Positions 1 through 64,000 of a stretch of 64,000 nucleotides of DNA are shown here, in pieces. Origin of the DNA: Perlucidibaca sp. (GTDB lineage: Bacteria > Pseudomonadota > Gammaproteobacteria > Pseudomonadales > Moraxellaceae); contig JAHFSA010000005.1 in assembly GCA_023265995.1 (NCBI GenBank), forward strand, positions 124,001-188,000, given 5' to 3'. The notes under the pieces are model-generated. The model was not told the origin of the DNA, did no database searches, and saw nothing but the letters and a program-made list of their open reading frames with translations. Both the position numbers and the translations under genes were made by a program. Each line of letters opens with the position of its first letter. Position 1 is the stretch's first letter.

Positions 1-239
1 ACCTCGGTGTTGGCGCGGACAGTGGCGTTGAGCTGCTTCGCCATGTCCTCGGCCGAGGCCATGCCCAGGTCATCCGCCGACTTGCCCTTGCTCAGGCCGT
101 TCGACAGCATGGGCTTGGAGTAGCTGCGGCCGTCATCCTGCGTGATGAGCCAGAGCGGACGGTCGGCATCCAGCTTGCGGAACTCGCGGGCCAGCGTGTA
201 ACCGGCCAGACCGGTACCCAGGATGATCAGCGGCTGCAT
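1..239 (-). CDS. Rubredoxin-NAD(+) reductase, N-terminal part (cut by window edge)
   Basis: The reverse strand encodes a protein starting [20 protein letters not shown], with the GxGxxG dinucleotide-binding fold typical of FAD-dependent pyridine nucleotide-disulfide oxidoreductases; the frame is open to the left edge, so only about 79 residues are seen. The start lies 3 bp after the stop of the rubredoxin gene on the same strand. This position and the FAD-binding start suggest rubredoxin reductase, which passes electrons from NAD(P)H to rubredoxin in the cytoplasm. The C-terminal NAD-binding part is not visible, so a related ferredoxin-type reductase cannot be excluded. Confidence 0.8.
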
Positions 240-242
240 CAC

Positions 243-407
243 TCAGATCTCCACCATCTCGAAATCTTCCTTGCCCACGCCGCAGTCCGGGCAGACCCAG
301 TCAGCCGGAATTTCGGCCCAGAGGGTGCCTGCCGGGATGCCATCCCAAGGCATGCCAACGGCCTCGTCATAGACAAAACCACACACGATGCATTGCCACT
401 TCTTCAT
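243..407 (-). CDS. Rubredoxin (54 aa)
   Basis: A 54-residue protein beginning [18 protein letters not shown]. The four iron ligands are visible as C6-x-x-C9 and C39-x-x-C42, the latter in VCPDCGVGK. This is the usual length of a single-domain rubredoxin, a small cytoplasmic one-electron carrier. A ribosome site GAGGTGA precedes the ATG. It sits between a rubrerythrin-family gene upstream and a rubredoxin reductase downstream on the same strand, so it probably links the reductase to the rubrerythrin in peroxide reduction. Rubredoxins of this type also serve alkane hydroxylases, but no such hydroxylase is in the window. Confidence 0.95.
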
Positions 408-458
408 GATTCACCTCACTGGTTCGATTCAAATTCGTCCATACGCTACGCGGGGACT

Positions 459-472
459 ATTGCCTTGGCAAT
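459..472. promoter_or_regulatory. Short palindrome upstream of rubredoxin
   Basis: ATTGCC-TT-GGCAAT forms a perfect 6-bp inverted repeat about 50 bp upstream of the rubredoxin ATG, in the 97-bp gap after the rubrerythrin gene. It could be an operator or a small RNA hairpin. Only the symmetry supports it. Confidence 0.25.
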
Positions 473-504
473 CTTGACCGGGCGTAATGGTACATCAATA
501 GCTG

Positions 505-978
505 TCAGCCCTGTGTATTCGCCAGAACCTGCTTGTAGTGATTGGCATGACGCTCTTCCACCTTGGCGAGCGCGGCGAAGCGCTTTTCGGCCTTGAGCAG
601 GGCCTTCTGGAACCACTCGGCATGCTCGATCGACTCGGAGATCTGCTCGCTGAACTCGCGCACGGCTTCGGGCTGATTCTCGGCCGCAGCGGTCTCGCGG
701 AACTTCGGGTACATCTCGGTGTACTCGTAGGTTTCGCCGGCAATCGCGATCTCCAGCATCTTCGCCGGGGTCAGCGCCTCCCTGGGGTAGAGGATGTCGA
801 GGTGACCGAACGCATGCTGGATTTCCTGCGCTGCCGTCTCCTCGAAGGCAGCGGCAGTGGCCTCGTCGCCCATGGCGCGCGCCAGCTTCGCGAAGTAGCT
901 GTACTTCATGTAGGCCATGGACTCGCCAGCAAAGGCGGCTTCGAGATTCCTGCCGGTCACGGTGACATTGATCTTCAT
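505..978 (-). CDS. Rubrerythrin-family ferritin-like diiron protein
   Basis: 157 residues starting MKINVTVTGRNLEAAFAGES. The ATG at 978 was chosen because GAGGAG lies 7 bases upstream; a longer frame upstream has no such site. The four-helix ferritin-like fold is indicated by Glu19, Glu52-x-x-His55 in QEIQHAFGH, Glu82 and the E-x-x-E-H segment at 115-119. It lacks the C-terminal rubredoxin domain of classical rubrerythrin, and that partner is supplied in trans by the rubredoxin gene just downstream. The likely role is cytoplasmic reduction of hydrogen peroxide in the chain NADH, rubredoxin reductase, rubredoxin, rubrerythrin. Metal occupancy and exact substrate are inferred. Confidence 0.9.
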   Translation of the reverse strand: MKINVTVTGRNLEAAFAGESMAYMKYSYFAKLARAMGDEATAAAFEETAAQEIQHAFGHLDILYPREALTPAKMLEIAIAGETYEYTEMYPKFRETAAAENQPEAVREFSEQISESIEHAEWFQKALLKAEKRFAALAKVEERHANHYKQVLANTQG

Positions 979-1060
979 GGTGCTGCTCCTCATCTGCTCT
1001 GGATCGGGATGCGACGACACACCCCGGGACAGGCTCAGAATAGGTAAATGTCGTGATCGC

Positions 1061-1071
1061 ATCCAATGGAT
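1061..1071. promoter_or_regulatory. Palindrome in the rubrerythrin/ubiC divergent region
   Basis: ATCCA-A-TGGAT is an 11-bp palindrome in the AT-rich stretch between the divergently read rubrerythrin and ubiC genes. It could be a small operator, but symmetry is the only support. Confidence 0.2.
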
Positions 1072-1075
1072 TAAG

Positions 1076-1105
1076 TTGTATTTATTGATAGCCAAAAACT
1101 ATTTA
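1076..1105 (+). promoter_or_regulatory. Candidate promoter for ubiC
   Basis: TTGTAT (1076-1081) and TATTTA (1100-1105) are separated by 18 bp in an AT-rich patch that contrasts with the GC-rich surroundings. They lie about 65 bp before the ubiC start. The match to the sigma-70 consensus is moderate. Confidence 0.35.
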
Positions 1106-1171
1106 AATGCTGACCGCGCCAACCCCTGCCGACTTGCGCCGGCGCGGCCACCCCGGCATGCTCGCGCCACC

Positions 1172-1708
1172 ATGCCTATCCGCCCCCTTACGTCGCGCTG
1201 GCCGCACCCCAAGCGCTGGCTGGCCTCGCACCAGCGCTGGCTGCAGCCGCCTCCCGCCGACCTTTCAAGCTGGCTCGACGAGCCCGGCTCGCTGACCGCA
1301 CGCCTGGTGGCACTGGCGCATGGGCATTTCCGCGTTCAGGTGCTGACCGAAGGCTGGGCGCGTCCGACCCGTGAAGAGTGCCGCTGCCTGGGCCTGAGCG
1401 GGCGCGAATATGCCTGGGTGCGCGAGGTCGTGCTGATCGGCCATGATCAGGTCTGGGTGCAGGCCCGCTCCATTCTGCCGCGCAGCAGCCTGGCCGGAGT
1501 CGGCCGCCGCCTCACTCGACTCGGCAACCGCTCGCTCGGCGGCCTGCTGTTCCGCGACCCGGCCCTGCAGCGCGGCGACATCAACACGGCCCGCCTGACG
1601 CTGGCCGGGCAGACGGTGTGGGCGCGCCGCTCCAAACTCATGCTGCACGGTCATCCCGTACTGGTCGCCGAAGCCTTCCTGCCGGCATTGCTGACGCGCT
1701 CCGCCTGA
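1172..1708 (+). CDS. ubiC: Chorismate pyruvate-lyase
   Basis: 178 residues, the usual UbiC size. The enzyme removes pyruvate from chorismate to give 4-hydroxybenzoate, the first committed step of ubiquinone synthesis. Family landmarks are WVREVVLIGHDQVWVQARSI (Arg84 matching the active-site Arg), SLGGLLF around 121-127, and VWARRSKLMLHGHPVLVAEA with Glu167 as the likely catalytic acid. The ATG at 1172 is the first one giving a normal N-terminus; the upstream Shine-Dalgarno sequence is weak. ubiA lies downstream, but a LuxR-type regulator separates the two. Confidence 0.92.
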   Translation: MPIRPLTSRWPHPKRWLASHQRWLQPPPADLSSWLDEPGSLTARLVALAHGHFRVQVLTEGWARPTREECRCLGLSGREYAWVREVVLIGHDQVWVQARSILPRSSLAGVGRRLTRLGNRSLGGLLFRDPALQRGDINTARLTLAGQTVWARRSKLMLHGHPVLVAEAFLPALLTRSA

Positions 1709-1800
1709 CACGAACTGTCACGACAAACCGGCTTGCCACGTCGCAAACACCTGCGTTAACTTGCCATTCAAGCAACCAGACTTGCCAGGAAGGCAAACCC

Positions 1801-2949
1801 ATGGAAAGGGAATACGCCCTGATAGGCAGCATCTATGATGCCTCGCTGAACAAGAGCCTGTGGCCCGAGGTCATGGCCGGACTGGCTGACGTCTGCGATG
1901 CCGACACCTCCGGCATTGCCGGCATCGACTCGCTGAACCCCGAGTACAACCTCTTCTACTACCACGGCTTCTCCAACGAACTGCTCATGGAAATGTTCCA
2001 GGAGCAGATGCACCTGGCCCAGTACGAGTTCATGGGCAAGCAGTGGATGGATCATCTCGACGAAGGCGTGCCGTCATCCAGCGACGAGTTCTTCGGCAGC
2101 ATGGAGGCCTATCAGGCGGCGGGCGGGCGCTATGTGGAGTTCATCAATCGCCACGGCCTCTACCATCAGGCACCGATCGTGCTGGAGCGCACCGAATTCC
2201 GGCAAACCGGCCTGGGGCTCAACAACGGGCGGGACAAGCCCTTTCATCGCGAGCAGCTTGCCAGGCTTGCACGCCTGGCGCCGCATATCCGCCGGGCGCT
2301 GCAAATCCATCGCCAGCTCGCCTATGCCGCGCAGCCCAACCATCAGCTCTACGCCATTCTCGGCGCCCTGCCGGTGGGCGTGCTGCTGATCGACCAGAAT
2401 GCCCAGGTGATGTTCGCCAATATCCAGGCCCAGACCTGTCTGGAGCAGACCCAGGCGCTGCATGTCGGTATTGGCGGGCATGTACTTGCTGGCGAGCCGG
2501 CACAGCGCAAGGAGCTGGAGCAGCTCATACGGGGAGCCATCGCCACCAGTCAGGGTCTGCAGGGCAATGCCGGTGGCGTCATCGGCCTCTACAGCCCGCA
2601 TCGCGCCACCCCGGTCATGCTCAGCATCGTGCCGCTGTCGTCGGCGAATGCCAGCCTGACGTCGGGCAGCTTCGCCGCCGCCCTCTTCGTCACCGATCCC
2701 GAGCAGCACCAGCAACTGTCCACCCGCCTGCTGCGCGACAGCTTCCAGCTCAGTCCGCGCGAAATCGACATCTGCCAGCGCTTCATCAATCAGCCCGAGC
2801 TGACCGCGATCTCCCGGCAAAGCGGACTGACCGTGCCGTCGCTGCGCTCCGTGCTGAAGGTGATATACGAAAAGACCGGACAGCACTCGCAGGCCGAACT
2901 GATGCGCCTGCTCAGGGGCTTCAGCGTGAACTTCCAGCACATCCCCTGA
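1801..2949 (+). CDS. LuxR-family transcriptional regulator
   Basis: 382 residues starting MEREYALIGSIYDASLNKSL. The last 70 residues contain a LuxR-type helix-turn-helix: LSPREIDICQRF, then a degenerate recognition region (SRQSGLTVPSLRSVLKVIYE). The N-terminal part resembles sensory regions of LuxR proteins found in lipid- and steroid-using proteobacteria, and a PAS-like segment (LPVGVLLIDQNAQVMFANIQ) lies near residue 195. No response-regulator receiver domain is present, so a small-molecule signal is more likely than phosphorylation. It lies between ubiC and ubiA on the same strand. The ligand and targets are unknown. The ATG at 1801 follows an AGGAAGG-like ribosome site. Confidence 0.85.
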   Translation: MEREYALIGSIYDASLNKSLWPEVMAGLADVCDADTSGIAGIDSLNPEYNLFYYHGFSNELLMEMFQEQMHLAQYEFMGKQWMDHLDEGVPSSSDEFFGSMEAYQAAGGRYVEFINRHGLYHQAPIVLERTEFRQTGLGLNNGRDKPFHREQLARLARLAPHIRRALQIHRQLAYAAQPNHQLYAILGALPVGVLLIDQNAQVMFANIQAQTCLEQTQALHVGIGGHVLAGEPAQRKELEQLIRGAIATSQGLQGNAGGVIGLYSPHRATPVMLSIVPLSSANASLTSGSFAAALFVTDPEQHQQLSTRLLRDSFQLSPREIDICQRFINQPELTAISRQSGLTVPSLRSVLKVIYEKTGQHSQAELMRLLRGFSVNFQHIP

Positions 2950-3062
2950 TATCCGCAAGCACGCCGGAGCTGCCGATACCTGCAAGCGACAAGCGACTGG
3001 CAGTCGTCAGCCCCGGCCGCCGCCGCTACACTCAAGGCCGTTCTCAGCCGTCGTGCCACGCC

Positions 3063-3953
3063 ATGCCTTCATCCAATGCCTCACCGCCCTCGCGTCTGGA
3101 CAATCTCGTCGCCCTCACCCGCCTCGATCGCCCCATAGGCATCTGGCTTCTGCTGTGGCCGACCCTGTGGGCGGTCTGGATCGCCGGCGACGGCCATCCG
3201 TCGTTCCGCATGGTGCTGATCTTCAGCCTCGGCGTGGTGCTCATGCGCTCGGCCGGCTGCGTCATCAACGACTATGCCGACCGCGACTTCGACAGCCAGG
3301 TCTGGCGTACCGTCGACCGCCCCATCGCCGCCGGCCGCGTGCGTCCGGAAGATGCGCTCTGGATCTTTGCCGGCCTGGTCGCGGTCAGCGCCAGCCTGCT
3401 GCTCTTCCTCAACCGCGCCACCTTCTACTGGTCCTTCGGCGCGCTCGCTCTGGCCACGCTCTACCCGTTCATGAAGCGCCACACCTATCTGCCCCAGGTC
3501 GTGCTCGGCGCAGCCTTCTCCTGGGCCATCCCCATGGCCTTCGTGGCCCAGGGCAAGACCCCGGACAGCCTGTGCTGGCTGCTCTATGCCGCCAACCTGG
3601 CGTGGACCGTGGGCTATGACACCCAGTACGCCATGGCCGATCGTCATGACGACCTCAAGGCCGGCGTGAAATCCACGGCCATCCTGTTTGGCGAGATGGA
3701 CCTGTTCATCATCGCCTGCCTGCAGACGCTGTTCCTCGCCGGTCTTGCCCTCGTCGGCCGCCAGCTGCAACTGGGCTGGCCCTGGTGGGCCGGTCTCGCT
3801 GGCGCCGTCGGGCTGTTCGCCTGGCAGCTGCGCCACACCCTGACACGACAGCCCGTCGCCTGCCTGGAGGCCTTCAAGCACAACCACTGGGTCGGCATGC
3901 TGGTGTTCGTGGCGCTGCTTGCCGGCTGGCTGCAACACGTAGCGCCGGCCTGA
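3063..3953 (+). CDS. ubiA: 4-hydroxybenzoate polyprenyltransferase
   Basis: 296 residues of an inner-membrane prenyltransferase with about eight or nine hydrophobic helices. It attaches the polyprenyl tail to 4-hydroxybenzoate, the step after UbiC. Both Asp-rich, Mg-pyrophosphate-binding motifs are intact: NDYADRDFD at 69-77 and DTQYAMADRHDD at 186-197. The motif after the first one (VDRPIAAGRV) is also typical. The ATG at 3063 gives the normal N-terminus; no strong ribosome site is seen. A perfect 9-bp stem-loop follows the stop. Confidence 0.95.
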   Translation: MPSSNASPPSRLDNLVALTRLDRPIGIWLLLWPTLWAVWIAGDGHPSFRMVLIFSLGVVLMRSAGCVINDYADRDFDSQVWRTVDRPIAAGRVRPEDALWIFAGLVAVSASLLLFLNRATFYWSFGALALATLYPFMKRHTYLPQVVLGAAFSWAIPMAFVAQGKTPDSLCWLLYAANLAWTVGYDTQYAMADRHDDLKAGVKSTAILFGEMDLFIIACLQTLFLAGLALVGRQLQLGWPWWAGLAGAVGLFAWQLRHTLTRQPVACLEAFKHNHWVGMLVFVALLAGWLQHVAPA

Positions 3954-3974
3954 GCAGCAGGCCCCTGACAAGCT

Positions 3975-4000
3975 CCTGCCGACGGCTCGTCGGCAGGTTT
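3975..4000 (+). terminator. Stem-loop terminator after ubiA
   Basis: CCTGCCGAC and GTCGGCAGG form a perfect 9-bp stem with a 5-nt loop, followed by TTT. It lies 21 bp past the ubiA stop and before the phoB promoter region. Confidence 0.7.
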
Positions 4001-4046
4001 CGCTTGCCCGGACACGAAAAGGTAATATTTCTGTCATGAGGCGCGG

Positions 4047-4064
4047 TTGTAATGCGTGTGTCAT
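4047..4064 (+). promoter_or_regulatory. Candidate Pho box upstream of phoB
   Basis: TTGTAAT-GCGT-GTGTCAT has the two 7-bp repeats 11 bp apart expected of a PhoB site, with three mismatches to the CTGTCAT repeats. A further isolated perfect half site, CTGTCAT, lies at 4031-4037. Autoregulation of phoB is usual in this system. Confidence 0.45.
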
Positions 4065-4101
4065 TTGACCCACCCATTCAAGCAGAGCAACGGACCGTCA
4101 C

Positions 4102-4811
4102 ATGAAGAACGAAAAGATCCTGATCGTTGACGACGAAGCCGCCATTCGCGAGATGATCTCGATTGCGCTGGATCTCGCCGGCTACGAATGCCTGGAGGCC
4201 GAAGATGCCCTGCAGGCGCACCACCGGGTGGTCGACGAGCGACCGGCCCTCATCCTCCTCGACTGGATGTTGCCCGGCATGAGCGGCATCGAGCTGGCGC
4301 GGCGCCTCAAGCGCGACGAGAACACCAGCGAAATCCCCATCATCATGCTCACCGCGCGTGGTGAAGAGGACAACAAGATCCAGGGCCTGGATGCCGGCGC
4401 CGACGACTACATCACCAAGCCGTTCTCGACGCGCGAGCTGGTCTCGCGCATCAAGGCCGTGCTGCGCCGCTCGAACGCGCTCAGCCAGGAAAAGGCCATC
4501 GAGGCCGACGGCCTCAAGCTCGACCCGGTCAGCCACCGCGTCACCGCGCATGACAAGCCGGTGGAAATGGGTCCGACCGAGTACCGTCTGCTGGCCTTCT
4601 TCATGAGCCATCCGGAACGTGCCTACACGCGCACGCAGATGCTCGACCAGGTCTGGGGCGGCAACGTCTATGTCGAGGATCGCACCATCGACGTTCACAT
4701 CCGTCGTCTGCGCAAGGCCCTCGAACCCCATGGCTTCGACAATTTCATCCAGACCGTGCGCGGTACCGGCTACCGGTTCTCGACCCAGATCGAAGGCAAG
4801 GCAGAGACTGC

Positions 4812-4815
<4 letters not shown>
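4102..4815 (+). CDS. phoB: Phosphate regulon response regulator PhoB
   Basis: 237 residues, OmpR/PhoB class. The receiver domain has the acidic pair Asp10-Asp11, phosphoacceptor Asp54 ([10 protein letters not shown]), Thr84 and Lys106 (ITKPF). The C-terminal half is a winged helix with [10 protein letters not shown] and [15 protein letters not shown]. PhoB activates genes with Pho boxes when PhoR phosphorylates it during phosphate limitation. Its stop overlaps the phoR start in GTGA, so the two are translationally coupled. The pst-phoU operon 3 kb away is its classical target. Confidence 0.96.
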
Positions 4816-6128
<1,313 letters not shown>

Positions 6129-6177
6129 CGCCAGGCAGCCCCTGGCAGACAACCTCCCGTCAGCTCAGGAGCAAGGC

Positions 6178-7680
6178 ATGCACACTCTTCCGGAATACTC
6201 CCGTTACGACGGCCTCGGCCTCGCCGACCTCGTGCGTCGCGGCGAGGTCAGCCCCGATGAGCTGCTCGACAGCGCCATGGCACGCCTGGCGGCGGTCAAT
6301 CCCGACATCAACGCAGTGGTGGCGACCTTCACCGACAAGGCGCGTGCCGCCCGCGCGGCGCAGGATCCGGCCAGCCCCTTCTACGGCGTGCCCTATCTGC
6401 TCAAGGATCTGCTCGCCGCCTATGCCGGCGAGCCACTGGGCTGCGGCTCGGTGTTCGCCCGCCGCCATCTCGTGCCGTCAGCGCACAGCACCCTGGTCGA
6501 GCGCCTGCTGGCCGGCGGCCTGACCATCTTCGGCAAGACCGCAACGCCGGAATTCGGCCTCATGCCCTGCACCGAGCCGGTCTCCACCGGCATCACCCGC
6601 AATCCGTGGAACCTCGAGCGCACGCCCGGCGGCTCCAGCGGCGGCGCGGCGGCAGCGGTGGCGGCCGGCATCGTGCCCATGGCCAGCGCCGGCGATGGCG
6701 GCGGCTCCATCCGCACGCCGGCATCCAGCACCGGCCTGTTCGGCTTCAAGCCCTCACGCGGCCGCCAGCCGGTGGGACCGGACATGGGCGAGTCCTGGTT
6801 CGGCTATACCGCCGAACACGCCATCACGCGCTCGGTACGCGATTCGGCAGCCCTCCTCGACCTCACCGCCGGCGCCCTGCCCGGCTCAGACCACGTCCTG
6901 GGCAAGCCGGCGACACCCTTCCTCGGCGAGGTGGATGTCTCGCCCGGCGTGCTGCGCATCGGCGTGACACTGACGCCGGTGGTCAGCGGCACCCTGCATC
7001 TGGACTGCCGTCAGGCGGTGGAGAACACGGCGCTGCGTCTGGAGTCGCTGGGTCATCAGGTCGAGGTCAGCGCGCCGCCCCTGGTCGCCGATGACTTCAT
7101 CTTCCATTACGTGCGCATGCTCGCCGCCGACACCGCGGCCACCCTGCGTGACATCGAACGCCAGGTCGGTCGGCGCGCCCGCCGCGATGAAGTCGAGCCC
7201 CGCACCTGGGCGTTGGTGCACATGGGCGAGGCGCTGACCGGCGCCGAGCTGGCGGCCTCGCAGTGGGCCATGCAGAAAATCGCGCGTGACTACGCCACCT
7301 GGGCCGCGAACTACGATGTCGTGGTATCGGCAACGCTGGGCTCGCCGCCGATCAAGGTCGACGCGCTCAAGCCCGGCCTGGCGCAGAAGGCGCAGCTCAC
7401 CCTGGCCAACACCCTGCCGCTGGGTCGCATCGCCAAGCAGCGCGACTTCATCCTGTCCAATGCCCGCGACATCTTCGACTACACCGCCTACACCATGCCG
7501 TCGAATGCCGCCGGCCTGCCTTCGATGTCGATGCCACTGGACTGGAACGCCGACGGCCTGCCCATCGGCACGCTGTTCACCGCACGCCACGGCGACGAGG
7601 CCACGCTGTTCCGGCTGGCCAGGCAGCTGGAGCTGGCCTTCCCGTGGGCGAACACAAGGCCGCCGCGCTTTCCGGTCTGA
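6178..7680 (+). CDS. Amidase-signature family hydrolase
   Basis: 500 residues. The Ser-cisSer-Lys catalytic set of the amidase signature family is complete: Lys76 in VPYLLKDLL, Ser153/154 in PGGSSGGAAAAVAAG, and Ser177 in DGGGSIRTPAS. Such enzymes hydrolyse linear or cyclic amides. The sequence looks closer to the 6-aminohexanoate-cyclic-dimer hydrolase / general amidase branch than to GatA, but the substrate is not determinable. An AGGAG site precedes the ATG. It lies 49 bp after phoR and could be cotranscribed with phoBR; nothing ties it functionally to phosphate. A bidirectional terminator separates it from phoU. Confidence 0.88.
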   Translation: MHTLPEYSRYDGLGLADLVRRGEVSPDELLDSAMARLAAVNPDINAVVATFTDKARAARAAQDPASPFYGVPYLLKDLLAAYAGEPLGCGSVFARRHLVPSAHSTLVERLLAGGLTIFGKTATPEFGLMPCTEPVSTGITRNPWNLERTPGGSSGGAAAAVAAGIVPMASAGDGGGSIRTPASSTGLFGFKPSRGRQPVGPDMGESWFGYTAEHAITRSVRDSAALLDLTAGALPGSDHVLGKPATPFLGEVDVSPGVLRIGVTLTPVVSGTLHLDCRQAVENTALRLESLGHQVEVSAPPLVADDFIFHYVRMLAADTAATLRDIERQVGRRARRDEVEPRTWALVHMGEALTGAELAASQWAMQKIARDYATWAANYDVVVSATLGSPPIKVDALKPGLAQKAQLTLANTLPLGRIAKQRDFILSNARDIFDYTAYTMPSNAAGLPSMSMPLDWNADGLPIGTLFTARHGDEATLFRLARQLELAFPWANTRPPRFPV

Positions 7681-7690
7681 TGCGGACATG

Positions 7691-7717
7691 AAAAAGCCGG
7701 CTTGCTGCCGGCTTTTT
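7691..7717. terminator. Bidirectional terminator between amidase and phoU
   Basis: AAAAAGCCGG and CCGGCTTTTT form a perfect 10-bp stem around a 7-nt loop, with T-runs on both strands. It lies between the converging amidase and phoU genes. Confidence 0.9.
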
Positions 7718-7754
7718 CCTTGCTGCGCGAGTCATGCGGGCAAGCCCGCTGCCA

Positions 7755-8471
7755 TCACTCGCCCTGCAGGCGCTGCTGCACCTGCTCGTAGCTGGCATGG
7801 CGCACGTCGGTGCCCTTGACCAGGAAGATCAGCTGCTCGGCGATGTTGCGGGCATGGTCACCGACACGCTCCAGCGAACGCAGCACGCCCATGACGCTGA
7901 GCACGCGCGAAATGGCGCGCGGGTCTTCCATCATGTAGGTGACGAGCGCGCGCGTGGCGGTCTTGTACTCGAGGTCGATCTCGGCGTCGGCCTGCATGAC
8001 CTTGAAGGCCTGGTCGGCGTCGAAATGGGCAAAGGCATCCAGCGTCTCGTGGATCATGAGACGGACCTGGTTGCCGATGTGACGGCACTCGACATAGCCG
8101 CGCGGCGATTCGCCTTCCTCGCAGAGCGCAATGGCGGCGCGCGCGATCTTGGCGGCTTCGTCGCCCATGCGCTCGAGGTCGGTGATGGACTTGCCGATGG
8201 CGATGATCATGCGCAGGTCGGAGGCCGCCGGCTGGCGACGCGCCAGGATGCGCACGATTTCCTCGTCGATGCCCGATTCCATCTGGTTGATGCGACGGTC
8301 ATTGTCCTGCACCGATGCCGCCAGCGCCGAATCGGCATCAAGCAGGGCATTGATGGAGTCGGTGACCTGCTTCTCGACCAGACCACCCATGGCCAGGAAA
8401 TGGGTGCGGACCTCTTCCAGCTCGGCGTTGAACTGCTGGGAGATATGCTGGCTGTAATCTTCGCGCTTCAT
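7755..8471 (-). CDS. phoU: Phosphate transport regulator PhoU
   Basis: 238 residues starting MKREDYSQHISQQFNAELEE, an all-helical protein made of two PhoU repeats. The repeated E/D-rich helix motif appears as ERMGDEAAKIARAA and ERVGDHARNIAEQL. PhoU links the Pst transporter to PhoR and prevents PhoB activation when phosphate is plentiful. The gene is last in pstS-C-A-B-phoU, 17 bp after pstB, with GGAGAAG upstream of the ATG. Confidence 0.95.
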   Translation of the reverse strand: MKREDYSQHISQQFNAELEEVRTHFLAMGGLVEKQVTDSINALLDADSALAASVQDNDRRINQMESGIDEEIVRILARRQPAASDLRMIIAIGKSITDLERMGDEAAKIARAAIALCEEGESPRGYVECRHIGNQVRLMIHETLDAFAHFDADQAFKVMQADAEIDLEYKTATRALVTYMMEDPRAISRVLSVMGVLRSLERVGDHARNIAEQLIFLVKGTDVRHASYEQVQQRLQGE

Positions 8472-8488
8472 CTTGTGCTTCTCCGCGA

Positions 8489-9379
8489 TCAGCCGTAACG
8501 GCCGGTGATGTAGTCTTCGGTCTGCTTGTTCTTGGGGTTGGTGAAGAGCGTATCGGTATCACCGTACTCCACCATCTTGCCCAGGTACATGAAAGCCGTG
8601 TAGTCGGAGACGCGCGCGGCCTGCTGCATGTTGTGGGTGACGATGAGGATGGTGAAGCGTTCCTTGAGCTCGTGGATCAGCTCCTCGACCTTCAACGTCG
8701 AGATCGGATCGAGCGCCGAGCAAGGCTCGTCGAGCAGCAGCACTTCCGGCTGCACGGCGATGGCGCGGGCGATGACCAGACGCTGCTGCTGGCCGCCGGA
8801 GAGGCCGAGCGCGGAGTCATGCAGGCGATCCTTGACTTCATCCCAGAGCGCGGCGCCCTTGAGCGAGTTCTCGACCACTTCATCGAGCACGCGCTTGCTG
8901 TTCTCGCCCTGCAGGCGCAGACCGTAGGCGACGTTCTCGTAGATGCTCTTGGGGAACGGGTTGGGCTTCTGGAAGACCATGCCGACACGACGACGCAGGT
9001 CGGTGATGTCGACCGAGCGATCGAAGATGTTCTGACCGTCGAGCAGGATCTCGCCGTCGATGCGGCAGCCGTCGACGAGATCGTTCATGCGGTTGAAGGT
9101 ACGCAGCAGCGTCGACTTGCCGCAGCCGGACGGACCGATGAAGGCCGTCACACGCTTCTTCGAGACATGCATGTTGATGTCGAAGAGCGCCTGCTTCTCG
9201 CCGTAGAACAGATTCAGGCCACGCGTTTCCAGGCACAGGTTCTCGCTCGCCAGGGAGCGGTTGCGGCTGGTACGACCCATGGCACCGCTGTCGTTGCCGG
9301 TCATGTTGTAGCCGCTGCTGCCAGTGACAGGCTTCACGGTCGATTCGTTCATTGCTTGCTCGTCCATATCGAAACTCAT
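8489..9379 (-). CDS. pstB: Phosphate ABC transporter ATPase PstB
   Basis: 296 residues. Walker A is GPSGCGKST at 82-90, the signature LSGGQQQRL starts near 193, and Walker B is [12 protein letters not shown]. PstB energises phosphate import at the inner-membrane PstC/PstA channel. The protein is about 40 residues longer than E. coli PstB because of a polar, Ser/Gly/Asn-rich N-terminal tail. A later ATG at 9352 would shorten the tail by nine residues; neither start has a strong ribosome site. Confidence 0.95.
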
Positions 9380-9427
9380 GTTCGTCTCAGGATACTGTCA
9401 TTTGCGCCCGCAGGCGCCGGTTGCTCG

Positions 9428-11089
9428 TCAGCTCTCAAGCGCCTTGTACTTTTCACGCAGGCGATTGCGCAGGCCCACAGCCGAGAGGTTCAGCGTCGCC
9501 ACCACCGTCACCAGCAGCAGGGCCGTGGCATAGACCAGCGGACGCGCAGCCTCGACGTTCGGGCTCTGGAAGCCGACGTCGTAGATGTGGAAGCCCAGGT
9601 GCATGAACTTGCGCTCGAGGTGCAGGAAGGGTGCGTTGCCATCCAGCGGCAGCGTCGGCGCCAGCTTGACCACGCCGACCAGCATGAGCGGGGCGACTTC
9701 GCCGGCGGCACGGGCAATGGCCAGGATGACGCCGGTCATGATCGACGGCGTGGCCATGGGCAGCACCACGCGCCACAGGGTCTCGGCCTTGGTCGCGCCG
9801 AGCGCCAGCGAGCCTTCCTTGAGCGCACGCGGGATACGCGCCAGACCTTCCTCGGTCGCCACGATGACCACCGGCAGCGTCAGCAGTGCCAGCGTGATCG
9901 AGGCCCAGAGCAGGCCCGGGGTGCCGAACACCGGCGCCGGCGCGGCTTCCGGATAGAAGATGCGGTCTATGTTGCCGCCGAGGAAGTAGACGAAGAAGCC
10001 GAGGCCGAAGACGCCGTAGACGATCGAGGGCACACCGGCGAGGTTGTTGACCGCGATACGCACGATCTGCGTGGCGGCGCCCTGGCTGGCGTATTCACGC
10101 AGGTAGATGGCGGCGATGACGCCGAGCGGAGTGACCATCACGGTCATCATCAGCACCATCATGACCGTGCCGAAGATGGCCGGGAACACGCCGCCCTCGG
10201 TGTTGGCCTCGCGCGGATCGCCGGACAGGAACTGCCACAGGTTGTGGAAGTAGGTGCCCAGCTTCTCGAACACGTTCATGTTGTTCGGCTGCGTGGCGGC
10301 GACGATCTTGTTGAGCGGGATGGTCAGGCTGTTGCCCTGGGCCGTGACGAAGGTGGCGCTGTCACGCGCGGACTGCTGCTTGATCTGGTCGAGCTTGCCG
10401 GCCAGGGCGGCGTAGCGCTGGTCCAGCGTGCTGCGCTCGGCGGAGATCGCGGCCTGGGCCTCGGGCGTCATCTCGTTGCGCAGGGTCAGCTTCTTCTCCT
10501 GCAGACGCAGTTTCTCGATGCCGAAGTTGATGCTGCCGATGTCACCCTTCTCGATGTCGGCCACCTGCGTCAGCAGGTCATTGCTGCGTGCAATACGCGT
10601 CTGCAGCGCATCCCAGGCGGCCTTGCCCTGCGCCACCACGGCGCCATTCTCGCTCACCGACTGCAGGCGACCGTAGAAATTGCCCCACTCGTAGCGTTCC
10701 AGCGTGACGATGTCGGTCGGGTACTTGATGCTGCTGAGACCGTCGGCGAAGACCCAGCGGAAGTCGGCACCGGTGAGATCACGGTTGCCGAGCTTGAGCG
10801 AGATGCGCTCGATGGAAGCCTTGCCGGCCGGAATCTGCAAACCGGCTTCCTGCAGACGCTTGGCGGTATCGACCTTGCGATCGTAGATCTCGCCGAGCAG
10901 GACTTCGCTGCTGCCGCTGCCGGGCGCGCTGTAGCTGGCCTGCATGACGTCAGCCGGCCAGAAGTGGCCGAGACCACGCACCGCGATCAGGCCGAGGATG
11001 CCGGCGACCATGATCAGCGAGATGGCGACCGTGCCGGCATTGAGCCAGACCCAGGCCTCACCGGACTTGAAGTATTCGCGTGTCTTCAT
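9428..11089 (-). CDS. pstA: Phosphate ABC transporter permease PstA, long form
   Basis: 553 residues, nearly twice the length of E. coli PstA. One membrane helix near residues 18-40 is followed by about 240 residues, including a heptad-like segment (EKLRLQEKKLTLRNEMTPE), before the permease domain from about residue 286. That domain holds the EAA-type motif GSLALGATKAETLWRVVLPM. The insertion is probably periplasmic. Long PstA proteins are known in Pseudomonas and relatives. With PstC it forms the phosphate channel. It starts 15 bp after pstC, with GGGAC upstream. Confidence 0.93.
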   Translation of the reverse strand: MKTREYFKSGEAWVWLNAGTVAISLIMVAGILGLIAVRGLGHFWPADVMQASYSAPGSGSSEVLLGEIYDRKVDTAKRLQEAGLQIPAGKASIERISLKLGNRDLTGADFRWVFADGLSSIKYPTDIVTLERYEWGNFYGRLQSVSENGAVVAQGKAAWDALQTRIARSNDLLTQVADIEKGDIGSINFGIEKLRLQEKKLTLRNEMTPEAQAAISAERSTLDQRYAALAGKLDQIKQQSARDSATFVTAQGNSLTIPLNKIVAATQPNNMNVFEKLGTYFHNLWQFLSGDPREANTEGGVFPAIFGTVMMVLMMTVMVTPLGVIAAIYLREYASQGAATQIVRIAVNNLAGVPSIVYGVFGLGFFVYFLGGNIDRIFYPEAAPAPVFGTPGLLWASITLALLTLPVVIVATEEGLARIPRALKEGSLALGATKAETLWRVVLPMATPSIMTGVILAIARAAGEVAPLMLVGVVKLAPTLPLDGNAPFLHLERKFMHLGFHIYDVGFQSPNVEAARPLVYATALLLVTVVATLNLSAVGLRNRLREKYKALES

Positions 11090-11104
11090 GATTCAGTCCC
11101 GTCC

Positions 11105-13384
11105 TTACAGCGAGCCGTATTTCTTGCGCAGACGGGTGCGAACCACTTCTGCCACGGTATTGAGGATGAAGGTCAGCACGAACAGCACCAGCGCCGACAG
11201 GAAGAGCACGCGGAAGTGCGTGGAGCCGACTTCGGCCTCGCCCATTTCCACAGCCACGTTGGCCGACAGCGTGCGCATGCCCTCGAAGATGTTCCAGTCC
11301 ATGACCGCGGTGTTGCCGGTGGCCATGAGCACGATCATGGTTTCGCCGACGGCGCGACCGAAGCCGATCATGAGCGCCGAGAAGATGCCCGGAGAAGCCG
11401 TCGGCAGCACCACGCGCACCAGCGTCTGCCACTGCGTGGCACCGAGCGCCAGCGAACCGTTGGTGAGATGTCGCGGCACCGCGAAGAGCGCGTCCTCGGC
11501 GATCGAGAAGATCGGCGCGATGACCGCGAAGCCCATGGCGAGGCCGACGATGAGCGAGTTGCGCTGGTCGAACTTGAGACCGGTCGAGGTCTCCAGCCAG
11601 AGTCGCACGTCGCCGCCGAAGAAGGTGTTCTCGATCGGCTGCGAGCAGGCGAACGACAGCCAGGCCACCGCCAGGATGGGCACGATCAGGATGACCGGCG
11701 CCCAGCCCTCGGCGACGTTGCGCTTTTCCAGCGGCAGGCGCGACCACAGCGCGCCGACCACGAGAATGGCGATCGGCGTCAGGATGAGCAGGCTGAAGAT
11801 GCCCGGCAGGTTGGCCTCGATGGTCGGCGCCAGCCAGAGACCGGCGAGGAAGCCGAGGATGACCGTCGGCAGCGCCTGCATCAGCTCGATCGCCGGCTTG
11901 ACCTTGCGACGCAGGCCGGGGGCCATGAAGATGGCCGTGTACATGGCGCCGCAGATGGCCAGCGGGGCCGCCAGCAGCATGGCGTAGAAGGCGGCCTTGA
12001 GGGTGCCGAAGGTGAGCGGCATGAGCGACAGCTTGGACTCGAAGTCGGTGGTGCCCGACGACGACTGCCAGGTGTAGCCCGGGGCCTCGTAGGACTCGTA
12101 CCAGACCTTGCTCCAGGCCGACGACATGGAAATGTCGGGATGCTCGATGTCGAGATGCCAGAAGCTGTAGGAGTCTTCCGACTGCACCAGCACACCCTGC
12201 GAGCGGCTGCTCATGGACAGCGTGCGGATAGGCGTGGTGGCCGCCTGCTCCTGGGTGATCAGACGTTCCGACGTGGTGTAGTAATAGCTCACCACGCCAC
12301 TGGCGTCGCCCGCCAGGAAGCCCTTGCGGCGAGCCTCGGCGGCGATGGCCGTGATGGCAGCCTTGCCGAGCTTGACGCTGCGGATCTTCTTCAGGCCGAA
12401 GCGATCGACCTCGGACTTGGGATCACGCACCAGGAACCACTGCGCGACCTGGCCGCTGCTGTCGCCGACCAGCAGGGAAATGTTGCCCTGCAGGGCCGCG
12501 ACCGTGGTCACCTCGGCGCCGCCGTCGGTGAGGGCGACATCTTCGGTCAGCACGGGCTCGCCGCGCAGGTTGTAGACGCTGACACGGTTCCTGTCGTGGA
12601 AGACATAGCCCCAGTTGCCATCCTGACCGATGATGATGTCGTGCGGCTCGGCACCCTGGTAGTCGAGCACATCGCTCTGACCGGCCACGTAATGCTTGAC
12701 GGTTTCCTCGCTGTCACCGAACGACAGACCGGCCGGCTCCTCGCCGGTGCTCGCGGCAGCGAAGGCGAGGCGCACAACTTGGTTGTTGGCACGCGCCAGG
12801 ACCTTGAAGCCCTCATCATCGCCACGCACATAGAACACTTTCAGCGGCGCCCCGCCGGCATCGATGGTCACCGGTTCCTGACCATACGGGTAGGCCAGGC
12901 TGGTGGTTACCGTGCGGGCATTGTGATCGTCATAACTGACACTGTAGTCGGGCTTGGCGACGAGCAGCTTGCCGTTGCTGAGGCCGATGCCGACCAGGCC
13001 GGACAGCACCGGACCCTCGTGCACGGCCGCCACGGTGACGCCAGCCGCCAGCGGCAGGGTCGTCTCCGAACGCACGGCGCCGGACTTGGCATCAATGATC
13101 TGGACATGGCCGTCGGCCAGGATGCGCACGCCGGAATCGTTGTACTCGTCGGCGTTGAGATAAAGCGCCGGCGAGGCCGTGGCCACCGCCTGCTCGCCCT
13201 TGACCTCGGCGCCCTTGAACAGCGGCCAGACCTCGACCATGAGGTAGAAGAAGATCAGGGCAATGGCCACGATGACCGAAACGCCACCGAGACCGATGGT
13301 GAAGTTGACCACCTTGTCCTTGATCTGGCGCTGGCGCTGCATGCGCAAGACTTTCGCCGATGCTGCCTTCGTCTTTTCCATCAT
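11105..13384 (-). CDS. pstC: Phosphate ABC transporter permease PstC, long form
   Basis: 759 residues versus about 320 in E. coli. A helix near residues 28-50 is followed by roughly 400 residues before the permease core (from about 458) with the coupling loop GSLALGATQWQTLVRVVLPT. The extra domain contains repeated short strands such as VRILADGHVQIIDAKSGAV and NISLLVGDSSGQVAQWFLV, which look like beta-propeller blades; this fold is inference. Its likely location is the periplasm, where it could contact PstS or sense phosphate. Two ATGs in a row (13384, 13381) are possible starts. Confidence 0.93.
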   Translation of the reverse strand: MMEKTKAASAKVLRMQRQRQIKDKVVNFTIGLGGVSVIVAIALIFFYLMVEVWPLFKGAEVKGEQAVATASPALYLNADEYNDSGVRILADGHVQIIDAKSGAVRSETTLPLAAGVTVAAVHEGPVLSGLVGIGLSNGKLLVAKPDYSVSYDDHNARTVTTSLAYPYGQEPVTIDAGGAPLKVFYVRGDDEGFKVLARANNQVVRLAFAAASTGEEPAGLSFGDSEETVKHYVAGQSDVLDYQGAEPHDIIIGQDGNWGYVFHDRNRVSVYNLRGEPVLTEDVALTDGGAEVTTVAALQGNISLLVGDSSGQVAQWFLVRDPKSEVDRFGLKKIRSVKLGKAAITAIAAEARRKGFLAGDASGVVSYYYTTSERLITQEQAATTPIRTLSMSSRSQGVLVQSEDSYSFWHLDIEHPDISMSSAWSKVWYESYEAPGYTWQSSSGTTDFESKLSLMPLTFGTLKAAFYAMLLAAPLAICGAMYTAIFMAPGLRRKVKPAIELMQALPTVILGFLAGLWLAPTIEANLPGIFSLLILTPIAILVVGALWSRLPLEKRNVAEGWAPVILIVPILAVAWLSFACSQPIENTFFGGDVRLWLETSTGLKFDQRNSLIVGLAMGFAVIAPIFSIAEDALFAVPRHLTNGSLALGATQWQTLVRVVLPTASPGIFSALMIGFGRAVGETMIVLMATGNTAVMDWNIFEGMRTLSANVAVEMGEAEVGSTHFRVLFLSALVLFVLTFILNTVAEVVRTRLRKKYGSL

Positions 13385-13497
13385 CAGAACCTTGAAGGGT
13401 TAATGTTTCGCCTGCTGTACGGCAAGGGCTTCCGGCAAGGCTGTCGCCTTCCGCAAGCTCCTGACCCGACGCATTTTACGGTATGCCACCGGCAAGA

Positions 13498-13519
13498 AGA
13501 GGGGCCCTGGGGCCCCTCT
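13498..13519 (-). terminator. Hairpin between pstS and pstC
   Basis: AGAGGGGCC and GGCCCCTCT form a perfect 9-bp stem with a 4-nt loop between the pstS stop and the pstC start. The tail on the operon strand (TCTTCTT) is only moderately T-rich, so it may be a partial terminator or mRNA-stabilising hairpin that keeps PstS more abundant than the channel proteins. Confidence 0.55.
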
Positions 13520-13549
13520 CGCTTTTCCGCATGTCAGATTCGCCTGAGC

Positions 13550-14506
13550 TCAGAGCTGCAGCATCTTGCGGATCTTGGCGACGTCCTTGGCCGGCATCGC
13601 GATGTAGCCATCCTTCTCGACCGTGGCCTGACCCTGCTTGGACAGCACCATCCGGAGGAATTCGGCCTCCAGCGGCGGCAGCGGCTTGTTCGGAGCCTTG
13701 TTGACATAGACGTAGAGGAAGCGGGCCAGCGGGTACTTGCCGCTCAGCGCGTTCTTCTCGTTGGCTTCGTAGATGTTGCCGTCTTCGCCCTTCAGCGGCA
13801 CGGTGCGCACGCCGGAGGTCTTGTAGCCGATACCCGAGTAGCCGATGCCGTTGATCGAGCTGGACACCGACTGCACCACCGAAGCGGAGCCCGGCTGCTC
13901 GTTCACGTTGGTCTTGTAGTCACCCTTGCAGAGGGCGTGTTCCTTGAAGTAGCCGTAGGTACCGGACACCGAGTTGCGGCCGTAGAGCTGCAGGTCACGG
14001 GAAGCCCAGGCACCGGTCAGACCGGCATCGCCCCACTTGTTGACCGGCTTCTCGAAGCCGCACTTGCGGGTCGAGGAGAACACGGCATCAAGCACCGGCA
14101 TGGACATGAACTTGATCGGGTTGTCCTTGTGCACGAACACGGCCAGGGCATCGATGGCGACCGGAACGGCGGTCGGCTTGTAGCCCTTCTTCTTTTCGAA
14201 GGCCTGGATTTCGACGTCCTTCATGAGACGCGACATCGGGCCGAGGTTGGCCGTGCTTTCCGTCAGAGCGGGCGGAGCGGTCGAGGAGCCAGCGCCCTGG
14301 ATCTGGATGTTGATGTTCGGGTACTGCTTCTTGTAAGCCTCGGCCCAGAGGGTCATGAGGTTGTTCAGCGAATCCGAACCCACGCTGGTGAGGTTGCCGG
14401 ACACACCAGTGGTCTTGGTGTAGGTCGGCAGGTTCGCGTCCACTGTTGCATGGGCAGTCAGGCTGAGGCCCAGGCCCAGAGCGGCAATCAATGCCTTCAC
14501 GTTCAT
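13550..14506 (-). CDS. pstS: Phosphate-binding protein PstS
   Basis: 318 residues with a signal peptide, [20 protein letters not shown], probably cut after residue 20. The mature protein has PstS family features: [29 protein letters not shown], the phosphate-loop-like segment [15 protein letters not shown] and [11 protein letters not shown]. It captures phosphate in the periplasm and delivers it to PstCA. The ATG at 14506 was chosen because GGAGAG precedes it and the signal peptide begins there. Two Pho boxes upstream support PhoB control. It is the first gene of the pst-phoU operon. Confidence 0.95.
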
Positions 14507-14564
14507 CTTGCACTCTCCATCGAGGGTGGGTTGTTGATTACGGCGAGCATGTTGCCGGCAGATT

Positions 14565-14582
14565 ATGACTGAAAGATGACAA
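14565..14582 (-). promoter_or_regulatory. Pho box 1 upstream of pstS
   Basis: Read on the pstS strand, TTGTCAT-CTTT-CAGTCAT matches two PhoB repeats (CTGTCAT) with one mismatch each at the correct 11-bp spacing. It begins 59 bp before the pstS ATG. Confidence 0.75.
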
Positions 14583-14633
14583 TTCCAAGAACGGATCGTC
14601 GGATAGCTGTCGGATGGCTGCTGTCTTAATTCC

Positions 14634-14651
14634 GTCACAAACTCATGACAA
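14634..14651 (-). promoter_or_regulatory. Pho box 2 upstream of pstS
   Basis: On the pstS strand, TTGTCAT-GAGT-TTGTGAC again has 7-bp repeats with 11-bp spacing. It lies 69 bp upstream of box 1, in the divergent pstS / small-protein region, so it may serve either gene. Confidence 0.65.
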
Positions 14652-14726
14652 AGTGATGTCGCTCAAGAGCCGCCGGTCGAAAAGTCGCCGGCTCCCCGAA
14701 TTGCGAATGACTGCGGAGAACCCGAC

Positions 14727-14987
14727 ATGAAGAAGATGACTGCCGCCCTGCTGCTGGCGCTGACCACCCTGCCCGCCTTCGCGGCCGGCTACGACAAGAC
14801 CGGTTTCGTGACCAAGGTCGAAAACGGCCGCCTCTGGGTCTTCGCCGAAGGCTCCAAGGAACTGGCCGACTTCGAGAAGAATGGCGAACCGTCCATTGCC
14901 TACTCGAAGATCGGCGAAGGCCCCGAGGGCATGACCCTGCGCGGCCCCAGCGTCGAAGTGCTGGATGCGTACCAGGCCGCCAAGTAA
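14727..14987 (+). CDS. Small exported protein of unknown function
   Basis: 86 residues. A clear signal peptide (MKKMTAALLLALTTLPAFAA) leaves a mature protein of about 66 residues containing TKVENGRLWVFAEGSKELAD and KIGEGPEGMTLRGPSVEVLD. I do not recognise a named family. It has no cysteine, so it is a soluble periplasmic or secreted product rather than a lipoprotein. It is read away from pstS across two Pho boxes, and a strong terminator follows it, so it is a single-gene unit. PhoB control is plausible but inferred. Confidence 0.8.
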   Translation: MKKMTAALLLALTTLPAFAAGYDKTGFVTKVENGRLWVFAEGSKELADFEKNGEPSIAYSKIGEGPEGMTLRGPSVEVLDAYQAAK

Positions 14988-15004
14988 GAGCGGCTGCTTT
15001 TGCG

Positions 15005-15032
15005 GGGGCGGCTCATGCCGCCCCTTTTTTTT
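15005..15032 (+). terminator. Strong intrinsic terminator
   Basis: GGGGCGGC and GCCGCCCC form a perfect 8-bp GC stem with a TCAT loop, followed by eight T residues. It ends the small exported protein gene. Confidence 0.95.
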
Positions 15033-15144
15033 GCCGACACGCTGCACGCCACGAACATAAAGTGGCAATGACAAGCCCTGCCGCACCCGCTACGCTCCGA
15101 TGCCATCAGCCACATCATGTCGGACACATGATCCGGAGCCGGCC

Positions 15145-15546
15145 ATGACCCCCTCGGAAGAACTCCTCCCCAGCCCGCGCGGCACACTGTGCCTGCAGAC
15201 CATCGCCATGCCCAAGGATGCCAATCCCAACGGCGACATCTTCGGCGGCTGGCTGGTTTCGCAAATGGATCTCGCCGCCGGCGTCGCCGCGCGCAAGCGC
15301 GCCCAGGGCCGCACCACCACTGTCGCCATCGATGCCATGGTGTTCCTGCGCGCGGTCAAGGCCGGCGACATCGTGGCCTTCTATACCGACATCCTGTCCA
15401 CCGGCCGCTCCTCGATGAAGATCATGGTCGAGGTCTGGGAGGTCAACGACCTGACCGGCGCCCAGACCAAGCTCACCGAAGGCATGTTCACCTTCGTCGC
15501 CATCAATGACGACGGCCGCACCCGCGCGCTGCCCGCCGAGATCTGA
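15145..15546 (+). CDS. Acyl-CoA thioesterase, YciA-like
   Basis: 133 residues of a single hotdog domain. NPNGDIFGGWLVSQMDLAAG at about 27-46 carries the conserved Asn-Gly-Asp-Ile-Phe-Gly-Gly loop and the catalytic Asp42. Enzymes of this type hydrolyse acyl-CoA thioesters in the cytoplasm, usually as trimers or hexamers; the preferred chain length cannot be read here. The ATG at 15145 has CCGGAG nearby and gives the normal length. It converges with uvrD, with only a weak hairpin (15555-15569) between. Confidence 0.92.
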   Translation: MTPSEELLPSPRGTLCLQTIAMPKDANPNGDIFGGWLVSQMDLAAGVAARKRAQGRTTTVAIDAMVFLRAVKAGDIVAFYTDILSTGRSSMKIMVEVWEVNDLTGAQTKLTEGMFTFVAINDDGRTRALPAEI

Positions 15547-15573
15547 CGCGACAGCCGGGCCCGACCCGGAAGC

Positions 15574-17799
15574 TCAGACGCGGGTCAGGCGTGCGTACTG
15601 CGCCACCAGCCACTTGCTGCCGAGATCGGCGAAGTTGACCTGGATGCGCGCGTTCGGCCCGTTGCCCTCGAAAGCCAGAATGACGCCCTCGCCAAAACGC
15701 GGATGCGCGACACGCTGACCCAGACTCCAGGCGCCATCACCGGTGGCATCGCCACCCAGCGAGGTCTGCCGCAGACTGCTGCCGGAGCCGCTGGCCGCCG
15801 CGCCCGCGGCACCACGCGCCGGCACGCCAGCGCCGGTGCGATAGCCGCCGAACACCGGCGCCGACTGCTGCCGCACCGACTCGATCAGGGACTCCGGAAT
15901 CTCGCGCAGGAAACGCGAGGGCACGTGATAGTTCTCGCTGCCATAGAGACGGCGCACCTCGGCATAGGTCAGGAACAGCTCGCGCATGGCGCGCGTGATG
16001 CCGACATAGCAGAGCCGCCGCTCCTCCTCCAGATTGTTGTCCTGCAGCGCCATTTCATGCGGGAACAGGCCTTCCTCGCAGCCGGCCAGGAAGACGATGG
16101 GGAACTCCAGGCCCTTGGCGGCATGCAGGGTCATGAGCTGGACGGCATCCTCGAACTCGCCGGCCTGCTGCTCGCCGGCCTCCAGCGCGGCATGATCCAG
16201 GAAGGCCGCCAGCGGTGACGGCGCCTCGTCATCCTCGACCTCGAACTCCTTGGCGGCAGCCACCAGTTCGCGCAGGTTCTCGACACGCGCCTGAGCCTTC
16301 TCGCCCTTTTCCTTCTCGTGGTGCGGCACCAGCCCGGTCTGCTCGATGACGGCATGCACGAGCTCGCCCAGCGGCACCTCGCGCGTGGTCACGTCCAGCG
16401 TCTCGATGAGCTGCATGAAGGCCATGATCTTGCCGGTCGCCGCCGCCGGCAGCAGCTTGTCGCTGATCACGCGCCCGGCGGCCGCCCAGAGGCTGATCTG
16501 CAGCTCGCGGGCAAGCTGACGCAAGGTATCGACGCTCTTGTCGCCGATGCCGCGTGTGGGCACGTTGACGATGCGCTCGAAGGCGGTGTCATCGTCGCGC
16601 TGCTGCAGCAGGCGCAGATAGGCCACCGCGTTCTTGATCTCGGCGCGTTCGAAGAAGCGCAAACCACCATAGATGCGATACGGGATCTGCGCGCGCAGCA
16701 GCGCCTCTTCGAGCACACGCGACTGGGCGTTGGAGCGGTAGAGGATGGCCATGTCGCGGCGCGTGGTGCCGCTGCGGAAGCGCTCGTCGAGCATGCGCGC
16801 GATGAACTGGGCCTCGTCGAGGTCGTTGAAGGCGGCATAGACGCGGATCGGATCGCCGTTGCCGCGATCGGTCCACAGGTTCTTGCCGAGGCGGTCGCCA
16901 TTGTTGGCGATCACGGCATTGGCGGCCTGCAGGATGGCCGAGGTCGAACGATAGTTCTGCTCGAGACGGATCAGCTCGGCATCGGCGTAGTCGCGCTGGA
17001 AGGTGCGGATGTTCTCGATGCAGGCGCCGCGCCAGCCGTAGATGCTCTGGTCGTCGTCACCGACGGCGGTGAGCATGCCGTGCTCGCCGGCGAGCAGGCG
17101 CAGCCAGGCGTACTGGATCTTGTTGGTGTCCTGGAACTCGTCGACCAGGATCATGCGGAAACGCGCCTGGTAGTGCCTGAGCAGCTCGGGGTGGTTGAGC
17201 CAGAGTTCGTGGCTGCGCAGCAGGATCTCGGCGAAGTCGATGAGGCCGCCACGCTGGCAGATGACCTCGTAGGCCTGATAGATGCGCAGCATGGTGGCGG
17301 TGAAGAGGTCGCCGTTGTGCTGGATGTGGTGCGCGCGCCGGCCCTCTTCCTTGTGGCCGTTGATGAAGCTCGACGCCTGGCGTGCCGGCCACTTCTCCTC
17401 GTCCAGGCTGAGATCGCGCAGGACACGCTTGATGACGCGGGTCTGGTCATCGCTATCGAGAATCTGGAAGGTCTGCGGCAGGCCGGCTTCCTGGTAGTGC
17501 ATGCGCAGGAAGCGATGCGCGAGGCCGTGGAAAGTGCCTATCCACAGCGGCTGGGTGGGAATGCCGAGCTGCTGCTCGAGGCGCGCGCGCATTTCATGCG
17601 CGGCCTTGTTGGTGAAAGTCACCGCCAGCACCGCGAACGGGGAAATGCCGAACTCGCGACAGAAGTGGCTGATGCGCGTGGTCAGTACGCGGGTCTTGCC
17701 CGAGCCGGCCCCGGCCAGCACCAGCAGGTGCTGGCTGTCACAGGTCACGGCATCGCGCTGGGCCGGGTTGAGTCCGGCAAGAAGGTCTTGGCTGTTCAT
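15574..17799 (-). CDS. uvrD: DNA helicase II (UvrD)
   Basis: 741 residues of a superfamily 1A 3'-5' helicase. Walker A is GAGSGKT at 30-36; ILVDEFQDTN, GDDDQSIYGWRGA and the late motif LMTLHAAKGLEFPIVFLAG are present. A C-terminal Tudor-like extension (HPRFGEGVILAFEG) is typical of UvrD and fits its length. It acts in nucleotide excision repair and mismatch repair. The ATG at 17799 is preferred because MNSQDLLAGLNPAQRDAV is the family N-terminus; an upstream extension in frame is not conserved in character. Confidence 0.95.
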   Translation of the reverse strand: MNSQDLLAGLNPAQRDAVTCDSQHLLVLAGAGSGKTRVLTTRISHFCREFGISPFAVLAVTFTNKAAHEMRARLEQQLGIPTQPLWIGTFHGLAHRFLRMHYQEAGLPQTFQILDSDDQTRVIKRVLRDLSLDEEKWPARQASSFINGHKEEGRRAHHIQHNGDLFTATMLRIYQAYEVICQRGGLIDFAEILLRSHELWLNHPELLRHYQARFRMILVDEFQDTNKIQYAWLRLLAGEHGMLTAVGDDDQSIYGWRGACIENIRTFQRDYADAELIRLEQNYRSTSAILQAANAVIANNGDRLGKNLWTDRGNGDPIRVYAAFNDLDEAQFIARMLDERFRSGTTRRDMAILYRSNAQSRVLEEALLRAQIPYRIYGGLRFFERAEIKNAVAYLRLLQQRDDDTAFERIVNVPTRGIGDKSVDTLRQLARELQISLWAAAGRVISDKLLPAAATGKIMAFMQLIETLDVTTREVPLGELVHAVIEQTGLVPHHEKEKGEKAQARVENLRELVAAAKEFEVEDDEAPSPLAAFLDHAALEAGEQQAGEFEDAVQLMTLHAAKGLEFPIVFLAGCEEGLFPHEMALQDNNLEEERRLCYVGITRAMRELFLTYAEVRRLYGSENYHVPSRFLREIPESLIESVRQQSAPVFGGYRTGAGVPARGAAGAAASGSGSSLRQTSLGGDATGDGAWSLGQRVAHPRFGEGVILAFEGNGPNARIQVNFADLGSKWLVAQYARLTRV

Positions 17800-17918
17800 C
17801 CGGCCATTGTAGACCAGCGACACGCCCACGTTTTCGCGACAGCGCACAGAATGGTATGGTAAGCCCTGCAAGAAAGCGCATTGCCTCGGCAGAGGGCAGG
17901 CACACGAGGGAGTCATCC

Positions 17919-20498
17919 ATGTCAGATGCGGCACTGGCCAAAGCCAAGCGCTCCGACCCGGACCAGAGCGAATTCGCCGGTCTGGCGCCGGAAGATGCCC
18001 GGCTGCGCCTGCAACGTGCCGTGCTGCGCCAGGTGCATCATCAGCTGCCGCGCTTCCTCTTCATCACCGCCGCCTCCATCCTGGCCGCCATCTGGCTGCT
18101 CTGGGACTGGCCCTATGCCAGCAATCGCTACATCCTGACCTGGGCCTATGTCTTCCTGGCCTTTCTGACCATGCGCGGCCTGCTGGTCTGGTGGCTGGGC
18201 CGCAGCGTCGGCCAGAACTCCCGGCTGCTGGCCAGCATACTGACACTGACAGCCTTTCTGACCGGCATTTTCTGGGCTTTCGCGGTCATCGAGCTTAATC
18301 CGCATGTGTTCCCGACCAGCGAATTCATGACCGATGTCGCCAATCGCCAGGTCCTGTTGTCAGCGCTGGTCGCGGCCCAGGGCATTTCCGCGCTGGCCGC
18401 CTATGCCGGCCATCTGCGCGCCTTCATCGCCTTCACCACGGCCTTGTTCCTGCCCAGCTTCGGCTATCTGCTGCTGCATCCGACCTCGACCTCGCTGACC
18501 GTGGTCGGCATCGGCCTGTTCTGGTGGGGCTTCCTGGTGCTCAGCGCGCGCTATCTCAACCGCATGGTGATCGACTCGGTGCAGCTGCGCCTGAGCAACG
18601 AGGACCTGATCAGCTTCATGCGCGAAACCCAGTCACGTACGCTGACCATGAACCAGCAGCTGGCGCGCGAGGTCAACACCCGCACCCTCGCCGAATCCAA
18701 GCTGCAGACACTCAATGGCGAGCTCGAGGAGCGCGTGCGGCAGCGCACCGAGGCGCTCAAGGAAAGCCAGGAAGGTCTGACGCTGGCCATCGAGGCCTCC
18801 GGCATCGCGCTCTGGGACTGGAACCTGGCCGAAAGCACCCTCAGCCACACCAATCTGGAGCCGCTGCTGGGCTGCAGCGGCCTGGCCGGCGGCAATCTGC
18901 TGCTGCAGGCGCGCGAAGTGGTCCACCCCGAGGACATGCGCTCGGTGCGCCGCAGCATCGTCCGTCATCTGCGCCGGCGCACGCCGCGCTACGAGGCCCG
19001 CTACCGCATCAAGCACCAGCGCGGTCACTGGATCTGGGTCGAGGACAAGGGTCGCGTGGTGACCTGGGACTCCAACGGCAAGCCGGTGCGCATGCTCGGC
19101 ATCCGTCGTGACATCACGCGCGAGCGCGAAGCCGAGGAAACCCAGAAGAAGCTCGACTATCTGGCCAACTACGACCGCCTCACCGGCCTCGCCAATCGCC
19201 GCCAGTTCCGCAACCGCCTGCATGCCGCCATCACCCATGCCCGCGAACAGCATGCCTCGGTCGGCCTGATCCATCTCAACCTCGACCGCTTCCGCCAGAT
19301 CAACGAAAGCCTGGGCTTCGAGACCGGCGACGCCATCCTGCGCGAGACCGGCCGCCGCCTGACCGAGATCGGCGCCCGCCTCGACACCCTGGCGCGTCTC
19401 GGCGGCGACGAGTTCGGCCTGATCTACACCGACCTGCGTGACAACAGCGATCTCGAACGCCTCAGCGAGGAAATCATCGGCACCCTGCACGCGCCCTTCC
19501 GCGTCGGTGACCACGAACTCCTGCTCGGCGCCTCGGTAGGCATCAGCCTCTTCCCCGAGCACGGGCGCGAACTGGCCATCCTCGCCAACCATGCCGACCT
19601 CGCCATGCAGCAGGCCAAGCGCCTGGGCGGCAACCAGTGGCGCTTCTACTCGCCGGAAATGCGCAGCGCCACGCTGGAGCAGCTCAACCTCGAGAACAGC
19701 CTGCGCAAGGCCATCTTCCGCGACGAATTCGTGGTGCACTACCAGCCCAAGGTGGCGCTGGCGAGCAACCGCATCGTCGGCATGGAGGCGCTGGTGCGCT
19801 GGCAGCATCCGACCCTGGGCCTGCTGCACCCGGGCAAGTTCATTCCGCTCGCGGAAGAGACCGGCCTCATCGCGGTCATCACCGAACGCGTGCTGCAGCA
19901 GGCCTGCCAGCAGACCCAGGCCTGGACCAAGGCCGGCTACGGCCCGCTCGCGGTCGCCGTCAACATTCCACCGCAGCAGCTGCGTCGCGGCAACCTCCTG
20001 CAGATCCTGCAGCAGGCGCTGGACGACAGTGGCCTGGCGGCGGCGCAGCTGGAAATCGAGCTGACCGAAACGTCGCTGATGGATGATCCGGCGCTGGCCA
20101 ACGAAGTGCTGAGCCGTGTCCGCGACATGGGCATGAACATTGCGCTCGACGACTTCGGCACCGGCTATTCGTCACTCAGCCATCTGCGCCACTTCCCGCT
20201 CGACACGCTGAAGATCGACCAGACCTTCGTGCGCGACCTCGGCGCCAACCCGGAAGATGCCGCCATCGTGCGCGCCATCATCACCATGGCGCACAACCTC
20301 GGCATGACGGTCGTGGCCGAGGGCGTGGAAACCGCTGTCCATCTCGAGCACCTGATCCGCGAGCGCTGTGACTACGTGCAGGGCTACTACATAAGCCGTC
20401 CGGTGCCGGCCGAGCAGATGGAAGCCATGCTGCGCCAGCAGGGTCGCAGCGATGCCCCGACCAGCCTGCCCGAGTGCCTGCGCGCCAGCACGACCTGA
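17919..20498 (+). CDS. Membrane GGDEF-EAL cyclic-di-GMP protein with PAS domain
   Basis: 859 residues. Six hydrophobic segments at the N-terminus (to about residue 220) form a MASE-like membrane sensor. A coiled stretch (LQTLNGELEERVRQRTEALK), a PAS/PAC domain, a GGDEF domain with intact GGDEF at 495-499, and an EAL domain follow. The EAL catalytic set looks complete: EALVRW at 623-628, VNIPPQQLRR, EIELTETS, ALDDFGTGYSS, LKIDQTFV and VVAEGVE. No canonical RxxD inhibitory site precedes GGDEF. The protein may therefore make or degrade c-di-GMP; the net direction is unknown. GAGGGAG precedes the ATG. It is divergent from uvrD. Confidence 0.92.
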   Translation: MSDAALAKAKRSDPDQSEFAGLAPEDARLRLQRAVLRQVHHQLPRFLFITAASILAAIWLLWDWPYASNRYILTWAYVFLAFLTMRGLLVWWLGRSVGQNSRLLASILTLTAFLTGIFWAFAVIELNPHVFPTSEFMTDVANRQVLLSALVAAQGISALAAYAGHLRAFIAFTTALFLPSFGYLLLHPTSTSLTVVGIGLFWWGFLVLSARYLNRMVIDSVQLRLSNEDLISFMRETQSRTLTMNQQLAREVNTRTLAESKLQTLNGELEERVRQRTEALKESQEGLTLAIEASGIALWDWNLAESTLSHTNLEPLLGCSGLAGGNLLLQAREVVHPEDMRSVRRSIVRHLRRRTPRYEARYRIKHQRGHWIWVEDKGRVVTWDSNGKPVRMLGIRRDITREREAEETQKKLDYLANYDRLTGLANRRQFRNRLHAAITHAREQHASVGLIHLNLDRFRQINESLGFETGDAILRETGRRLTEIGARLDTLARLGGDEFGLIYTDLRDNSDLERLSEEIIGTLHAPFRVGDHELLLGASVGISLFPEHGRELAILANHADLAMQQAKRLGGNQWRFYSPEMRSATLEQLNLENSLRKAIFRDEFVVHYQPKVALASNRIVGMEALVRWQHPTLGLLHPGKFIPLAEETGLIAVITERVLQQACQQTQAWTKAGYGPLAVAVNIPPQQLRRGNLLQILQQALDDSGLAAAQLEIELTETSLMDDPALANEVLSRVRDMGMNIALDDFGTGYSSLSHLRHFPLDTLKIDQTFVRDLGANPEDAAIVRAIITMAHNLGMTVVAEGVETAVHLEHLIRERCDYVQGYYISRPVPAEQMEAMLRQQGRSDAPTSLPECLRASTT

Positions 20499-20499
20499 G

Positions 20500-21303
20500 T
20501 CAGCACAGCTCCGGCAAGCGCTCCCGGACAATGCCCGGGACCGACGCCAGCTCCGCCTCCCCGAAAATCGACAGCACCTCCATGAAGCTCTGCTCCGGCG
20601 CCGCCGTCAGCGTCATGGGCTCGCCCGTGGCCGGGTGGCGGAAGCTCAGCGCGGTCGCTGCCAGCATCAGCCGGGTGCATCCGAAACGCTCCGCGAAGTA
20701 GTGGTTGTGGCGGGTGCGGCCGTAGTTGGTGTCGCCCACCATGGGATGGCTGATGTGCTGCATGTGCCGGCGCAGCTGGTGCTTGCGGCCGGTCTCCGGG
20801 CAGAGCTCGACCAGGCTGTAGCGGCTGCTGGCGTAACCCTCGATGGCCACGGCAATCTCCGTGATGGCCAGGCGCCGATAGCGCGTCAGGGCCTCGCGCA
20901 GCACCTGCTCGCTGACATCGCGGCGATCCACGGCCTTGTCGCGCAGCGGCTCGTCTATGACGCCGCTCTCCGGCGTCCAGCCACGCACCACGGCGAGATA
21001 GGTCTTGCGCACCTCGCCGGCCATGAGCGCCTTGCCCAGCACGCTGGCGGTGTCCGGGTCGCGGGCGAACAGCAGCAGGCCGGAGGTCGGCCGGTCCAGG
21101 CGGTGGATGGGGTAGACATGCTCGCCGCCATTCAGCTCGCGCGCGTACTGCAGCGCGAACTCGGTCTCGTGGCGATCTATGGGGCTGCGGTGCACCAGCA
21201 GGCCGGCGGGTTTGTGCACGGCCAACAGGTGGGTGTCGCGATGGATTTCAAGCAGGGGGTTGGGCACGGGGATGCAACCTGGATTGGCTGGCTGTACTGA
21301 CAT
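20500..21303 (-). CDS. truC: tRNA pseudouridine(65) synthase, TruC-like
   Basis: 267 residues of the RluA family. The catalytic Asp70 sits in YPIHRLDRPTSG, and the TruC-like motif ETGRKHQLRRHMQHISHPMVGD with NYGRTRHNHYF is present. There is no N-terminal S4 domain. TruC isomerises U65 in several tRNAs. The gene abuts the end of the GGDEF-EAL gene with a 1-bp gap in converging orientation. The ribosome site upstream of its ATG is weak. Confidence 0.88.
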   Translation of the reverse strand: MSVQPANPGCIPVPNPLLEIHRDTHLLAVHKPAGLLVHRSPIDRHETEFALQYARELNGGEHVYPIHRLDRPTSGLLLFARDPDTASVLGKALMAGEVRKTYLAVVRGWTPESGVIDEPLRDKAVDRRDVSEQVLREALTRYRRLAITEIAVAIEGYASSRYSLVELCPETGRKHQLRRHMQHISHPMVGDTNYGRTRHNHYFAERFGCTRLMLAATALSFRHPATGEPMTLTAAPEQSFMEVLSIFGEAELASVPGIVRERLPELC

Positions 21304-21333
21304 GTGAAAGCAAGCTCGCGAAACAGCCAGACC

Positions 21334-21531
21334 CTAGCAGGGACACTTCCCCGGTGTCTTCGCGCCCAGCCGCGCCTCCATGCGCGAACGCACGAACTGC
21401 TCGCGCGTCATGACCTCATGCCCCGGATGCCTGTCCTGCATGTGCCGCACATAGGCGTCGTAATCCGGCACGCCGACCAGCATGGCGCCGAAGTGACGGC
21501 CACGCTGCCAGAGTGCGCGCAGGGGCATCAT
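21334..21531 (-). CDS. ybdD: YbdD/DUF466 small protein
   Basis: 65 residues with the YbdD pattern: MLVGVPDYDAYVRHMQDRHP, MTREQFVRSRMEARLG and a cysteine-containing tail (GKCPC). Proteins of this family are encoded right after CstA-type pyruvate/peptide transporters and are needed for their activity in E. coli BtsT-like systems. Here it overlaps the cstA stop by four bases, so the two are coupled. Two ATGs in tandem are possible starts. Confidence 0.93.
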   Translation of the reverse strand: MMPLRALWQRGRHFGAMLVGVPDYDAYVRHMQDRHPGHEVMTREQFVRSRMEARLGAKTPGKCPC

Positions 21532-23582
21532 GCCGCCGTCTCCGGCGCATACACCGGCGCCGTCTCGCTGCTGCTGGCGCGCCCGGAGCGCAGGGCCTGA
21601 CGCATGGTGCGCAGGCTGCAGGCCAGCATGACCAGCACCACCGTCATGAACAGCGCGCAGAGCGCGGCGTCGAGATGGTCATTGAAGATGACCTGCTGCA
21701 TTTCCACCAGGCTCTTGGCCGGTGCCAGCACGTCGCCACGGGCGGCCGCGGCGCTGAACTTGTCGGCATGGGCGAGGAAGCCGATGCGGTCATTGTCATG
21801 GAACAGCTTCTGCCAGCCCGCAGTCAGCGTCACCGTCAGGATCCACGCCGCCGGCAGCAGCGCCACCCAGGCCTGACGGGCGCGCCCGGCCTTGACCAGC
21901 AGCGTGCCGACCAGCAGCAGCGCCATGGCGGCGAGCATCTGGTTGGCTATGCCGAACAGCGGCCACAGTGTATTGATGCCGCCGAGCGGGTCTATCACGC
22001 CCTGATAGAGGAACCAGCCCCAGCCGCCGACGCAGAGCAGTGTCGCCACCACATTCGGCCACCAGCGCGAGGTATCACGGAAGGGTGCGTACACGGCGCC
22101 GAACAGATCCTGGATCATGAAGCGGCCGACGCGCGTGCCGGCATCGATGGTGGTGAGGATGAACAGCGCCTCGAAGAGGATGGCGAAGTGGTACCAGAAC
22201 GCCATCAGCCCGCTGCCGCCAACCACCGAGGACAGGATGTGCGCCATGCCCACGGCCAGTGTCGGTGCGCCGCCGGCACGCGAGAGTATGGTCTCCTCGC
22301 CGATGTCCTTCGCAGTCTGCGCCAGCAGCTCGGGCGTCACCACAAAGCCCCATTGCTGGATCGCCGTCGCGGCCTCCGCGACGGTCTTGCCGATCAGCGC
22401 CGGCGGCGAATTGAGGGCGAAATAGACGCCAGGCTCGAGCACGCTGGCCGCGATCATGGCCATGATGGCCACGAACGACTCCATGAGCATGGCGCCATAG
22501 CCGATCGGGCGCGCATCCAGCTCATTGTCCAGCAGCTTGGGCGAGGTGCCGGACGAGACCAGGGCATGGAAGCCGGACACCGCGCCGCAGGCGATGGTGA
22601 TGAACAGGAAGGGGAACAGGCTGCCGGCGAAGACCGGACCGCTGCCATCGATGAAGCGGGTCAGCGCCGGCATCTTCAATTCCGGCATGACGATCAGGAT
22701 GCCCACCGCCAGCGCCACGATGGTGCCGATCTTGAGGAAGGTCGACAGGTAGTCGCGCGGCGCCAGCAGCAGCCAGACCGGCAGGATGGATGCCAGCGCG
22801 CCGTAGACGATGAGCGCCAGCGCCAGCTCCTCGCCGCTGCGCGTGAACACGACGCGCCAGGTCTCGTGCTCAGCCACCCAGCCGCCGGCGACGATGGCGG
22901 CGAACAGCAGCACCAGGCCGATCAGCGACATCTCGCCGATGCGGCCCGGGCGCAGATAGCGCAGGTACAAGCCCATGAACAGGGCAATGGGAATCGTCGC
23001 CGCCACCGTGAAGGTGCCCCAGGGCGAATGCGCCAGCGCCTTCACCACCACCAGGCCGAGCACAGCAAGCAGGATGATCATGATGGCGAGAATGCCGATG
23101 CCGGCGACAGTGCCGGCGAGCGGACCGAGCTCGCTGCGGATCATGTCGCCCAGCGAACGGCCGTCACGGCGCGTCGAGGCCACCAGCACCAGCATGTCCT
23201 GCACCGCTCCGGCCAGCACCACGCCGGCGAGCAGCCAGAGCGTGCCGGGCAGATAGCCCATCTGTGCCGCCAGCACCGGGCCGATCAGCGGGCCGGCACC
23301 GGCAATGGCGGCGAAGTGATGGCCGAAGAGCACGACGCGATGGGTCGGCACATAGTCGAGGCCGTCACCATGGCGATGCGCCGGCGTCAGACGGCGGCCA
23401 TCCAGCGCCAGCACGGAAGTGGCGAGGTAGCGGCTGTAGTAGCGGTAGGCAATGACATAGACCGCCACCGCGGCAGTCACCACCCAGGCGGCGTTTATGC
23501 TCTCGCCGCGATGCAGCGCCAGTGCGGTCAGCGACACCAGGGCAGCGAGCACGACCAGCGCCATCAGGAGCTTCTCTTTCAC
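21528..23582 (-). CDS. cstA: Carbon starvation protein A family transporter
   Basis: 684 residues with about 16-18 membrane helices. Family landmarks are YRYYSRYLATSVLALDGRRL, DGLDYVPTHRVVLFGHHFAAIAGAGPLIGPVLAAQMGYLPG and VQDMLVLVASTRRDGRSLG. CstA/BtsT proteins import pyruvate or peptides in the inner membrane when carbon is scarce. It overlaps the ybaN-like gene upstream by four bases and ybdD downstream by four, an unusually tight three-gene chain. Confidence 0.94.
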   Translation of the reverse strand: MKEKLLMALVVLAALVSLTALALHRGESINAAWVVTAAVAVYVIAYRYYSRYLATSVLALDGRRLTPAHRHGDGLDYVPTHRVVLFGHHFAAIAGAGPLIGPVLAAQMGYLPGTLWLLAGVVLAGAVQDMLVLVASTRRDGRSLGDMIRSELGPLAGTVAGIGILAIMIILLAVLGLVVVKALAHSPWGTFTVAATIPIALFMGLYLRYLRPGRIGEMSLIGLVLLFAAIVAGGWVAEHETWRVVFTRSGEELALALIVYGALASILPVWLLLAPRDYLSTFLKIGTIVALAVGILIVMPELKMPALTRFIDGSGPVFAGSLFPFLFITIACGAVSGFHALVSSGTSPKLLDNELDARPIGYGAMLMESFVAIMAMIAASVLEPGVYFALNSPPALIGKTVAEAATAIQQWGFVVTPELLAQTAKDIGEETILSRAGGAPTLAVGMAHILSSVVGGSGLMAFWYHFAILFEALFILTTIDAGTRVGRFMIQDLFGAVYAPFRDTSRWWPNVVATLLCVGGWGWFLYQGVIDPLGGINTLWPLFGIANQMLAAMALLLVGTLLVKAGRARQAWVALLPAAWILTVTLTAGWQKLFHDNDRIGFLAHADKFSAAAARGDVLAPAKSLVEMQQVIFNDHLDAALCALFMTVVLVMLACSLRTMRQALRSGRASSSETAPVYAPETAA

Positions 23583-24004
23583 GACCGACTCTCCCCCGTT
23601 GTTATTGTTGTCCTGTCCGCGCCGTCATCTGCCGGCGGCATGGCCGCCAGCGTCTCGGGCCGCGAGCACAGCCAGGCCAGCACCAGGACCATGCAGGTCG
23701 TGGCCGGCAGCGCCACCCAAAGCGGCGAACCACCCAGCCAGAGCAGCAGCGCGCACAGCGACATGCCGACCGCCGCGCTCCACTTGGCGCGGCGGCTGAC
23801 CAGACGACCGTTGTTCCAGTTCTGCAGCAGAGGCCCGAACACCGAATGTGCGAGCAGCCAGGCATGCAGCCGTGGCGAGCTGCGCGCCGCCGCCCAGGCC
23901 GCGACAAGAATGAAGACCGTGGTTGGCAGCCCCGGCACGAACAGGCCTATCAGGCCCAGAGCCAGACTGAATACGGCAAGGATGCGGAGCAATACTGCGG
24001 ACAC
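23579..24004 (-). CDS. YbaN/DUF454 family membrane protein
   Basis: 141 residues with three or four hydrophobic segments. The family sequence GLIGLFVPGLPTTVFILVAAWAAARSSPRLHAWLLAHSVFGP is clear. The function is unknown. The C-terminal tail (AMPPADDGADRTTITTGESR) is polar and less conserved in character. Its stop overlaps the cstA start in ATGA-type fashion, so the two are probably translated together. Confidence 0.9.
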   Translation of the reverse strand: MSAVLLRILAVFSLALGLIGLFVPGLPTTVFILVAAWAAARSSPRLHAWLLAHSVFGPLLQNWNNGRLVSRRAKWSAAVGMSLCALLLWLGGSPLWVALPATTCMVLVLAWLCSRPETLAAMPPADDGADRTTITTGESRS

Positions 24005-24112
24005 TCTCTCTTCCTCAGTCAGAGACTGTCGTCGGCACAGGGCAGCCGACAGACTTGCTCATCAGAGCAGAGAAAACCTCAATGAGACCGCTGAATGGTA
24101 TCAAAACTCATG

Positions 24113-25663
24113 TCAGCCCGCCTCTTCCTGTTTTCGGCAGTCAAGCTCGATGCCTTTTCTTTTCAACTCAGTTATCGTCAATAACTTAACCCAGACCCAT
24201 GTAATTTCAGTGGCCTTGCACGGAATATATTCCTTCTGGAACTCCCGGCTTTGCCATATTTCCCTGTCACTAACAAACAGTCCGGGTCGCAGTCCTTCAA
24301 AAAGAAATATGACATCCGGCGAGCTTCTCATGACATATGCACCATCGCCGGCCTGATGAGCATATGCCAGGCTTCTGTCCCTGTGACCATGGAGAGCTAT
24401 ATACCCGTCATTCAAGCCCAGCATATCGATCGTCGGCAACTCGGAATAGTATGGCGTAATGCCTGCCGCACTGAGCGCAACCCTTGATCCCGCAGGAAAA
24501 TTTTCCTTCAACCACAGTCCGGCAGCTTTTCTCTCAATGAACGCACTCCGCCATGAGCTCGCCTGCTGTTCTACTGGCACAGCCCACGAACTGGCCGCTA
24601 CATTGCCAAAATTATAGCCCCAGAAAACATAACCGAACGCCAGCAGCGCAAGAATTGTTAATGCCTGCGCATCATCTCTGAATGCATAGCCAATGGTGAA
24701 ATAGCATAGCGGAATTACTGCCAGGTACATCCTGAATCCAACCATATTGTCGCCGCCCTGCAACGTGGTCTGTGCAATCCATGCCAGAAAGATCATCAGC
24801 AACGGTATGGCCGCGCTGCCAATTTTTTGCCAGCGCAACAGAAACGCACATGCCAGAAGGGCCAGAACAGGTGCATAATGCCTGGAAAACAGGGCAAGAT
24901 AGGTCAGCCCCTGATCAAGATTATCCAGACCAGCGCCGGACTTCGCATAATATGTTGCCGGCAGCCAACTGCCATAGCTCAGCCTGATAAACACATAAAC
25001 AGGGGCAAGCATTACTGCAAGCGTTGCCAGCGCTCTTGCTCCTGAAGATATTGATTTCGCACGATATGCCCGCCAGATCACGATTATAAACGAGACCAAC
25101 AGCCCTTCCGGACGAACCAATACAAGAACAAAAAGAACAGGCAAAATAAAATCATGCCTCCGGGAGAATCTCTCCCGATCGCTATCAAAAAGACAGCCTG
25201 ATGCCACAAGCACCAATCCGGAAAACAAAATTGTCTCGAGACCATTTCCCGAATAGAACGCAAAATCTCCGGTTATTGTCAGACCCAAGGCCGGCACAGC
25301 AGCCTGCCAAGTACTCAGGCCACGCCGGCAACCCATAAAATAGATCGCAGAAACAACAAATACACCCGAGAAAAAACTCAGGGCCTGCATTGCGTCAGGA
25401 AGCTCAGGACCCAGGAGATGGACTAATGAAATCAGCCATGGCCAGAGAATGCTGGAAAAGCCCTGCACCAAGGCCCCGTTATACGTCAGTCCATTTCCGT
25501 TGAAGAGACTGTTAACGTACACGAGGTATATATATGCATCATCACAGGGGGCATACACATGCCAGGCATGCAAACCAAGTCCAGCAGCCAGCGCCAGCAT
25601 CACTGATGCATTCTTGATATTTATTTCCTGCATCAGTCCGGTCTTCTCCACACTCAAAGTCAT
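24113..25663 (-). CDS. Multi-pass GT-C glycosyltransferase-like membrane protein
   Basis: 516 residues from the ATG at 25663; the ATGs at 25633 and 25753 are alternatives and no start has a clear ribosome site. About ten membrane helices precede a soluble C-terminal region of about 150 residues. The N-terminal motif CDDAYIYLVYVNSLFNGNGL (Asp41-Asp42) and the following YNGALVQGFSSILWPWLI match the pattern of GT-C enzymes such as AftB/LphB-like arabinofuranosyl- or mannosyltransferase homologues, which use lipid-linked sugars. Donor and acceptor are unknown. Base composition is visibly AT-richer than its neighbours, with many ATA, AAT and TTA-type codons, which suggests horizontal acquisition. 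Confidence 0.75.
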   Translation of the reverse strand: MTLSVEKTGLMQEINIKNASVMLALAAGLGLHAWHVYAPCDDAYIYLVYVNSLFNGNGLTYNGALVQGFSSILWPWLISLVHLLGPELPDAMQALSFFSGVFVVSAIYFMGCRRGLSTWQAAVPALGLTITGDFAFYSGNGLETILFSGLVLVASGCLFDSDRERFSRRHDFILPVLFVLVLVRPEGLLVSFIIVIWRAYRAKSISSGARALATLAVMLAPVYVFIRLSYGSWLPATYYAKSGAGLDNLDQGLTYLALFSRHYAPVLALLACAFLLRWQKIGSAAIPLLMIFLAWIAQTTLQGGDNMVGFRMYLAVIPLCYFTIGYAFRDDAQALTILALLAFGYVFWGYNFGNVAASSWAVPVEQQASSWRSAFIERKAAGLWLKENFPAGSRVALSAAGITPYYSELPTIDMLGLNDGYIALHGHRDRSLAYAHQAGDGAYVMRSSPDVIFLFEGLRPGLFVSDREIWQSREFQKEYIPCKATEITWVWVKLLTITELKRKGIELDCRKQEEAG

Positions 25664-25780
25664 CACCCTTGAGCGAAATCCCCTCCTGACAGCCTCATTG
25701 GCAGGAAAACGACTCTGGCAGCGCGCTGCCAGCACTCGACATCGTACACGCAATCTACAATGACATTATTCAGAAACCAT

Positions 25781-25802
25781 GTGCCGCAATCCTGCGGCAC
25801 AG
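25781..25802 (-). terminator. Hairpin after glmS
   Basis: TGTGCCGCA and TGCGGCACA form a perfect 9-bp stem with a 4-nt loop, 10 bp past the glmS stop on its strand. The following TGGTTTC is modestly T-rich. Confidence 0.65.
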
Positions 25803-25812
25803 GCTCTCGACA

Positions 25813-27639
<1,827 letters not shown>

Positions 27640-27695
27640 ACCCTATCTCCTCAAAATCCCGTGTGGCCGCTCAACGCGGTCAAGCCTGCATCCGC

Positions 27696-29066
27696 TTACG
27701 CCTTCGGCGCCTTGCGCGGACGCTGCCAGCCATCAATCGTCTTCTGCATCGCGCGCGCCACCGCCAGCTGGCCTTCCGGCACCGGCTTGTTGATGGTCGA
27801 GCCGGCACCGGTGGTGGCACCGGCGCCAATGGTCACCGGCGCCACCAGCGAGTTGTTGGTGCCGATGAAGGCATCGTCACCGATCACGGTCTTGTGCTTG
27901 TAGGCGCCGTCGTAATTGCAGGTGATGGTGCCGGCACCGATGTTCACGCCGGCACCTATCTCGGCATCACCGAGATAGGCCAGATGGTTGGCCTTGGAAC
28001 CAAGCCCGATCACCGTGGCCTTGGTCTCGACAAAATTGCCGATGTGCACCTCGTCGGCCAGGCGCGAGCCCGGACGCAGGCGCGCGAACGGCCCGATCTG
28101 GGCGTGGGCGCCGACCACGGCGGAATCGATCAGCGAATACGGCTTGATCTCCGTGTCGGAGCCGATCTCGCAATCCTTGAGGATGCAGCCGGCGCCGACG
28201 CGGACACGATCGCCCAGCACCACGCGGCCTTCGATGATGACGCCGACATCGAGCTGGACATCCTGGCCATGTTCGAGGCTGCCACGAATGTCCAGACGCG
28301 CCGGGTCGAGCACGGTGACACCGGCTCGCATGAGCTGCTCGGCCTGGGCCTGCTGCCAGACGCGCTCGAGCGTGGCCAGCTGCAGCTTGTCGTTGACGCC
28401 CTCGACCTCCCAGACCGTGTCCGGATGCACGGCGGTGACCGGCACGCCAGCGGCGGTGGCCATGCCGATCAGGTCGGTCAGGTAGTACTCGCCCTGGGCA
28501 TTGTTGTTCTTCAGCGTCGGCAGCCACTCATGCAGCAGCGTGTTGGGCACGCAGAGAATGCCGGTATTGACCTCGCTGATGGCCTTCTCGGCCTCGCTGG
28601 CATCCTTCTGCTCGACGATGCGCACGACACGGCCATCCTCGCGCACGATGCGGCCATAGCCGGACGGATTGGCGAGATGCACGGTGAGCAGCGCCAGGCT
28701 TTGCTCGTCGGGCACAGCCACGACCAGACGCTCCAGCGTCGATACCGAGATCAGCGGCACGTCACCATAGAGAATGAGCGTGCGGCCGCTGTTGCCCAGC
28801 ACCGGCAACGCGACCTGCACGGCATGACCGGTGCCCTTCTGCTCGGCCTGCAGCACCCAGTCCAGGTTCTGCTCGGCGAAGGCCTGCTGCACGACATCGC
28901 CACCATGGCCGTAGACCACGATGGGACGCGCCGCACCGAGCTGACGCGCGGCGGCAATGACATGAGCAAGCAAGGGACGCGCGGCCAGCGGTTGCATGAC
29001 CTTGGGCAGGGAGCTGCGCATGCGGGTGCCCTTGCCCGCAGCGAGGATGACAACCTGAAGAGTCAT
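27696..29066 (-). CDS. glmU: Bifunctional UDP-GlcNAc pyrophosphorylase / GlcN-1-P acetyltransferase
   Basis: 456 residues. The uridyltransferase domain opens with [20 protein letters not shown]; after a linker at about residue 230, a left-handed beta-helix of hexapeptide repeats ([40 protein letters not shown]) forms the acetyltransferase domain. It makes UDP-N-acetylglucosamine from glucosamine-1-phosphate. It is 56 bp upstream of glmS on the same strand. Confidence 0.97.
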
Positions 29067-29184
29067 GACGTGACGCTATAGCCGGAATGAAGGCGCCAGT
29101 TTACACGATGGTCATGGCGCCGTGATTGCCTCTGATCGGCGACACAGACCGACATGAACAGCTTTTAACTGACTCGGCCCGATG

Positions 29185-29637
29185 TCAGGCGGCCGGGCGC
29201 AGCATGCCGACATGGGCAATGCCGTCTTCGTCGTAAACGCCGGTTACGGTCTCGAAGCCGAGGCTGCGATAGAAGTCCTGCAGATGCGCCTGGGCAGATA
29301 TGCGCACAGCCTGACCGGGATAGAGTCCTGTCGCGTGCACCAGACCCCGGATCATCAGCTCGCGACCCAGCCCCTGACGGCGGGATGCGGGCGCGACCAG
29401 CAGCCGGCCCATGGCCGGCTCGGCATGACAGACACCAGGGGCGAGAACACGCAGGCAGCCGGCAAGCTGTTCGTCAGCCGTCCAGGCCAGAAGATGATGC
29501 GCCGCGAGATCGCGGCCATCCAGTTCCTGATAGGCGCAGCGCTGCTCGACCACGAACACGGCCTCGCGCAGGGAGAAAAGCGTGTAGAGCTGCGACACGG
29601 TCAGCGCATCGAGACGGCACCACTGCCAGCGGATCAT
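29185..29637 (-). CDS. GNAT acetyltransferase, ElaA-like
   Basis: 150 residues. ElaA-type sequence is visible at the N-terminus (LYTLFSLREAVFVVEQRCAY, then QELDGRDLAAHHLLAW) and the acetyl-CoA binding loop VAPASRRQGLGRELM follows the pattern Q/RxxGxG/A. The substrate of this family is unknown. It starts 6 bp after the CBS-domain gene stop, so the two form one unit. ElaA is usually a stand-alone gene, which makes the pairing worth noting. Confidence 0.88.
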   Translation of the reverse strand: MIRWQWCRLDALTVSQLYTLFSLREAVFVVEQRCAYQELDGRDLAAHHLLAWTADEQLAGCLRVLAPGVCHAEPAMGRLLVAPASRRQGLGRELMIRGLVHATGLYPGQAVRISAQAHLQDFYRSLGFETVTGVYDEDGIAHVGMLRPAA

Positions 29638-29643
29638 GCCGGC

Positions 29644-30078
29644 TCAGCCGCCGCGGATGTATTGCTCGAGCTGATCGATGATGTACTGCTGCTCGGAAAT
29701 GATGTCCTTGACGAGGTCACCAATGGAGATCAGGCCGAGCAGGCGGCCATTTTCCAGCACCGGCAGATGGCGCATGCGGTTTTCCGTCATCAGTGCCATG
29801 CAATCCTGGTTGGTCTTGCGCGGATCCACGTACATGACCTCGGCGGTCATGATGTCGCTCACCGGCGTATCGTAGGACGAGCGTTCCATGAGGATGATCT
29901 TGCGCGCATAGTCGCGCTCGCTGACGATGCCGACGACCTGGTCGGCCTGGGTCACCACCAGGGCACCGATGCCCTTCTCCGCCATCAGCGTGATGGCCTC
30001 CAGCACCGTGGCGTCCGGCGAGATCGTGTGGATCGCCTGGCTGTGCTTGGTACGAAGAATATCGGCAACGGTTTTCAT
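29644..30078 (-). CDS. Tandem CBS-domain protein
   Basis: 144 residues made almost entirely of two CBS domains: TVADILRTKHSQAIHTISPD with GIVSERDYARKII, and VSDIMTAEVMYVDPRKTNQD with GLISIGDLVKDII. CBS pairs bind adenosine nucleotides and often regulate partner enzymes or channels. No partner domain is fused here. The short C-terminal helix (SEQQYIIDQLEQYIRGG) is typical of this stand-alone family. The ATG at 30078 has GAGGAGAG upstream. Confidence 0.9.
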   Translation of the reverse strand: MKTVADILRTKHSQAIHTISPDATVLEAITLMAEKGIGALVVTQADQVVGIVSERDYARKIILMERSSYDTPVSDIMTAEVMYVDPRKTNQDCMALMTENRMRHLPVLENGRLLGLISIGDLVKDIISEQQYIIDQLEQYIRGG

Positions 30079-30258
30079 CACGGCTCTCCTCTGGTGCCAC
30101 TTCATCAGTCATTGTGCATGCGGCAGAACCCTGCCCTTGCACCCTACAAGGACTTTTGTATCACGCCCTTTCGCCGGCCGCGAGACTGCTTGTCAGATAT
30201 AGCCGGCACCTGCTCGCGTTTCACCCAGGCCCGGCCCGATTGCAGGCCGCCCGGAAAC

Positions 30259-30288
30259 GACAAAGGGCAGCCTGGGCTGCCCTTTGTC
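30259..30288 (-). terminator. Long hairpin after the atp operon
   Basis: A perfect 14-bp inverted repeat (arms GACAAAGGGCAGCC and GGCTGCCCTTTGTC) with a 2-nt spacer lies 37 bp past the atpC stop. GTTTCC follows on the operon strand. It is the likely atp operon terminator. Confidence 0.75.
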
Positions 30289-30300
30289 TTGCGACCTGTC

Positions 30301-30320
30301 ATGCCGGCTTGCGCCGGCAT
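30301..30320. repeat. REP-like short palindrome after atpC
   Basis: ATGCCGGC-TTGC-GCCGGCAT is a perfect 8-bp inverted repeat just before the longer terminator hairpin. It resembles the GCCGGCAT-rich dispersed repeats common between genes in Proteobacteria. No second copy was seen in this window, so the repeat assignment is tentative. Confidence 0.35.
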
Positions 30321-30325
30321 CATGG

Positions 30326-30754
30326 TCAACCGCGACCGGCGCGGTTCTTGAACGCCTGCAGGGTACGCAGCTGGGCTGCGGCCTCGGCCAGAGCGGCCAG
30401 AGCGGCGGATGTGTCCATCTCGCCCTTCTGGTTCGCCAGTGCCTCGGCAGCGGCCTTGCGAGCCTCGATGGCGGCAGCCTCGTCGACATCGGCAGCGCGC
30501 ACGGCGGTATCGGCCAGCACGGTGACGATGGTCGGCTGCACTTCCAGCATGCCGCCGGAGACGTAGTAGACCAGCTCCTGACCATCTTCCAGCAGAATGC
30601 GGACCGGACCCGGGGCCAGCTGAGTCAGCAGCGGAGTGTGACCCGGCGTGATTCCGAGGTCACCGAGCAGACCATGGGCAACGACCATCGTGGCGTTGCC
30701 GGCATAGATCGACTCTTTCGCACTGACGATATCGCAGTGGATCGTGTTAGCCAT
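30326..30754 (-). CDS. atpC: F1 ATP synthase epsilon subunit
   Basis: 142 residues. The beta-sandwich N-terminal domain contains HGLLGDLGITPGHTPLLTQL, and a helical Ala-rich C-terminal domain (ARKAAAEALANQ) follows. Epsilon couples rotor movement to F1 and inhibits hydrolysis. It is the last gene of the atp operon, 33 bp after atpD, and a 14-bp hairpin lies downstream. Confidence 0.95.
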   Translation of the reverse strand: MANTIHCDIVSAKESIYAGNATMVVAHGLLGDLGITPGHTPLLTQLAPGPVRILLEDGQELVYYVSGGMLEVQPTIVTVLADTAVRAADVDEAAAIEARKAAAEALANQKGEMDTSAALAALAEAAAQLRTLQAFKNRAGRG

Positions 30755-30787
30755 GTTCTACTCCTGAGCTCTAAAGGCCGAACGCCA

Positions 30788-32197
<1,410 letters not shown>

Positions 32198-32230
32198 TCA
32201 AACTCGCAATACAGTTGTGATGGCGCCAGC

Positions 32231-33100
32231 TTAAACAGCTGCCGCGCCGCCGACGATTTCCGAAATTTCCTGGGTGATGGCCGCCTGACGCAGCTTGTTG
32301 TACACAAGCTGCAGACTGCGGATGAGATCACCGGCGTTGTCCGTCGCGGCCTTCATGGCCACCATGCGGGCAGCCATTTCGCAAGCGACGTTCTCGACCA
32401 CACCCTGGTAGACCTGCGATTCGATGAAGCGAACCAGCAGGGCATCGAGCAGAGGCTTGGCTTCCGGCTCGTACAGATAATCCCAGTTGTAGTCGCGTTC
32501 GCTCACGGCATCGCCCGAGCCCGCTGCCAGCGGCAACAGCTGCTGCAGGGTCGGCTTCTGCGTCATGGTGTTGACGAACTCGTTCGACACCAGATACAGG
32601 CGATCGATCCTGCCTTCGTCATAGTGGTCAAGCATGACCTTGATGCTGCCGATCAGTGCTTCCAGCGACGGCTGGTCACCCATGTGGGTCTTGGCTGCGA
32701 CAACCTTGCCACCGACATTCTTGAAGAAGGTCGTGGCCTTGGTGCCGAGCAGGCAGAGCTCGACCTCGACGCCCTGTTCGCGGTAATCGCGAACCGACGT
32801 CACAACCTTCTTGAACAGGTTGATATTGAGACCGCCGCAGAGACCGCGATCGGACGACACCACGATGTAGCCGACACGACGGACCGGACGCTCGATCAGA
32901 TACGGGTGCTTGTACTCGGGCGTTGCGTGAGCAACGTGAGCCACCACCTGACGGATCTTCTGCGCGTACGGCTTGCCGGCAGCCATGCGCTCCTGTGCCT
33001 TGCGCATCTTGGAGGCGGCCACGAGCTGCATCGCTTTCGTGATCTTCTGCGTGCTCTTGATGCTCGCAACCTTGCTGCGAATTTCTTTTAAGCTGGCCAT
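32231..33100 (-). CDS. atpG: F1 ATP synthase gamma subunit
   Basis: 289 residues starting [20 protein letters not shown], the conserved N-terminal shaft helix, and ending with the C-terminal helix [20 protein letters not shown], then [34 protein letters not shown] is the family signature. Gamma is the rotor stalk of F1. Confidence 0.97.
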
Positions 33101-33160
33101 AGCCTCACCGAATCTTTGCCTTGGTGACCGGCGCGGACCGAAGTCCGCGCCGCATCATGC

Positions 33161-34705
<1,545 letters not shown>

Positions 34706-34730
34706 GATGCTCTCTTCCTCGAAGGAAATA

Positions 34731-35267
34731 TCAAGTAGTCAGGGTAGTGCGAAGCTTGCCGAGCTTGCCGCGCACGGAAGCATCGATGACCGTATCGCCG
34801 GCACGGATGACGGCGCCGCCAATCAGGCTGGCATCGACGCTGCTGGTGACATTCACCTGGCGCGACAGCTTGCGGGTCAGGGTCTCGGCCAGCGCCTTGG
34901 TCTGCGCATCATCGAGCGCATAGGCGGCAACCACCGAAACATCCACCGCGCCTTCAGCATCGGCGCGCAGTGCTTCGTACAGGCGGCTGATGGCCGACAG
35001 GGCCGACAGACGCTTGTGCGCAGCAAGATTGCTGATGAAGTTGCGACCGGCAGCATCGAACTGGTCGCCGCAAACCTTGAGCACGGCTTCCGCCTGCTGC
35101 TCGCCGCTCAGCGTGGGACGCGCGATGTATTGCTTGAAAGCCGCATCATCGACCACGGCGGCGGCAAGCGCCAGCATGGACGACCAGGCAGCCAGCTGAC
35201 CGTTGGCCTGGGCATACTCGAAAGCTGCCTTGGCATAGGGTCGCGCCACTGTGGTTAATTCAGCCAT
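34731..35267 (-). CDS. atpH: F1 ATP synthase delta subunit
   Basis: 178 residues, beginning [20 protein letters not shown], the conserved N-terminal helical region, and ending with [20 protein letters not shown] before [12 protein letters not shown], the usual C-terminal motif. Delta binds the top of F1 and the b subunits of the stator. Confidence 0.97.
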
Positions 35268-35285
35268 GACTGTCCCGTAGGCCTC

Positions 35286-35759
35286 TTATTTGAGCTCGGT
35301 GGCCAGCTGATTCAGCATGCCGGCGTGCTTGGCAGCATCGACCTCGGCCTGCAGGATCTTCTCGGCACCGGCAACGGCCAGGGCAGCAACCTGCAGACGC
35401 AGGGCATCGCGGGCACCGGCAATTTCCTGCTCGATGTCGGCACGGGCCTGGGTCAGGATGCGCTCGGCTTCGGCCGAAGCCTGGGCCTTGACCTCTTCAG
35501 CCACCTGTCCAGCGCGGCGATTGGCCTGCTCGATCAGTGCGGCAGCCTGCTGCTTGGCAGCCTGCAGTTCCTGGGCAACCTGCGCATGCGCAGCTTCCAG
35601 ATCCTGCTTGGCCTTGTCGGCAGCATTGAGGCCATCGGCAATCTTCTTCTGGCGTTCTGCCAGAGCGGCCATGACCGGCGGCCACACAAACTTCATGCAG
35701 AACCAGGTAAAGATCGCAAATGCGATGGCCTGGCCTACCAGAGTGAAGTTGATGTTCAC
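35286..35759 (-). CDS. atpF: Fo ATP synthase b subunit
   Basis: 157 residues: an N-terminal membrane helix ([20 protein letters not shown] then MKFVWPPV) followed by a long charged, Ala/Gln-rich coiled coil ([20 protein letters not shown]). It forms the peripheral stalk. Its length matches the single-b type in which two copies dimerise; no b' gene is present. Confidence 0.96.
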
Positions 35760-35833
35760 GCTATCACCTCTTGTCCTGTCTCATTCAGCGAGCCGGAGCG
35801 GCTCGCGACACATCGTCGGGTACAACCGGCCGA

Positions 35834-36976
<1,143 letters not shown>

Positions 36977-36987
36977 CTATCTACCCA

Positions 36988-37389
36988 TCAGGGCTGCGTT
37001 GAGCGGATCGTGAACGGAACGATCCAGGCAACCAGCTGTTCCAAAATAAAACTGGCAAATAGCCAACCCGGCAGCACGGCCTTGAAGCCCATGAAGACGG
37101 CGGCAAAAAGGAGAGCGGTCAGGACGAACTTCCCGGCCTCCCCCCTGTAGAATCCCTGCACAATGTGCTTTGCGGATGCAGCCCCGGCATGACTGAAGGC
37201 GCGGTATGCAAAATACGCCTGACCGATGACCGCAATGCCCGCACCTGCCAATGCCGACAGTCCTGCACCAGGACCGGCAGCCACGAAAGCTGTCAGAGAA
37301 ATCAGCGCCAGGAGGTAGAGCTGCCATTGCAGCTGTCTCACCGCCGGGACTACATCAACCAGCGGTTGCGGCTTGCTGACCTTCATCAT
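36988..37389 (-). CDS. atpI: ATP synthase protein I
   Basis: 133 residues with four hydrophobic segments and little conserved sequence, first in the atp operon. AtpI helps c-ring assembly or magnesium supply in some bacteria and is often dispensable. Identification rests on position, size and topology, plus the conserved start QLQWQLYLLALISLTAFVAA. Two ATGs in tandem (37389, 37386) are possible. Confidence 0.85.
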   Translation of the reverse strand: MMKVSKPQPLVDVVPAVRQLQWQLYLLALISLTAFVAAGPGAGLSALAGAGIAVIGQAYFAYRAFSHAGAASAKHIVQGFYRGEAGKFVLTALLFAAVFMGFKAVLPGWLFASFILEQLVAWIVPFTIRSTQP

Positions 37390-37410
37390 TCACTCGCGGA
37401 CAAACGCGGT

Positions 37411-37427
37411 GAGCCCGTAAGGGGCTC
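37411..37427 (-). promoter_or_regulatory. Leader hairpin of the atp operon
   Basis: GAGCCC and GGGCTC form a 6-bp stem with a 5-nt loop between the candidate promoter and the atpI start, giving a structured 5' untranslated region. It may affect mRNA stability. Confidence 0.35.
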
Positions 37428-37451
37428 GCACAATGCCTTGAAAGCGCGCGA

Positions 37452-37481
37452 ATTATAGGGGAGCGGCCGATCAAAGGGCAA
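37452..37481 (-). promoter_or_regulatory. Promoter of the atp operon
   Basis: On the operon strand a perfect TATAAT (37457-37452) is preceded 18 bp upstream by TTGCCC (37481-37476). It lies 63 bp before atpI in the 165-bp gap, consistent with a strong sigma-70 promoter. Confidence 0.7.
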
Positions 37482-37554
37482 CCAAAAGTCACGGGGTTTT
37501 GCTCCCTATTTTGCAGCACACGACCGCTCGAGCGCGCCAAAACAGGGCATGACA

Positions 37555-38205
37555 CTACATCTTGGGTGGTGACCGGCCAGCCGCCCTATCATCTTGATAT
37601 TTGCTGCGCTGCGCCATGCGACGAAGCTGACGCAAAGTCTGTATGGCGTCATCCGCCAGGTTGTAGTTGTAGACCATGGCCGGCACCAGGCCGCCCGGTT
37701 CGGCGATACCCCAGAGCTCGACCTTGACCTGACCCCCGGCCAGTGGCGACAGCCGCCAGGTGCTTTGCAGGTTGCTCAGCCGGACGTGATCCGGCTGCAC
37801 ACGAACCATGCCCGGCACCGCCTGCGAGTGAATGCTGACGACATCATTGTCACGACTGCGCTGCGACAGCACCACGGCATCACGCGCCTTGAAGGGGTAA
37901 GGCAGCCTGTAATCGATATAGATCCAGGCCTGGCTGTCCTGGCGCTTGAGCACGCGCGCACGCGCCACACGCGGCGCCCACTCCGGCATGGCCGGAATGT
38001 CGGCAAGCACGGCCTCGACCTGATGCACGCTGCCCGGCAGATGCGTCACCGCATAGACATCGTGGTACTGGCTGTCGCTGCGATCACGCAGATAGACGCG
38101 GATCTGGCGCTCGGCATCCTGCTTGCGCAGCTGCCAGCCATCACCCGCGAACACGGTCGCGGGCGCGACAATCAGCATGGTCAGGATGGCAAGCAGGCGA
38201 ATCAT
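37555..38205 (-). CDS. START-domain lipid-binding-like exported protein
   Basis: 216 residues with a signal peptide (MIRLLAILTMLIVAPATVFA) and a START/Bet v1-like domain: VYLRDRSDSQYHDVYAVTHL, PAMPEWAPRVARARVLKRQD, then GGQVKVELWGIAEPGGLVPA. START domains bind lipids or sterols in a deep pocket. The export signal puts this copy in the periplasm. It starts 8 bp after parB on the same strand, so it is cotranscribed with the partition genes, but no functional link is evident. The ligand is unknown. Confidence 0.85.
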   Translation of the reverse strand: MIRLLAILTMLIVAPATVFAGDGWQLRKQDAERQIRVYLRDRSDSQYHDVYAVTHLPGSVHQVEAVLADIPAMPEWAPRVARARVLKRQDSQAWIYIDYRLPYPFKARDAVVLSQRSRDNDVVSIHSQAVPGMVRVQPDHVRLSNLQSTWRLSPLAGGQVKVELWGIAEPGGLVPAMVYNYNLADDAIQTLRQLRRMAQRSKYQDDRAAGRSPPKM

Positions 38206-38213
38206 GTCCGGAC

Positions 38214-39104
38214 TCAGTTGATGTGGGCGAGGATGCCGTCAAGCTCGTCGAGCGAGTTGTAGGCAATCACAAGGCGCCCCTTGCCCTTGGCATTGCAGTC
38301 GATCTGCACACTCGCACCCAGCTTCTCCGACAGGCTCTCCTGGAGCTTGCGAACATTGGGGTCGGGCGCACGCGTCGACGCGCTCTCAGGCTTTTCAGCA
38401 AGCAATTGCCGGACCAGGGCCTCGGTCTGGCGCACCGACAGGCCCTTGTCTATGACCTGTCGCGATGCCGCCACCTGCTGCCCGGTGGGCAGCGCCAGCA
38501 GCGCACGGGCATGGCCCATGTCGAGATCGCCGTGCTCCAGCGAGCGCTTGACCTCGTCGTGCAGCGCCAGCAGACGCATGAGATTGGTGACGGCGACGCG
38601 CGACTTGCCGACCGCCTCGGCGACCTGCTGGTGGGTCAGGCTGAATTCGTCGGCGAAGCGCTGCATGGCCACCGCTTCTTCCAGCGGATTCAGGTCTTCA
38701 CGCTGGATGTTCTCGATCAGCGCCAGGGCGATCGCGGCCTCGTCGCTGAACTCACGTACCAGGGCCGGCACCGACTCCAGATGCGCCAGCTGGGCGGCAC
38801 GCCAGCGGCGTTCGCCGGCGATGATCTCGAAGCGGTGCGGCGACAGCGCGCGCACCACGATGGGCTGCAGGATGCCCTGGGCCTTGATCGAGTCGGCCAG
38901 CTCCTGCAGCGCCTGCGGATCCATTTCCCGGCGCGGCTGGTAGCGGCCGCGCTCCAGCCACTCGACCGGCAGCTGACGCAGCTCGCCTACCGGCGCATGC
39001 CCGGACGCCACCGCGGTGACCTCCTCCTGGACCTTGCGCACCGTGCCGAGCAGGGCATCCAGTCCGCGTCCGCCGCCAAGTCCACGCTTCTTTGCTGTCG
39101 ACAT
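38214..39104 (-). CDS. parB: Chromosome partitioning protein ParB
   Basis: 296 residues. The CTP-binding N-terminal domain has the arginine patch IAGERRWRAAQLA; the helix-turn-helix that reads parS is around LTHQQVAEAVGKSRVAVTNL; a C-terminal dimerisation domain follows. ParB loads as a CTP-dependent clamp at parS sites and, with ParA, segregates origins. Three parS-type sites occur in recF and after gyrB in this window. The ATG at 39104 has CAGGG just upstream. Confidence 0.96.
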   Translation of the reverse strand: MSTAKKRGLGGGRGLDALLGTVRKVQEEVTAVASGHAPVGELRQLPVEWLERGRYQPRREMDPQALQELADSIKAQGILQPIVVRALSPHRFEIIAGERRWRAAQLAHLESVPALVREFSDEAAIALALIENIQREDLNPLEEAVAMQRFADEFSLTHQQVAEAVGKSRVAVTNLMRLLALHDEVKRSLEHGDLDMGHARALLALPTGQQVAASRQVIDKGLSVRQTEALVRQLLAEKPESASTRAPDPNVRKLQESLSEKLGASVQIDCNAKGKGRLVIAYNSLDELDGILAHIN

Positions 39105-39151
39105 ACCCTGTACCTGTTGTTCTGCTTGTGACTGCCGCTCGCTATGGCGGC

Positions 39152-39919
39152 TCAGCTGCGCTTCTGCCGGCGCAGGAGTTCCGAGGCCAGGGCCAGATAG
39201 GCCATGGCGCCACGGGAATGCTTGTCGTACTGCAGCGCCGGCAGGCCGTGCGCCGGCGCCTCGGCCAGACGCACATTGCGCGGCACGATGGTATTCAGCA
39301 CGTGATCGCCGAAATGCGTGATGAGCTCCTTGGAGACATCGTTGGCCAGCGTGTTGCGCGGATCGAACATGGTACGCAGGATGCCTGCGATATGCAGACC
39401 GGGGTTGGCCGTCTCGGCCACTCGCTCGATGGTCTGCGTCAGCGCCGCCAGACCTTCGAGCGCGAAATATTCGCACTGCATGGGAATGATGACGCCATCG
39501 GCGGCGACCAGGCCGTTGAGGGTCAGCATGCTCAGCGACGGCGCGCAGTCGATGACGATGGCGTCATAGCGCGCCGCCAGCGGCGCCAGGGCCATGCGCA
39601 GACGCTGCTCCTTGTGCGCGACGTCGAGCAGCTCGACCTCGGCAGCCGTGAGGTCGCCGTTGGCCGGCAGCAGGTCATAGCCACCGGCGACCGTGACAAT
39701 GATATCGGCGGCCGGAGCGCGGCCGAGCATGACATCGTAGATGCTGCGTTCGAGATCATTCTTGGCAATACCGGAACCGGTGCTGGCATTGCCTTGCGGA
39801 TCGAGGTCGACCAGCAGCACGCGACGGCGGGTAGCCGCCAGCGAGGCAGCGAGATTGACGCTGGTCGTGGTCTTGCCGACGCCGCCCTTCTGGTTGGCGA
39901 CCGCAAAAATCTTGTCCAT
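39152..39919 (-). CDS. parA: Chromosome partitioning ATPase ParA
   Basis: 255 residues. The deviant Walker A motif KGGVGKTTTSVNLAASLA is near the N-terminus and DCAPSLSMLTLNGL is the Walker B region. There is no N-terminal DNA-binding extension, so it is the Soj-like chromosomal type. The ATG at 39919 gives MDKIFAVANQKGGVGKTT, the family start. It precedes parB by 47 bp. Confidence 0.96.
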   Translation of the reverse strand: MDKIFAVANQKGGVGKTTTSVNLAASLAATRRRVLLVDLDPQGNASTGSGIAKNDLERSIYDVMLGRAPAADIIVTVAGGYDLLPANGDLTAAEVELLDVAHKEQRLRMALAPLAARYDAIVIDCAPSLSMLTLNGLVAADGVIIPMQCEYFALEGLAALTQTIERVAETANPGLHIAGILRTMFDPRNTLANDVSKELITHFGDHVLNTIVPRNVRLAEAPAHGLPALQYDKHSRGAMAYLALASELLRRQKRS

Positions 39920-39954
39920 GGAATTCCCCGGCGGCAGGTCTGGGCCTGCTCGCA

Positions 39955-40607
39955 TCAACGCGCGCGCCGCAACACGATCAGGTGTCGGGCATCAGCTGCA
40001 AAGGGTACTCGCAATGCGGGGGTCTTTTCGAGTGCCGCGGAGGCCGGCAAGGCGGCTATTTCATCATCCGGCACATGGCCCTTCATGGCCAGCCAGCGGC
40101 CATCCGGGGCCAGCAGATGCCCGGTGCCGCTGACCATGTCGGCCAGACTGGCGAAGGCGCGGCTGCTGATCTGCGCGTAGCTGCCCTGATGCTCCTCGCA
40201 GCGCGCGGTCACCACGGTGACATTGGTCGCGCCCAGCTCGGCCGCCATCTGCTTGAGAAAGCGGGTCTTCTTGCCGTTGGAATCGAGCAGCGTCACCGGC
40301 AATGCCGGATGCACCAGCGCCACGATGAAGCCGGGCAGACCGGCGCCGGTGCCGATGTCGATCAGGGCGCCATCGCCGAGCTCCGGCAGAATGCTGAGGC
40401 TGTCGAGCAGGTGCTTGTCGACCATCTCCAGCGGATCGCGGATGGCGGTGAGGTTGAAGGCCTGATTCCACTTCACCAGACCGGCGAGATAGGCCAGCAG
40501 CTTCTGCAGCACCGGCTCATCCAGCGTCAGACCAATCTGGGCGCAGCCCTCGCGCAGACGCTTTTCGGCTTTTACCGGCCAGTCGGCCGCCAATCTCTGC
40601 CTGGCCA

Positions 40608-40608
<1 letters not shown>
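39955..40608 (-). CDS. rsmG: 16S rRNA m7G527 methyltransferase RsmG
   Basis: 217 residues. The S-adenosylmethionine-binding motif is IDIGTGAGLPGFIVALVHPA followed by VTLLDSNGKKTRFLKQMA, and WNQAFNLTAIRDPLEMVDKH is the typical RsmG N-terminal stretch. It methylates G527 of 16S rRNA. Its start overlaps the mnmG stop by one base (TGATG), so translation is coupled. Confidence 0.96.
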
Positions 40609-42518
<1,910 letters not shown>

Positions 42519-42625
42519 GGCTTTGCCCGCCTGCGGCGCAATGCAAAAAGGGCGGCGATTATACGGCCGCTGGAAGCCATCCACCAGATCAAATTCTGAA
42601 CAGCCTGGCGATCAGCCCGCCACGG

Positions 42626-43279
42626 TCACTGCTGGACCAGCTCGCCGGTATCGGATCTGACCGGCCTGTCCGTGTGCGCCTTTTCCGCCGCAAAGACCCT
42701 GAGCTGGACTTTCATGACGTCACCGACAACACCGAGCATGCGGGTCATGCCGAACTCGCTGCGGCGGAAGGTGGCCGTTGCCGACAGCCCGGCGGACTGG
42801 CCGTTGCCGGCAAAGGGATTGGAGCCGGAGCCGGAGCCTATGGCCTTGGCGCTGAGGATCACGGGCCTGGTGATGCCGTTGACGGTCAGCGTCCCGGTCA
42901 GACTGAAGGTCTTGTCGTCATTGTCGACGTGCATGATGCCGTTGCTGCGGAAACGCATTTCGGGATATTCGCGCGGCTTGAAGAAATCGCCGGACTCGAG
43001 CAGCTGCCGGTCGATGATCGGCATGAAGGTCTTCAGGCTGGTGACCGGAATGGACACCTCGGCCCAGGACTCCTCGGGACGATCCAGATTGCCGTAGATA
43101 TTGCCGCTGGCGTTGCTGAAACTGGCCGTGGGGCTGGTCATGCCCAGATAGGTCCAGTTGAAGGTGATGCGGGTTTGCACAGGGTCTATGGCATAGACGA
43201 CGACACGATCTGCCCGTGCCTGAACAGCTGCCAGGCAAAAAACCATGGTCATCGGCAGAAAGCCGGCACGCCGCATCAT
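42626..43279 (-). CDS. YceI-family periplasmic protein
   Basis: 217 residues with a signal peptide (MMRRAGFLPMTMVFCLAAVQ, cut near ARA/D). The YceI lipocalin-like fold shows in DPVQTRITFNWTYLGMTSPT, FMPIIDRQLLESGDFFKPRE and LTGTLTVNGITRPVILSAKA. Such proteins bind isoprenoid or other hydrophobic molecules, often quinone precursors. The ATG at 43279 has GGGAGGG 6 bases upstream. Confidence 0.9.
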   Translation of the reverse strand: MMRRAGFLPMTMVFCLAAVQARADRVVVYAIDPVQTRITFNWTYLGMTSPTASFSNASGNIYGNLDRPEESWAEVSIPVTSLKTFMPIIDRQLLESGDFFKPREYPEMRFRSNGIMHVDNDDKTFSLTGTLTVNGITRPVILSAKAIGSGSGSNPFAGNGQSAGLSATATFRRSEFGMTRMLGVVGDVMKVQLRVFAAEKAHTDRPVRSDTGELVQQ

Positions 43280-43313
43280 GTAAAGCCCTCCCGCATCCTG
43301 CAGGCATGGGGCG

Positions 43314-43850
43314 CTATCGCCAGTATACGACCGGCAATTCGATCTGTGCATCACCCACTATGATCCAGAGCGTGCCGTCCTGAATGGTGATTTGTAACAC
43401 CATGCTGCGTTCAACATGGGCCGCCAGCGCCTGCGTTGCCTCACCGGCAAGGTTGATCACGCGCAGATTGTCGAAACGGGCAACGCTGCCGCGAATCTTC
43501 TCCCACCAGACCGGCGGCGCACGATCGCCGTAAGTCACCACCGTCATGCGGCCGGAACGGTTGCAACCCTTGCGGATACGGCTCTCGTCGGGCATGCCGA
43601 GCTCAATCCAGTGCTCGATGGTGCCGATCAGATCCTTCTGCCAGAGATCAGGCTCGTCCTCGCTGCTGAGTCCGCGAGTGAATTGCAGATCCTCATGGGC
43701 ATGCATGGCAAATGCCAGCACACGCACCATCAGTCGCTCCTCGGTTTCCGATGGATGGCAGGCCAGCGTCAGGTTGTGGTCCGCGTAATAATCGCGGTCC
43801 ATGTCGGCGATATTGAGCTGGACCTTGTGGACAGTGGATTTCAGTGCCAT
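43314..43850 (-). CDS. YaeQ family protein
   Basis: 178 residues, starting MALKSTVHKVQLNIADMDRD with YYADHNLTLACHPSETEERL, HWIELGMPDESRIRKGCNRS and the ending GTLWIIVGDAQIELPVVYWR. This is the YaeQ pattern, a PD-(D/E)XK-like fold of unsettled function. The start is 1 bp from the dbpA stop on the same strand, so the two are cotranscribed. Confidence 0.9.
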   Translation of the reverse strand: MALKSTVHKVQLNIADMDRDYYADHNLTLACHPSETEERLMVRVLAFAMHAHEDLQFTRGLSSEDEPDLWQKDLIGTIEHWIELGMPDESRIRKGCNRSGRMTVVTYGDRAPPVWWEKIRGSVARFDNLRVINLAGEATQALAAHVERSMVLQITIQDGTLWIIVGDAQIELPVVYWR

Positions 43851-43851
43851 G

Positions 43852-45327
43852 TCAGCGCGGCTTCCTGGCAGGGCCGCCCGAAGGGCGACCGGATCCGCTG
43901 CCCGCCGCACCCGCATCCGCCGCAAAGCCGGCAGCCGAACCACTGACAAGCTGGCGCGCCTTGAAGCGGCGGCCCTTGATGCCGGCATCGGAGATGCGGC
44001 GCAAGGCGGCAGGCGCGACTTCACGATCAACCGCGACATAGGCATGGAGATCGAAGATCTCGATCTTGCCGATCTGGGCACCGAGAATGCCGCCCTCCCC
44101 GGTCAGCGCGCCGAGGATGTCGCCTGGGCGCAGCTTGTCCTTGCGGCCGCCGGCGATCTGCAGGGTGACGCGGCGCGGCGCCGGCACCTTGGCCAGCGAG
44201 TTGACCACCGGCAGATCCTGCCAGCTCAGGCTGAGCTTCTGGTATTCCTCGATGGCGCTGGCGCGATGCGCTTCCGACGGTGCGCACAGGCTGAGCGCAA
44301 GACCGCTCTGGCCAGCACGACCGGTGCGGCCGATACGGTGGATATGGGTCTCGGGATCGAAGGCCAGCTCGACATTGATCACCGCCGCCAGATCCTTGAT
44401 GTCGAGGCCGCGGGCGGCGACATCGGTGGCGACCAGCAGCGGACAGCTCTGGTTGGCGAACTGCACCAGCACCAGATCGCGGTCGCGCTGCTCGAGATCG
44501 CCATGCAGCGCGGCGACATGGAAGCCCTGCTCACGCAGGGTCTGGGCGACTTCGTCACAGCGTTGCTTGGTATTGCAGAACATCACCGCCGACGCCGGCT
44601 GGTAGTGGCGCAGCAGCGCATTCAGCGCCTGCGGCCTGGCCTTGCCGTCGACCTCGAAGAAAATCTGCTCGATCTGGCTGTCGACATGCACGGACTCGAC
44701 CGTGACCTCGACCGGGTTCTGCTGGAAGCGGCCGCTGAGGGCGCGGATCTCGTCCGAATAGGTCGCCGAGAACAGCAGGTTCTGACGGCGCTGCGGCAGG
44801 AAGCTGGTGACTTCGACCATGCTGTCGTGGAAACCCATGTCGAGCATGCGGTCGGCCTCGTCCATCACCAGCGTGCGCAGACCGGAGAGAGTCAGCGAAC
44901 CCTGCTGGAGATGCTTGAGCACACGACCCGGTGTGCCGACGACGATGTGCGCGCCGAACTCCAGCGAACCCAGCTGCGGCCCCATCGGGGTGCCGCCGCA
45001 GAGCGTGATGATCTTGGTGTTGTCGAAGGCACGGGCGAGACGGCGCAGCTCCTTGGCGACCTGGTCAGCCAGCTCGCGCGTCGGGCACAGCACCAGCGCC
45101 TGCGTGGCCAGGTTGCGGACATCGAGCGCGGACAGCAGCGCGATGCCGAAGGCCGCGGTCTTGCCGCTGCCGGTCTTGGCCTGGGCGATGACATCGCGCC
45201 CGGCCAGCAGCGAGGGCAGGCTTTCGGCCTGGATGGGCGTCATGGTGTCGTAGCCCAGCTCCGCCAGGTTGGCGAGCATGGCCTGCGACAGCGGCAGAGA
45301 GGAAAAAGCAGCGTTGGATGACGTCAC
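43852..45327 (-). CDS. dbpA: DEAD-box RNA helicase DbpA
   Basis: 491 residues. Helicase motifs: AKTGSGKT near residue 50, PTRELADQV, GTPGRVLKH, VMDEADRMLDMG, SATYSD and HRIGRTGRAG. The C-terminal RNA-binding domain (GDILGALTGEGGILGAQIGK then IEIFDLHAYVAVDREVA) is the DbpA RNA-recognition fold that targets hairpin 92 of 23S rRNA during ribosome assembly. A Gly/Ala/Pro/Arg tail (GSGRPSGGPARKPR) follows. Confidence 0.93.
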   Translation of the reverse strand: MTSSNAAFSSLPLSQAMLANLAELGYDTMTPIQAESLPSLLAGRDVIAQAKTGSGKTAAFGIALLSALDVRNLATQALVLCPTRELADQVAKELRRLARAFDNTKIITLCGGTPMGPQLGSLEFGAHIVVGTPGRVLKHLQQGSLTLSGLRTLVMDEADRMLDMGFHDSMVEVTSFLPQRRQNLLFSATYSDEIRALSGRFQQNPVEVTVESVHVDSQIEQIFFEVDGKARPQALNALLRHYQPASAVMFCNTKQRCDEVAQTLREQGFHVAALHGDLEQRDRDLVLVQFANQSCPLLVATDVAARGLDIKDLAAVINVELAFDPETHIHRIGRTGRAGQSGLALSLCAPSEAHRASAIEEYQKLSLSWQDLPVVNSLAKVPAPRRVTLQIAGGRKDKLRPGDILGALTGEGGILGAQIGKIEIFDLHAYVAVDREVAPAALRRISDAGIKGRRFKARQLVSGSAAGFAADAGAAGSGSGRPSGGPARKPR

Positions 45328-45443
45328 GACAAGAGCCCTGAAAAACGAGGCGACATGTTACCACCGCGCCCGTCCGGTCTCGTTGTTTGTTTTTCAGACA
45401 GCTCCCGCTTTCAGCCGCGACGCCGGCAGCGCGCGGCCTGCGC

Positions 45444-46130
45444 TCAACGCCGCGACTGGCGACGCCCGTCGATTTTCTTGCGGCGCTCGTTGAGGTAGTC
45501 GGGCAGCCAGCGCAAGCCCGGGAAGAACATGATGCGGATGATGCCGATCAGCATCCACAGGTAGGCGCCGCCATAGACCGCGCCACAGAACATGGTCACG
45601 TAATCGAAATTCGGCGACACATACTTGATGCCCCACCACGAAATGATGTCGGTCAGCGCCGCCGCCAGCCCGGCCGGGAATACCCACTGGTAGAGCTTGA
45701 GGCGGTTGAAGTGCATCGAGAACGGGATGCCGATGATGAAGAACGCCGTGGTGAAGCCGAACAGATGGGCATGCGTGAAAGCGATCAGCTTGCCCTGGCT
45801 CATGTTGGCGAAATAGGCCTCGGTGCTGCCGTGCAGGCCGATCTGGTAGTGCACCTCGGCAAGCCCGAAGAAGAAGGCGATGCCGAACAGCACGGTGGCC
45901 AGACCTATGCCGCGTTGCGCTGCCACCGGCAGATCGCGCAGGGAGAACTCGACCTTGGGATCGCGATAGGGAATGAACCAGCGCAGCAGCAGGCAGATGA
46001 GCAGGAACAGCCCGATCAGCGCAATCGGCCCGCCAATGGTGAGCCAGGCCGACGGCTCGGGCGGCACCTGCACGATGGCGGCATCGGTCACCGGAGCATT
46101 GCTGAAGAAATCGAATTTTTCGCCGGCCAT
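45444..46130 (-). CDS. Five-helix membrane protein with a His-rich helix, part of cytochrome cluster
   Basis: 228 residues from the ATG at 46130, which has AAGGAG six bases upstream. I count five membrane helices: around WLTIGGPIALIGLFLLICLL, IGLATVLFGIAFFFGLAEVH, IAFTHAHLFGFTTAFFIIGI, VFPAGLAAALTDIISWWGI and FCGAVYGGAYLWMLIGIIRI. Helix three begins with His-x-His (THAHLFG) and ends at SMHF; another His is at AEVHYQ. Such histidines could bind heme or a metal and pass electrons. I do not recognise the family. It is the last gene of the cytochrome cluster, 33 bp after the monoheme gene. Confidence 0.75.
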   Translation of the reverse strand: MAGEKFDFFSNAPVTDAAIVQVPPEPSAWLTIGGPIALIGLFLLICLLLRWFIPYRDPKVEFSLRDLPVAAQRGIGLATVLFGIAFFFGLAEVHYQIGLHGSTEAYFANMSQGKLIAFTHAHLFGFTTAFFIIGIPFSMHFNRLKLYQWVFPAGLAAALTDIISWWGIKYVSPNFDYVTMFCGAVYGGAYLWMLIGIIRIMFFPGLRWLPDYLNERRKKIDGRRQSRR

Positions 46131-46163
46131 GCCGTGCTCCTTAGCGTCGTGCGGCACTGCCGC

Positions 46164-46940
46164 TCAGGCACCCTTCAGGCGGACATAGAGCAGCGCGCCG
46201 GCCTGCTTGACCGCCGTCGTGATGGCGCCGTCGAGATCCTTGCCGGTCGCCGCCGGCAGCTGGTTGACCATGCGCCCGGTGAACGACGGATAGATCTTGC
46301 TGGCCTTGGCCTGCGGCACGGCATCGGCATGCAGAACCTGGACGCGAGTGACCTTGAGCTGGCGATCGGTGGCCATGAGCAGGAAGAAGACCTTGCCCTG
46401 GTAGGTGGCCGGGAAGATCAGCGCGGTCCCGGCCGGATGGCGATTTTCCAGCGGAATGTAGATCGTGTTCTCGTCGGCCTTGCCCAGCGTCGCACCCAGC
46501 GCTTTCGCAGCCTGGATATCGGCCGGCGTCAGCACGGCATCCTGCGGCAGCCAGGTGGTTATGCTCGGGAACTGAGCACGCACTTCGCGCGGAATCAGAC
46601 TGGCGATGTCCAGCCAGGGACCGGGAGTGGCCGGAGTCGATGCCTTGTCGCCGGGATTGGCCTTGGCCTGGGCTTCAACGGCATTGGCCTTGCCATCACC
46701 ATCGCTGTCGGCGACCGCGATCTTCGCGAAGGCACCGGCATTCTTGCCGGCGGCCTTGAAGGCCTTGCCGTAGGGGTTGAGCGCAGAGCCGCCACCGTCA
46801 CTGTGGCAGGCATTGCAGGACGGCATGTAGCCGAACTCCTGCTTGTAGGCGCGGGCAAAGGCCGGCATGGCCGAACTCAGGCCCGGCAGCATCAGTGCCG
46901 TCAACGCAACAACCCAGGGCAGCGGGCTTGCTGGCTTCAT
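46164..46940 (-). CDS. Exported monoheme cytochrome-like protein with EF-hand-like loop
   Basis: 258 residues from the ATG at 46940 (AAGGA eight bases upstream). A signal peptide ends near SSA24, so the product is periplasmic. One c-type heme motif, CNACH, is at 42-46. A 12-residue loop, DSDGDGKANAVE at 78-89, has Asp/Glu at positions 1, 3, 5 and 12, as in EF-hand/dockerin calcium loops. The C-terminal part, ATYQGKVFFLLMATDRQLKV followed by a segment ending FTGRMVNQ, is reminiscent of FMN-binding (RnfG/NosR-like) domains but lacks the clear SGAT motif, so that is only a suggestion. Confidence 0.72.
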   Translation of the reverse strand: MKPASPLPWVVALTALMLPGLSSAMPAFARAYKQEFGYMPSCNACHSDGGGSALNPYGKAFKAAGKNAGAFAKIAVADSDGDGKANAVEAQAKANPGDKASTPATPGPWLDIASLIPREVRAQFPSITTWLPQDAVLTPADIQAAKALGATLGKADENTIYIPLENRHPAGTALIFPATYQGKVFFLLMATDRQLKVTRVQVLHADAVPQAKASKIYPSFTGRMVNQLPAATGKDLDGAITTAVKQAGALLYVRLKGA

Positions 46941-46972
46941 GAATCTCATCCTTCTTGTCTTGCCTCGCCGGC

Positions 46973-48670
46973 TCAGAAGCCGAAGAGGCTGGGCACCGTG
47001 TCACGCATGGTGGCGACCGATTTCTCGCCGGCCGCGCCGGCAGCCTTGAGTTGCTGATACTGCACCGAATCGCGCGGCGGCATCAGCTTGCTGGCCTTGT
47101 CCGTACCGGTGTAACGCGCCCAGTCGAGCGCATCACGAATCTCGCTTTTGTTGCGGATGTTGTCCAGCACCTCATCCTCGCTGGCTCCCGCCATGAAGTT
47201 CAGACGCTTGGCCGGGTTGCCGCGATGGCAGGCGAAGCAGTGGCTCTCGAACTCCTTGAGCACGACATGCTTGCTGATCTTCAGCGGCGGCACGCCACTC
47301 GCCACCGGCGGCGACATTTCGTGGGTGTCGAGGCAGCAATAACCGACCGGCTGCGCCAGCAAGGCACGCATGATGTTCACGCGCACCACAGGCCGTGGCG
47401 CGAAGACCTCCTCCGGCAAAGCATCGACACGGGCTTCAAGGCGATGGATGTCGTAGCCGCTGACGGCGCCCAGACTCTTGAGGTCGGCATCGGTGAACAG
47501 CGCCGCGACGCCGTAGACGCCATCGACGTCGTTCGCCGTCAGCACCTGCTTGGGCTGGCGCGGTGTCAGCGGATCGAAACGCGCGGCCAGCCTGGGCAGC
47601 TTGTCGAAAGCCGCGAGGTCTTCATTGTCGCGAGCGCCCTCTCCCGGCTTGATGTCACGCGTCCACAGCGATCGCCACCAGCCCTTCAGGCCCTGGCGTT
47701 CGCCTATGGGATCGCGATTGGGCAGATCGGACTCGGGCACGGCAATGCCCCTGGCCGGGAAGTGGCGCTTCTGCAGTTCCTGCAAACGCGCCACATCGGC
47801 ATTGGCGGCATCGAAGCTGCCCGGACTGTCGGCATAGCGCAGGGCCAGCTTGAGCAGGAGGCGACGGCAGTCATTGCCGTCGATGCCACAGCCATCCAGC
47901 CAGATGCGCTGGGTGACGTTGATGAAATTGCCCTGGTCGGTGAGCTGGTCGAAACGCTCGGGCGAGGCCAGCGGCTGCTTGATCGGAATGTGCATGTAGG
48001 GCGTGCTGCCGCCACGCGCCGCGGCAATGGCTGCCGCGGTTTCCTCCTGACCGTTGGTTTCGTTCCACGGACGCTGCGGGAAAATCGGACCGCCACCCTG
48101 ATGGCAGGTCGTGCAGATGGCGCGACGGGCATAGACGATGCGCGGCACGCAGCCGGCGCAATAGTTCTGCACCAGCTGGAACTCGAAACGGCCACCGGCC
48201 TCGTTGTAGCTCAGCACCTCGATCTCGTGAGCCTTTTCGACGAAGCCGAGGAAGAGCTGACCGCGTGGCGAGAAGCCGAGACTGGCGCCATTGCCGGACT
48301 CGAAGTCGGCCGCCATGACCAGGCGCGGATGACCGTCATCGGCCTGCGCCTTGAGCAGCGAACGACCATGCGGAATCAGCACCGCCACCGGCGCGCCACC
48401 CTCGGGGTTGCGATCCTGCAGCAGCTTGACCAGCTTCTCGAAGGGATACGGCAGCACGTCATTCTGGGTGATCAGATGATCGAACAACGAGCGCGTGCCT
48501 TCCGCCGGCAGGTCGCCCTGGGCGATGACACGCGTGGACAGCGAAGCGCCATCCGGCTGACCAGGTCGCGCCAGCTCGGTGATGCTGGCCGTGCTTGTTG
48601 TCGGCTTCTGCCAGACATAAAGCCCGATCAGCAGGAGCGGAATGAGCAGCCAGGCGAGGCGACGTTTCAT
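46973..48670 (-). CDS. Diheme c-type cytochrome, membrane-anchored
   Basis: 565 residues. An N-terminal hydrophobic helix (LAWLLIPLLLIGLYVW) looks like an uncleaved anchor. Two heme c motifs are CTTCH at 186-190 and CFACH at 478-482. An extra Cys171/Cys174 pair (CAGC) lacks the heme-binding His. The segment YCCLDTHEMSPPVASG is also notable. I do not recognise a named family. It lies 65 bp after the RoxA/MauG-like gene and 32 bp before the monoheme gene, so it is within the same probable operon. An electron carrier or partner for the larger cytochrome is inferred. Confidence 0.75.
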   Translation of the reverse strand: MKRRLAWLLIPLLLIGLYVWQKPTTSTASITELARPGQPDGASLSTRVIAQGDLPAEGTRSLFDHLITQNDVLPYPFEKLVKLLQDRNPEGGAPVAVLIPHGRSLLKAQADDGHPRLVMAADFESGNGASLGFSPRGQLFLGFVEKAHEIEVLSYNEAGGRFEFQLVQNYCAGCVPRIVYARRAICTTCHQGGGPIFPQRPWNETNGQEETAAAIAAARGGSTPYMHIPIKQPLASPERFDQLTDQGNFINVTQRIWLDGCGIDGNDCRRLLLKLALRYADSPGSFDAANADVARLQELQKRHFPARGIAVPESDLPNRDPIGERQGLKGWWRSLWTRDIKPGEGARDNEDLAAFDKLPRLAARFDPLTPRQPKQVLTANDVDGVYGVAALFTDADLKSLGAVSGYDIHRLEARVDALPEEVFAPRPVVRVNIMRALLAQPVGYCCLDTHEMSPPVASGVPPLKISKHVVLKEFESHCFACHRGNPAKRLNFMAGASEDEVLDNIRNKSEIRDALDWARYTGTDKASKLMPPRDSVQYQQLKAAGAAGEKSVATMRDTVPSLFGF

Positions 48671-48735
48671 GTTTCCCTGTCCATCCGCCGCAAAAAGACT
48701 TGCCGCCCGTAGGCGGCAAGTCAGCAGCGGTCACA

Positions 48736-51189
48736 TCACATCAGTTTCAGGAACTCGCGCAGTGCATGCTTGTCCTGCGGCGAGAGATCGACACCAAACT
48801 GGTGACCCTTGTTCTCGACCGGATCATCACAGCCCATGAACAGCGGACGGTGCGGATTCTGCGAGGCGAAGTTGGCCACCGGAGTGCCCTTCTTGACCGG
48901 GATCTTCGGCCAGCCCTGCATGTCTTCGCGCGGCGTCACCGTCATGTCCTCGGTGGTCAGCAGCGTCTTCTGCGGGCGATGCTTCTCGGCCTTGGGATTG
49001 TCCGAGGTCATGAGCTCGTCGAAGGACATCTCGAACTGCTTGATGCGGCCGCGCAGCGTGTAGTCCGGCGCGCCATCGGGCAGGAAGGTGACTTCGCCGA
49101 TCGCGTTGTTGTGCATGAACGGAGCCGTTGCCCACACCGACAGCAGCGAGATGTTGCGCATGTAGCCGGGGCCGCCGGTGACCTTGCTCTCGCCCAGCTT
49201 CATGCCGCCGATCAGCGGGATCATGCGGTTGAGCACGCGCGGCACGCTGCCCGGAGACGGCGAGTCCTTGTAGGTCTCGGAGGAGAACTCCTCCCAGACA
49301 TGGCCCTTGTTGTGGTTGTTGTGCAGGGCGCGGCACATGTTGGTGCCGACGATGTTGAACGGCGTGCGTTCGTCATTGCCCAGCCAGTCCTGACCGAAGA
49401 TGTCCTTGTCGGCGAACTGCTTCGGACGCAGGCGACCATCCTGATCCTTGGCCAGGAAGTTGGCGATGAACTTGGGATCATTGCGCTCGGCTTCGCTGTA
49501 CTCGGTGGTCCAGTAGTCTTCCTTGCCGAAAATGTGGCCCTGGTAGAACTTCTCCAGCGCGACCTTGTCGTTGCGGATGTTGGCCGGTGCCATCTTGGTG
49601 CTGTGACAGCTGGCGCACTCGCGGGCAAAGACCTTGCGACCCTGCGGCACGGCCTGGGTGTCGATGAAGCTGCTGCCCGGCGTGCCGTCGACATCCTTGG
49701 ATGCCATCAGGTAGGTCGGACCGCCGGTGAGCAGGAAGGCCGTGAGGTCATCCATCTTGGCATCGGCATAGTTCCACGGATCGCACTGCGCGGCGCACTG
49801 CATGATGCGCATCGGGCTCTGCTCGCTGCCGCGGCCGACCAGACGTCCCGGGTACGGGAAGTTCGGAACCCAGCACTCTTCCGTGCACATGCCGATGTTG
49901 ACGTAGACACGGATCAGCGCGAGATGCTCGCCGACGCTGTCCTCGCCACCCTTGAGCACATGACGGGTGTTGGCCTTCTTGATCTCGCCCGTGACCGGGT
50001 TCTTCATGACTTCTTCGAACAGACGCTTGTTGTGGAAGTCCATGATGTTGTTCTGGGTGCCCGGATTGTGCATCCAGTCGGAAGCCACCAGCGAGGTATC
50101 GATGGTGCCGAGACGGCCGCCCTTGAGGATCTGGCGGGCCGGGCTGTTCTGCGCAACGCCATGGAAGAACGCATCCGGCTGCACGGTATGCTGGTTGCCG
50201 ATGGTACCCGACAGGTTGGCCCAGGTTGGCTGGTTCGGATTCGCCGGCGGGTTGGTCGGATCGATGCCGACGTGGCACTGCACGCAGGGGTGACCGATCA
50301 CGTAGCGCTTGTTCTGCTTGATCTCGGTCGGATCATAGGCGGCAGTCTGCGGGTCGTAGACGACCTTGCCATCCTTGTCCTTGATCGGATCGGCGTAGTA
50401 CTTGCGGTAGCCGAGCACACCCGAGGAATGCGGGTCCTGGCACTTGTCATACCAGTTGGTCGAAGCATCGCCCTGGACGCAGTCCGGATCGTTGATCAGA
50501 CCCCACTTGCTGAAACGGACCGGACGCGTACGCGTGTCCAGCCACGGATAGTTCATGTTTTCCTTGCCGACCACGCGCGACTGGTGGAGATAGTTCTCGT
50601 CCTGGTTGCCGAATGTGCCCTTGAACCAGACATCGCGACCACGGCGAACCTGGTCACGCATGGCCTGAGCCTTGGCCGGGTCCTTGGCTTCGACATCCTT
50701 GAACAGCTGCGCGACATAGCGGCAGCCTTCGGCGTCATAGCCAGTGGGCTGGGCTTCGGTGCAGGGCGGCGGCACGTACTGGGGAATCGGCTTGGAGGTC
50801 CAGGTCACCGCGTCGCCACGCTTGTGGGTATCCGCGCTGGTGCCTTCCTTCCAGACCTTGCGTGCCGCCAGGGTGTCGTAGAAGTGGTCCTTGAACCACT
50901 GCTCGCGCTGCTTCCAGTAGGGCGTGCCCTGATAGATGCCGGTGGTCAGATGGCGATCAACCAGTCCTTCCAGCGACACGCTGCGATAGGTCGAGTGATA
51001 GGGCTCGGTCGACACCGGCACATGGCCTGTCGGCATGTCATAGGGAGACAGCGGCTCGACTACAGGCAAGGCAATCTTGTCAGGGACCGGAGGAACCGCC
51101 GGGGGGGCTGGAGGCATGGTGGCGATATTGAATACGACTGCAGCGCCAACGATGACGAGAGCCGAAATGCCCAGTGTTTTCTTCTTCAT
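48736..51189 (-). CDS. Large diheme cytochrome of the MauG/RoxA/CcP superfamily-like type
   Basis: 817 residues, with an N-terminal helix (GISALVIVGAAVVFNIA) followed by a Pro-rich linker, so a membrane anchor or signal. Heme motifs are CVQCH at 302-306 and CASCH at 525-529. NISLLSVWATAPFMHNNAIG around 679-698 matches the T-x-P-F/Y-x-H-N catalytic-domain stretch of diheme peroxidases, MauG and rubber oxygenase RoxA. Many extra cysteines (CTEEC, CAAQC) could form disulfides in the periplasm. Whether it is a peroxidase, an oxygenase or an electron carrier is open. It is the first gene of the cluster, and an inverted repeat lies upstream. Confidence 0.75.
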   Translation of the reverse strand: MKKKTLGISALVIVGAAVVFNIATMPPAPPAVPPVPDKIALPVVEPLSPYDMPTGHVPVSTEPYHSTYRSVSLEGLVDRHLTTGIYQGTPYWKQREQWFKDHFYDTLAARKVWKEGTSADTHKRGDAVTWTSKPIPQYVPPPCTEAQPTGYDAEGCRYVAQLFKDVEAKDPAKAQAMRDQVRRGRDVWFKGTFGNQDENYLHQSRVVGKENMNYPWLDTRTRPVRFSKWGLINDPDCVQGDASTNWYDKCQDPHSSGVLGYRKYYADPIKDKDGKVVYDPQTAAYDPTEIKQNKRYVIGHPCVQCHVGIDPTNPPANPNQPTWANLSGTIGNQHTVQPDAFFHGVAQNSPARQILKGGRLGTIDTSLVASDWMHNPGTQNNIMDFHNKRLFEEVMKNPVTGEIKKANTRHVLKGGEDSVGEHLALIRVYVNIGMCTEECWVPNFPYPGRLVGRGSEQSPMRIMQCAAQCDPWNYADAKMDDLTAFLLTGGPTYLMASKDVDGTPGSSFIDTQAVPQGRKVFARECASCHSTKMAPANIRNDKVALEKFYQGHIFGKEDYWTTEYSEAERNDPKFIANFLAKDQDGRLRPKQFADKDIFGQDWLGNDERTPFNIVGTNMCRALHNNHNKGHVWEEFSSETYKDSPSPGSVPRVLNRMIPLIGGMKLGESKVTGGPGYMRNISLLSVWATAPFMHNNAIGEVTFLPDGAPDYTLRGRIKQFEMSFDELMTSDNPKAEKHRPQKTLLTTEDMTVTPREDMQGWPKIPVKKGTPVANFASQNPHRPLFMGCDDPVENKGHQFGVDLSPQDKHALREFLKLM

Positions 51190-51247
51190 TGTTGCTCCGG
51201 GTGAGCTTTTTCAGAGGAGTCTATAGCGACTGGTTTCAGCCCACAAC

Positions 51248-51263
51248 TGGTACTTTAGTACCA
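51248..51263. promoter_or_regulatory. Inverted repeat upstream of the cytochrome cluster
   Basis: TGGTAC and GTACCA are separated by TTTA, centred about 66 bp upstream of the 817-residue cytochrome start in the mnmE-cytochrome gap. The position suits an operator or promoter-proximal regulator site. No regulator gene is adjacent. Confidence 0.45.
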
Positions 51264-51329
51264 ATTCTTGAGAAGATCAATATTTGCACTGATTTCCGGC
51301 GACGAACGGTTGTCGGATACCTGCGCCGG

Positions 51330-52694
51330 CTACTTGCCTATGCAGAAGCTGGAAAAGATGCGGCCGAGCAGATCATCCGGCGAAAACGCTCCGGTGATTT
51401 CGGAAAGCGCCTGCTGGGCGAGGCGCAGATCCTCGGCAGCCAGCTCGCCGGCATGCAGCGCGGTCAGGGCATGCTCGGCCTGCACGATATGGGCTCGTGT
51501 GCGATCCAGCGCATCGAGATGACGCCGGCGGGCGGAAAAACTGCCGGTGCCCTGGGCCTGGTAGCCCATGAGCTGCTTGAGATGCTCGCGCAGGGCATCC
51601 AGTCCCTGCCCTTCCCGCGCCGACACCACGACACAGGGCAAGTCACGACCGGCCATGTTCATGTTCTGCAGACCTGGCTGCAGGCCGCTGCGATCGCACT
51701 TGTTGGCAATCAGGGTGAGCTGCCTGGGCAGGGGATCGAAAAAACGCGCCAGTGACTGTTCCGGATTCTCCGAGGCATCGCTGGCATCCCAGACGAACAG
51801 GATGCGATCGGCCTTGTCGATTTCCAGCCAGGCACGACGTATGCCCTCGCGCTCGACCACATCGGGGCTCTCGCGCAGGCCGGCGGTATCGATCACATGC
51901 AGCGGCATGCCATCGATCTGGATATGTTCGCGCAGCACATCACGGGTCGTGCCGGCGATATCGGTGACGATGGCCACGTCATTGCCGGCCAGCTGATTGA
52001 GCAGACTGGACTTGCCGGCATTCGGCCGCCCGGCGATCACCACCCGCATTCCCTCCTTCAGCAGCATGCCCTGCCGGGCCTCGGCGAGCACGCCATCCAG
52101 ACTGGCCAGCACCTCCCGACAGCGCGACAGTATCTGGCCATCCGCCAGAAAATCGATTTCCTCTTCGGGAAAATCGATGGCGGCCTCAACGTGCAGACGC
52201 AGCACGATCAGTGCTTCCAGCAAATCGTTGATGCGTGCCGAAAACACGCCTTGCAGGGAATGCAGAGCGGAACGCGCCGCCTGCTCGGAACCCGCCTCGA
52301 TGAGATCGGCGATGGCCTCGGCCTGTGCCAGGTCGAGCTTGTCGTTAACAAAGGCACGCTCGGAAAACTCGCCGGGCCGGGCCAGTCTCGCGCCCAGTGC
52401 CAGCAAGCGCTGCAGCAGCATGTCGAGCACCACCGGGCCGCCATGGCCCTGAATCTCGACCACGTCTTCGCCGGTGAAGGAATTCGGCGCAGGAAAGCAG
52501 ATCAGCAGACCCTCATCGAGCGCTTGCTGTCTGTCATCGAGAAAAGACGTGTAGTAGGCGTGGCGTGGCTGCAGATCTTCGCCACGTGCCGTGATGGCCC
52601 GGGCCATGGTCATGGCAGCCGGACCGGAGATGCGGATGATGCCGACCCCGCCGCGTCCGGGCGGGGTGGCAATGGCGGCGATGGTGTCGTTCAC
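51330..52694 (-). CDS. mnmE: tRNA modification GTPase MnmE
   Basis: 454 residues. An N-terminal tetrahydrofolate-binding domain begins [20 protein letters not shown]; the G domain has [30 protein letters not shown] and NKCD; the C-terminal helical end is SSFCIGK with the conserved cysteine. With MnmG it modifies wobble U34 of tRNAs. It follows yidC, 15 bp apart. Confidence 0.97.
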
Positions 52695-52709
52695 GACCGC
52701 CGCCAGGGC

Positions 52710-54431
52710 TTACTTCGCAGCCTTGGCCGCAGCAGTATTTTCGATCTGGCGGGTGATCACCCACTGCTGCGAGATCGACAGCAGGTTGTTGCACAGCCAG
52801 TACAGCACCAGACCTGCCGGGAACCAGAGGAAGAACACCGTGAAGATCACCGGCATCAGCTTCATGACGCGAGCCTGGGCCGGATCCTGCGGAGCCGGAT
52901 TGAGCATCTGCTGGGTAAACATGCTGACGCCCATGAGCAGCGGCAGGATGAAGTACGGATCCATCAGCGACAGATCCTTGATCCACAGGATCCAGCCGGC
53001 ATGGCGCAGTTCCACCGACTCCATCAGCGTCCAGTAGAGCGCGATGAACACCGGCATCTGCACGAGAATAGGCAGACAGCCGCCGAGCGGATTGATCTTT
53101 TCCTTCTTGTAGAGCTCCATCATGGCCTGCGACAGCTTGGCGCGATCGCTGCCGAACTGCTCCTTCATGCGCTGCATTTCCGGCATGACCCGGCGCATGT
53201 TGGCCATGGAGCGATAGCTCTTGGCGGAGAGATGGAAGAAGGCGCCCTTGACCAGGATCGTCAGCACGACGATGGACCAGCCCCAGTTGCCGAGCAGACC
53301 GTGAATGCTCTTCAGCAGCCAGAACAGGAACTGGGCGATGGGCCACAGCCAGCCATAGTCAACCGTCAGTTCCAGACCCGGCGAAATGGCCTTGAGGTGA
53401 TCCTGGATCTTGGGACCGGCATAGAAATCCGCATAGACCTGGCCCTGGCCACCAGCAGCGACGGTCAGCGGCGAACCGGTGAACCCGATGTTGTGCTCGG
53501 CACCATTGCTGTCGTCACGCGTGCTGACGTTGTTGTGGCTGCCCGGTGCCGGAATCCATGCCGAAACGAAGTAGTGCTGAACCATGGCGACCCAGCCACC
53601 GGTGACTTTCTCGTTGACCGGCTTGTCGGCAAACTTGGCCAGCGCCAGCTTGTTGTAGTTCTTGGCCTCGGTCCACCAGGCACCGCCGAGGAAGGTCACC
53701 ATGCCGAAGGAATGATTCTCCGAGCTGGGATCCTTGGCGCTGTCGCGCTTGAGCTGGCCGAAAAGCACGCCGCTCCACGGCTGGGCCGAGTGATTGCGAA
53801 TGTCATAGCTGACCTTCACCCGGTAATCGCCACGCACGAAGTGATAGATCTTGCTGACTTCAAGGCCTTCCGGCGTGGTGGTCTTGAGCGAAACATCGAG
53901 CTGCTTCTGATCCGGCGCCATGGTGTAGGACACCTGTTCGGCCTGATAGACCGGGCGACCCTTGGCATTGTCATCGAGACCGCTGAAAGCGGAACCGTCA
54001 GCCTGGGCGCGAATCAGACCGCTCTGCGCGACATAGGTGTGTTGCGGCGAACGATCGAGCAGAACGAACGGAGTCTTGTCTTCCACCGTACGCGTATAGG
54101 CCGGCAGGGCGACACGCACGATGTCGCCACCGGTGGTATCGATCTGCATGTCGAGGACGTCGGTCACTACGTGGACCACATTGCCTGCGCCAGCTGCCGG
54201 AGTCACCGGCTGGGACTGTGCGCCAGGAGCAACCGGCAGGCCTTCGGCCGTGGCAGCAGGTGCCTGCGGCAATCCACCGGGAATCGCGGCAACGGGAGCG
54301 GCCTGGGCCGAAGCAACGGCTTCGCTGCTTGCAGCATCACGGTTCGGTGCGTAGTCACGCTGCCAGGACAGGAAGAGGAAATAACTGACCACAGCCAGCG
54401 CGATGAGAATCAGGGTACGACGGATTTCCAT
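52710..54431 (-). CDS. yidC: Membrane protein insertase YidC
   Basis: 573 residues from the ATG at 54431. An N-terminal helix (LILIALAVVSYFLFLSWQ) leads into a large periplasmic domain of about 330 residues, then the conserved core with GNWGWSIVVLTILVKGAFFH, then MPEMQRMKEQFGSDRAKLSQ, and GGCLPILVQMPVFIALYWTL. It inserts inner-membrane proteins alone or with SecYEG. A run of Ala/Pro/Gly (AQAAPVAAIPGGLPQAPAAT) lies after the first helix. Confidence 0.97.
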   Translation of the reverse strand: MEIRRTLILIALAVVSYFLFLSWQRDYAPNRDAASSEAVASAQAAPVAAIPGGLPQAPAATAEGLPVAPGAQSQPVTPAAGAGNVVHVVTDVLDMQIDTTGGDIVRVALPAYTRTVEDKTPFVLLDRSPQHTYVAQSGLIRAQADGSAFSGLDDNAKGRPVYQAEQVSYTMAPDQKQLDVSLKTTTPEGLEVSKIYHFVRGDYRVKVSYDIRNHSAQPWSGVLFGQLKRDSAKDPSSENHSFGMVTFLGGAWWTEAKNYNKLALAKFADKPVNEKVTGGWVAMVQHYFVSAWIPAPGSHNNVSTRDDSNGAEHNIGFTGSPLTVAAGGQGQVYADFYAGPKIQDHLKAISPGLELTVDYGWLWPIAQFLFWLLKSIHGLLGNWGWSIVVLTILVKGAFFHLSAKSYRSMANMRRVMPEMQRMKEQFGSDRAKLSQAMMELYKKEKINPLGGCLPILVQMPVFIALYWTLMESVELRHAGWILWIKDLSLMDPYFILPLLMGVSMFTQQMLNPAPQDPAQARVMKLMPVIFTVFFLWFPAGLVLYWLCNNLLSISQQWVITRQIENTAAAKAAK

Positions 54432-54433
54432 GC

Positions 54434-54682
54434 TTACAGATCCTGTCGGTTGCATGAACCAGGGTAAAAATGCTCGGGTACCGGGTCATAACCACCCGGA
54501 TAGCCAGGATGGCAACGCGCCAGACGCTTTCCTGCAAGCCAGCTGCCCTTGACCAGACCGAAACGCTGCACGGCTTCCTCGGCATAGGCTGAACACGAAG
54601 GTTCGTAACGGCAATGCGGTCCCATCATCGGGCTGATCGCATAGCGGTAGAACCTGATCGGCAGCAAGGCGAGGATTTTCAT
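54434..54682 (-). CDS. yidD: Membrane protein insertion efficiency factor YidD
   Basis: 82 residues with the YidD signature [20 protein letters not shown], then [20 protein letters not shown], and a histidine/cysteine tail ([17 protein letters not shown]). It aids YidC-dependent insertion. It lies between rnpA and yidC, 2 bp from the yidC start. Confidence 0.95.
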
Positions 54683-54691
54683 CGACCGTAC

Positions 54692-55084
54692 CTAGGTGTT
54701 GTCGGCTCGGGTCTTGGCCGGCTGGGCCTGTCTGGCCTTGCGCGCCAGTCGCTGAAAACCATCGCGGCTGGTCTCGTGCAGGCTGACATTGTCGAGACGG
54801 CCGACATCCTGCCTTGCCAGGAAGACAATGTCCATGGGAGGAAGCTCAGCCTGCAGCAATCGAAAGTTCTCGCGCACACAACGCTTGATGCGGTTGCGGT
54901 CAACGGCAAGACGGACTTTCTTCTTGGCGACGATGAAACCAAGGCGGGAATTGGGCGTAGCGGAAGGCACTGCCAGGAGGAGGAAATGGCTCTGGCTGGC
55001 CTTGAACAACGCGCCATCCATGACCCGCTTGAAGTCTGCCGGTGTCAGCAGCCTCAGGGATCGAGGATAGCGCTTGTCGATCAC
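54692..55084 (-). CDS. rnpA: Ribonuclease P protein component
   Basis: 130 residues. The RNR motif is in VRLAVDRNRIKRCVRENFRL, preceded by GFIVAKKKV. The start is GTG at 55084; no ATG sits suitably upstream, and the reading frame further upstream is rpmH in another frame. It lies 5 bp after rpmH, so the ribosome site is inside the rpmH end. The RNA partner rnpB is not in the window. The Ala/Lys-rich tail after ARKARQAQPAKT is longer than in E. coli. Confidence 0.93.
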   Translation of the reverse strand: MIDKRYPRSLRLLTPADFKRVMDGALFKASQSHFLLLAVPSATPNSRLGFIVAKKKVRLAVDRNRIKRCVRENFRLLQAELPPMDIVFLARQDVGRLDNVSLHETSRDGFQRLARKARQAQPAKTRADNT

Positions 55085-55089
55085 CTGAC

Positions 55090-55224
55090 TCAGACGGTCA
55101 GACGCTTGCGGCCCTTGGCACGACGACGTGCGAGAACCTGACGGCCGTTCTTGGTGGCCATGCGAGCGCGGAAGCCGTGGGTGCGCTTCTGCTTCAGGGT
55201 GCTGGGTTGAAAGGTACGCTTCAT
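55090..55224 (-). CDS. rpmH: Ribosomal protein L34
   Basis: 44 residues: [20 protein letters not shown] then [20 protein letters not shown] and RLTV. It is highly basic and of the standard L34 length. It is first in rpmH-rnpA-yidD-yidC-mnmE, next to the origin. Confidence 0.97.
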
Positions 55225-55715
55225 GATCTGTGATCCGATCTGTCTGGCCCGTCCGGGCGGAAAGGTGCGAAATAGTATGGAAAGCGACCAGTGCTGTCAA
55301 TGCACTTTCTCGATTGCCTGGTTCCTGCTGCTGCTTTGCCTGGTCTGAAGCTCGTTGGCAATTTTTTGTGCACAAGACGAGAGACCATCCTGTCTAACTA
55401 ATCTTATATGAATAGAGAAAAGCGGTTGTTTTGGTTATTAGTGACGAAGGTTTCTGTGGACAAGTCATTTTTACCTTTTTAAATCATGATGTTGAGATAC
55501 ATCAAAAGTTGTTCTAAAGGCACCCTTGCAGCCCCGTCAGTTCCTGTGGATGATTGTGGACAACTCCGGCACTCCAAGTTATCCACAGATATCCATGCTC
55601 TGGCTGTCACCTCCATCGACAGCTTTATCCACAGGCAGGAAAACGTGTGGATTTCTTGCTGGTCGGCAGGCTTCGAGGTCCGTAGAATCACGTTTTTGTA
55701 TGTGGATAAGGTGTG
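55225..55715. other. Probable chromosomal origin (oriC) in the rpmH-dnaA gap
   Basis: The gap of about 490 bp holds an AT-rich tract (about 55365-55520, with TTTTTACC and AATCATGATG stretches) and a cluster of DnaA boxes. Perfect boxes: TTATCCACA at 55579-55587 and 55625-55633, and TGTGGATAA (reverse) at 55701-55709. One-mismatch boxes: TGTGGACAA at 55455-55463 and 55555-55563, TGTGGATGA at 55545-55553. A poorer one is at 55646-55654. This location matches oriC in Pseudomonas-type genomes. The box next to the dnaA start may also autoregulate dnaA. No gene is seen here. Confidence 0.85.
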
Positions 55716-57098
55716 ATGTCAGGTAGTGTTTGGCAGGCCGCCCTTCAGCGTCTGGAAGAAGAATATCCAGTCAATCTTTTTCAGATGTGGATTCGTCCCT
55801 TGCAGGTAGACGAAGGCCCTGGCGTGCTCGAATTGCTCGCGCCCAACCCCTTTTTCGTGCGCCATGTCATGGACAAGTTCATGATGCGCATCCGCGAAAT
55901 CGTGCGTGAGGTCTCCGACGGGCATGTCGGTGATGTCACCATCCGGGTCGGCAGTCGTGGCGACAGAATGCCGCGGCAGGCACCTCCTGAAGGCTCTTCC
56001 ACTTCGGCGGCGGCAACGACCCGCGAAAAGCCGCGCACGCCCATGGCTCCGGCTGGCGAGCCAGTTCCCAAGCCTGCAAGCAGCCTCAATCCGCTCTTCA
56101 CCTTTGACAATTTCGTTTCCGGCAAGGGTGCCCAGCTCGCGCATGCGGGCTGTCTGCAGGCGGCTGACAACCCCGGTGCGCCGAACTCGAATCCGCTTTT
56201 CATCTATGGCCCGACGGGTCTCGGCAAGACCCATCTCATGCATGCCGTAGGCAACGAGATCCTGCGCCGAAACCCGAATGCGCGTGTCATGTACCTGACC
56301 TCGGAACGCTTCGTGGGTGACTTCATCACGGCGTTGCAGCGCAACATGATGAACGACTTCAAGCGTCTCTATCGTTCGCTGGACGCCCTGCTGATCGACG
56401 ACATCCAGTTCTTTGCCAACAAGGAAAGCACTCAGGACGAGTTCTTCCACACCTTCAATTCGCTGCTCGAAGGTTCCCGTCAGATCATCATGACATCTGA
56501 CAGAATTCCGAAAGAAATCAATGGGATGGATGACCGCCTCAAGTCCAGGTTTTCCTGGGGGCTGTCGATCCAGGTGGATCCGCCGGACAAGGAAACGCGC
56601 GTTGCCATTCTGCTCAAGAAGTCGCATTCGGCCGGCATAGATCTGCCGCTGGAGCCGGCGCACTTCATTGCCGAGCATGTTCAGGGCAATGTCCGCGAGC
56701 TGGAAGGGGCGCTCAACAAGGTCATCGCGACGGCGCGTTTCCGCGGCTTGCCGGTGACTCTGGAACTGGTGAAGGAAGCCTTGCGCGATGTGCTGCTTGT
56801 GCGCTCGCGGCAGTTTAATATCGACAATATCCAGCGCGTGGTGGCGCAGTACTACCGCATTCCACCGCGTGAACTGACGGGCAAGAAACGCAATCGTTCC
56901 TTCGCCAGGCCGCGCCAGATCGCCATGGCTCTGTCACGTGAACTCACCGGCAACAGCTACCCGGAAATCGGGCTGGCTTTCGACGGACGTGACCACAGCA
57001 CGGTGATTCATGCCTGCGACAAAGTGAACGAGCTGCGCGCCTCCGACTCCACCATCAACGAAGACTATAACAATCTGCTGCGCCTGCTACAGGCTTGA
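55716..57098 (+). CDS. dnaA: Chromosomal replication initiator DnaA
   Basis: 460 residues from the ATG at 55716 (a GTG at 55713 is alternative). Domain I begins SVWQAALQRLEEEYPVNLFQ; domain II is short; the AAA+ domain has GPTGLGKTH and LLIDDIQFF; domain IV carries GRDHSTVIHACDKV, which reads DnaA boxes. DnaA opens oriC to start replication. The TGTGGATAA box just upstream suggests autoregulation. Confidence 0.98.
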   Translation: MSGSVWQAALQRLEEEYPVNLFQMWIRPLQVDEGPGVLELLAPNPFFVRHVMDKFMMRIREIVREVSDGHVGDVTIRVGSRGDRMPRQAPPEGSSTSAAATTREKPRTPMAPAGEPVPKPASSLNPLFTFDNFVSGKGAQLAHAGCLQAADNPGAPNSNPLFIYGPTGLGKTHLMHAVGNEILRRNPNARVMYLTSERFVGDFITALQRNMMNDFKRLYRSLDALLIDDIQFFANKESTQDEFFHTFNSLLEGSRQIIMTSDRIPKEINGMDDRLKSRFSWGLSIQVDPPDKETRVAILLKKSHSAGIDLPLEPAHFIAEHVQGNVRELEGALNKVIATARFRGLPVTLELVKEALRDVLLVRSRQFNIDNIQRVVAQYYRIPPRELTGKKRNRSFARPRQIAMALSRELTGNSYPEIGLAFDGRDHSTVIHACDKVNELRASDSTINEDYNNLLRLLQA

Positions 57099-57116
57099 GC
57101 CCTTGGGAAGATGACC

Positions 57117-58229
57117 ATGAAAGTGTCGATGACTCGTGACCAGTTGTTGAAACCCCTCCAGCAAGTCGCCGGGGTGGTTGAAAAGCGCCAGACCCTGCAG
57201 GTGCTTTCAAATGTGCTGATGGTGGTGGATGGTGGTGAGCTGGCCATGACCGGCACCGACCTCGAGGTTGAACTGGTCGCGCGTCAGAACCTCGACAATG
57301 ACTCGCAGAACGGCCGTGTCACCGTGCCCTGCCGCAAGCTGCTCGACATCTGCCGTGCCCTGCCGGCAACGGCCCAGGTCGAACTCAGTCTCGACAGCCA
57401 GCGTCTGCTGCTGCGCTCCGGCAAGAGCCGCTTCACGCTCGCCACACTGCCCGCCAATGACTTCCCCAACCTGGAAGACACCCTGGCCGGTTCGTTCTCG
57501 CTGAGCCTGTCCCAGAAGGCCCTGAAGCGTCTGATCGACAAGACCTCGTTCGCCATGGCACAGCAGGATGTCCGCTACTACCTCAACGGCATGCTGTTCG
57601 AAGTCACCGAAGGTCGTCTGCGCGTGGTCGCCACCGACGGCCATCGTCTGGCCCTCTGTGATGCACCTATTTCTACACAAGTTCCTGAAAAGGTTCAGGT
57701 TATTGTTCCGCGCAAGGGTGTTCAGGAGCTCTCGCGCCTGCTCTCCGACGAGGACAGCGAAGTTACTCTGACGCTGGGCAGCAATCATCTGCGCGTGACG
57801 GTCGGCAATGTCACTTTCACGTCCAAGCTGATCGATGGCCGCTTCCCGGATTACGAGCGCGTGCTGCCCAAGGGCGGTGACCGTACCCTCGTGGCCGGCC
57901 GTGAAGACCTCAAGTCCTCGCTGCAGCGTGCTGCCATTCTCTGCAACGAGAAGTTCCGTGGAGTGCGTCTGCAGATCGATGGCGAGCAGCTGCGCATTCT
58001 GGCGACCAACCCGGACCAGGAAGAAGCCGAGGAAGAGCTGCAGGTCGAGTACAGCGGCAAGGAGCTGGAAATCGGCTTCAATGTCGGCTATCTGCTCGAC
58101 GTGCTGAACGCCCTCAGTGGCGCCTACACCCGCGCCACCCTCGGCGATACCAACAGCTCGGCGCTGGTGCGCGACAATGATGATGAGCAGGCCGATGCCG
58201 TCTACGTCGTCATGCCGATGCGTCTGTGA
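57117..58229 (+). CDS. dnaN: DNA polymerase III beta sliding clamp
   Basis: 370 residues. The ATG at 57117 (third residue of a slightly longer frame beginning 57111) gives MKVSMTRDQLLKPLQQVAGV, which aligns with E. coli DnaN. The three-repeat clamp fold and the C-terminal VYVVMPMRL are typical. It lies 18 bp after dnaA and 16 bp before recF. Confidence 0.97.
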   Translation: MKVSMTRDQLLKPLQQVAGVVEKRQTLQVLSNVLMVVDGGELAMTGTDLEVELVARQNLDNDSQNGRVTVPCRKLLDICRALPATAQVELSLDSQRLLLRSGKSRFTLATLPANDFPNLEDTLAGSFSLSLSQKALKRLIDKTSFAMAQQDVRYYLNGMLFEVTEGRLRVVATDGHRLALCDAPISTQVPEKVQVIVPRKGVQELSRLLSDEDSEVTLTLGSNHLRVTVGNVTFTSKLIDGRFPDYERVLPKGGDRTLVAGREDLKSSLQRAAILCNEKFRGVRLQIDGEQLRILATNPDQEEAEEELQVEYSGKELEIGFNVGYLLDVLNALSGAYTRATLGDTNSSALVRDNDDEQADAVYVVMPMRL

Positions 58230-58245
58230 CCTGTAGCCGAGTCTC

Positions 58246-59322
58246 GTGACCCTGGTCCGGCTGGAGATTTCCTGCCTGAGAAATCTCCGGCAGGTTTCCC
58301 TGGAGCCAGGGCCTGTCATCAACATCTTTCACGGTCTCAACGGCAGCGGCAAGACGTCGTTGCTGGAGGCTGTACATCTGCTGGGTCTGGGGCGCTCGTT
58401 TCGCACCTTGAAGGCGCGCCGTCTCGTGCAGGATGATGAGCTTGAGGCCACCATCTTTGGCCGGACAGCGGCAGGCCACAGTCTCGGCATAGGCAAGATG
58501 TCCTCCGGTGAGTCCGTGGTGCGCATCAATGGCGCGCCGGCCGGCAGCCTCGCCGTGCTGGCATCCCATCTCCCGCTGCAGCTCTTTGACCCTTCGTCGT
58601 TGAGCATCATGGACGGCCCCTCTCAGCCGAGAAGGCAGTTGCTTGATTGGGGAACGTTTCACGTGGAACATTCTTTCCACGGCTGCTGGTCGCGTGCTCA
58701 ACGGGCGTTGCAGCAAAGGAATTCGCTGCTCAAAGCTGCTAAAATTTCGCCAATGGAATTGCAGGTCTGGGAGCGGGAATTTGCTGAAGCTGCCCTGCCC
58801 TTGCACCTGGCGCGTCAGGCTTTTGTCGAGAGTTGGCTGCCCTGGCTTGCCGCTGCGCTGACCCGCCTTCTGCCGGACATTCCACTGGATGTTGATTACC
58901 AGCCCGGCTGGAATACCCAGGAATTGTTGGTGGATCTTCTGGCGCAATCACGCGACCGGGACAGGGAGCGTGGCTTCACCCAGATAGGGCCTCATCGCGC
59001 CGATCTGAAGATCAGGACACAAGGCGTTGCCGTCGATGAGCGCTTGTCGCGTGGCCAGCTCAAGCTGGTGGCCTGCGCGCTCAAGCTGTCGATGGTCCAG
59101 CGTCTGATGCAGGAGGGCATGCGCCCTCTGCTGCTGCTGGACGATCTGGCTTCCGAACTGGATGCCGTGTCGCGCCAGAAGGTTTGCCAGTGGATAGGCG
59201 AGATGCAGGTTCAGACCTTGATGACCTGCATCGAGCCGTCACAGTTGAAAGATGTGTGGGGCGGGATCCCGCTCAAGTTGTTTCACGTGGAACATGGCTG
59301 TGTCAGTCCGGCGACGGAATGA
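58246..59322 (+). CDS. recF: DNA replication and repair protein RecF
   Basis: 358 residues. The Walker A motif is HGLNGSGKTSLLEAV, the ABC-like signature LSRGQLKLVACALKLS, and the D-loop region LLLLDDLASELDAVSR. RecF loads RecA at gaps with RecO and RecR. The start is GTG at 58246. Two parS-type sites lie inside the gene, where the site is read as Phe-His-Val-Glu-His in each case. Confidence 0.95.
   Translation: MTLVRLEISCLRNLRQVSLEPGPVINIFHGLNGSGKTSLLEAVHLLGLGRSFRTLKARRLVQDDELEATIFGRTAAGHSLGIGKMSSGESVVRINGAPAGSLAVLASHLPLQLFDPSSLSIMDGPSQPRRQLLDWGTFHVEHSFHGCWSRAQRALQQRNSLLKAAKISPMELQVWEREFAEAALPLHLARQAFVESWLPWLAAALTRLLPDIPLDVDYQPGWNTQELLVDLLAQSRDRDRERGFTQIGPHRADLKIRTQGVAVDERLSRGQLKLVACALKLSMVQRLMQEGMRPLLLLDDLASELDAVSRQKVCQWIGEMQVQTLMTCIEPSQLKDVWGGIPLKLFHVEHGCVSPATE
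58655..58670. promoter_or_regulatory. parS-type site 1 inside recF
   Basis: CGTTTCACGTGGAACA differs from the parS pattern TGTTNCACGTGNAACA only at the first base. It codes for Phe-His-Val-Glu-His in RecF. Confidence 0.85.
59279..59294. promoter_or_regulatory. parS site 2 near the 3' end of recF
   Basis: TGTTTCACGTGGAACA fits the parS pattern at every position. It also encodes Phe-His-Val-Glu-His, close to the RecF C-terminus. Confidence 0.92.
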
Positions 59323-61815
<2,493 letters not shown>

Positions 61816-61821
61816 CCCTGC

Positions 61822-61853
61822 TCCGGAAAGGTTTCACGTGAAACCTTTCCGGA
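61822..61853. promoter_or_regulatory. Perfect 32-bp palindrome containing parS-type site 3, after gyrB
   Basis: The stretch reads identically on both strands. Its 16-bp core at 61830-61845, GGTTTCACGTGAAACC, matches parS except at its two outer bases. It begins 7 bp after the gyrB stop. As RNA it would form a very stable 16-bp hairpin, so it could double as the gyrB terminator, but no clear T-run follows. Confidence 0.8.
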
Positions 61854-61876
61854 TGCTTCAACGCTCCCGAGTCAGC

Positions 61877-62806
61877 ATGTCAGCCCTCATTCTGGCGCCC
61901 ATGGAAGGACTGACCGATGTCCACATGCGCCACGTCCTTACACAGATCAGTCGCTATGACTGGTGTGTTTCCGAATTCCTTCGCATCACTGATCAGCTGC
62001 TTCCGGCAAGCTGTTTCCTGAATCATTGCCCCGAGCTGGCGCATGGGTCGCGCACGGTCAACGGGACTCCCGTGCATTTGCAGTTGCTGGGCAGCGAGCC
62101 GGAAGTCATGGCCGAAAATGCGGAGCGTGCTGCCAAGCTGGGCGCTGCCGGCATAGACATCAATTTCGGCTGCCCTGCCAAGACGGTGAACAGGCACAGA
62201 GGCGGCGCGGCACTGCTGGGTGAATCAGCGCTCATGCACGACATAGTTGCCAGCGTGCGTCAGGCGGTTCCGGAGGGCACGCCGGTGAGTGCCAAGATAC
62301 GACTCGGCATTGCCGACAGCTCGGCCTTGCTTGAGAACGCGGATGCCATCCACAGCGCCGGCGCCAGCTGGCTGACCATTCATGGCCGCACGCGCGCGCA
62401 GGGCTACCGACCTCCGGTGGACTGGCAGGCCATAGGCCGGGTCAGCAGCCGCTATCCGGACTGGCGCATCATCGCCAACGGCGACATAGGCAGCGCCGCT
62501 GCCGCGGCGCTCTGCCGCGAGGAAAGCGGTTGCGACGACCTCATGCTCGGACGTGCCGCCGTCAGTGAGCCGGATCTGGTGCAGCGCTTGCGCGAGCCCG
62601 GCCTGCCGGCTCTGGACTGGCCGGCAGTCCATGCCTGGCAGATGGTGTTCCTGCAGCGCATGCAGGGTTCCGAGGCCGGAATCGTCGGGCGCTACAAGCA
62701 ATGGCTGGGCATGACGGCGCTGGTCTATGCCGAGGCCGCCGAGCAGTTCCAGCGCGTCAAGCGGGCAAAGCGCATAGCCGAGGTCACGGCAGCCGTCGGA
62801 ACGTGA
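61877..62806 (+). CDS. dusC: tRNA-dihydrouridine synthase, DusC-like
   Basis: 309 residues from the ATG at 61877; ATG at 61853 and a GTG inside the palindrome are in-frame alternatives, and no start has a strong ribosome site. The FMN-binding barrel shows in LAPMEGLTDVHMRHVLTQIS, and the catalytic cysteine is in DINFGCPAKTVNRHRGGAAL. IIANGDIGSAAAAALC is also typical. DusC reduces U16 in tRNA; the subfamily choice is from length and motif detail. Confidence 0.88.
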   Translation: MSALILAPMEGLTDVHMRHVLTQISRYDWCVSEFLRITDQLLPASCFLNHCPELAHGSRTVNGTPVHLQLLGSEPEVMAENAERAAKLGAAGIDINFGCPAKTVNRHRGGAALLGESALMHDIVASVRQAVPEGTPVSAKIRLGIADSSALLENADAIHSAGASWLTIHGRTRAQGYRPPVDWQAIGRVSSRYPDWRIIANGDIGSAAAAALCREESGCDDLMLGRAAVSEPDLVQRLREPGLPALDWPAVHAWQMVFLQRMQGSEAGIVGRYKQWLGMTALVYAEAAEQFQRVKRAKRIAEVTAAVGT

Positions 62807-62916
62807 TGGCCGGTGTCTTCTGAAATGGCATCGCCTGGTTCGCTGCGCTATCTTCAGTGACATGCCGCGCGACCAAGCGGCGCGTCATTCAAGAGTCATT
62901 GGCCGGGAGCCGCTGC

Positions 62917-64000
62917 ATGCGCAATTACGACATCATCCTGTATGGAGCCACCGGCTTCACCGGCCAGCTGACGGCGCGCTATCTCGCCACTCAGCGCCAG
63001 CCTCTGCGCTGGGCCATAGCCGGCCGTGACCACGTCAAGCTGCAGGCCGTCCGCGATAGCCTGCTTGCCGACGGCAAGTACCTGCCCGACATTCTCCTGG
63101 CCGACAGCGCGGCTGCGGATACTCTGGCCGCCCTCGCCCGCCAGACCCGCGTTGTCATATCCACTGTCGGCCCCTACCTGCAATATGGCGAACCGCTGGT
63201 GGCCGCGTGTGTCAGCGAAAAGACCGATTACGTCGATCTCACCGGCGAGCCGGAGTTCGTCAACCGCATGCGCGCACGCTTTCATGGCAAGGCCAGCGAA
63301 AAGGGCGTGCGCATCGTGCATTGCTGCGGCTTTGACAGCATTCCCCACGACCTCGGCGTCTACTACACCCTGAGACTGCTTCAGGACCGTCTGGGCAGCG
63401 ATACGCTGACGACGGCGACGGTAGATGTGGTTGGCACCGTCAGGGCCCATGGCGACTTCTCTGGCGGCACCTGGCAGTCGGCCATCAATGCCATGGCGCG
63501 CTCGGGTGATCATTTGCGTGAGCAAAGGGCTCTGCGCGCCAAAGGCCGCTCCGGCAACGGCCGCAAGATCAGCGGCGGCAAGCCGCGAATTCATCGCAGC
63601 GACAGTGACTGGACCGCGCCGCTGCCGACCATCGATCCGCAGATCGTGCTGAGCACGGCACGTGGCCTGCCGTTCTACGGCCAGCAATTTCATTACAGCC
63701 ATCAGGTCGCCGTGGGTTCTTTGCCCAGGCTGCTGGCCGGTGCCGTCGGCGTGGCGGGCGTGTTCGTCGGGGCCCAGTTCGGGCCGACAAGAAGGTTGCT
63801 GCAGAAGTACAAGGTATCGGGAGACGGGCCGGCGCCCGAGGTTCGCGCGGAGCACTGGTTCCGTGTCCGCTTCGACGCCCGTGTCCAGGTGCCGGGTGCG
63901 CCTGAGCAGCTGTTGAGCACGGAGGTGTCCGGTGGCGATCCGGGCTATGACGAGACCGCCAAGATGCTTTCGGAGAGCGCGCTCAGCCTGGCCTTTGGTG
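62917..64000 (+). CDS. Saccharopine dehydrogenase-like NAD(P)-binding protein (cut by window edge)
   Basis: About 361 residues to the right edge. It begins MRNYDIILYGATGFTGQLTA, a Rossmann start, followed by VVISTVGPYLQYGEPLVAAC and HCCGFDSIPHDLGVYYTLRL. This pattern is typical of the saccharopine dehydrogenase-like trans-acting enoyl reductase family, known from mycobacterial lipid synthesis and also found in lipid-rich Proteobacteria. The substrate is unknown. GGGAG lies nine bases before the ATG. Confidence 0.85.
   Translation, partial: MRNYDIILYGATGFTGQLTARYLATQRQPLRWAIAGRDHVKLQAVRDSLLADGKYLPDILLADSAAADTLAALARQTRVVISTVGPYLQYGEPLVAACVSEKTDYVDLTGEPEFVNRMRARFHGKASEKGVRIVHCCGFDSIPHDLGVYYTLRLLQDRLGSDTLTTATVDVVGTVRAHGDFSGGTWQSAINAMARSGDHLREQRALRAKGRSGNGRKISGGKPRIHRSDSDWTAPLPTIDPQIVLSTARGLPFYGQQFHYSHQVAVGSLPRLLAGAVGVAGVFVGAQFGPTRRLLQKYKVSGDGPAPEVRAEHWFRVRFDARVQVPGAPEQLLSTEVSGGDPGYDETAKMLSESALSLAFG

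Follow-up and report, generated by a model that had tools for sequence, protein, structure and literature searches.

Introduction

To our knowledge, the superfamily that includes RoxA and the fatty-acid dioxygenases has so far been represented by stand-alone secreted or periplasmic enzymes. In the available text of PMC4496055, PA2077, a member of this superfamily, is described as oxygenating oleate, while the portion of PMC10837239 at hand gives the function of RoxC-type proteins as unknown and suggests a role in oxidation of unsaturated cell-wall fatty acids. For RoxA, the heme histidines are placed at H195 (PMC4496055, PMC10837239) and H394 (PMC6311187), 199 residues apart, and the ligand of the C-terminal heme is H641 (PMC6311187), as far as the consulted sections of these sources go. 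PMC6311187 also names E. coli as a host in which maturation of RoxA and MauG fails. Here we describe a conserved four-gene cassette in which a candidate deep-branching member of this superfamily is encoded together with three further proteins.

Results

A conserved cassette of four genes

The window is the whole 64,000-nucleotide stretch of Perlucidibaca sp. DNA that was analysed (assembly GCA_023265995.1, contig JAHFSA010000005.1, positions 124,001 to 188,000). A preliminary description had read four genes in one direction at 45444-51189, and the ORF listing places all four there, each on the minus strand:

48736..51189, minus strand: gene A, 817 aa; two hemes and a hydrophobic anchor at the N terminus; putatively a divergent protein of the RoxA / fatty-acid dioxygenase / MauG superfamily
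46973..48670, minus strand: gene B, 565 aa; diheme protein with an N-terminal hydrophobic anchor and a C-terminal cytochrome-c-like domain; not MauG/RoxA-like
46164..46949, minus strand: gene C, 261 aa; monoheme protein with a signal-peptide-like N terminus; the start may be 46940
45444..46130, minus strand: gene D; five-helix membrane protein; ORF open upstream to a GTG at 46157

Depending on its start, D is 228 to 237 aa long, the longer form being ORF 46157-45444. The gap between A and B is 65 bp, as had been reported; the two other reported gaps, 32 and 33 bp, are obtained if C begins at the later ATG 46940 and D at the later ATG 46130, but the longest ORFs reduce them to 23 and 6 bp. The count of five CxxCH motifs was correct: two in A (residues 302 and 525), two in B (residues 186 and 478), which was rightly called diheme, one in C (residue 45) and none in D. 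The five helices ascribed to D are present as five long helices in its AlphaFold2 model (mean pLDDT 79.3). To call D His-rich was an overstatement for 5 His in 228 aa, but its HxH pair (H120, H122) does not vary among the 23 sequences that were aligned.

The preliminary description had proposed a search for co-occurrence across genomes. Using A alone, in a scan that finds close relatives only, 48 loci were recovered, and 43 of them hold all four genes in unchanged A-B-C-D order, which is far beyond chance; three of the five incomplete loci are truncated by contig ends. The heme pattern 2-2-1-0 is found in 43/43 complete cassettes. B, C and D were then followed in overlapping class-wide draws of genomes that had not been selected for A. 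Full-strength B was found in 4/229 genomes (6/229 counting two distant matches), C in 4/185 (8 counting four weak, partial matches) and D in 5/274 (13 counting eight weak matches); the three draws all point to the same four genomes (G000, G408, G421 and G491), to which D adds one (G603). Thus A-B-C-D is a well-supported conserved unit, and gene order and co-occurrence in these draws strongly support the earlier idea of a single redox unit. The statement that it belongs to no recognised pathway stands within the literature and models searched: no description of the cassette was found in the open-licence PMC literature, where an unnamed cassette is hard to find by words.

The cassette occurs in many water and soil bacteria, passed on as a package by inheritance or exchange, and is kept together across gamma- and betaproteobacteria. 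Perlucidibaca aquatica BK296 and Agitococcus lubricus DSM 5822 are carriers that are in culture and non-pathogenic. The genes that flank it vary between loci and, in the trees of A (44 proteins over 700 aa; L023, L049, L050, L053 and L054 left out) and of B (47 proteins), three Spirochaetota-labelled MAGs nest inside the Moraxellaceae group. The cassette therefore appears, judging from these sequences, to have been transferred between lineages as a package and, barring errors of binning, to have crossed into Spirochaetota. A plasmid-borne cassette was considered and rejected: B, C and D had no match at E 1e-5 in 72,556 plasmid records, and the matches of A in this set were distant rhizobial homologs only (21 records, 4 of them read). 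Residue conservation was read from alignments of hand-picked full-length proteins and that of the window (A, 26/44; B, 26/47; C, 25/45; D, 23/43).

Gene A carries landmarks of the RoxA/MauG superfamily

The two hemes of A are carried by C302-H306 and C525-H529, with the His 223 residues apart, and two CxxCH motifs are present in 43/43 A proteins from complete cassettes. Further downstream, A has a MauG-like motif, P690-F-M-H693-N-N, of which P690, F691, H693, N694 and N695 are invariant in the 26-row alignment; compared with P[YF]xHNGSVP, it has N-A in place of G-S. The His of this motif is missing in 4 of the 7 distant A homologs (L083, L085, L114 and L116). The predicted axial ligand H796 is invariant in 26/26 and 12/12 aligned sequences and aligns to RoxA 637-662; the GHDF His of RoxA 4b2n, at chain position 641, is the ligand H641 named in the accessible part of the source.

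Two further alignments were used, A6 (11 chosen RoxA-like proteins) and A5 (without L117, which is near-identical to L114). Aligned by hhalign with a RoxB/RoxC/CytoC_perox-type alignment, A gave a probability of 98.4% (E 7.5e-15) over 133 columns confined to the region from the second heme to the MauG motif, and 99.2% once distant homologs joined the A profile. The A profile with distant homologs also matched RoxA 4b2n with a whole-chain E of 2.5e-5, the segments CASCH, WATAPYFHN and C-terminal GHDF...EYIKTL being collinear; in that search two ordinary cytochrome c chains (cbb3, bc1) outscored RoxA, and the RoxA segments were individually weak (best i-Evalue 0.5). The N-terminal heme region of A gave no significant alignment to RoxA, and its inter-heme region, in which the equivalents of RoxA Phe317 and Trp302 would lie, was not reliably alignable.

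The RoxA, RoxB and RoxC models (NF050033, NF050034, NF051462) did not match A at E up to 1. CytoC_perox (NF040606) matched with 43 bits (E 3.5e-11), under its curated cut-off of 150 bits, and RoxA-like_Cyt-c (PF21419) with 17.2 bits (E 0.0039; residues 682-696), under its gathering cut-off of 26.7 bits. Searched against the PDB, a profile built from cassette A proteins only matched 36 chains, the best being cytochrome c6 (E 0.0035), and RoxA did not appear among the matches at E up to 1. Modelling of A with AlphaFold gave low confidence (mean pLDDT 65.7), so that comparisons of this model tell little: Foldseek returned no significant match (the MauG-complex chain at E 9.9 is noise), and the best VIA-align row was cytochrome c1 (Z 4.3), with RoxA not among the rows. 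Taken together, these comparisons place A, by its sequence, as a deep branch of the RoxA/fatty-acid-dioxygenase/MauG superfamily: its earlier labelling as MauG/RoxA-like holds at superfamily level, but falls under every curated cut-off (RoxA-like_Cyt-c, CytoC_perox).

Genes B, C and D

No Pfam or NCBIfam model covers B, C or D at its cut-off, and none of the three has a catalytic-domain match above cut-off. Profile searches of the PDB were negative for B and D, and for C they gave a single irrelevant match (a nanobody). B as a second MauG-type enzyme was rejected, hhalign giving a probability of 7.4% for a relation to the RoxA/MauG superfamily, over 13 columns around one CxxCH. Behind its heme motif (C45NACH49), C has a calcium-type motif, DxDxDG (TSP3/EF-hand-like), and then a C-terminal domain specific to the family; one CxxCH is found in 43/43 C proteins. 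The GEGP motif-containing diheme protein model (NF041762), which has two hemes and a cut-off of 300 bits, matched C over residues 37-109 only (63.2 bits).

The invariant residues of D are the HxH pair and D161..S164-W-W-G167. Its invariant His are limited to one helix, and D is therefore a poor fit to a classic bis-His b-heme protein. Foldseek gave a best match of E 1.2. D homologs were found among membrane monoheme proteins of ~253 aa, which share the bundle with H[IA]HLFG and D..SWW (7 read, E 4e-10 to 2e-5); between the first helix and this bundle, 7/7 of these homologs have a CxxCH domain, compared with 0/43 D proteins. On this resemblance, D is related to heme-bearing membrane proteins. 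The neighbours of the single-gene D homologs were uninformative.

Gene neighbourhoods and a possible link to lipids

The hints of a lipid link are all indirect, coming either from distant homologs or from a single clade. GMC oxidoreductase genes adjoin distant A homologs in 7/8 loci read, a patatin-type lipase lies beside them in 3/8, and a dienelactone-hydrolase domain is fused to one distant B homolog. In 16/43 loci, the region downstream of D has a gene with NAD_binding_4 and adh_short domains, which we take to be of the fatty-acyl-CoA-reductase type. This neighbour is present in 16/19 loci of the Nevskiaceae clade (the exceptions being L032, L044 and L056; L057, among the 16, is cut by the locus end) and in 0/24 others, although some of these loci stop less than 1 kb from D. 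Five A-bearing genomes of the same genus (G001, G002, G003, G005 and G006) have no near-full-length reductase-type homolog at >=62% identity. The homolog was found in 7/12 A-bearing genomes versus 1/85 others (Fisher p 5e-7, not corrected for kinship). Its confinement to the Nevskiaceae clade and its lack in the same-genus genomes that carry A weaken it as lipid evidence. At a Leptospiraceae-labelled locus (L019), the cassette adjoins genes that, read by eye, resemble cytochrome oxidase subunits.

Regulatory elements around gene A

Three candidate elements were located upstream of A and in the A-B gap:

51247..51264, no strand assigned: operator-like palindrome; one mismatch to TTGGTACTNNAGTACCAA
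51280-51275 (TTGATC), 17 bp, 51257-51252 (TAAAGT), minus strand: weak promoter-like pair read by eye; overlaps the operator-like site
48697..48722, minus strand: hairpin resembling a terminator, between A and B; 11 perfect pairs followed by TTTTTGCG; RNA fold z-score -5.36

The palindrome is conserved in close relatives. The promoter scan found no promoter, the TTGATC/TAAAGT pair falling below its threshold. The hairpin in the 65-bp gap is a strong one, with an 11-bp stem followed by TTTTT, so equal co-transcription of A with B-C-D should not be assumed; its sequence argues for unequal expression of A versus B-C-D.

Discussion

The reading that we favour, tentatively and at somewhat less than even chances, is that the products of the four genes form a single redox machine in the periplasm, in which a lipid-oxidising diheme protein, A, is linked to the respiratory chain through B, C and D. 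The preliminary description had suggested, as a possibility, a periplasmic oxidase/oxygenase with electron carriers and a membrane exit point of its own. From the N-terminal helix of A we infer its placement: it would be tethered to the inner membrane, with H306 marking the catalytic heme and H529 an electron-storing heme whose second axial ligand is likely H796. A would most likely oxygenate or oxidise a hydrophobic, lipid-like substrate (an unsaturated fatty acyl chain, a fatty alcohol or an isoprenoid); both this oxygenase chemistry and the lipid nature of the substrate we infer. Electron flow, in a presumed direction, would pass through the diheme B and the monoheme, calcium-motif C, which may be carriers dedicated to resetting or draining A; D might be the membrane point where electrons meet quinone or the respiratory chain. 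We know of no need for electron carriers among RoxA-type dioxygenases, and B, C and D therefore fit a peroxidase or a dehydrogenase equally well.

A serious competitor, although unlikely, is a quinol-driven peroxidase, in which the quinone pool would supply electrons to D, C and B would relay them and A would reduce H2O2 or lipid hydroperoxides in the periplasm, for detoxification rather than synthesis. A bears the landmarks of diheme peroxidases and MauG-type proteins, carriers and a membrane protein suit the needs of a peroxidase and not those of a RoxA dioxygenase, and D has CxxCH-bearing kin among membrane proteins. The distant A homologs have GMC oxidoreductases as neighbours, and some GMC enzymes produce H2O2 through oxidase activity. 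However, the classical bCcp models in Pfam and NCBIfam are not matched by A at E up to 1 and, with 817 aa, A has about double the length of the small two-CxxCH ORFs (310-409 aa); both observations are compatible with a peroxidase.

A bolder form of the favoured lipid-oxidising machine, which we consider doubtful, is an undescribed transferred system with its own operator, in which a RoxA-type oxygenase would be connected to the quinone pool by cytochromes of its own and by a membrane-cytochrome homolog without heme, and would carry out electron-driven oxygenation of lipids in the periplasm. The lipids would here be membrane-derived or exogenous, and their oxygenation driven by electrons rather than merely by O2.

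That the cassette is a respiratory or extracellular electron-transfer module for a metal, sulfur or another inorganic donor, with A as the terminal reductase or oxidase, is improbable: four redox-type proteins, one of them a membrane protein, and the cytochrome oxidase subunit-like genes beside the cassette of L019 would suit it, but the cassette has neither a porin-cytochrome conduit nor a large multiheme protein, and the characterised relatives of A use organic hydrophobic substrates in the available text of PMC4496055 and PMC10837239. We give slightly less weight still to A as a MauG-like maturase, which would use its two hemes to modify one of its partners (B, C or D) oxidatively. MauG is a member of the superfamily in which A is placed, the four genes travel together in 43/48 loci and invariant aromatics such as those of S164-W-W-G167 in D could be targets; against this, no dehydrogenase subunit of the kind matured by MauG was recognised in the cassette, and B, C and D lack a catalytic-domain match above cut-off. 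A rubber-degradation accessory is very improbable and was rejected as the main reading, for although the window's genome encodes RoxB twice and RoxC once above the NCBIfam cut-off of 900 bits, two carriers (G408, G421) have RoxA-like ORFs with PY[FL]HNGSVP below the CytoC_perox cut-off and the carrier Solimonas fluminis HR-BB (L038) has rox and lcp genes (PMC10837239, available text), in 97 genomes (the window's and relatives), where RoxB was the only Rox model used, RoxB occurs in 3 (E up to 1e-20) whereas 12 carry A, the sole overlap (1/12) being the window's own genome.

What had been a guess from one sequence is now a well-bounded, testable unit of four protein families. If A is electron-driven, the RoxA/fatty-acid-dioxygenase superfamily gains a form coupled to the respiratory chain, and a lipid-oxidation role for A, if true, would bear on what RoxC-type proteins, as presented in the accessible part of PMC10837239, do.

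Comparison with known systems

MauG and BthA are much smaller than A, stand in a different gene context and function on proteins or H2O2. They share with A a diheme peroxidase-type architecture (bCCP_MauG superfamily; PMC6405878, as far as its available text describes them). The Rhizobium pRL11 cluster around RL_RS32250 encodes a distant A homolog of 929 aa, which tblastn aligns to 54% of A at 30% identity (A1 profile, E 1.7e-58), and two RoxA-like diheme proteins. These are accompanied by a GMC oxidoreductase, a patatin-like phospholipase and an NADH:flavin oxidoreductase, and profile searches found no B, C or D there. The literature searches on the cassette brought up no account of this cluster.

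PA2077 and PA2078 (oleate 10S-dioxygenase and diol synthase; FadCcp), compared here by their description in the available text of PMC4496055, are periplasmic two-CxxCH proteins of the superfamily to which A is assigned, with a MauG motif that resembles the MauG-like one of A and with His-ligated hemes, as predicted for A. They are shorter than A (last listed heme ligands H611 and H603, versus H796), have the motif PYFHNGSVP, unlike A, and form a two-gene system that is described there without dedicated cytochromes or a membrane protein. RoxA (PDB 4b2n, Steroidobacter cummioxidans 35Y), RoxB and RoxC share with A two c-hemes in what is, for A, a putative RoxA core, and RoxA and A, read with the profile that includes distant homologs, have CASCH, WATAP[FY].HN and C-terminal GH.F...E[FY][IL]K in the same order. 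However, A has PF(M/L)HNNAIG where RoxA has PYFHNGSVP, its N-terminal part is longer, with the first CxxCH at residue 302 versus 191 in RoxA, and, in contrast to RoxA, RoxB and RoxC, A is accompanied by B, C and D.

The A-B-C-D genes form a conserved cassette

The preliminary description had proposed a four-gene multiheme redox cluster read in one direction, with five CxxCH (c-type heme) motifs and gaps of 65, 32 and 33 bp. All four ORFs indeed lie on the minus strand:

51189-48736, minus strand, gene A (ORF)
48670-46973, minus strand, gene B (ORF)
46949-46164, minus strand, gene C (ORF)
46157-45444, minus strand, gene D (ORF)

The five motifs are split 2-2-1-0 across A-B-C-D, and the described gaps match start codons at 48670, 46940 and 46130. 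Judging from Pfam domains, the window cassette is flanked by ordinary housekeeping genes (MnmE- and YidC-domain genes upstream of A, a DEAD-box helicase gene downstream of D). The window's genome, G000, comprises 2.64 Mb in 11 contigs, and among named A proteins of full length the closest comes from Perlucidibaca aquatica (84% identity), which makes the host a Perlucidibaca-like bacterium of the Moraxellaceae. Within the window, the GC content drops to 0.517 at 24001-26000, compared to 0.57-0.69 in the remaining 2-kb steps.

A scan of the genome_contigs collection with A as the only query found close relatives encoded at 48 loci, 43 of which carry the full A-B-C-D set. The order and strand of the genes are identical in all 43 complete loci, as are the heme counts (2, 2, 1 and 0). 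In three of the five incomplete loci (L020, L031, L033) the cassette runs past the contig end. L048 has A, B and C and lacks D, and at L049 A is present and B, C and D were not found, profile search included. With start codons picked by script, the gaps in the complete loci are at most 100 bp in 31 (A-B), 34 (B-C) and 21 (C-D) cases, and the longest reach 712, 618 and 2553 bp respectively, indicating that insertions within the cassette occur. Five Solimonas, Sinimarinibacterium and Stenotrophobium loci (L029, L057, L038, L039, L051) have an A-B gap of ~650-710 bp. In two of them a membrane ORF of ~210 aa is located inside the gap (L029:10324-10962, L057:10389-11021); the L029 ORF, the one tested, gave a weak YdjM match.

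B, C and D were also searched in overlapping class-wide genome draws, picked independently of A. Full-strength matches numbered 4 among 229 genomes for B, 4 among 185 for C and 5 among 274 for D: the full-strength carriers are the same four genomes, with G603 in addition in the D draw, and all further matches were weak or partial. A is encoded in 12 of 97 genomes, namely all seven of the host's genus (as contig-edge pieces in two) and five others. Full-text searches of open-licence papers in PMC turned up no description of the cassette.

The cassette appears to travel between lineages

The families of genes flanking the cassette vary between lineages. A tree built from 44 A proteins places four MAGs, three labelled Leptospiraceae (Spirochaetota) and one labelled Rhodocyclaceae, the last a long branch, inside a 14-member group that is otherwise Moraxellaceae (support 98/95; their placement inside the group has weaker support, 85/70), and it puts the A protein of Limnobacter, a betaproteobacterium, among Nevskiaceae. 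A quick B tree has the same outline, with Leptospiraceae rows of unusual composition. On the spirochaete-labelled contigs the GC content is 32-37% in the flanks and 38-40% in the cassette, and two of these loci (L022 and L052) have flanking families in common, making a simple binning error less likely. Taken together, the cassette appears to travel between lineages.

At the Oleiphilus-labelled locus L055, the cassette lies between look-alikes, identified by eye, of a Baeyer-Villiger-type flavin-dependent monooxygenase and an iron-type alcohol dehydrogenase (754-2259 and 9519-10739).

A candidate regulatory site upstream of A

Upstream of A, the window and loci L014, L015 and L016 have the palindrome TTGGTACTNNAGTACCAA, with a looser form at L017. 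With at most two mismatches, it is present in four of the seven host-genus genomes, each time upstream of A: this is the sole site in G000, G001 and G002, whereas G005 has an exact site together with two less good ones. Three genomes have no match, and in two of these, G003 and G006, A is at a contig edge. The control, the reversed pattern, had more matches than the true pattern (11, spread over five of the seven genomes, compared to 6), so that match numbers are not evidence; the evidence for an operator-like site is its position and near-perfect symmetry. No other match at up to three mismatches occurs in the 64-kb window (0.01 expected). By eye, a TTGACC-17-TATAGT promoter can be read at L014, L015 and L016, its -10 box overlapping the palindrome; the promoter pair in the window is weaker, and a promoter scan of the window sequence found none. 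This candidate site may point to dedicated control. The window A-B gap also folds into a terminator-like hairpin (z -5.36), detected under a strict criterion in only 4 of 46 other A+B loci (L014, L018, L024, L057); where it is present, A output may exceed that of B, C and D.

Proteins B, C and D

The second heme domain of B is cytochrome-c-like (Cytochrome_CBB3 match in 23 of 26 members, best E 1e-5), and profile comparison showed no relation of B to the RoxA/MauG superfamily of diheme enzymes. C carries a single heme, with an invariant DxDxD motif after it. D has five helices, and its homologs elsewhere are membrane proteins of ~253 aa bearing a CxxCH domain that D lacks. D thus resembles a membrane cytochrome that has lost its heme, which might be explained by B and C supplying one. 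Weak D matches occurred in 8 of the 274 class genomes, seven of which were read. L086-L092 encode a family of membrane proteins of ~250-330 aa (e.g., L089:8302-9063) that combine CxxCH with a HIHLFG / D..SWW membrane bundle; the four scanned had no full-length family match.

Possible function of the cassette

Eight loci encoding distant A homologs were read. A GMC oxidoreductase gene adjoins the homolog in seven (L083 by Pfam, L114-L117 by record annotation, L084 and L085 by eye), L104 being the only exception, and a patatin-type lipase gene is nearby in three (L084, L114, L116); as L114, L116 and L117 are mutual close relatives, the loci do not amount to eight independent cases. L104 (6467-12058) encodes in one direction an A homolog, a 299-aa protein with no Pfam match and a B homolog, with C and D absent, which indicates that the A-B partnership reaches beyond the cassette. 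At L105:1624-4086, a B homolog bears a fused dienelactone-hydrolase domain at its N terminus, and the gene is broken by a stretch of N in the assembly. Finally, 16 of the 43 complete loci, all of the Nevskiaceae clade, have a gene that begins no more than 3 kb downstream of D and combines NAD_binding_4 with adh_short domains; we take it to be of the fatty-acyl-CoA-reductase type, and a homolog (69% identical) is encoded elsewhere in the window's genome. These neighbours and the fusion no more than hint at lipid chemistry.

The L114 locus, on plasmid pRL11 of Rhizobium johnstonii, has a unidirectional gene run at 2429-14781, encoding an NADH:flavin oxidoreductase, two RoxA-like diheme proteins, the distant A homolog, a GMC oxidoreductase and a patatin-like phospholipase, with several products annotated hypothetical. 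The gene order is similar in L116 and, minus the patatin gene, in L117.

We tentatively favour A as a diheme enzyme that would be anchored to the membrane and act in the periplasm on a lipid-like substrate, B, C and D forming its electron path. A quinol-driven peroxidase is somewhat less likely than this lipid-enzyme reading. Rubber is unlikely as the substrate of A, despite the presence in G000 of two RoxB genes and one RoxC gene (952, 973 and 995 bits for an NCBIfam cut-off of 900), as the occurrence of RoxB does not follow that of A (1 of 12 A-bearing genomes). These genes lie outside the window (loci L148, L149):

C4:47327-52587, part of the RoxB/RoxC set
C1:85800-88244, part of the RoxB/RoxC set

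One RoxB adjoins RoxC in this Moraxellaceae genome, and CRTCH forms a third CxxCH close to the N terminus of each ORF. The main text of a 2024 review (PMC10837239) makes no mention of the words Moraxella, Acinetobacter, Perlucidibaca or Pseudomonadales.

Comparison of A with the RoxA superfamily

A had been described as MauG/RoxA-like. Family libraries gave weak matches only, and A is below every curated cut-off and thus constitutes a separate branch. The superfamily relation itself is retained: profile-profile comparison aligned A with the RoxB/RoxC/CytoC_perox type over the second-heme and MauG-motif region with a probability of 98.4%, or 99.2% once distant homologs were added. RoxA was absent at E up to 1 from a search with the cassette-only A profile, whereas the profile including distant homologs matched RoxA (4b2n) with an E of 2.5e-5, two ordinary cytochrome c chains ranking above it. 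With the latter profile, three landmarks, each weak singly, are collinear between A and RoxA: CASCH, GY....L...WATAP[FY].HN and a C-terminal GH.F. Published work describes as RoxA landmarks H195 (PMC4496055, PMC10837239), H394, the MauG-motif H517 and H641 (PMC6311187). In A, these would correspond to H306, a pairing based solely on order and spacing, and to H529, H693 and H796 respectively.
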